A stretch of DNA of 27,852 nucleotides, taken from positions 868 through 28,719 of the IMG/VR virus record IMGVR_UViG_3300030109_003585; one strand, 5' to 3'. Within the stretch, counting starts at the first letter, position 1. The number at the start of each line of letters is the position of its first letter. This document shows positions 1-27,852 of this stretch, in pieces. The notes beneath the pieces are model-generated. The model saw only the letters and a list, made by a program, of their open reading frames with translations. It ran no database searches and was not told the DNA's origin. This DNA is from a virus. The translations under genes and the position numbers were made by a program.

Positions 1-579
1 GGAGCATTACACGGCTTAACCAGGTTTAGTATGGAGGACGCTCCTGCGAATAGCTTCTTTTTAGAATACTTATCAAGGCCACCTACAGCTGAAATATTCT
101 TTGAAGACGTTTTAATGGCATTAGTATTTTATGGCATGCCAATACTTGCAGAGAACAACAAGCCTAGATTATTATATTACTTAAGACGTAGAGGTTATAG
201 AGGCTTTAGTATGAATAGACCTGATAAGGTTTGGAACAAATTATCTGTAGCAGAAAAAGAAGTAGGTGGTATACCAAACTCAAGTGAAGATATAAAACAA
301 GCTCACGCTGCTGCTATTGAAATGTATATACAAGACCACGTAGGTGTCAAGCAAGATGGAACATTAGGTGATTTATATTTTAACGAATTACTAAATGATT
401 GGTCTAAGTTTGATATAAATAAAAGAACAAAGTTTGATGCAACTATAAGCAGTGGGTTAGCTATAATGGCTAACAATAGGCATTTGTATGCACCAAACGC
501 TAAGGTTGAAAAACCAAAAATAAATATAAAAATTTCTAAGTATAGTAATGCTGGAAATAATTCACAAATAATCAAATAA
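1..579 (+). CDS. terL: Terminase large subunit, C-terminal part (5' end outside window)
   Basis: The reading frame is open from the first base of the window, so the ATG at 31 is probably an internal methionine and the gene begins upstream. The visible 192 residues read as the C-terminal end of a phage large terminase, the ATP-driven motor and nuclease that cuts and pumps DNA into the prohead through the portal. Seen here: an upstream stretch LHGLTRFSMEDAP, a hydrophobic segment before MPILAENNKPRLLYYL, then RRRGYRGFSMNRPDKVW and a helical tail ending in basic, Asn-rich residues. The Walker ATPase motifs lie outside the window, so the call rests on recognised resemblance to terminase C-termini of marine Bacteroidetes phages and on its place directly before the portal gene, the classic order. 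Stop TAA; five bases separate it from the portal gene. Confidence 0.8.
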   Translation, partial: GALHGLTRFSMEDAPANSFFLEYLSRPPTAEIFFEDVLMALVFYGMPILAENNKPRLLYYLRRRGYRGFSMNRPDKVWNKLSVAEKEVGGIPNSSEDIKQAHAAAIEMYIQDHVGVKQDGTLGDLYFNELLNDWSKFDINKRTKFDATISSGLAIMANNRHLYAPNAKVEKPKINIKISKYSNAGNNSQIIK

Positions 580-584
580 TAAAT

Positions 585-3002
585 ATGGCAGAGTCTGGCA
601 TTAAAAGTTATTTCCCGAGTCAAACTGTAAGCGACGCTGAAAAGCTTAGCTATGATTATGGTTTAAGAGTAGGTAAGGCAATTGAAACAGAATGGTTTAA
701 TAGCGATAGAAGTATTAACAAGTATAAGTCTAATCAAAATAATTTTCATAATTTAAGATTATACGCTAGAGGCGAACAGTCTATACAAAAATATAAGGAT
801 GAGTTGTCTATAAATGGTGATTTGTCCTATTTAAATTTAGACTGGAAGCCAGTACCTATTATATCTAAGTTTGTAGATATAGTTGTTAATGGTATAGCTG
901 AAAGAACTTATGATATAAAAGCTTATTCTCAAGATCCGTTTGGCATGGAAAAGAGAACAAAATATGCTGAAGCTTTAATGTCTGATATAAGGATGCAAGA
1001 GTACAACACTTTTGTTGCACAGTTTGGAATAGACTTAACAAAAAGTAATGTTGAACAATTGCCAGAAAGTATTGAAGAAGCTGAATTGTACATGCAGTTA
1101 ACTTATAAACAAGCTGTAGAAGTTGCTGAAGAACAAGCTTTAAATGTTTTATTTGAAGGTAATGATTATGAGCTTATAAAGAAAAGATTTTATTACGACC
1201 TTACAGTTCTTGGTATTGGTGCTGTAAAAACATCTTTTAATACTTCTGAAGGTATAGTTATTGACTATGTAGACCCAGCAAACTTAGTTTATTCTTATAC
1301 TGACTCGCCTTACTTTGATGATATATATTATGTTGGTGAAGTTAAAACAATACCTATAAACGAATTAGCAAAACAATTTCCTCATTTAAGTGAAAGTGAT
1401 TTAGAGGATATAATGAAGAATAAGTATAACAATAGAAGTAATTATAACAGTAGACACTCTACACACAAAGAAGATAACAACACTATACAAGTTTTATATT
1501 TTAATTATAAAACATATATGAACGAGGTTTATAAAATAAAAGAAACTGGTAGTGGTGCAGATAAAATTATACCTAAAAACGATCAATTTAATCCACCAGA
1601 AAACATGGAAGGTGGTTATAGTAAAATGTTAAGATCTATCGAGTGTCTTTATGACGGTGCAATGATTTTAGGTACAAATAAATTACTTAAGTGGGAAATG
1701 GCAAGAAATATGATGCGCCCTAAAAGTGATTACACTAAAGTTAAAATGAACTATGCTATTGTAGCTCCTAGAATGTATGACGGTAGAATTGATTCACTAG
1801 TAAAACGTATAACTGGTTTTGCTGACATGATACAACTCACGCATTTAAAATTACAACAAGTAATGTCACGTATGGTTCCAGATGGTGTTTATTTAGACGC
1901 TGATGGTTTAGCTGAGGTTGACCTTGGTAATGGTACTAATTACAACCCTCAAGAAGCTTTAAACATGTTCTTCCAAACAGGTAGTGTTATTGGTAGATCG
2001 TTTACTCAAGATGGTGATATGAATCCTGGTAAAATACCTATTCAAGAAATAACTAGCGCAAGTGGCGGTAATAAAATGCAAGCTCTTATTGGTAATTACA
2101 ATTATTATTTGCAAATGATAAGAGATGTAACCGGATTAAACGAAGCTAGAGATGGTAGTACTCCTGACAAAAATGCTTTAGTTGGCGTTCAAAAACTAGC
2201 TGCAGCAAACAGCAACACAGCAACAAGACATATACTTCAAGCTGGTTTATACTTAACAGCTGAAACTGCTGAATGCTTATCACTTAGAATATCTGACGTT
2301 ATAGAATATTCACCAACAAAAGATGCTTTTATACAAGCTATTGGTTCTTACAATGTAGAAACACTAGAAGAAATTTCACAACTTCATTTATATGACTTTG
2401 GTATATTCATAGATTTAACTCCAGATGAGCAAGAACGTCAATTACTTGAAAACAATATTCAAATGGCTTTACAGCAACAAAGTATAGATTTAGAAGATGC
2501 TATTGATCTTAGGGATATTAAAAATATTAAATTAGCAAATCAACTTTTAAAAATAAGAAGAACTAAAAAGCAAGAAAGAGACAGGCAGATGCAATTAGAA
2601 AATATTCAAGCGCAGACACAGTCTAACTCACAAGCTGCACAAGCTGCCGCTCAAGCAGAAGTACAAAAAGAACAAAGCTTAAACCAAACTAAAATTGAAT
2701 TAGAAACAGTTAAGTCTCAACTAGACGAGGGCAGAATGACTAAAGAAGCAGAATTAAAAAAAGAGTTAATGGCTTTAGAGTTTGAGTACAACATGCAATT
2801 AAAAGGAATTGAAGTTGAAGGTCAAAAATCAAAAGAAACAGAAAAAGAAGATCGTAAAGACGAAAGAACAAAAATTCAAGCATCACAACAAAGTGAGATG
2901 ATTGAACAAAGAAAGACGGGTAAACCACCTAAAAACTTTGAATCTTCAGGTAATGATATATTAGGTGAAGGTATTGATTTAAGTGGATTTACTCCTCGTT
3001 AA
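585..3002 (+). CDS. Portal protein
   Basis: An 805-residue protein in the position and size range of portal proteins of large podoviruses. The portal forms a dodecameric ring at one capsid vertex through which DNA is packaged and released, and it docks the terminase and the tail. The first ~640 residues are mixed alpha/beta with the long helices and acidic loops usual for portals (for example the stretch around MARNMMRPKSDYTKVK and the later ITSASGGNKMQALIGNY). From about residue 655 to 785 the sequence is almost pure Gln/Ala/Glu/Lys heptad-like helix, which would form a coiled-coil barrel extending into the head, as in portals of P22 and crAss-like phages (family knowledge). The start follows the leader AATAATAAAT with no Shine-Dalgarno motif. 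It sits between terminase and scaffold. No catalytic motif is expected or seen. Confidence 0.87.
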   Translation: MAESGIKSYFPSQTVSDAEKLSYDYGLRVGKAIETEWFNSDRSINKYKSNQNNFHNLRLYARGEQSIQKYKDELSINGDLSYLNLDWKPVPIISKFVDIVVNGIAERTYDIKAYSQDPFGMEKRTKYAEALMSDIRMQEYNTFVAQFGIDLTKSNVEQLPESIEEAELYMQLTYKQAVEVAEEQALNVLFEGNDYELIKKRFYYDLTVLGIGAVKTSFNTSEGIVIDYVDPANLVYSYTDSPYFDDIYYVGEVKTIPINELAKQFPHLSESDLEDIMKNKYNNRSNYNSRHSTHKEDNNTIQVLYFNYKTYMNEVYKIKETGSGADKIIPKNDQFNPPENMEGGYSKMLRSIECLYDGAMILGTNKLLKWEMARNMMRPKSDYTKVKMNYAIVAPRMYDGRIDSLVKRITGFADMIQLTHLKLQQVMSRMVPDGVYLDADGLAEVDLGNGTNYNPQEALNMFFQTGSVIGRSFTQDGDMNPGKIPIQEITSASGGNKMQALIGNYNYYLQMIRDVTGLNEARDGSTPDKNALVGVQKLAAANSNTATRHILQAGLYLTAETAECLSLRISDVIEYSPTKDAFIQAIGSYNVETLEEISQLHLYDFGIFIDLTPDEQERQLLENNIQMALQQQSIDLEDAIDLRDIKNIKLANQLLKIRRTKKQERDRQMQLENIQAQTQSNSQAAQAAAQAEVQKEQSLNQTKIELETVKSQLDEGRMTKEAELKKELMALEFEYNMQLKGIEVEGQKSKETEKEDRKDERTKIQASQQSEMIEQRKTGKPPKNFESSGNDILGEGIDLSGFTPR

Positions 3003-3029
3003 ATTTATTAATTATTATTATATTATATT
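3003..3029 (+). promoter_or_regulatory. A/T-only leader before the scaffold gene, near-copy of 5755-5783
   Basis: The gap between portal and scaffold-like gene contains only A and T. It shares a run of about 30 bases with the leader at 5755-5783, including the identical 14-mer ATATTATATTATGG that overlaps the start codon (3020-3033 here, 5774-5787 there) and a TTTATTAATT block upstream. It may be a late promoter or a translation-initiation leader. No standard -35/-10 pair can be claimed, and low complexity makes chance similarity possible. Confidence 0.3.
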
Positions 3030-4202
3030 ATGGAAGAAAAAAATGAAAATGTAGTTGAAGAAACTACACAAGACACAACTGAACAAGTTGAAGAAACTAA
3101 ATTTGAATCTGCTGGTGACGATACTGTTTTAAAAGTGGATTTAAGTAAACCACCAAAACCAAAAGAAGAAAATGAAACTAAAGAAGATAACGCTGACGAC
3201 AGCGGAGTGGTTGCAGAGTCTAAAGATGCCGAGCCCACAGAAAAACAAGAAGAAATACAACCGGAAGCAGAAACACAAGAAACTCCAGTATTAGAAGAAG
3301 TTACTGAAGAAGAGGTTACTGAAGTAGAAGAAAAAATAGAAGAGGCTGTAGCTGAAGCAGAAGCTACCGGTAAACCTTTACCAGAAAATATCCAAAAGTT
3401 AATGGACTTTATGGAAGAAACTGGAGGAGATTTAAATGATTATGTTAAACTCAACAAAGATTATAGTAAAATGGATAATCAGGATTTACTATATGAGTAT
3501 TACAAACAAACAAAACCTCATTTAAACAACGAAGAAATTAACTTCCTTATGGAAGACGAATTCTCTTACAACGAAGAAGAAGACGAAGAAAGAGATATAC
3601 GAAGAAAAAAATTAGCGTTAAAAGAGCAAGTTGCCAACGCTAAAAGCCACTTAGACGGGCAAAAGTCTAAATACTATGAAGAAATTAAAGCTGGTTCAAA
3701 GCTAACGCCTGAACAACAAAAAGCTATGGATTTCTTTAATAGATATAACAAGGAAACAGAGGAAACTCAAAAAATAGCAAAAACAAATTCTGATATTTTT
3801 AAACAAAAAACTAATGAAGTTTTTAACGACAAGTTCAAAGGTTTTGAATATAACGTCGGTGATAAAAAATATAGATTTAACGTAAACAATGCTGAAGAGG
3901 TTAAAAATACACAGAGTGATTTAAACAATTTTACCAAAAAGTTTTTGGATAAAAAAATGGCTTTAAAAGACGCTCAAAATTATCATAAATCTCTATATAC
4001 AGCAATGAATGCCGATGCTGTTGCAAAACACTTTTATGAACAAGGAAAAGCTGATGCTATGAAAAATAGTGTTACAAAAGCTAAAAACGTGGATATGAAC
4101 CCAAGACAAACTCATGGGAAAATTGAAGCTGGAGGCATGACATTTAAAGTGTTAGGTAATGATTCTTCTGATTTTAAGTTTAAAATAAAAAACAGAAAAT
4201 AA
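3030..4202 (+). CDS. Scaffold-like head assembly protein
   Basis: A 390-residue, very hydrophilic protein between portal and major capsid protein, the usual place of the scaffolding protein that templates prohead assembly and is then expelled or degraded. The first ~115 residues are dominated by Glu, Thr, Val and Pro and are probably disordered and strongly acidic. Residues ~115-330 are predicted helical (many Lys/Glu/Gln/Asn, for example LTPEQQKAMDFFNRYNKE). The last residues are basic (FKFKIKNRK), consistent with the basic C-terminal capsid-binding segment of known scaffolds. No enzymatic motif, signal peptide or cysteine is visible. The role is inferred from composition, size and position; a minor head protein remains possible. 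The start follows an A/T-only leader. Confidence 0.65.
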   Translation: MEEKNENVVEETTQDTTEQVEETKFESAGDDTVLKVDLSKPPKPKEENETKEDNADDSGVVAESKDAEPTEKQEEIQPEAETQETPVLEEVTEEEVTEVEEKIEEAVAEAEATGKPLPENIQKLMDFMEETGGDLNDYVKLNKDYSKMDNQDLLYEYYKQTKPHLNNEEINFLMEDEFSYNEEEDEERDIRRKKLALKEQVANAKSHLDGQKSKYYEEIKAGSKLTPEQQKAMDFFNRYNKETEETQKIAKTNSDIFKQKTNEVFNDKFKGFEYNVGDKKYRFNVNNAEEVKNTQSDLNNFTKKFLDKKMALKDAQNYHKSLYTAMNADAVAKHFYEQGKADAMKNSVTKAKNVDMNPRQTHGKIEAGGMTFKVLGNDSSDFKFKIKNRK

Positions 4203-4226
4203 ATAACAATTTAAAAAAATAAAAAA

Positions 4227-5711
4227 ATGGCAATTACTGCAGGAACTAATTTGAATAGTATACCTTCTTCACAGAAGCAAACACTATCTACAAATTATAT
4301 CGATTTTACGTCTACAGCGACAGCTGGTTGGGCGCAACAATATTTACCAGATCTTATGGAGAAAGAAGCTGAAGTGTTCGGAAAAAGAACTATTTCAGGA
4401 TTTCTTGCTCAAGTAGGAGCTGAAGAGGCTATGACTTCTGATCAAGTTATATGGTCTGAGCAATCAAGATTACACGTTTCAGTAAAAGGTACTGTTATTA
4501 CAGCTGGTTCTACAAACGGAACATTTACTGTTACTAGTGATATTGATGGAAATGTATCAGGTGATGGATATACAGTGGCTAATCACGGTGTTAGAACTAA
4601 TGATATTGTACTTATTGCAAGTGCTGGTATAGTTACACAATGTTTAGTTGTTGATGCTGATACAGCTGTTATACAAGTTGAACCGTATGACAAAGCTGAT
4701 TTAACTGGTCATGCTACAGGAACTGGAGCTTCAACTTTATTAGTTGTTGGTTCTGAATATGCAAAAGGAACTACTTATCTTGATGGTAATGGTTCTGCTG
4801 CTGATTCAAGAACTCCAGCTAACGAAGCTACATTTAAGTCTTTTACTAACAAGCCAATCATTTTAAAAGATTACTATGAGATCTCTGGATCTGATGCTTC
4901 TAGAATTGGTTGGGTAGAAGTTTCAACTGAAGAAGGTGGTGGTGGTTACATGTGGTACTTAAAAGCAGAAGCTGATACAAGAGCACGTTTTACTGATTAC
5001 TTAGAAATGGCAATGCTTGAAAGCGTTGTAGGTTCGAATTCAACAGTTGTTGATACAACTTTAGGTGCTTCTGCTGATGGTGGCGTAGGTACACAAGGTT
5101 TATTTGCTGCTATTACAGATAGAGGTAATGTTACTTCTGGTGTTACTGGTGTTAACTCTGCAACTGATTTAGCTGAGTTTGATGCAATACTTGCTGAGTT
5201 TGATAACCAAGGTGCTATTGAAGAAAACATGATGTTTGTAAATAGAGCTACTAGCTTAGCTGTTGATGACATGTTAGCTTCTATGAATTCTTACGGAGCT
5301 GGTGGTACTTCTTACGGAGTATTTGACAACTCAGAAGATATGGCGCTAAACTTAGGTTTCTCTGGATTCCGAAGAGGTTCTTATGACTTCTACAAGTCCG
5401 ACATGAGATACTTAAATGATAAAGCTACTAGGGGTGGTATTAATGCTGCTGCTACTACTGCTGCTATCAGAGGGGTTATTGTTCCAGCTGGTGTATCTTC
5501 AGTTTATGACGAGCAACTAGGTAAAAACATGAAACGTCCTTTCTTACACGTACGTTACAGAGCTTCTCAAACAGATAATAGAAGACTTAAAACTTGGACT
5601 ACTGGTTCAGTTGGGGCTGCTACATCTGCTTTAGACGCAATGCAAATGCACTTCTTATCAGAAAGATGTTTAATTACTCAAGGTGCTAACAACTTTATGT
5701 TAATGAAGTAA
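4227..5711 (+). CDS. Major capsid protein (HK97-fold type)
   Basis: A 494-residue protein following the scaffold-like gene. The N-terminal region (residues 24-75, around WAQQYLPDLMEKEAEVFGKRT and the TSDQVIWSEQSRLHV segment) and the C-terminal region (GKNMKRPFLHVRYRAS, then a predicted helix and a final segment ending NFMLMK) match in character the capsid proteins of marine Bacteroidetes podoviruses that I recognise. Residues ~86-160 form a beta-rich Thr/Val/Gly segment that may be an extended E-loop or an inserted domain on the capsomer surface. Codon use is noticeably smoother and richer in preferred codons (GCT, GGT, ACT, TCT) than in neighbours, as expected for the most abundant virion protein. 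A strong terminator follows directly. The leader is A-rich (AATTTAAAAAAATAAAAAA) and lacks a Shine-Dalgarno motif. Confidence 0.9.
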   Translation: MAITAGTNLNSIPSSQKQTLSTNYIDFTSTATAGWAQQYLPDLMEKEAEVFGKRTISGFLAQVGAEEAMTSDQVIWSEQSRLHVSVKGTVITAGSTNGTFTVTSDIDGNVSGDGYTVANHGVRTNDIVLIASAGIVTQCLVVDADTAVIQVEPYDKADLTGHATGTGASTLLVVGSEYAKGTTYLDGNGSAADSRTPANEATFKSFTNKPIILKDYYEISGSDASRIGWVEVSTEEGGGGYMWYLKAEADTRARFTDYLEMAMLESVVGSNSTVVDTTLGASADGGVGTQGLFAAITDRGNVTSGVTGVNSATDLAEFDAILAEFDNQGAIEENMMFVNRATSLAVDDMLASMNSYGAGGTSYGVFDNSEDMALNLGFSGFRRGSYDFYKSDMRYLNDKATRGGINAAATTAAIRGVIVPAGVSSVYDEQLGKNMKRPFLHVRYRASQTDNRRLKTWTTGSVGAATSALDAMQMHFLSERCLITQGANNFMLMK

Positions 5712-5725
5712 GCACTATTTATATT

Positions 5726-5756
5726 AAAGACCGGGGCTTCGGCCTCGGCCTTTTAT
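5726..5756 (+). terminator. Intrinsic terminator after the capsid gene
   Basis: The stem CCGGGGC (5731-5737) pairs with GCCTCGG (5742-5748), with one G-U pair, closing a TTCG loop (5738-5741), the exceptionally stable cUUCGg tetraloop. After one A/C mismatch the stem continues with AAAG (5726-5729) pairing to CTTT (5750-5753), followed by a T-rich tail. It is the clearest GC-rich palindrome between genes and lies 15-45 bases after the capsid stop, so it should terminate or strongly attenuate late transcription and protect the capsid mRNA 3' end. Confidence 0.9.
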
Positions 5757-5783
5757 TTTATTAATTTTATTATATATTATATT
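5755..5783 (+). promoter_or_regulatory. A/T-only leader after the terminator, possible new promoter
   Basis: Directly behind the terminator lies an A/T-only leader nearly identical to the one at 3003-3029 (shared TTTATTAATT block and ATATTATATTATGG overlapping the start codon). A promoter would be sensible here, because genes from 5784 onward would otherwise depend on read-through. The position supports a regulatory role, but no recognised promoter consensus is present, so this is a suggestion. Confidence 0.35.
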
Positions 5784-6638
5784 ATGGCAAAAAAAACAAA
5801 AAAAGACTCTTACCAAGGAGATCCTGGTGATGAGCATGTAGAAAATGTAGTTGTAGAAGAAACAGTTACAGAACAACCAAAAGTAAAAAGAAAAGAACCT
5901 ACTTATAAAAAAGCAGAAGACGGTTGGGAAATAAAAGATAGAGTTTATTATTTAAAAGGTAAAAAACCTTTATCTCAAATGATTAGATCTGCTAATATAT
6001 ATTGGTTTGATGAATTAAAAGGTTTTGAAAGGGAATTAAAATATTGTGAAAACCAACAAACTTGTTTTGTAGATGAAATGAAAGGTGACCAAAGGTTATC
6101 ACATATAATATTTAGAAATGGAGCATTACACGTAGGTAGAGAAAAAACAATACTACAAAAGCTTTTATCTTTATATCATCCAGAAAAAGACGTTACATTT
6201 TATGAATGGCAACCAATAGCTCAAGCAGGTAATGAGATTGAATTTTTAGAAATGGAGATAGATGCGTTAAATGCTGCTCAAAGTTTAGATATAGATATGG
6301 TTGAAGCTATAATGAGAGTAGAAGTTGGTTCAGCAGTATCTAATATGAGTTCTAAGGAACTTAAAAGAGATTTATTACTATATGCCAAAAGAAACCCTGT
6401 ATTGTTCTTAGAGTTAGTTAATGATGATAATGTTCATCTTAGAAACTTTGGTATTAAAGCAACGGAAATGGGTATATTAAAATTATCTCAAGATCAAAGA
6501 ACATTTAGTTGGGCTTCAAATGACAGAAAACTAATGAGTGTACCTTTTGATGAGCATCCATACTCAGCTTTAGCCGCTTGGTTTAAAACTGACGAAGGCA
6601 TGGAGATATATGCAAACATTGAAAAAAGATTAAACTAA
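5784..6638 (+). CDS. Conserved structural-region protein of unknown function
   Basis: A 284-residue protein whose function I do not recognise. Residues 1-50 are charged and probably disordered (Lys-rich start, then Glu/Val-rich). Residues 50-130 look mixed alpha/beta, with WEIKDRVYYLKGKKPLSQMI and a cysteine pair (YCENQQTCF). Residues 145-215 are helical. The C-terminal part, from RNPVLFLELVNDDNVHLRNF through the segment KLMSVPFDEHPYSALAAWFK to the end, looks like a compact DNA- or protein-binding module of a kind found in virion-region proteins of Bacteroidetes phages, including crAss-like ones (recalled, not checked). It is the first gene after the capsid terminator and precedes the ring/adaptor genes, so it may be a minor head or vertex protein. 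No signal peptide or membrane helix. Confidence 0.6.
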   Translation: MAKKTKKDSYQGDPGDEHVENVVVEETVTEQPKVKRKEPTYKKAEDGWEIKDRVYYLKGKKPLSQMIRSANIYWFDELKGFERELKYCENQQTCFVDEMKGDQRLSHIIFRNGALHVGREKTILQKLLSLYHPEKDVTFYEWQPIAQAGNEIEFLEMEIDALNAAQSLDIDMVEAIMRVEVGSAVSNMSSKELKRDLLLYAKRNPVLFLELVNDDNVHLRNFGIKATEMGILKLSQDQRTFSWASNDRKLMSVPFDEHPYSALAAWFKTDEGMEIYANIEKRLN

Positions 6639-6644
6639 TCTAAC

Positions 6645-6683
6645 TGTAGATGCAGTCGCTCTACGGGGCGATTGCAAACTACA
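6645..6683 (+). promoter_or_regulatory. GC-rich RNA hairpin in the leader of the small CGC-motif gene
   Basis: TGCAGTCGC (6651-6659) pairs with GCGATTGCA (6668-6676), 9 pairs with one G-U, over an 8-base loop. The flanks TGTAG (6645-6649) and CTACA (6679-6683) extend the stem past a small internal loop. An alternative pairing of GTAGA (6646-6650) with TCTAC (6660-6664) excludes the main stem. The element is far richer in G+C than its surroundings and has no T tract, so it is not a standard terminator. It may be an RNA-processing, stability or translation-control element. Confidence 0.6.
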
Positions 6684-6694
6684 AATTAAATTAT

Positions 6695-6856
6695 ATGGAA
6701 AACAAATCAAAAGGCCTTGGCGATTCAATAGAAAAAATTACAAAAGCAACAGGTATAAAAAAAGTAGTTGATACAGTTGCTAAAGCAACAGGTAAAGACT
6801 GTGGTTGTGATAAAAGAAAAGAAACATTAAACAGATTATTTCCTTATAACAATTAA
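6695..6856 (+). CDS. Small conserved protein with DCGC motif
   Basis: A small protein of 53 residues if it starts at the ATG at 6695. The frame is open back to an ATG at 6650 (68 residues), but those extra codons fall inside a GC-rich hairpin and use codons (TCG, CTC, GGG, GCG) foreign to the phage, while 6695 has the usual A/T leader (AAATTAAATTAT). Two parts are visible: a Gly/Lys/Thr-rich amphipathic segment (GLGDSIEKITKATGIKKVVD) and a C-terminal DCGCDKRKETLNRLFPYN. The CGC..R...LN..FPY ending is recalled from tiny proteins in many Bacteroidetes phages. The two cysteines could bind metal or form a disulfide. Function is unknown; it sits between virion genes, so it may be a minor virion or assembly factor. 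Confidence 0.65.
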   Translation: MENKSKGLGDSIEKITKATGIKKVVDTVAKATGKDCGCDKRKETLNRLFPYNN

Positions 6857-6860
6857 AATT

Positions 6861-7604
6861 ATGGTAAATATAGATACAATATATCAAAGAGTTTTAGCAT
6901 TAGCTAATAAAGAACAGAGAGGTTATATAACGCCTCAAGAATTTAACTTATTTGCCAACCAAGCTCAAATGGATATTTTTGAGCAATATTTTTATGACAT
7001 AAAACAATTTAATAGAGCTTCTGGAAATGACACAGAGTTTTCTGATCCGTTGCATATGTTAAATGATAAAATAAACATATTTGAAGTAGAACAAGATAGT
7101 AATTGGAGTTCTACAGTATTAACAAATAACCAACTAAACGCTATGATATTTCCAGAAGAAGTATATAGAGTTGGTGATATCAAAACTAATGGTAGACATG
7201 TTGAGATATTAACTAGTAAAGAGTTTCATGCTGCTAGAAGATCTTATTTAACCTCTCCAACTTTAGAAAGACCTATTGGCTATATAATTGGTAAAAGATT
7301 ATACATTGCTATTAGTGGTGGTTTAAATCCAACGTCTGGTCCTGGTTTTGTTGACGCTATTAATTCTAGTGTAGAAGTTAGTTACATAAGAAAGCCTTTA
7401 CCTGTTAGTTGGGGTTATGTTGTTGTTAACAGTAAAGCTATGTGGGATCCTAGTAATACTACTCATTTTGAATTACATCCATCAGAGCAAGGTGAATTAA
7501 CTGGTAGGATATTAGCGTTTGCTGGTGTTACTATAAAAAATCCAGAGTTAGTACAAATGGCAAGTATGATGGAACAGGGTAGAGTTGTAAACGAAAAACA
7601 ATAA
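6861..7604 (+). CDS. Ring/tail-adaptor type structural protein
   Basis: A 247-residue protein starting MVNIDTIYQRVLALANKEQ, followed by GYITPQEFNLFANQAQMDIF. I recognise this opening from structural proteins that are widespread in uncultured marine phages and Cellulophaga podoviruses. The N-terminal ~70 residues are helical; residues 75-190 appear beta-rich with YRVGDIKTNGRHVEILTSKEF and a later PIGYIIGKRLYIAIS strand pair; the end is helical again (SEQGELTGRILAFAGVTIKNP). By position (after the head genes, before the large tail protein) it probably forms one of the ring layers that join the portal to the tail, functionally like T7 gp11 or crAss-like ring proteins. It starts four bases after the previous stop and ends four bases before the next gene, so the two are surely co-translated from one message. 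Confidence 0.65.
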   Translation: MVNIDTIYQRVLALANKEQRGYITPQEFNLFANQAQMDIFEQYFYDIKQFNRASGNDTEFSDPLHMLNDKINIFEVEQDSNWSSTVLTNNQLNAMIFPEEVYRVGDIKTNGRHVEILTSKEFHAARRSYLTSPTLERPIGYIIGKRLYIAISGGLNPTSGPGFVDAINSSVEVSYIRKPLPVSWGYVVVNSKAMWDPSNTTHFELHPSEQGELTGRILAFAGVTIKNPELVQMASMMEQGRVVNEKQ

Positions 7605-7608
7605 ATAA

Positions 7609-8964
7609 ATGGCATACATAAACAATACTCAACAACAATATTCTGCTAATGAAAATTTTGGTGATTATCAATTCACTTCTTTAAACGATATAATAAATCA
7701 ATTTATGATTGTTTATGTTGGTGAAGATAAAGTTATACCAAAAGCAAAAAGAACAGATGTGGCTTTTCATGCTCAAAGAGCTTTAGCCGAATTATCTTTT
7801 GATACATTCAAATCTGTTAAATCTAGAGAAACTGAAATTCCAGCATCATTACAAATGATACTACCACAAGATTATGTTAATTATACTAAAATATCTTGGG
7901 TTGATAGTTCTGGTATTAAACATCCTATATATCCTACAAAACATACCTCAAGTCCAAGAAGTTATCAACTTGATGATAATAAAGAAAACCTTTTTGACAC
8001 AAACGGAAATATCATACTTTCAGGTGATTTAATTAAAAATGGTAATTTTCATGGCACTTCTAACAACTGGATATTAAATGAAATAGTTGATGCTAGTGGT
8101 AGTGTTGTAACACAAACAACCGTTGTTAGCACTGTTGCTGCAACACTAAACGATCCTGAACAAGGTTATTTTTACGGTTTTGATGGAAATGCTGTCAAGG
8201 CTTATTCTGTACCACAAGACCATAGCATAAGACAAGCAAATGTACCTATAGTTGCAAATGAAGATTATAAAATAAAATTCACGATTAGTGGATATAGTTC
8301 TGGTACTTGGTCTGTTAGAATAGTTGATGATAACGGAAACTTTTCAACTACAACTGGTGTGACAGCAAACGGTACTTATGAAGAAACAATAACTGCTAGT
8401 GGAACTGACGCATCAATGGCTTCTAATAGTGTTATTTTTATTAATACTAGTTCTTCATCAGGTACAGTTATTATTGATGATATATCTGTAGTTAGAGTTG
8501 GTAGTGAAAATGAAAGTACAACTTTATCTAGATATAGAGCGGTTGCACCATCAGAAAATAAAAGTGATGACTATGAAGATGATACATACTGGCCGTTAGA
8601 CGGGGAGAGATATGGACTTGATCCTGCTCATGCTCAAGCTAATGGCTCTTTTTATATAGATGAGTTACTAGGAAAAATACATTTTAGCTCTAATATTTCT
8701 GGAAAAACTGTGATATTAGATTATATAAGTGATAGCCTTGGTACACATGAAGAAATGAAAGTTCATAAATTTGCAGAAGAAGCTATGTACAAGCACATTG
8801 CTTACGCTGTTTTATCTGCTTCAGCTTATGGTCAATCTTTAGTTCCTAGATTTAGAAGAGAAAGATTTGCTGAAACTAGAAAAGCAAAATTAAGATTATC
8901 TAATATTAAATTAGAAGAAATAACTCAAACTTTAAGAGGTAAATCGAAACAAATTAAACACTAA
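7609..8964 (+). CDS. Ring/tail-adaptor protein with inserted carbohydrate-binding-like domain
   Basis: A 451-residue protein in two conserved halves separated by an insert. Residues 1-138 (FTSLNDIINQFMIVYVGED, AFHAQRALAELSFDTFK, LPQDYVNYTKISWVD) and 299-451 (RYGLDPAHAQANGSFYID, LGKIHFSSNISGKTVILDY, ending in a basic helix LRGKSKQIKH) resemble ring/adaptor proteins of marine Bacteroidetes podoviruses. Residues ~139-298 (bases ~8023-8502) form a separate beta-rich domain that begins LIKNGNFHGTSNNWIL and ends TVIIDDISVVRVG, the typical start and end of family 4/9/22-like carbohydrate-binding jelly rolls. This domain would project from the tail ring and could hold glycans of the host surface or algal polysaccharide. 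The ring role is inferred from position; the CBM-like call from pattern recognition. It is tightly packed with the genes on both sides. Confidence 0.65.
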   Translation: MAYINNTQQQYSANENFGDYQFTSLNDIINQFMIVYVGEDKVIPKAKRTDVAFHAQRALAELSFDTFKSVKSRETEIPASLQMILPQDYVNYTKISWVDSSGIKHPIYPTKHTSSPRSYQLDDNKENLFDTNGNIILSGDLIKNGNFHGTSNNWILNEIVDASGSVVTQTTVVSTVAATLNDPEQGYFYGFDGNAVKAYSVPQDHSIRQANVPIVANEDYKIKFTISGYSSGTWSVRIVDDNGNFSTTTGVTANGTYEETITASGTDASMASNSVIFINTSSSSGTVIIDDISVVRVGSENESTTLSRYRAVAPSENKSDDYEDDTYWPLDGERYGLDPAHAQANGSFYIDELLGKIHFSSNISGKTVILDYISDSLGTHEEMKVHKFAEEAMYKHIAYAVLSASAYGQSLVPRFRRERFAETRKAKLRLSNIKLEEITQTLRGKSKQIKH

Positions 8965-8968
8965 TTAA

Positions 8969-11900
8969 ATGCCGGAGATTAAAAACGAGTTCACCAGCGG
9001 AAAGATGAACAAGGATCTTGATGAGAGACTCGTTCCAAAAGGTGAATATAGACACGCGATGAATATACAAGTGTCGACATCAGAAGAATCTGAAGTTGGT
9101 ACTGTTCAAAATATACTAGGTAACGAGCAAGGCTGTAGTGATGCTTTAATATCTCCTTTCTCATATACAGTAGGCTCTGTTTCTGATGAAAAAGATGATT
9201 CTTTATATTGGTTTATATCTGGTTTAAATATGTCAGATTACGATACGCCAGGTTCTGGAGATATTTTACAAGCAATAAATCAACAAGAGAATTTATCGCA
9301 AATACTATTAGATTTTGAAAATGGCGATCAAAACATTATGTCTTTAAAAGATATGATTGTTAGAAAAAAGACAGATGAATCTTGTGAGCCTGTTTTTGTA
9401 GATTCGTTTGCTTTTTTATTAGCTAATAATGATGAGGTATATTTAGCAGGGCCTCCTTATGCTACTTGGATGATTGGTGTTGAAAAAGAAATAACAGATA
9501 TATGTGAACCTGGTTGGAAAGTAAGAGGTATTGATTCAAGTGGAAATGGTTTATCTTCAAGAACAATAACAACTATAAAAGATGTTACGGCCATACCTTT
9601 TACGGCTGAGTTTACGGTAGGTTATACACCAGTAATGCAACAGTTAGAATACGCTTTTCAAATTGAAAACATAGGAAGTGACGCTGCAAATCCTGTATAT
9701 AAAATTGTTAGAGATAAAATACTTGTAAGACCTGTTGTAGGTGACGTAAGTACTTTTAATCCTATAGCTGGTGCTACTATAAATCTTTTTCATCCTTTTG
9801 GACAGTGGGATCCTGTTGCTGTTTCTGATACAAATACTAATAATGTAGTAGTATTTACTGCTAACATTCCAGTTGGTGGTCCTGCTGGTGGTTTTGTTAC
9901 TTCAGATTTAGCTTTTGGTGGTACTGTTTACGGGTGTACAGATCCTACAGCTACCAACTACGATCCTAACGCAACAATAGATAACGGTTCGTGTTTCATT
10001 GCCGATGACGAAGCCGCTGATGACGATACTGTTTCATATGGTAGTTATAACTTACCAATAAGCCCTATACTTTATAGTGCCGATGGCGCTGGTGGTGGTT
10101 CTGGTGCGTGGACAAACGTAAGCTGGGTTCAAGTCGATTTAGCTCAAGATATTAATTTATTTAGTATGTTTAATGATTTTAGTATCATGCCGGATAATGT
10201 TGATGCTCAATATGTTAACATTAATGACAATCCAGCGGGACCGTTTGCATATTCTATTCCACTTGGTACTGTATATGGAAATGCTTCTTGGATGGTTCCA
10301 GATCCTGATGGTCAACCAACAGGAGAGTTAGTAGTAAATAGCAACTTTGATGATATATCTGTTGGAGATGAATTATCTTCTTTTGGTAATATGAATTATG
10401 ATCATACTCTTGATTTAGTTGTTGGTAGTAAATTTACTAGAACTAATAATGATGGTACTTTTGACGATATAATAACTATTGAAGACTCTAGCACTAGCAC
10501 ATTGCAAGTGCCATTTATGCAGTGGGGTAGCACAGGTGTTTTGGTTTTTAAAGAGCTTGATTTTAAAACAATAGTACTTAGTCCACCACCTAGTAATTGG
10601 GGTGCTAATGGTGATAACGTTGCAGCGTATTTATTTTACGGCGAAGAAAAGCGTGTTTTAAAGTTTAATAGAAATAGACTTATAACAGGAGTTAACATTA
10701 TAGATGATATGCTATTTTGGACAGATAACTTTAGTGAACCAAAAAAAATAAACATACCAGATAGTATAGAAGGTACTAATCCAAATGGAACAATACATAC
10801 TAGAGTTGTAAATAAAAAATTAAGTCCTCCTTTAGGACTAAAAGATATAAATATTACTAATATTGAATTACCTGTAAAGGAGCAGCATATAACAGTAATA
10901 AAACAATCACCAAAAGCTAAGCTAGTATTAGATTTAGAAACAGACAGAGAGATTGGAGAAAACTATACTGGCATAATGAGAATTACAACTCAAGATTATG
11001 CTAACCAATCGTCTTTTACAGGTAGCTCGGCAATAAAAGGGCGTTATGATTTTTCAGGCTTAGAAACTACTGGTGCTAATGACGATACTGATGCTGAAAA
11101 TACTATTTCTTTTAATATTGAATCAGATCTTGATGGAAACGATAACTTCACCTTAAATAATTGGAAAGAAGGTTCTACTATCATATTAAAAGAGTTTGAC
11201 GAGGAAGACAATGCACCAATTCCACCTATAACTGATTATAGTATAAAAGGTGTAATATCTGAATGGCAATATAATCGCTTTACTGGTACTTCATCAGATA
11301 AAGCTCGTGTTAAGATTGAAATAACATCCATAAAAGGAAATCCATCAGGCGTAGGTTATGGTGATATTCTTAAAAATTATGCAGTTGATCTTTTTGATCA
11401 AAATCCTAAAACGTTATTTCAATATAAATTCCCTAGATTTTCTTATAGATATAGATACAGAGATGGAGAGTATTCTACTTTTGCTCCTTTTACAGAGATA
11501 GCATTTATTCCTGGAAGCTTTGATTATCATGTTAAAAAAGGTTATAATCTAGGTATGACAAATAGATTAAGAACATTAAGACTAAAAAACTTTATTACTA
11601 GCGACATGCCTGAAGATGTTGTTTCTATTGATCTATTGTATAAAGACGATGCTTCTACAAATATTTATATAGTTGATACAATAAGTCCAACTGATCAAGC
11701 TAGTGATGGTGGTATGTATAATGATTGGGTGAAAAATAGATATAAATTAACTAGTGATACTATACGCGCGGTAATACCATCAAATCAATTATTAAGAGCT
11801 TATGATAACGTTCCTAGAAAAGCTTTAGCACAAGACATTGTAGGTAATAGAATTGTATATGGTAATTATGTTCAAGGATACGACATGATTGCTGATGGCA

Positions 11901-14900
11901 AAGAGTTTTCTCCAGTTTTTAAACATTATTTATCTGACAACAACACAACAGGTCTTGCTGCTAGTCAGTCAATAAAATCATTAAGAGATTATCAAATTGG
12001 AGTTGTTTTTACGGACAAATACGGTAGAGAAACACCGGTATTGACAAATAATTCTGGCGCTTTTAAAATAGACAAACTAGAGTCTCCTAATAGAAACAAG
12101 TTAAACGTAAAATTAAGAAACAATTCATTTCCAAAAGATGTAACTCATTTTAAGTTTTTTATTAAAGAAACTTCAGGCGAGTATTATAACTTACCAATGG
12201 ACAGATGGTATGATGCAGACGATGGTAATATCTGGTTATCTTTTCAATCTTCTGATGTAAATAAAATTGATTTAGATACTTATATAGTTCTTAAAAAAGG
12301 AGAGGATTCAACTAGTTTGGTTGAAGAATCCGCTAGGTATAAAGTTTTAGCAATATCAGATCAAGCGCCAGAGCACATTAAAAAAGAAGTTAATAATATT
12401 GGAAAAATACTTCAAGGTGTTGAAGATGATGATGGTGATAGTTTAGATGATAGACTGTTTGTTAGTGATTCAGACTGGCCGTTAATTGGTGGTAAAACAT
12501 TTGTTTGTAATAAAAATAGACTTGGTAAAGGTAACAGTTTATATGGTATAGTTGACATAAAAGAAACTCTTTATGTTGAGTTTAGGCAGGGTAGTAAAAT
12601 ATCTGAAAGGTATAAAATAACAATGGTGTCTAGAGATAGAATTGCTGGAGACGTTGGTGATGTTGATGGTGATTTTGGATTTACTGTAGAAAGACCTTTT
12701 GAAAGTGACATTAGTTTTATATTTGAAGGATCTTCAACTGCACCTCAAGGTATATTTAGCGATGTATCTGTGGTGTTTTACAAAGAAGAAATAATAAACT
12801 CTCCAAAATTTGATGGTAAATTTTTTGTAAAAATATACTCTGACGAGGTTTTTTATAAAAATATTGGTAATATATATGATATTCAAGATCAAGAATACAA
12901 TATATTAGGTCGTAAAAAAATATATTTATTACCTGGAGATCTTAAAAAAGCTCATAATCGTAATGATTATAAAGCTTTTGGAGATGAAAACTGGTTTTAT
13001 GATCTTGTTCGTAGAGGATCTTCAGACTGGGATGCTGGTCTAAGCGAAGGTAGTATTAGTGGGGCTGGTCCTTTTTTAAGCAAGATGCGTGATGTTGGAG
13101 GAGAAGTAATAGGTGGTGGAATGCATAACCGTCGACATTTTTGGCAAACTGGTATGGCTCAACATCCTAGTGATTTTCAATATTGGAGAGCGTTTTTTAA
13201 ACATGATATATCTAGTGTTGCTGTAAAATGGGGTGGTATTGGTACTATGTTTTCAACAGTTCCAGAAGCTAATCAAGATGTAAATTTACCTTTTGATCCA
13301 GACAAAAGTACTTACGAAGAATTTTCTAATGGAGTAGATGATGATAATTTTAGAAAAAGAATGCCAACTACATGGCATCCCGCTTTTGGAGCTACTCCAG
13401 GAACTAAAACAGCTAATTTTACAACTGACATGTTTGATTGCATGCTTCTAGATAGATCTTTAAGAAACGATGCTGAAAATGGATATGAAGATGTTTATTT
13501 TATTGACGCTGGTCAGTATAAAGGTGTTCATGGTAGTGATTGGCGAAGATGGGCACACGAAACTTATGGTCCTTCAGGCAAGAGTAAATCAGGAAGAAAA
13601 ACAAGCACGGGTATAACTAACTATGGTAGCTCTAATGATGGTAAAATGGAATTAGCTATTGGTCCTATAAGACAAGAAAGTGGTCTGATGTGGATGGATT
13701 ATGATGATGATTTTGAAAATGAAAACTTTTGGACGTTTGATAGACAAGATTGGTACGAATCAAATAGTTTTTTTGATAGATTTACACCAGGGGCAAGATT
13801 TAGATGGAAAGAAGATCCTACAGGAACAATATATACCGTATATGGTAGCACTGCACGTAGAAACCGCCTTAGATATTTGTCATATAGAAAAATTGATCAA
13901 GCTGTAGGTGATGAATCTGATTTAGCAAAAGATTCTATTTCATCACACCGAAGAAAAGCACCATTTACTCATTTAGCTGAAAATCATACAAAAGGATTTA
14001 AATCATATTTTAAACCTAGAATGCAATGGAATCCTCAAGGTAGTGGAGAAGGTGTGATTAGTGGAAGTAGAAAAATTAACAAAATAAAAACAACAGCAGA
14101 TGGCTCTCCAGCTAATTTAATGAGTGATGGTACTTTTGGTGAAAATTGGCTTAGAATAGACCAAAATAATTTTCAATATACTTACGATAGTGAGTACAAC
14201 GAAAGAGCTCCTTTAGAAATAGGTATGATGCTTTATAGAATAGGTACTACTCAAGTAACTAGTTGGACTGATAATACTGGAAAGTTATTAAACCCACTTA
14301 TTATTAAAGATATAAATAGAAACGACAATGGGTATTATTATATTTATTTTAACGGTTATGATAGAGCTTCTTTACCTACTCCATTAAATGACGGCTCATC
14401 TCCTGGTTTTTCTGGAACACCACAAGCTTTAGATTTTAGACAACCTAAAATGAATGGTTTAAGCGAAAACTCTAGAAGAAATATAAATTATTATAGCAAT
14501 GAAACACTTGGTCAATTTAACATTAATAGTGAGTACCTTACACCAACAGGAACCGAACATCATATTGGTATTGCTGCTATTGGATATACTTTAGAATTTG
14601 TTGTACCAATAGAAAGAGAAAAACCTTTACCTACAAATCCTTCTGTTTGGGAAACAGAACCAAAAGAAGGAACTGATTTAGATATATATTATGAAATAAC
14701 AGAAAACAACCCTGTATACTTAACACAAGAAACAGCTAAAACTGCATTTCCTATAGGTTCTGAAATATATATAAATGAAGGTGGTCATTGGGATCCTGAT
14801 AAAACAGTAAAAATAACAGGTATAAACGAACAAGAGTTTGATAGAATTAGATTAAGTCATCCGGTATGTGGTGGAGGTTCTGACTGTGTAAATATAGACG

Positions 14901-17900
14901 AAAATAATTTAGTAGCACTTTATCCTGGAAGTTACATTAAAATAAAAAGACCAAGTGGTATATTGTTTACAGCAAAAGTGGCTGATGTAGGTAGCAACGT
15001 TGGACATGATGATGCTCCAAGTGAAGTTGCAGGATCTTTTGTGCAAGAATTAAAAATAGAACATGATTTGTATAGAGGTAATCATCGTTTAAATTGGCAT
15101 AACTGTTTTTCTTTTGGTAATGGTGTAGAGTCTAATAGAATTGGAGATACTTTTAACATGCCATTTATTTCAAATGGTGTAAAAGCATCGTCAACACTAG
15201 AAGAAAGATACGAAGAAGAGCGTAGAAAACATGGCCTTATATATTCTGGTATATATAATTCAACTTCAGGTGTAAACAACCTTAATCAATTTATACAAGC
15301 TGAAAAAATAACTAAAGATATAAATCCAATATATGGTAGTATACAAAAGCTACATATGAGAGATTCTAATTTAGTAACACTTTGTGAAGATAAAGTTTTA
15401 AAAATATTAGCGCATAAAGATGCTTTATTTAATGCTGACGGAAATCAACAGTTAACAGCTACTGACAAAGTACTTGGTCAAGCAACTCCTTTTGTTGGTG
15501 AGTACGGTATATCTAAAAATCCAGAATCATTTGCTTCAGAATCATATAGAGCTTATTTTACAGATAAAGTTAGAGGTTCTGTATTACGATTATCTATGGA
15601 TGGTTTAACACCTATATCCGAGGCTGGCATGAAAGATTATTTTAAAGATAACTTAAAATTAAATAATAATCTTATAGGTAGTTATGATGATAAAAAACAA
15701 GAATACAACATAACGTTACAGCAAAGCGAAACTACTGTTACTTTTAGAGAAGACGCTGGTGGTTGGGTTAGTTTTAAATCGTTTGTACCAGAAAGTGGTG
15801 TTAGTTGTGCTAACGAATATTACACGTTTAAAAACGGTCAACTATGGCAACACCACAAAGAAAGCGTTGATAGAAATACTTTTTATAATTCTTTTATACC
15901 TTCTAGTTTTAACGCTATAATGAATGAAGGTGCTGGTATTATAAAAACATTTAATACTTTAAACTACGAAGGCTCTCAAGCTAAAGTAGATCAATTATTA
16001 TCTTATGATACATTTGCGCCAGGAACAAGCGTTGTTACCGCTACATATAGTGATAACGAATATTATAATTTACAAAATAAAGACGGTTGGTTTGTTGAGC
16101 ATATAAAAACAGATTTAGAAGAAGGAACTGTCAATGAATTTATAAAAAAAGAAGGTAAATACTTTAACTATATAAAAGGTAAGGTTGGTTCTATAAATAA
16201 TTCTTCAGGCGTAATACAATCTGGTTTTGACAATGCGGATAATTCTTTTCAAGGATTAGGTGTGGTTACAAACGCAGTGTTATCTAATGCTTTTGGTTGT
16301 ACTGATCCATTGGCGTTTAATCATAATGATAGTGCTAGTGTAGATGACGGGTCTTGTATAGATGTTGTTTCAGGTTGTACTGATCCACTAGCTGATGCTG
16401 GTTATGATGTTTCTCATAATACAGATGATGGTAGTTGTATTTATTATGGCTGTACTGATTCTACGGCAACTAACTACAATGCCGCTGCTAACACTAATGA
16501 TGGTTCGTGTATTGCTACTGTATTAGGTTGTACTGATTCTAGTACTTTTACAGCTGGTTCACCACCAACTAGTTATTATTCTTACATTAATTATGATAGC
16601 CTAGCTAATGTTGATGATGGTAGCTGTATTGCTACTGTGTTAGGTTGTGACAATCCTGCTGCTACTAACTATAACGCTAACGTAAATACTAATGATGGTA
16701 GTTGTGTTATATCTGTACAAACTTGTAATGATATTAATGCTTGTAATTACGATCCACAAGGAGATCAAGATGGTTACACTCACTCTTGGGACGCTGCTAG
16801 TTATTGTTTATATTGTGGAGATAATACAGCTAATAACTTTGATGGCGCAACAGGAAGTTGTATCAGTACTTGTGAGTACTGTATACTGCCAACACCAAAT
16901 GTTCTTAATTTACTCTATAAAACCACATCTCAAGTTGCTGTTCAAGTTACACTTCCAAGTGCTACAAACGCAGCGACAGCAAGCAGCGTTATTTTTCAAT
17001 ATTATGAAACTTCAAATCCAGGAGTAGTTACTACTCAGTCTTATAATCCAGTAGGAGCAACACCTGGTGGTACTTATACATACGTTATCGTAGGATTACA
17101 AGATAACACAGAATATACAATTAATTATAAAATAGTTTGTAGTAACACTGAGTCTCCTGTTAGTGATAACTTAGTATGTACAACTGATCTTGTACTTGTT
17201 AATGGTTGTACGGATATTAATGCTTGTAATTATGATTCTTCAGCTAACAATGACGATGGTTCATGTGACTTTGCAACGTGTGCTGGGTGTACTGATCCTG
17301 CATACTTAGAATACTGTAACACTTGTTGGGATGCTGCTAATTTTGCAGTTGTACCAGAAGGAACTGGTGGTCCATGGCAACTTGATGATGGTTCATGTTC
17401 TACTTTAATAATTAACGGTTGTACTGATTCTACGGCTCTTAACTTTGATCCAGCTGCCAATGTTGATGATGGTTCATGCGTTGCGGTTGTTTTAGGTTGT
17501 ACAGATGATACTTTAGGTGTAGACGGCGCAATAGCAGCAACAAATTACGATCCAAATGCTAATACAGATGATGGAAGTTGTACTTATGAAACCTCTGCAA
17601 TTACAGGTTCATGGATTTTTAATACAAATGCAGGTGTACTTATTAATGCTGAATATATTGTTACTGTAGGTAATATACCTGTTGGTAGTATAATAAGCAA
17701 TCCAACTAATAACGTTGGTCAATCTAATAATCCAAGCGAAGGATTTAGTAGTAATCTACATAGTAGTTATTACTCTGGTGACCAAACAGCTATATCAGGC
17801 GTAAACACGTACTCTTTAGCTATAGTTCCAGAAAGTGCAATAACTCCAAACGCTTTAGCTGGTTTAATATATATGAATTTAGATCTTATTTCAGTAAACT

Positions 17901-18574
17901 ATAATGGCTTTATGTTGTCTGGTGGTATGTTTAGTGGTGGAGGTGGAGAGTTAATAACAATTGGCTGTACAGATCCTGCTGCTTGTAACTATGATTCTAC
18001 AGCTATTATAGATGATGGTTCATGTGTTATGCCTGATGGATGTGGTGATAGTAACGCTTTAAATTACGATAATACTGTAACTTGTCCAGATGATAATGAC
18101 TGCGTTTATTGCGCAACAGATCCTGGTATTACTAATGCTACTTTGTCTTTCAACACGTCTATTGTTAACGCTAACATTACTATAAATGCTGCAGAAATAA
18201 ATTGGAGCGGTTACAATAATACAAATACTAACGGTACTTTTCAATCTCAAGATGGTAATTTAAATGTTTACAAAGTAGAATATAGATACAAATTGCCTGG
18301 ACAAAGTTATAGTGCGTGGACAAGTGTTAGTTCAAACTCTTCAAACTGTAACGGTAATTATTATCATGTCCAGCTTACATATGGTCTTAGTGTTACTGGC
18401 TCGGAATTTGTAGACATGGGCTATGGTCTTAGTGGTGATGGAAGGTTTAACGCTGGAACGAAATGGAGGTTTAGAATTCGCAACCTATGCACTAACTGTA
18501 ACTTAGGTCCAGGCGGTATAACCACATGGTCACCAGTGTTTACATTGTCGCAAGACATTATATCAACTTTTTAA
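8969..18574 (+). CDS. Giant tail stabilisation/muzzle-type protein with cysteine-repeat and FN3-like C-terminus
   Basis: A 3201-residue protein. The N-terminus (EIKNEFTSGKMNKDLDERL, then YRHAMNIQVSTSEESEVGTV) is the recognisable opening of a large tail protein of marine Bacteroidetes phages, probably counterpart to T7 gp12 or the crAss-like muzzle that forms the distal tail tube. Landmarks of the conserved core: INIPDSIEGT preceded by IIDDMLFWTDNFSEPKK (YWTD-propeller-like), FSYRYRYRDGEYSTFAPF, NVPRKALAQDIVGNRIVYGN, and near residue 2400 KKEGKYFNYIKG. Accessory parts: a beta-rich insert from ~residue 255 to 545 containing one cysteine repeat (322-342); and residues ~2443-3050 with about twelve repeats beginning GCTDP and ending DDGSC, interrupted by a fibronectin-III-like domain (~2635-2735) and other beta-rich sections, plus a final FN3-like domain. 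The extra regions probably face outward and bind the host. The role of the core is from resemblance and gene order. Confidence 0.75.
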   Translation: MPEIKNEFTSGKMNKDLDERLVPKGEYRHAMNIQVSTSEESEVGTVQNILGNEQGCSDALISPFSYTVGSVSDEKDDSLYWFISGLNMSDYDTPGSGDILQAINQQENLSQILLDFENGDQNIMSLKDMIVRKKTDESCEPVFVDSFAFLLANNDEVYLAGPPYATWMIGVEKEITDICEPGWKVRGIDSSGNGLSSRTITTIKDVTAIPFTAEFTVGYTPVMQQLEYAFQIENIGSDAANPVYKIVRDKILVRPVVGDVSTFNPIAGATINLFHPFGQWDPVAVSDTNTNNVVVFTANIPVGGPAGGFVTSDLAFGGTVYGCTDPTATNYDPNATIDNGSCFIADDEAADDDTVSYGSYNLPISPILYSADGAGGGSGAWTNVSWVQVDLAQDINLFSMFNDFSIMPDNVDAQYVNINDNPAGPFAYSIPLGTVYGNASWMVPDPDGQPTGELVVNSNFDDISVGDELSSFGNMNYDHTLDLVVGSKFTRTNNDGTFDDIITIEDSSTSTLQVPFMQWGSTGVLVFKELDFKTIVLSPPPSNWGANGDNVAAYLFYGEEKRVLKFNRNRLITGVNIIDDMLFWTDNFSEPKKINIPDSIEGTNPNGTIHTRVVNKKLSPPLGLKDINITNIELPVKEQHITVIKQSPKAKLVLDLETDREIGENYTGIMRITTQDYANQSSFTGSSAIKGRYDFSGLETTGANDDTDAENTISFNIESDLDGNDNFTLNNWKEGSTIILKEFDEEDNAPIPPITDYSIKGVISEWQYNRFTGTSSDKARVKIEITSIKGNPSGVGYGDILKNYAVDLFDQNPKTLFQYKFPRFSYRYRYRDGEYSTFAPFTEIAFIPGSFDYHVKKGYNLGMTNRLRTLRLKNFITSDMPEDVVSIDLLYKDDASTNIYIVDTISPTDQASDGGMYNDWVKNRYKLTSDTIRAVIPSNQLLRAYDNVPRKALAQDIVGNRIVYGNYVQGYDMIADGKEFSPVFKHYLSDNNTTGLAASQSIKSLRDYQIGVVFTDKYGRETPVLTNNSGAFKIDKLESPNRNKLNVKLRNNSFPKDVTHFKFFIKETSGEYYNLPMDRWYDADDGNIWLSFQSSDVNKIDLDTYIVLKKGEDSTSLVEESARYKVLAISDQAPEHIKKEVNNIGKILQGVEDDDGDSLDDRLFVSDSDWPLIGGKTFVCNKNRLGKGNSLYGIVDIKETLYVEFRQGSKISERYKITMVSRDRIAGDVGDVDGDFGFTVERPFESDISFIFEGSSTAPQGIFSDVSVVFYKEEIINSPKFDGKFFVKIYSDEVFYKNIGNIYDIQDQEYNILGRKKIYLLPGDLKKAHNRNDYKAFGDENWFYDLVRRGSSDWDAGLSEGSISGAGPFLSKMRDVGGEVIGGGMHNRRHFWQTGMAQHPSDFQYWRAFFKHDISSVAVKWGGIGTMFSTVPEANQDVNLPFDPDKSTYEEFSNGVDDDNFRKRMPTTWHPAFGATPGTKTANFTTDMFDCMLLDRSLRNDAENGYEDVYFIDAGQYKGVHGSDWRRWAHETYGPSGKSKSGRKTSTGITNYGSSNDGKMELAIGPIRQESGLMWMDYDDDFENENFWTFDRQDWYESNSFFDRFTPGARFRWKEDPTGTIYTVYGSTARRNRLRYLSYRKIDQAVGDESDLAKDSISSHRRKAPFTHLAENHTKGFKSYFKPRMQWNPQGSGEGVISGSRKINKIKTTADGSPANLMSDGTFGENWLRIDQNNFQYTYDSEYNERAPLEIGMMLYRIGTTQVTSWTDNTGKLLNPLIIKDINRNDNGYYYIYFNGYDRASLPTPLNDGSSPGFSGTPQALDFRQPKMNGLSENSRRNINYYSNETLGQFNINSEYLTPTGTEHHIGIAAIGYTLEFVVPIEREKPLPTNPSVWETEPKEGTDLDIYYEITENNPVYLTQETAKTAFPIGSEIYINEGGHWDPDKTVKITGINEQEFDRIRLSHPVCGGGSDCVNIDENNLVALYPGSYIKIKRPSGILFTAKVADVGSNVGHDDAPSEVAGSFVQELKIEHDLYRGNHRLNWHNCFSFGNGVESNRIGDTFNMPFISNGVKASSTLEERYEEERRKHGLIYSGIYNSTSGVNNLNQFIQAEKITKDINPIYGSIQKLHMRDSNLVTLCEDKVLKILAHKDALFNADGNQQLTATDKVLGQATPFVGEYGISKNPESFASESYRAYFTDKVRGSVLRLSMDGLTPISEAGMKDYFKDNLKLNNNLIGSYDDKKQEYNITLQQSETTVTFREDAGGWVSFKSFVPESGVSCANEYYTFKNGQLWQHHKESVDRNTFYNSFIPSSFNAIMNEGAGIIKTFNTLNYEGSQAKVDQLLSYDTFAPGTSVVTATYSDNEYYNLQNKDGWFVEHIKTDLEEGTVNEFIKKEGKYFNYIKGKVGSINNSSGVIQSGFDNADNSFQGLGVVTNAVLSNAFGCTDPLAFNHNDSASVDDGSCIDVVSGCTDPLADAGYDVSHNTDDGSCIYYGCTDSTATNYNAAANTNDGSCIATVLGCTDSSTFTAGSPPTSYYSYINYDSLANVDDGSCIATVLGCDNPAATNYNANVNTNDGSCVISVQTCNDINACNYDPQGDQDGYTHSWDAASYCLYCGDNTANNFDGATGSCISTCEYCILPTPNVLNLLYKTTSQVAVQVTLPSATNAATASSVIFQYYETSNPGVVTTQSYNPVGATPGGTYTYVIVGLQDNTEYTINYKIVCSNTESPVSDNLVCTTDLVLVNGCTDINACNYDSSANNDDGSCDFATCAGCTDPAYLEYCNTCWDAANFAVVPEGTGGPWQLDDGSCSTLIINGCTDSTALNFDPAANVDDGSCVAVVLGCTDDTLGVDGAIAATNYDPNANTDDGSCTYETSAITGSWIFNTNAGVLINAEYIVTVGNIPVGSIISNPTNNVGQSNNPSEGFSSNLHSSYYSGDQTAISGVNTYSLAIVPESAITPNALAGLIYMNLDLISVNYNGFMLSGGMFSGGGGELITIGCTDPAACNYDSTAIIDDGSCVMPDGCGDSNALNYDNTVTCPDDNDCVYCATDPGITNATLSFNTSIVNANITINAAEINWSGYNNTNTNGTFQSQDGNLNVYKVEYRYKLPGQSYSAWTSVSSNSSNCNGNYYHVQLTYGLSVTGSEFVDMGYGLSGDGRFNAGTKWRFRIRNLCTNCNLGPGGITTWSPVFTLSQDIISTF
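9932..9994 (+). repeat. Isolated GCTDP...NGSC cysteine repeat unit
   Basis: One 21-residue unit (residues 322-342 of the giant tail protein) starts GCTDP, has NYDPNA in the middle and ends DNGSC. It is the same motif as the cluster at 16295-18112 but lies over 6 kb upstream, within a beta-rich insert next to an acidic linker (DDEAADDD). It probably caps or links an outward domain. Confidence 0.85.
16295..18112 (+). repeat. Cluster of about twelve cysteine/aspartate repeats in the giant tail protein
   Basis: Units coded at 16295-16357, 16373-16438, 16448-16510, 16526-16627 (expanded), 16643-16705, a degenerate pair in 16721-16861, 17204-17266, 17285-17398 (expanded), 17417-17479, 17495-17581, 17963-18025 and a degenerate 18038-18112. 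The typical unit is 21-22 residues: GCTD at the start, a central NYD or NFD with small residues, and DDGSC at the end. Each has two cysteines, likely joined, and acidic residues that could bind calcium. Repeats of this kind are known from secreted Bacteroidetes proteins (recalled). Some units are enlarged by inserts, and an FN3-like domain (about 16870-17190) and a beta-rich section (17582-17962) split the array. Confidence 0.9.
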
Positions 18575-18586
18575 TTAAAATAAAAT

Positions 18587-18964
18587 ATGCCAGCAAACTT
18601 ACAAGTATTAACAATAACATTTAACGGTGGCTTAAATGAAAGTCTTCAAATAGGAGATATAGCATATTATTCTCCTTTGTCAACGGTTGCAAGCAGTGGG
18701 TTTTCAACCGTTACAACTGGTAATATAATTAAATTAGGTAATGTTACTAACATAAATAAACTTACAAGTGAAGTTAGTATTATTGTAGATACAAACTCAA
18801 TAAACATACCTAGCTTAGGAGATTATGTTATGTTTGAAAAAGATAAAAGAGTTAACTCTTCTAGTTTAATAGGCTACTATGCAGATGTTAACTTTGTAAA
18901 TTATTCAACAGAAAAAATAGAATTATTTTCTATTGGTTCTGATTTTGTAGAAAGTAGTAAATAA
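18587..18964 (+). CDS. Small conserved virion-region protein
   Basis: A 125-residue, beta-rich protein of unknown function. It opens with LQVLTITFNGGLNESLQIGD followed by IAYYSP, has a central strand section (IIKLGNVTNINKLTSEVSII), then GDYVMFEKDKRVNSSSLIGY and an ending ELFSIGSDFVESSK. This pattern (IGD near the start, then a KD.RVN..SL.GYYA segment, ending ESSK) is recalled from short proteins near tail genes of marine phages, where it is always annotated as hypothetical. It lacks cysteine, signal peptide and membrane helix. Sitting between the giant tail protein and a fibre-like protein, with only short A/T gaps, it is probably a minor tail protein or tail assembly factor. Confidence 0.6.
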   Translation: MPANLQVLTITFNGGLNESLQIGDIAYYSPLSTVASSGFSTVTTGNIIKLGNVTNINKLTSEVSIIVDTNSINIPSLGDYVMFEKDKRVNSSSLIGYYADVNFVNYSTEKIELFSIGSDFVESSK

Positions 18965-18977
18965 TAAATATATAATT

Positions 18978-20951
18978 ATGCCACATGAATACGGACATAC
19001 TGGTAATGGTAATGGTAGTAGCTCTTCAAGAGTTGGTAGAAATACAACTAATGCTCAGGGAAGAGTAGCTCCACCTGGATACCACTTTATGCCAGACGGA
19101 AGTTTAATGTCAGACGTTGAGCACGCTAGACTTTATGGTAGTGTTACTAGTGAACTTTTAACTGGCTTAAAAATAGACTACTCAGATATTCCACAAGATG
19201 GTGGTACTAAAACGTTTATTGTACAAGGTACTTCTAATGCTGTTTTTAGTTTAGAAGTAAAAGCTTCAAATGGTTATTATTATAACTTTACAACAAATCA
19301 ATTTCAAGTAGCTAAATACAGATTAGATAAAATACAAATTAATGGTGGTGCTTATCAGGGAATTATTACGTTTCCAGAAGTTAGTTCTGATGATCAGTAT
19401 GATATTTATTTTTGGGCAGAAACAAATACTAAACACTCTAAATATTATCAAGTAAGATTTGAAGATGGTAGTGTAGATTTAAATAGATCTAAAGGATCAA
19501 ATTCTTTGTTAATACAAAAAGTATTATATCAATATATTGATCACGATTTAACTTTATCTCCTTATTCTGCTGGTGGCACAATATCAGGTTCAGTGACGTC
19601 TGATACTATTAGCGTCTCCGCATCAACAAGCAAAACTTTTATTCCTTTTGAAATGAAAGTAACAGCAACTAGTGCTAATGTTTATACTATTACAACTCAA
19701 CCTACAGCAGAAGATTTTATAGCTTTTACAACCCCTACGGTTAGTAGTCCAGTTCAATTACCTGGAGAAAATATATATCCAACAGCTAGAGCTGCTTTTA
19801 CTGGTGATGATGTTAATGGCGCTGTTACTAGTGGTTCTGTAGTAAGAATGGATAATACAGATTTATCTGCGGTGATTGCAGTTGGAGACAAAATAACAGC
19901 AACTACAGCAACAGATACTGTAGATGGCGCTGTTTCTAGTTCTAATAGAATTGTAATGGATAGCAATGTTGCTGCAAAAATGGCTGTTGGAGATCAAGTT
20001 ACGGGAGCTGGTATTGCAGATACAGCTATAGTTACGGTTACACATTTAAATCCAGATAGTGATAACGCTAAAGAATTACAAGTATCAGAAGCTGTTAGTA
20101 TAAGCGATGGAGTTACTTTAACTTTTAGTTCTAAAGTTAATAGAGATTTAACAACCGTTACAGTTGTTGAAACCGAAGGCACTGCTACTGATTTTACAAT
20201 GTCGCAAGCTATTCAGTTTCGCGATAATCAACCTTTAGTTTTTACACCGCAAAAAAATTATCAATGGCAAATGAGTACTGTGCATGACTTAAAGCCTGGT
20301 ATGATTGCCGCACCAGACGGTACATCAGAAGAAAATACAGTTATTTCTGAATATAAAGACATAGTAAAACTTTATGAGAATACTGACGAAGAAATATCAA
20401 TTGTAAAGTTTAAAGAAAAAGCCGTTAAATCTTCAAAAAAGCCAACAATAACAAAGGGTAGAGTTACAGATCAAGACGGTACTATTGTCTTTAATAAACA
20501 ACAAAAACTTGCGCTTACTGATGTAACAATGAAAATAGGTGGTTACGGACAAGATATGATATTTTTTGTTAGTGGTTACAAAGTTAAGTTCAGAAACTTA
20601 AAGATAGAGCTAAATGAAATAACAACTACCACAACATCTAGCACGATTGGATCTTCAAGCACAAGTGTTGCTGTAGCGGCTAGAACTGGTATACTAAACG
20701 ATATAAGTATTGTTTCTGGAATAGGTATCGATGGATCTTCAGGATTACCTTTTGTAGATAGTGGCGCTGGGGCTACTAGTGCTGGTACTTTAGTTTTAAG
20801 TGCTGCTCAAGAACTAGAAAGTGGAATAACATTAACATTTACTGGATCTGGAAATATAGCTACAATAACTGGAGAAATACAAATACTAAGTGCTCCACCA
20901 TCAGACTTTACTTTAAGATTTGATATAGATAGAGTGCTAAAGCTAAATTAG
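18978..20951 (+). CDS. Beta-rich tail structural protein (fibre or baseplate-like)
   Basis: A 657-residue protein. Residues 1-33 are Gly/Ser/Asn-rich and flexible (MPHEYGHTGNGNGSSSSRVG), followed by APPGYHFMPDGSLMSDVEHA, an opening often seen in phage tail proteins next to the tail tip. Residues 60-240 look like two or three beta-sandwich domains (Ig-like or FN3-like). Residues ~281-355 hold two related 36-39-residue modules (GAVTSGSVVRMDN..., then GAVSSSNRIVMDS..., each followed by AVGD) and a relative recurs near residues 550-625. The last ~30 residues form a final strand pair ending RFDIDRVLKLN. No enzyme motif is seen. It is probably a tail fibre or fibre-attachment protein exposed on the virion. 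The function is inferred from composition and position. The 56-base gap behind it shows no clear promoter or terminator. Confidence 0.6.
   Translation: MPHEYGHTGNGNGSSSSRVGRNTTNAQGRVAPPGYHFMPDGSLMSDVEHARLYGSVTSELLTGLKIDYSDIPQDGGTKTFIVQGTSNAVFSLEVKASNGYYYNFTTNQFQVAKYRLDKIQINGGAYQGIITFPEVSSDDQYDIYFWAETNTKHSKYYQVRFEDGSVDLNRSKGSNSLLIQKVLYQYIDHDLTLSPYSAGGTISGSVTSDTISVSASTSKTFIPFEMKVTATSANVYTITTQPTAEDFIAFTTPTVSSPVQLPGENIYPTARAAFTGDDVNGAVTSGSVVRMDNTDLSAVIAVGDKITATTATDTVDGAVSSSNRIVMDSNVAAKMAVGDQVTGAGIADTAIVTVTHLNPDSDNAKELQVSEAVSISDGVTLTFSSKVNRDLTTVTVVETEGTATDFTMSQAIQFRDNQPLVFTPQKNYQWQMSTVHDLKPGMIAAPDGTSEENTVISEYKDIVKLYENTDEEISIVKFKEKAVKSSKKPTITKGRVTDQDGTIVFNKQQKLALTDVTMKIGGYGQDMIFFVSGYKVKFRNLKIELNEITTTTTSSTIGSSSTSVAVAARTGILNDISIVSGIGIDGSSGLPFVDSGAGATSAGTLVLSAAQELESGITLTFTGSGNIATITGEIQILSAPPSDFTLRFDIDRVLKLN
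19818..20040 (+). repeat. Two tandem beta modules in the tail structural protein
   Basis: Unit A (about 19818-19925, residues 281-316) and unit B (about 19926-20040, residues 317-354) both begin Gly-Ala-Val, continue with Ser-rich and V/I-V-R/V-MD segments, and place AVGD at the same distance. They look like duplicated short beta modules, diverged at both protein and DNA level. Confidence 0.6.
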
Positions 20952-21007
20952 TAAAAAAAACATCAAAACTGTGACTATATTAGATATAAATTAAATAAAA
21001 TTAAATT

Positions 21008-21520
21008 ATGTCTAAAAATGAATTACTTGTTAGTAAGATATTTAAAGGTGATATAAGCATACCTTATAAAGAAAGAATACAAATAGTACAAGACCACATG
21101 ATTAGCATTGCTGATGATAAAAATGTTTTTGGCAACGGCAAGGATGTGATACATCCACCCATGTTAAAATATAAACACTCTTTTGCTGATGGTGTTTATA
21201 TACGTGAGATGACAGCAGAACAAGGTATAGTTTTAATCGGAGCCATACATAAATATAGAGAAGCTTTTTTCTTATTAACAGGTAAATTAGTTTTAATGAC
21301 AAAAGATGGTGTTGAGGAATATATAGCACCATGTTATGTTATAGCTCCTTCTGGATCTAAAAAAATGGGTTATTTTCCTGAACAATCTGTTGTAGTTACA
21401 GTGCACGCTAATCCAAGTGATACTACAGATATTGATAAGTTAGAAAAAGACATAAGCGTGTGTACTTGGAAAGAGTATGATGAGTTTTTAAAACAAAAAA
21501 AACATGAAAAAAATAAATAA
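21008..21520 (+). CDS. Cupin-like protein with degraded metal site
   Basis: A 170-residue protein. Residues ~55-140 have the strand pattern of a single cupin barrel: IHKYREAFFLLTGKLVLM matches the second half of cupin motif 1 (His81, Glu85, then Gly92 at the E-x6-G spacing), followed by a turn (TKDGVEEYI) and APSGSKKMGYF, which stands where motif 2 (P-x-G-x2-H) should be. The first histidine of motif 1 is Ala79 and the motif 2 histidine is Lys, so a normal metal centre is unlikely. The C-terminus is helical and Lys-rich. Cupin-like proteins are recalled next to tail genes in other podoviruses, with unproven roles. It may be a tail assembly or virion protein that uses the fold structurally, or a sugar-binding protein. 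The start follows a 56-base, A/T-rich leader. Confidence 0.6.
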   Translation: MSKNELLVSKIFKGDISIPYKERIQIVQDHMISIADDKNVFGNGKDVIHPPMLKYKHSFADGVYIREMTAEQGIVLIGAIHKYREAFFLLTGKLVLMTKDGVEEYIAPCYVIAPSGSKKMGYFPEQSVVVTVHANPSDTTDIDKLEKDISVCTWKEYDEFLKQKKHEKNK

Positions 21521-21538
21521 CATTAAAAATATAAAACT

Positions 21539-22435
21539 ATGAGTGTAGCTATTGTCGCTGTTGGAGCTGTTGCTGTTGGTGCTTATAGTGCCTACAAGGG
21601 ATCTCAAAATGCTAAAAAAGCAAATGAATTAGCCGAAGCAAACATGATTCAGCAACAGGGAGTAGAAGCTTCTAAACTTGCCACACAAAGAGAAGAGCTT
21701 CGTAAGATGGAAAAACAAAAAGATGTTTACAGATCTATGGAATTTACAAATCCATATGCTGAAAATGTTATGGAGGACTTAACAATAAACCAAGCTCAAG
21801 CTGAGTTTGAAAAAGGAATGTTTCAACAACAACAAGCTAATGTCATGCAAGGATTACAAGGTGCGGCTGGTGGATCTGGTATAGGCGCGTTAGCACAATC
21901 GTTAGCAGGTGCTGGTGCTCAACAAGCACAAAGAGCATCAATATCAATTGGTCAGCAAGAAAGACAAAACATGATGTCAAGATTACAAGGCGAACAATTA
22001 AAACAAAAAGGTGAAGCTCTTGTAGAAGAAAAGGAAATGAGTAGACAGTCTACACTACTTGGTATGCAAATGGGTCAGTTAAGTGGTGCTAATCAAGCAG
22101 CTAATCAAGCGCAACAAAACATGATGCAAGCTAGAGCGGCTCAAGCAAACATGTATGGACAACAAGCCGCAGCTCAAACACAAATGGCTGGACAAATGAT
22201 GGGTACTGGTTTAGGTATGATGTCTGATAGACGACTTAAAAAGAATATAAATAAAATAGGTGAATCACCTAGCGGCTTGAACATATATAGCTTTGAATTT
22301 ATAAATCCAGAACATGGTAGCGGTTTATACCAAGGTGTAATGTCTGATGAAACTCCAAAACAAGCTGTTATAAGTGTTGGTGGTTATGACACTGTAAATT
22401 ACAATATGTTAGATGTAGAATTTAAAAAAATATAA
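21539..22435 (+). CDS. Internal virion/ejection-like protein with C-terminal S74 chaperone domain
   Basis: A 298-residue protein. Residues 2-20 form a Gly/Ala/Val-rich hydrophobic helix (VAIVAVGAVAVGAYSAYKG), probably membrane-inserting. Residues 25-220 are Gln/Ala/Met-rich helix, like T7 gp14 or P22 ejection proteins. Residues 229-298 are a Peptidase_S74 / intramolecular chaperone domain: SDRRLKKNINKIG, then SGLNIYSFEF, YQGVMSDE and VNYNMLDVEF. Ser229 and Lys234 are five apart, the spacing of the self-cleaving Ser/Lys pair in endosialidase chaperone domains (family knowledge), so cleavage before Ser229 could free a 70-residue C-terminal piece. It is the first of three consecutive genes that resemble an ejection set. 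Fusion of S74 to an ejection-type helix protein rather than a beta fibre is less usual. The next start codon is one base after its stop. Confidence 0.7.
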   Translation: MSVAIVAVGAVAVGAYSAYKGSQNAKKANELAEANMIQQQGVEASKLATQREELRKMEKQKDVYRSMEFTNPYAENVMEDLTINQAQAEFEKGMFQQQQANVMQGLQGAAGGSGIGALAQSLAGAGAQQAQRASISIGQQERQNMMSRLQGEQLKQKGEALVEEKEMSRQSTLLGMQMGQLSGANQAANQAQQNMMQARAAQANMYGQQAAAQTQMAGQMMGTGLGMMSDRRLKKNINKIGESPSGLNIYSFEFINPEHGSGLYQGVMSDETPKQAVISVGGYDTVNYNMLDVEFKKI

Positions 22436-22436
22436 A

Positions 22437-23969
22437 ATGAAAGCAGATAAATCATTACTTAACGCTTCTAACGAAATGAGCACAACTACGGGTTTTAATT
22501 ACAATGAAGTGTTTAACAAGCAATATGAAGGCCTTGTAGAGTTCAACAAACAAATAGGAGAGCTACAATTAACTGATAATGGTCCAAATAGAGTAAGTGA
22601 TGCTAATGAAGATTTAAAACTGTCAGCAAAGGCATTAGAAAAATTATCAACTGAAATGACTTTTAGTGGTATAAAAACATTTAAAGATCACTATGAAGAA
22701 AATGGTTCTTTAAATCAAGGTGTTATTGATGTAGCTTTTAATGATTTAAATTTAAAAGGAACAGAGTTAGAGGCTTTACAAATAAGAAAAACAACAAATC
22801 AAAAAGATAAAAAAAGACAAAGTCAACTTCGTCAAGAAGTTGCACAATGGAGAAAAAATCTTGTTGAAATAAAACCTTTAATTACAAGCACTGTTAAAGG
22901 TCTTGTTGAAGGGCACTACAACGAAGAGTTAAGCTTTGCAAACGATTTAGAAATTGGTCCAGTATTAAAACAATGGCTTGATCCAAAGTCTGATTACCAA
23001 GAGCTAGGTATTGGTACTTACTTTAGCAATACTGGAGAGATGTATATAACATACACACCTGGTAAAGTTTTTAAATCTGAATATGAAAATAATAAAAAAA
23101 GGTTAAACTACGACCCGCGTATAGAGGCTGAAGTTGATGCAATGAAAAGACAAATAGAAGATGAACAAGGTATGACTGTTGGCTTTGAAGATCAAATGGC
23201 AAGTCGTAGTATTTATGGTGCTTCTGCTGGTGACGATCCTATTCAAGGCGGAATGCTTCCAGAAGTAAACATAGAAGGCACTAAGGTTATTTCAGTAAAA
23301 GATGCTTTAAATGGTTTTGTAAAAAAAGATATAAAAACTGGAAACAAAATAAATGACGTTTTTGGGCAAATTATAGAAACAAGTCAAAACACAATGCCAT
23401 CGCAAGATAAAAAAACACAGATTTATCAATATGAAAATCTTGAAGATTTAGAAGCAATAGCTCATGATAGCTATATGGATTTGTTTTTAACTGCAGATCC
23501 TGAAACTGGTGAATTTGCAAACATACATGATTTATCTACTAGAGATCAACTTATTGGTGGTCAAATGAGAAATTACAAACAAGACTTACTTGACGAAAAA
23601 TCATTTTTTCACAAACTAAGATACGAAGATGTAGGTTTAAAAAACTCATTAGATGCTGATAAAGATGGCTTTGTTTCAAATAATGAACTAGACGAAAAAA
23701 GTAAAGAAGATTTAACAGAAATATTAACTAATCCTAAAACTTCATCTCAAAGAAAAATAGCTTCGGAACAATGGGCTTGGTATTTAACGCAAATAACTAA
23801 ACAAGCCGCTGAAAGCCAAAGAAAAAGACAACTAGGCGCTAATACAGTTAGTGGTTTATCATCTTCTGTTGAAGCTGCTACTGCTGGCTTATCAGAATCT
23901 ATGCAAGAAAGTGCTGAAGAAGGAACGTCAGAACTAGCACAACAATTAATTGAAAAATATAGTAAATAA
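22437..23969 (+). CDS. Internal virion-like protein with EF-hand loop
   Basis: A 510-residue hydrophilic, mostly helical protein whose family I do not recognise. No signal peptide or membrane helix is visible. Residues 406-417 (bases 23652-23687) form a perfect EF-hand type calcium loop, DADKDGFVSNNE, with Asp at 1, 3 and 5, Gly at 6 and Glu at 12, flanked by helices. The last 60 residues are Ser/Glu/Ala-rich. Its start codon ATG is one base after the stop of the S74-domain gene, so translation is probably coupled. Position between a small membrane-helix protein and a giant protein mimics T7 gp14-gp15-gp16, suggesting a role as the middle member of an ejection or internal core set; this is inference from size and order only. 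Confidence 0.6.
   Translation: MKADKSLLNASNEMSTTTGFNYNEVFNKQYEGLVEFNKQIGELQLTDNGPNRVSDANEDLKLSAKALEKLSTEMTFSGIKTFKDHYEENGSLNQGVIDVAFNDLNLKGTELEALQIRKTTNQKDKKRQSQLRQEVAQWRKNLVEIKPLITSTVKGLVEGHYNEELSFANDLEIGPVLKQWLDPKSDYQELGIGTYFSNTGEMYITYTPGKVFKSEYENNKKRLNYDPRIEAEVDAMKRQIEDEQGMTVGFEDQMASRSIYGASAGDDPIQGGMLPEVNIEGTKVISVKDALNGFVKKDIKTGNKINDVFGQIIETSQNTMPSQDKKTQIYQYENLEDLEAIAHDSYMDLFLTADPETGEFANIHDLSTRDQLIGGQMRNYKQDLLDEKSFFHKLRYEDVGLKNSLDADKDGFVSNNELDEKSKEDLTEILTNPKTSSQRKIASEQWAWYLTQITKQAAESQRKRQLGANTVSGLSSSVEAATAGLSESMQESAEEGTSELAQQLIEKYSK
23652..23687 (+). other. EF-hand calcium-binding loop
   Basis: The twelve codons encode DADKDGFVSNNE, which fits the canonical EF-hand loop D-x-D-x-D-G-x5-E. 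It is a single loop; EF-hands usually come in pairs, and no second one was found in this protein. Confidence 0.75.
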
Positions 23970-23975
23970 AATTAT

Positions 23976-26900
23976 ATGACTAAATCAGAAGTAATACTTA
24001 AAGCCGTAAGTGAAGGTGCTACAGATGAAGAGTTGATGGTTTTAGAGTCAACTCCGGAAGATCAGTTTGAGCTAAACATTGCTAGTGCTAATGATCCAGA
24101 CGCTACTGTAGAGGGTGTTGCTGATGTTGCTATTGAAGGTTCAGAAAAAGAAGAAGAAAAAACTGATGATAAACTTTATGATGTTGGTTTTATAGAAGGT
24201 CCAAAAATATTACCTCAACCAGAAACCGAAGAAGTGTTTGGTTTTTTAAGATCTGATACCGAGCAGTATGAAAAAAATTTAAGAAACTTTTTTAACACAA
24301 AAGAAGAAAATTCACAAATACAATTACAAAAAATTCTTGGTGATGAATATGAAATATCACAAACAAATACTGATGTTACAGATGATGAAGAGTTAAAAAA
24401 ATATAAAAAAGGTTTAATTAAAGATTTAAATAGAAATGCTTTAATAATAAAACATAAAAACACTGACGAGCAAATAGTTGTAAACTTTGGTATTGACGAT
24501 CTCAACAACGAAGATTTAGAAAAAGTATTATATAATAAAGAGGCAAAAAAATTATTTGACTATGTTAATAAAACTATTTCTAAAGAAGGTTTAGTTGAGT
24601 CTAAACAACAACAACAAATAGCCTTAGATTTATATAACGAATTAAACGCCGCACCTGTATACAATAAAGAAACTAAAGAAGAAATAAAAAAAGCTGGACC
24701 TCTACATGTTTCTGTTACTACAAAAAATAAAATAAGAAAAGAAGTAGATGAAATTTCATTTGAGCCTATAACAAAAAAAGTTTACAAGCCAATTGGAAAA
24801 AATATTTCTAGTAGAGAGACTATTGACGTAACAGAACAACCATATGAAGAAGAGCTACAAAGAGTAAAACAAGAGTTTATTAATAATGGTGTAGAAAATC
24901 CTACAGAACAACAAATACAAGATAGAGTAAGAGAAAACCTGTATTACGAGCGAGTACAAAAAGAATATGATCAAAAAGCCGCTAATTATTTTAACTCTAA
25001 TAAAGTAGAAGAAACTGATTTAAATGCAATATTAAAGCTAGGTGCTACAATGAGTAGAAACTTAACTGTTGAAAAGAAACAAGAACTAGCAATAAACAGT
25101 AATAAATACACTAAACTTTATGATGATTTTGAAGAAGACTTAAATGACGAAAACTCAGAGTTAAGTTTAGCAAAAGAGTTTATAGGTATTGTAACAAATG
25201 TTGAGCCAACTGTTTATGATAAAACTGATTTTGAAAAACAAAGAATACAAAAAGAAAACGAAATAAATTCATTAAACAATTGGTTTAAAGAAAATAAAGA
25301 GTCAAATTTTCCTATAACAGGAATGCTTTATGATTTAAAAGTTAAAGAAATAAATCAAAAGGTTAAAAAATATAATGACTTTTTAGAAGAAAATCAAGAC
25401 AATAGAATTGTAGTTCTAGAAAACGGAACAAGAATGCCAAGGTATAAGTATGAAAAATATGCTATGGCTTTAAAAACATATAACGATCGAGCTGGTGAAG
25501 TAGATGCTTTACATGAAAAAATATTTAGTGATATTAGCGATATAGAAAACGAAGATATTAAATACGATTTAGTAAGAAGAAATTATAATGATGGCGAAAA
25601 GTTTGTGCGAGTAGTATCTGCTGGTTTTGGTGATATGTCTATAAAGGCCGCTTATGGTTTAAACAAACTAAGTTCTGGTTTGTTTGGTATAGATGATAAA
25701 TCTATTGACGAAAAATATGGAAAATGGGAAGAGGCTAGCAGTGCTTTAAGTAAAGTTAGACAAGAGTTTCAAAAAGACATAGAGTTTAAAGATGCTTTTA
25801 ACAAAAAAAATATTGGTAGGTTTTTTGTTCAAGAATTGCAAAATCAATTACCTATATTTGCTACAATAGCAACTGGATCTGTGGGGCTAGCAACATTAGG
25901 TTTATCTAGCTTTAAAGAAAACTGGAGCAGAATGGTACAAGATGAAAAGTTTACTGGAAGCAGAACGTCTTTATTAAATAAAATGCTTATAAGCGGTGGT
26001 TATGGTGCTGCTGACATTGTTTTTGATAAATATTTAACACTACCAGTAATGCAACGTAGTGGTAGATCTTTATTTGGTAGTTTAAACAAGTTTAGAGATG
26101 CTACTAGAAATAGCATGCAAAATTATTTTAAACAAAACTATAAAAGGCAATTAGTTTTTGATCCTATTTTAGAAACAACCTCAGAAGTCCTTACTACTGG
26201 TTTCCAAAATATGATTACAGGTAGACCAATAATGGAAAACATGGGCCATTCTGCTTTTAGCGGTGGTATGTTTGGTTTTGGTTTTGGTGGTGCTCCTTTT
26301 ATGAAAGGAATAATATTATCAAAATTTGGTGATTACAATAGCTATGGTAATTTTAGAAGTAATTTAAAATCTCTTACTAATTTACAAGTAACTAAAGAAA
26401 AACTAAACATAAGTTTAAAAACTAACAAAACAAAAGGTAATGATACTTCTGCTATAGAAAGTAATATAGAAACTGTTAATACTGAAATACAAAGTTTACA
26501 GACTGAAAACGAAAGTATAATAAAATCTGTAGAAAACAAAACAAATAATTTATCTAAAAGATGGTTTGATACTTATGTTGCTGCTACAAACGAACAAGAG
26601 CAAATAAGAATTGATGTTGAAAATATTGCTAAAGACGAAAGTTTATCTAGTTCTGAAAAACAAAACTTAATAAATATTAAGCAGAAAAAATTTGATGCGC
26701 TTCAGCAAACTAGAGATATTTTAAGAGATGACGAGGCGTTTGGTAACGATTATTCTGGATTTAGAAACAGCAACAAAAAAGAAGATCAAGATAGATTACA
26801 AGAAATACAAAGTCAAGCTACATCAGAGTTAATTAATGAAGGAACGTTAGAACCTAAAGACGATGCTATAGATACTAGGTCTAGAATAATATTTAACACA

Positions 26901-27852
26901 CAAGAAATAAACAAAGATTACAACTCTAAGAAAGACATGTTAGATGGTGCTAATTTTCAAAACTTTCAAACAATAGAGCAAGCTGTAAAATTTGTAGAAA
27001 AAATGGACTTAGCTGATAATGCTAAGCAAAATATTATTTCAAATATAGAACAAGGTGCTCATGGTGTAAATATTATAGACAATACAGAAGCTATAACACC
27101 AATACAAGTTGTTGCAAATATGGCTAAAGGTGATCGTTTAGAAACTAGAACACACGAAATAGGTCACACTGTTTTTGCCGCTGCCTTTGGCAATAACAAA
27201 GAAGCATTTGATGATATAGCCGACTCAGTGTTAGAGTTTGTAAAACAAAAAAATGAAAGTCTTCATGTAAAAATGTTAAACCAAGTAGAAAGAGGCAGAG
27301 ACGGTAAAATGATAAGCGAAGAAGTTTTAACAAACTTTTTAGAAATGGTTGCTGAAGGTAAAATAGATAATAAATCTGAAAAGAATAAAGGTATAATCCC
27401 TTTCTTTGCAAATGCCTTAAACATAGGCGCTAAAAAATCATTAGGTGAAAAAGCAGATTTTAATTTTAAAGGAGAAACTGACGCTGTAAACTTTTTAGTT
27501 AATCTTGGTAAAAAAATAAAAGCAGGTACTTTAACCATAAAAGATATACAAGATATACAAGATACTGGTATAGCTCAAAAAGTAAAAACAAAACCTGAAA
27601 CTAAATTTTCAAAAGAAGCGTCTGATAGAGTACAAGCTATATACAATGAAAAAGGTGAAGCTGGCGCTATGGAAATAATAGAACAGTTTAAACCTATAAC
27701 AAGTAGACTAGTTGAAAGACGTAGCCAAGCCCCTAACTTTGATAGACAACTATTAACTGATGAAATAGAAACTGGTAAACGTGGTATATTTGATTTAATT
27801 AGAAAGTACGATCCTAGTAAAGGTGTGCCTTTAGCTGCTTACATTAACCAAA
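23976..27852 (+). CDS. Giant internal virion protein with HExxH metalloprotease-like motif (3' end outside window)
   Basis: The frame is open from the ATG at 23976 to the last base, at least 1292 residues; the stop lies beyond the window. The N-terminal ~600 residues are Lys/Glu-rich and helical with coiled-coil character. Hydrophobic or Gly-rich stretches at residues ~625-645 (LPIFATIATGSVGLATLGL) and ~755-780 (SGGMFGFGFGGAPFMKGIIL) could insert in membranes during DNA ejection. Residues ~835-860 and 880-930 are again helical. Residues 1060-1064 are HEIGH, an HExxH zinc motif in the context ETRTHEIGHTVFAAAFG; Glu1123 or Glu1127 (LEMVAEG) could be the third ligand. The end reads IRKYDPSKGVPLAAYINQ, a motif recalled from large phage multi-domain proteins. 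It resembles T7 gp16 in size and place, but with a protease-like rather than a transglycosylase motif. The start follows the leader AAAATTAT. Confidence 0.75.
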   Translation, partial: MTKSEVILKAVSEGATDEELMVLESTPEDQFELNIASANDPDATVEGVADVAIEGSEKEEEKTDDKLYDVGFIEGPKILPQPETEEVFGFLRSDTEQYEKNLRNFFNTKEENSQIQLQKILGDEYEISQTNTDVTDDEELKKYKKGLIKDLNRNALIIKHKNTDEQIVVNFGIDDLNNEDLEKVLYNKEAKKLFDYVNKTISKEGLVESKQQQQIALDLYNELNAAPVYNKETKEEIKKAGPLHVSVTTKNKIRKEVDEISFEPITKKVYKPIGKNISSRETIDVTEQPYEEELQRVKQEFINNGVENPTEQQIQDRVRENLYYERVQKEYDQKAANYFNSNKVEETDLNAILKLGATMSRNLTVEKKQELAINSNKYTKLYDDFEEDLNDENSELSLAKEFIGIVTNVEPTVYDKTDFEKQRIQKENEINSLNNWFKENKESNFPITGMLYDLKVKEINQKVKKYNDFLEENQDNRIVVLENGTRMPRYKYEKYAMALKTYNDRAGEVDALHEKIFSDISDIENEDIKYDLVRRNYNDGEKFVRVVSAGFGDMSIKAAYGLNKLSSGLFGIDDKSIDEKYGKWEEASSALSKVRQEFQKDIEFKDAFNKKNIGRFFVQELQNQLPIFATIATGSVGLATLGLSSFKENWSRMVQDEKFTGSRTSLLNKMLISGGYGAADIVFDKYLTLPVMQRSGRSLFGSLNKFRDATRNSMQNYFKQNYKRQLVFDPILETTSEVLTTGFQNMITGRPIMENMGHSAFSGGMFGFGFGGAPFMKGIILSKFGDYNSYGNFRSNLKSLTNLQVTKEKLNISLKTNKTKGNDTSAIESNIETVNTEIQSLQTENESIIKSVENKTNNLSKRWFDTYVAATNEQEQIRIDVENIAKDESLSSSEKQNLINIKQKKFDALQQTRDILRDDEAFGNDYSGFRNSNKKEDQDRLQEIQSQATSELINEGTLEPKDDAIDTRSRIIFNTQEINKDYNSKKDMLDGANFQNFQTIEQAVKFVEKMDLADNAKQNIISNIEQGAHGVNIIDNTEAITPIQVVANMAKGDRLETRTHEIGHTVFAAAFGNNKEAFDDIADSVLEFVKQKNESLHVKMLNQVERGRDGKMISEEVLTNFLEMVAEGKIDNKSEKNKGIIPFFANALNIGAKKSLGEKADFNFKGETDAVNFLVNLGKKIKAGTLTIKDIQDIQDTGIAQKVKTKPETKFSKEASDRVQAIYNEKGEAGAMEIIEQFKPITSRLVERRSQAPNFDRQLLTDEIETGKRGIFDLIRKYDPSKGVPLAAYINQ

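Follow-up and report, generated by a model that had tools for sequence, protein, structure and literature searches.

An exchangeable domain slot in the predicted tail-neck ring protein of crassvirus-like phages

Studies of how host recognition varies among tailed phages usually look to fibres, spikes and tail tips. In the crassvirus phicrAss001, the tail rings are dodecamers located between the portal and the muzzle, and the docking hubs of the fibres sit on two of them, R1 and R2 (PMC10172136). The neck passage structure (NPS) of 936-group lactococcal phages is variable and dispensable, with a function stated to be unknown (PMC4759559), and NPS proteins of lactococcal phages swap C-terminal domains, some of them with carbohydrate-binding domains (PMC10684548). 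The dodecameric adaptor of roseophage R4C bears an Ig-like domain at its periphery that touches portal and capsid; the authors of that study judge the domain too near the head to be likely to act in adsorption (PMC10276861). Away from the neck, the archaeal virus HFTV1 has a carbohydrate-binding module on its capsid turret, which is proposed to be a first, reversible glycan anchor (PMC12494034), and Vibrio phage Peru-2 has a glycan-binding module in its tailspikes (PMC13320782). Here we describe a variable module on a conserved neck ring. The accessible portion of an article on the family of phage Calle (PMC8776804) makes no mention of such a domain, and no description of such a ring slot was found in the titles and abstracts of the open-licence literature, which is weak evidence of absence as subscription journals lie mostly outside it.

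The DNA analysed, referred to below as the window, comprises 27,852 of the 28,719 bases of its source viral record. Its genes follow the order portal, a 390-aa ORF, a capsid-type structural protein, more ORFs, a 451-aa protein and a 3201-aa protein, and the features used in this work are as follows.

585..3002, plus strand: portal protein, assigned by its phrog profile (phrog_6547), which places the ring gene in a neck context
4227..5711, plus strand: virion structural protein (phrog_13704); the Calle_1 gene at the equivalent place is annotated as major capsid protein
6861..7604, plus strand: virion structural protein of 247 aa (phrog_14543), directly before the 451-aa gene
7609..8964, plus strand: predicted tail-ring or adaptor-type protein of 451 aa, phrog_13977 family, from the ORF, the phrog match and the fold of homologue L055
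7609..7956, plus strand: conserved N-terminal flank, with helices and the first beta strands of the ring protein, from alignment and model
7957..8508, plus strand: exchangeable segment, residues ~117-300, replaced or missing between relatives, from alignments and the DNA edges of L003 and L081
8023..8502, plus strand: predicted CBM16/4/22-type jelly-roll insert of group A, residues 139-298 (~160 residues), from the model fold and a 19-member group
8509..8961, plus strand: conserved C-terminal flank, with the other beta strands of the ring protein and its long C-terminal helix, from alignment and model
8969..18574, plus strand: muzzle-like tail-tip protein of 3201 aa, the next gene after the ring gene
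~15869-16177, plus strand: crAss_MUZ_C match at residues 2301-2403 of the 3201-aa protein (Pfam E 2.1e-5)

The crAss_MUZ_C match in the 3201-aa protein scores 25.3 bits, just below the Pfam cut-off of 27. In Calle_1, a Cellulophaga phage, the gene at the same place passes this cut-off with both crAss_MUZ (45.9 bits) and crAss_MUZ_C (65 bits), and it is clearly a muzzle protein. The C-terminal part of the 3201-aa protein (window positions 16295-18025) also contains repeated GCTD...DDGSC cysteine motifs at residues ~2443-3019, with another near residue 322, a pattern that occurs in secreted flavobacterial proteins. Farther downstream, a 298-aa ORF (21539-22435) shows a weak match to Peptidase_S74 (chaperone of endosialidase) near its end (22223-22312, E 0.014), and a large ORF that leaves the window (23976-27851) has a HEIGH motif at residue 1060 (27153-27167), presumably zinc metallopeptidase-like.

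The preliminary description of this DNA had proposed that the 451-aa protein is a ring or adaptor protein with conserved flanks, interrupted by a carbohydrate-binding-like domain. Both halves of this structural proposal are supported by the comparisons that follow, and its suggestion that such a domain could hold the phage in the polysaccharide matrix around algal or flavobacterial cells is a hypothesis. The protein matches phrog_13977 with E 1.2e-46, a family annotated merely as virion structural protein, and gives almost no Pfam rows. A search of viral structure models returns a 455-residue protein with 36% identity as its best match, followed by a structural protein of a Tenacibaculum phage. 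To view the scaffold by itself, we used a model of an insertless homologue, L055, built from 40 aligned sequences (mean pLDDT 68.9, pTM 0.57). Its top solved matches are two chains of phicrAss001, 7qog_B (Z 10.7, 196 aligned residues, rmsd 7.5) and 7qoi_FS (Z 10.6, Foldseek E 1.4e-6), with a tail-barrel chain of the same phage, 7qoj_D, at Z 7.1; for helical folds, values of Z below ~13 can be common with this search tool. After phicrAss001 come tail-entry chains of KHP30, VP1, GP4, Pa223, SU10, Moo19, N4 and T7, and the first 33 of the best 50 fold rows are phage portal, neck, connector or short-tail entries, mostly without a chain name (T7 gp11 is named at row 26). The rmsd of 5.7-8.2 in the first five rows is high, so the agreement is one of arrangement more than of detail. 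When the ring alignment was searched with hmmsearch against PDB sequences, the phicrAss001 ring chains included, no match was seen at E 1. The matched phicrAss001 chains, which have 226-229 residues and lie beside the portal, are taken to be ring protein R1. On the basis of these models, with the connector-ring fold found in that of L055, the 451-aa protein is predicted to be of the tail-ring or adaptor type. The insertion site is modelled as a loop between beta strands, and in the L055 model pLDDT is below 50 over most of residues 114-178.

With an N-flank profile we find one ring gene in each locus, the loci being short stretches, with the exception of L024 (3435-7512), in which the ring gene occurs in three tandem copies and the third is cut by the contig end. 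The first two copies carry inserts of group C (defined below), which the visible part of the third resembles by eye. By analogy with phicrAss001, these tandem copies could build a longer tail barrel. The 247-aa protein upstream of the ring gene was considered as a second ring paralogue and rejected, as hhalign finds no profile similarity between it and the ring family.

As for the interruption, the segment that begins with GDLIKNGNF and ends with IDDISVVRVG is found at residues 139-298 (8023-8502), as the preliminary description had it, and the jelly roll it had proposed there on the pattern of carbohydrate-binding modules (CBMs) is predicted. An AlphaFold2 model of the window protein, made with an alignment of 25 unaltered sequences, has a mean pLDDT of 72 and a pTM of 0.49, and in ten-residue blocks over residues 141-300 the pLDDT ranges from 48 to 95. 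Confidence is modest both here and in the L055 model. In a comparison with VIA-align 2, model residues 138-297 match the CBM16 structure 2zey with Z 13.5 and an rmsd of 2.7 over 124 residues, in agreement with the described segment nearly to the residue. Below CBM16 follow CBM4, CBM22, CBM61 and a hyaluronan-binding module, and the CBM16, CBM4 and CBM22 matches span Z 10.7-13.5 with 8-22% identity in the alignments. Foldseek against solved structures ranks first a hyaluronan-binding module (4d0q, E 7e-7) and a porphyran-binding CBM (8xmz), with many CBM4, CBM16, CBM22 and CBM61 entries in the lower rows. Porphyran is an algal polysaccharide. These models indicate a jelly roll of the CBM16/CBM4/CBM22 type over the whole domain. 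Insecticidal Cry and Vip3 domains, which have this fold too, occur in the same lists with Z up to 12.5, and a jelly roll of this kind can also function without binding any sugar. By sequence, the window insert comes closest in Pfam to DUF642, with E 0.014 and 15.6 bits, below the cut-off of 27; no Pfam CBM family is reached, and CBM_4_9 (PF02018) is absent among the rows at E up to 1. Among the 19 distinct inserts of its group, which share 8 invariant and 7 nearly invariant alignment columns, PF02018 matches two, at best with E 0.00083.

In order to see what relatives carry at this site, viral contigs were scanned with the full window protein, and 80 of 86 loci were kept. Of these, 78 loci provide 79 gene copies with both flanks, after exclusion of L056, L073 and the cut third copy of L024; 73 copies reach the gene end and the other six are cut by the contig end after the insert. 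Of the six scan patterns, two fall inside the insert and one at its edge, so the following counts are slightly biased toward group A. All inserts, 74 in number, occupy one and the same loop, and five copies are insertless, so the segment is not present in all homologues. By content, 35 copies carry group B, 31 group C and four group A, five carry nothing, and four are singletons (L006, a distant relative of A; L028; L046; and L066). The slot content is roughly 100-280 residues long. A second scan was aimed at group A and covered 37 loci, with 22 A copies, four of them already seen in the first scan (L100, L104, L105 and L112), one insertless copy, and 14 loci in which a similar domain occurs in proteins without ring flanks. 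Because this targeted scan was added, the group sizes in the clustering and in the flank tree below are not frequencies.

Clustering of the inserts with phmmer gives groups of 31 (B), 29 (C) and 19 (A) distinct sequences, plus singletons. L066 was set by hand as a class of its own (F), as the automatic boundaries had called it insertless, and L040 stands in the clustering and the census with an overlong insert and in the tree with a truncated C flank. The alignments made of groups B and C hold 23 of 31 and 23 of 29 members, respectively. In hhalign comparisons, B reaches at most 5% probability against A or C, and the 16-35% between A and C over 31 columns is doubtful; A and L006 are possibly related (50-65%). 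The insert of L046, at the same site, is a Laminin_G_3 lectin-like domain (Pfam E 1.6e-20). For groups B and C, Pfam and solved-structure sequence searches gave nothing convincing, and collection scans with single proteins as queries returned only the query or an identical copy. Median insert identity within a group is 43% for A, 35% for B and 32% for C (the overlong L040 insert is in the C figure), compared with 67-70% for the flanks. A motif of group-B inserts, the repeated VGMxVxGPxI, has a resemblance in the window itself, at VGDQVTGAGI in a 657-aa ORF (19986-20015).

Group-A-like segments also occur in the large ORF that immediately follows the ring gene, in L113 (3638-7207, E 2.6e-9), L089 (4980-8501, E 2e-6) and L010 (6366-11360, E 1.6e-5). 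In L113 the ring gene is insertless while the downstream ORF has the segment. From these sequences, the group-A domain seems to move between adjacent tail genes.

Several comparisons point to exchange of the slot contents beyond divergence alone. A tree of the flanks (93 rows, 273 columns; ultrafast bootstrap not settled, and four outgroup rows as long branches) requires at least 23 changes of slot content, where 7 is the least possible, and 14 when A, B and C alone are counted. With shuffled labels the mean is 50 changes, so slot content is also partly inherited; indeed, the nearest neighbour by flank identity has the same content in 67 of 91 rows. Individual pairs show the exchange. L079 and L002 have flanks that are 85% identical and inserts of different groups, B and A. 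L003 and L081, which hold A and B and whose record names place both in metagenome 3300037427, show 79.6% DNA identity as far as base 5350 of L003 and 82.3% again from base 5947, with no DNA match at E 1e-5 in between and with 90-93% identity in the 30 bases adjoining each edge. The stretches beside the slot are colinear at ~75-82% DNA identity while the content differs between phages. L097 is a mosaic: its insert is 89% identical to that of L093 and 45% to that of L089, while its C flank is 97% identical to L089 and 73% to L093. In the N flank it stands equally near to the two, at 77-79% identity, and the upstream crossover is therefore not placed.

Substitution rates were compared in same-group pairs with at least 85% flank identity, from which L040 was excluded; 19 pairs are informative and a twentieth is identical, and since pairs share rows they are not independent. 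Insert dS exceeds flank dS in 14 of the 19, several-fold in places, and is lower in five. In L062 and L063 it is five times higher (1.14 in the insert, 0.22 in the flank). Higher insert dS is expected for imported segments. Insert dN/dS is 0.12-0.77, thus below 1 in all 19 pairs, and above the flank value in all 19. Chimeric assembly as a source of these patterns was rejected, as identical proteins come from different samples (L079/L080/L081, L002/L003, L086/L087 and L098/L099). Taken together, the loop at the tail neck is a module slot whose contents are exchanged by recombination.

Cultured relatives extend the insertless class. A search with the insertless protein of L055 finds 85 records of named phages, whose names refer to Flavobacterium (68), Cellulophaga (15), Maribacter (1) and Caudoviricetes (1). 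In 84 of the 85, one continuous match covers 80% or more of the L055 protein. The 40 of these matches that were examined are all in a single piece, with no room for an insert, and the proteins look insertless at the level of sequence, which suggests that relatives from Flavobacterium, Cellulophaga and Maribacter can do without the insert. When the window protein is the query, matches are found in 79 named records, none over 80% of the query, and the alignments of Panino, Calle_1, elemoF and ctfjg026 confirm that the insert is missing. Searches of the named phages with the group-A inserts of the window and of L088, at E 0.1 and 0.01, give no match. Six loci lie on genome contigs, four in metagenome-assembled genomes (MAGs) labelled Bacteroidota and two in MAGs labelled Maricaulis and Aliivibrio; given these last two labels, hosts assigned by binning are not trusted. 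One locus with a group-A insert (L123) is in a MAG labelled Sphingobacteriales, and the one labelled Maricaulis (L124), whose insert resembles group C, is probably misbinned. The marine phages with this neck ring probably infect Bacteroidota.

These observations suggest a working explanation. The 451-aa protein would be the ring subunit of a crassvirus-like short tail, expected below the portal in 12 copies if the relatives are a guide, and one loop of its beta domain would be a permissive slot. In the window phage the slot would be filled by the CBM16/4/22-type jelly roll, which should stand outside the neck; its size and the geometry of related rings point outward, and twelve domains of ~160 residues are unlikely to fit inside the DNA channel. 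Recombination in the conserved flanks would swap the contents among relatives, whether these are jelly rolls, a domain with a double repeat, a LamG lectin-like domain or an empty slot. The predicted fold suggests that the insert may bind glycan, and its most likely use would be weak, reversible and multivalent attachment to host polysaccharide, in the envelope or matrix, ahead of receptor contact by the tail tip, with a presumed benefit to adsorption. A ring with an exposed loop, expected in 12 copies, would suit the repeated display of a weakly binding module, and two occupants, the CBM-like group A and LamG, are of sugar-binding fold types; we therefore think that the slot would serve multivalent polysaccharide binding. 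A fold is assigned for A and LamG, and not for B, C, L028 and L066, so some of the occupants may have no part in glycan binding. For this whole explanation, with its ring slot, exchanged content and outward glycan-binding module, we see the chances as evenly balanced. The further reading, in which the ring loop is an adhesin slot fed by recombination that presents 12 identical lectin-like modules per virion away from the fibres and the tip, and by which lineages re-tool their polysaccharide binding, we hold tentatively, as falling a little short of even.

The best surviving alternative is that the slot domain is structural, either clamping the ring to capsid or portal or docking or spacing tail fibres or hubs, and changes with its partner. 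This would predict slot content that co-varies with capsid, hub or fibre genes. The peripheral Ig-like domain of the R4C adaptor, which touches portal and capsid, is read as stabilising (PMC10276861), and that reading weakens the adsorption explanation and strengthens the structural one; likewise, rings R1 and R2 of phicrAss001 form the interface with the fibre docking hubs (PMC10172136), and it is this group that our scaffold matches. A structural part is harder to reconcile with the five insertless copies among 79 and with contents that differ between phages colinear nearby at about 75-82% DNA identity, and we regard it as unlikely, if worth serious attention. Less probable still is a non-specific decoration, in which an exposed loop tolerates domains that persist by chance, much as promiscuous Ig-like domains do in other phages. 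While the several different groups in one loop could be shuffled by recombination alone, a domain is retained in 74 of 79 copies, both A and LamG have folds of sugar-binding types, and the insert dN/dS values given above, from pairs that share rows and are not independent, also speak against chance retention. Finally, the domain might bind a non-host polysaccharide, such as algal glycan or marine particles, and hold virions where hosts gather, as is proposed for glycan-binding domains of the T4 capsid in gut mucus (PMC12494034) and as the porphyran-binding fold neighbour and the Flavobacteriia hosts of the matching named phages would allow, but a common fold does not give the ligand, and we find this the most improbable of the three.

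The ring slot, with recombination exchanging its contents, identifies a place at which a ring protein of crassvirus-like tails tolerates insertions, and one scaffold offers a natural set of surface domains, some of them lectin-like. It also raises the question of whether the neck is a second multivalent glycan contact in phages of polysaccharide-rich Bacteroidota. If the explanation of the slot as a polysaccharide-binding site is true, cassette exchange at one ring site re-tools such binding as fibre-tip exchange does elsewhere.

Compared with the known systems, the scaffold is closest to the ring proteins of phicrAss001 (gp43, gp40, gp35 and gp34), whose vertex chains are its best fold matches, and here too a predicted muzzle-like tail-tip protein follows in the gene module. 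phicrAss001 has several ring proteins; here the N-flank profile shows one ring gene in each short locus, L024 excepted, and the accessible part of its description mentions insertions in the capsid protein and the muzzle and none in the rings (PMC10172136). The domain itself resembles CBM16, CBM4 and CBM22 as a jelly roll over the whole insert, and differs from them in its 8-22% identity and the lack of a Pfam CBM match. The NPS shares with the present slot a variable, dispensable neck feature with exchanged domains, some carbohydrate-binding (PMC4759559, PMC10684548), but it is a separate gene in siphophages of Gram-positive hosts, whereas here the module lies inside a ring-protein loop of a crassvirus-like short tail. 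R4C likewise has an accessory beta domain at the periphery of an adaptor, which as described is N-terminal, Ig-like and part of a siphophage (PMC10276861); here the slot is internal and exchanged and holds several kinds of domain. HFTV1 offers a proposed glycan contact away from the tail tip, in its case on a separate capsid turret protein rather than in a slot of the neck ring (PMC12494034). Domain exchange at the neck is already known from lactococcal phages, and glycan-binding modules away from the tail tip have been proposed.

Follow-up and report, generated by a model that had tools for sequence, protein, structure and literature searches.

The locus studied here raises the question of whether the giant open reading frame (ORF) at its right end, which contains the motif HEIGH, encodes a zinc metalloprotease carried by the virion, and what such a domain could do in the infected cell. 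The window, that is the whole stretch of DNA analysed (27,852 nucleotides), corresponds to bases 868-28719 of a 28,719-base IMG/VR virus record. It contains the end of a terminase gene, a portal gene, capsid-type and tail genes, and the giant ORF. The genes and regions needed to place the giant ORF are the following:

585..3002, + strand: portal protein (PHROG 6547, 4e-153)
21539..22435, + strand: upstream gene at a gp14-like or cargo position, placed as phi38:1 gp99; member of a virion structural protein family (PHROG 6121, 2e-12)
22437..23969, + strand: upstream gene at a gp15-like or cargo position, placed as phi38:1 gp100; no family match, nor any other match to its product in database searches
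23976..27851, + strand: giant ORF of at least 1292 aa, encoding a probable ejected cargo protein; open at the contig end
25593..26345, + strand: N-terminal hydrophobic, ejection-type module of the giant protein, limits approximate (residues ~540-790; strongest hydrophobic stretch 624-646)

The portal protein exhibited 36-53% identity with the portals of flavobacterial phages, namely Flavobacterium phage elemo, Maribacter phage Panino, Caudoviricetes MW202828, and Cellulophaga phi38:1 and its relatives. The gene order from the terminase to the last late gene was that of phi38:1 and elemo. The tail protein encoded at 8969-18574 (3201 aa), which contains many repeats of the type GCTDPxAxNYDPxANxDDGSC, matched the C-terminal domain of the crassvirus muzzle protein (PF25729, 2.1e-5). 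Relatives of the giant protein were not found in the bacterial genome collection, hence no prophage context was recovered. Based on the portal identity, the gene order, the muzzle-type match and this lack of relatives in bacterial genomes, we take the phage to be a marine lytic podovirus of flavobacteria, the host being deduced from these sequence comparisons. The C-terminal end of the protein encoded at 21539-22435 (SDRRLKKNI...GLNIYSFEF) resembles the intramolecular chaperone motif of tail spikes (peptidase S74), despite the ejection-protein position of the gene; peptidase S74 gave no Pfam match in this protein.

The giant gene is incomplete in the record, its ORF reaching the end of the contig, and complete homologues in IMG/VR contigs were mostly 2100-3000 aa long. 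Its place in the gene order is that of phi38:1 gp101 and elemo gp90 (QLF85284.1, 3694 aa), both annotated “structural protein,” a term that comes from the records, as our literature search recovered no proteomic proof of either protein in virions. Searches of Pfam and PHROGs with the giant protein of the window itself gave nothing relevant, and tblastn of the whole protein against annotated phages gave no matches. A family HMM built on the ~450 residues preceding the putative protease domain matched elemo gp90 (5e-29), Panino CDS69 (3e-25), and phi38:1 gp101 (7e-25), with E-values computed at Z=100000 that are optimistic because of large composition-bias terms. The equivalent region of the crassvirus phiCrAss001 codes for cargo proteins, together with RNA polymerase proteins of the virion, that mass spectrometry detected in the particles (PMC10172136). 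Since the giant protein shares both its gene position and its N-terminal module with annotated structural proteins, we infer that it is packaged and ejected, and consider that it is probably a virion cargo protein.

The C-terminal part of the giant protein carries the features of interest:

26958..27353, + strand: core of a zincin-like metallopeptidase domain, residues 995-1126 (AlphaFold models, Peptidase_M78, PHROG 87)
27153..27167, + strand: HEIGH, residues 1060-1064 (His1060, Glu1061, His1064), predicted to act as two of the zinc ligands and as general base
27321..27323, + strand: Glu1116, predicted third zinc ligand
27342..27344, + strand: Glu1123, within LEMVAEG; acidic position, not invariant, in the same helix as Glu1116
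27609..27851, + strand: sigma-70 region-2-like domain, residues 1212-1292, truncated where the contig stops

The loci of relatives were collected from viral contig scans with the C-terminal 292 residues of the giant ORF as query, yielding 164 usable sequences including that of the window, dereplicated to 83. The mean pairwise identity of the zincin domain among these 83 sequences was ~26%, and the window copy averaged 17.5% with the others. Between residues 1000 and 1159, the columns of lowest entropy were His1064 and Glu1116 (both 83/83), Glu1061 (82/83), and His1060 (79/83). The HEIGH motif described by the original prediction at residues 1060-1064 is thus real, and the conservation of its first two residues in relatives was borne out. 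The same prediction had sought a further ligand in the segment LEMVAEG, which begins at residue 1122, and this choice did not hold: column 1123 contains D (52), E (25), N (5), or T (1) in the 83 sequences. Glu1123 and Glu1127 were both rejected as third ligand because their columns vary, the invariant glutamate being Glu1116, seven residues before Glu1123.

The exceptions within the motif were few. Glu1061 is replaced by Asp in a single sequence, L007 (8054-11206), whose motif reads HDTGH and whose ORF ends at 1051 aa, shortly past the sigma-like domain, by a frameshift or a split gene. His1060 is replaced by Glu in L071, L076, L088, and L172. These four sequences form one clade with a support of 0.994, so that the change probably arose once. 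In these sequences EELFH or EEIFH replaces HExxH, whereas the positions of Glu1061, His1064, and the predicted third ligand Glu1116 are unchanged, which makes the clade a natural active-site variant. Neither phi38:1 gp101 nor Panino CDS69 contains HExxH, and we thus regard the zincin domain, on this comparison, as accessory to the cargo protein. The giant protein of MW202828 (L016:741-12320, 3859 aa) contains two HExxH motifs, at residues 1615 and 2500; its annotation, “reticulocyte binding/rhoptry protein,” looks wrong.

We obtained AlphaFold models for the window sequence and for a central homologue, L052. The latter (pLDDT 86) starts with a helix (3-21) followed by three strands (27-32, 60-64, and 71-76), a helix (88-102) that holds HELGH in a block with pLDDT of about 94-95, and a helix (145-162) in which Glu151 sits. 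The model of the window sequence, of lower confidence (pLDDT 75), exhibits the same order of elements, with HExxH in helix 1058-1071 and Glu1116 in helix 1114-1126. The helix-like context proposed for HEIGH was therefore recovered in both models, and the predicted fold places HExxH and the invariant Glu1116 on C-terminal helices that follow one another as expected. With its three-stranded sheet and N-terminal helix, the L052 model matches the core of the zincin-like metallopeptidases (MPTases) described for polyvalent proteins (PMC5512222). Additional helices are inserted between the HExxH helix and the Glu helix in the models of the family, a feature also reported for the polyvalent-protein zincin group (PMC5512222).

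Profile searches pointed in the same direction. Pfam Peptidase_M78 (PF06114) matched 19 of the 81 homologous domains at E<=1 (best 6.9e-7), the central member scoring 20.8 bits against a curated cut-off of 22, and PHROG 87 “metallo-protease” matched 8 of 81 (best 7.3e-5). Weak matches to SprT-like and “putative zincin” profiles were also obtained among the homologous domains, together with one match to a PHROG virion RNA polymerase (0.0044); no model of the Pfam MPTase-PolyVal type was among the matches listed. When the structural model was compared with BFVD using Foldseek, the top match was a protein from an uncultured virus (7.7e-9) and the second the structural protein of elemo (E 0.013, prob 1.00); entries for a PolyVal metallopeptidase and for SprT-like proteins appeared in lower rows. 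Against PDB, the two-domain L052 query gave nothing at E<=0.001, and the only metalloproteases among the best 50 rows were lethal-factor zincin entries (E 1.8 and 2.7, prob <=0.12); a first model, based on the window sequence with the sigma part truncated, gave no significant structural match with Foldseek. Given the near-invariant HExxH and Glu1116 and the zincin layout of the AlphaFold models, we assign the domain to the zincins, with a predicted gluzincin-type HExxH...E signature, and the site formed by the predicted ligands His1060, His1064, and Glu1116 is almost certainly a zinc site. The original prediction of a polyvalent-type metallopeptidase in a giant protein thus stands as regards the zincin signature and the very probable virion cargo, the glutamate that it named being the part to correct. 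Its further suggestions, namely that the protease stands in for the transglycosylase of T7 gp16, acts on host factors or the cell envelope, or processes virion proteins during maturation, gained no positive support.

A second domain, overlooked in the original prediction, starts ~100 residues after the zincin domain and is better conserved than any other part of the family (consensus FKPITNKIVERRSxAPNFDRQLLTDEIETGKRGIxDLIxEYxPESGVPLAAYINKFLPARAIEAS). Most of the best 50 PDB rows obtained by Foldseek with the L052 model were sigma factors, including the N-terminal domain of SigE (8b3z_F, prob 0.97, TMt 0.72, rmsd 2.6 over 82 columns) and sigma-S (6omf_F, prob 0.99), with E-values of 0.07-2.8, perhaps owing to the two-domain query. 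The comparison by hhalign with a small set of sigma factors gave P=1e-4 (prob 58); in a control with 57 segments along the protein, only segments overlapping the domain scored (P 3e-4 and 8e-4), the best segment without overlap reaching P=0.18. PHROG 1025 “RNA polymerase sigma factor” matched 11 of 22 members (best 0.0037), and the best PDB sequence match to the segment was a sigma factor in the same register (E 0.65). By Foldseek, hhalign, and PHROGs, segment 1212-1292 thus resembles sigma-70 region 2.

Pfam PF04542 gave no match in the window record. Its four matches in the relatives (16 relatives) correspond to separate ORFs of ~250 aa and were rejected as evidence on the giant protein. Contigs L095-L098 encode such a separate ~250-aa sigma factor, with PF04542 over the cut-off, besides the sigma-2-like domain of their giant protein. 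Sigma region 4 was not found downstream by hhalign (P=0.47), and a complete sigma factor within the giant protein was rejected, region 4 being absent. The aromatic residues of region 2.3 in Escherichia coli sigma-70 melt the -10 element. In an alignment made by eye, only the position of Tyr430 is kept among these aromatics, and the sigma-like domain may bind to the core of the polymerase yet leave promoters unmelted. A transcriptional role of this domain is possible, if rather unlikely on present grounds.

Zincin-like MPTases are known in polyvalent proteins of phages and plasmids (Iyer et al., 2017; PMC5512222). Two roles have been put forward for them, namely processing of the giant chain to which they belong and, once delivered, action on proteins of the host (PMC5512222). 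The domain studied here resembles them in the position of HExxH in one helix and of the Glu in the second C-terminal helix, in the three-stranded sheet and N-terminal helix, and in its location inside a giant protein with several domains, encoded at a phage late locus. It differs from them by its constant partner, the sigma-region-2-like domain; the word sigma is absent from the main text of the polyvalent-protein paper (PMC5512222), and the coupling of the two domains appears new in the literature searched. Among general profiles, Peptidase M78 (ImmA/IrrE) matched the domain best, HExxH included, but the central member remained below the Pfam cut-off and no accompanying DNA-binding domain was seen.

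Among virion proteins, the closest parallel is the virion RNA polymerase of N4 (vRNAP, gp50), whose C1 subdomain with HExxH adjoins the polymerase (PMC12633501). Both are giant proteins, presumed to be ejected in the present case, in which an HExxH domain adjoins a transcription module. This module is a T7-like RNA polymerase in N4 and a sigma-region-2-like domain in the window family; Pfam scans of complete homologues revealed no polymerase domain. The product of elemo gene 90 shares with the giant protein its gene position, N-terminal module, and HExxH domain (HEIFH at 1543, aligned with the family), whereas the sigma-2-like profile had no match there and the whole proteins are too diverged for tblastn. 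phiCrAss001 is likewise a podovirus of Bacteroidota with a muzzle-type tail protein and two smaller genes at cargo positions followed by a giant one. There, cargo proteins gp45 and gp46 accompany the RNA polymerase proteins gp47/49/50, crassvirus virions carrying polymerase cargo (PMC10172136), whereas the window encodes an MPTase and a sigma-2-like domain. Like T7 gp16, the giant protein comes last in a presumed set of three podoviral ejection proteins and is the largest of them, but no lysozyme or transglycosylase was matched by Pfam in the homologues scanned. Some members of the family contain a P-loop kinase domain (AAA_33 4e-15, zeta-toxin-like), with a PHROG polynucleotide kinase match in L002. 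In the giant proteins L002:7832-15910 and L013:8195-15856, this domain is inserted in a HAD-type motif (FDFDDTL), possibly representing a further effector.

We propose that the phage head houses the giant protein, which leaves the particle ahead of the DNA or together with it. His1060, His1064, and Glu1116 would coordinate Zn2+, Glu1061 would act as general base, and the zincin would work in cis, cutting the giant polypeptide either while the latter is packaged or once it has been ejected. This cut could free or activate neighbouring domains, including the sigma-region-2-like domain directly downstream, which, once released, could engage the host RNA polymerase. That the zincin frees or controls adjacent domains is suggested by analogy with N4 and with the zincins of polyvalent proteins; the cis role is favoured by the precedent of the latter (PMC5512222) and by the domain order. 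We consider this explanation as a whole, a cis-acting zincin in a giant cargo protein that frees its sigma-like neighbour, slightly more probable than its negation. Cis-processing as the role of the zincin, taken separately, falls a little short of an even chance. The more specific scenario in which the zincin of the injected protein releases or de-inhibits the sigma-like domain, which in turn redirects the host RNA polymerase core to the incoming genome, is doubtful. We found no direct sign of cleavage or packaging in the giant-protein family. The clade of four with Glu for His1060 and the single member with Asp for Glu1061 count against a cis-acting protease, and proteolysis may be dispensable in places.

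The most serious alternative, which we nevertheless consider unlikely, is that the zincin fold binds metal without being proteolytic and instead contributes to structure or regulation, through packaging, folding, or auto-inhibition of its neighbour, as perhaps in N4. The N4 vRNAP is packaged unprocessed even though encapsidation depends on the region containing its HExxH subdomain (PMC5512222), which also counts against cis cleavage, and the C-terminal domain containing this subdomain auto-inhibits transcription (PMC12633501). The clade that lost His1060 has, in addition, retained the domain. However, pure scaffolding would require neither Glu1061 nor His1060, and both are kept in nearly all sequences.

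An improbable possibility is a protease acting in trans on host proteins involved in defence, transcription, or the envelope upon entry. Such a function has been proposed for some polyvalent MPTases (PMC5512222), and many polyvalent domains target host systems, but we identified no substrate-binding or host-specific feature, and the constant tandem with the sigma-like domain suggests a role in cis. The location of the giant gene within the late structural cluster would also fit a protease that matures other proteins of the virion, those of the scaffold, capsid, or tail, during assembly; this is very improbable, as phi38:1 and Panino, whose heads and tails are homologous, lack HExxH in the corresponding protein. 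Finally, short motifs do recur in general, but HEIGH as a chance motif in a helical structural protein can be practically dismissed, since the composition of the giant protein (8 His in 1292 residues) predicts only ~0.005 HExxH by chance and H, E, H, and E are near-invariant in 83 diverged sequences.

The zincin domain appears to be a diverged new member of a known phage zincin group, its sigma-like neighbour being the more novel feature. In tailed phages of Bacteroidota, the start of transcription and self-protection during the first minutes of infection are poorly known. If true, the proposal of a cis-acting zincin would provide a testable mechanism for the early takeover of the host RNA polymerase, by a sigma-like domain freed by a built-in zinc protease, and would give a use to the zincin domains that are widespread in injected phage proteins. 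The giant protein would then be a counterpart of the injected RNA polymerase of N4, delivering, in place of a polymerase, an adaptor for that of the host.
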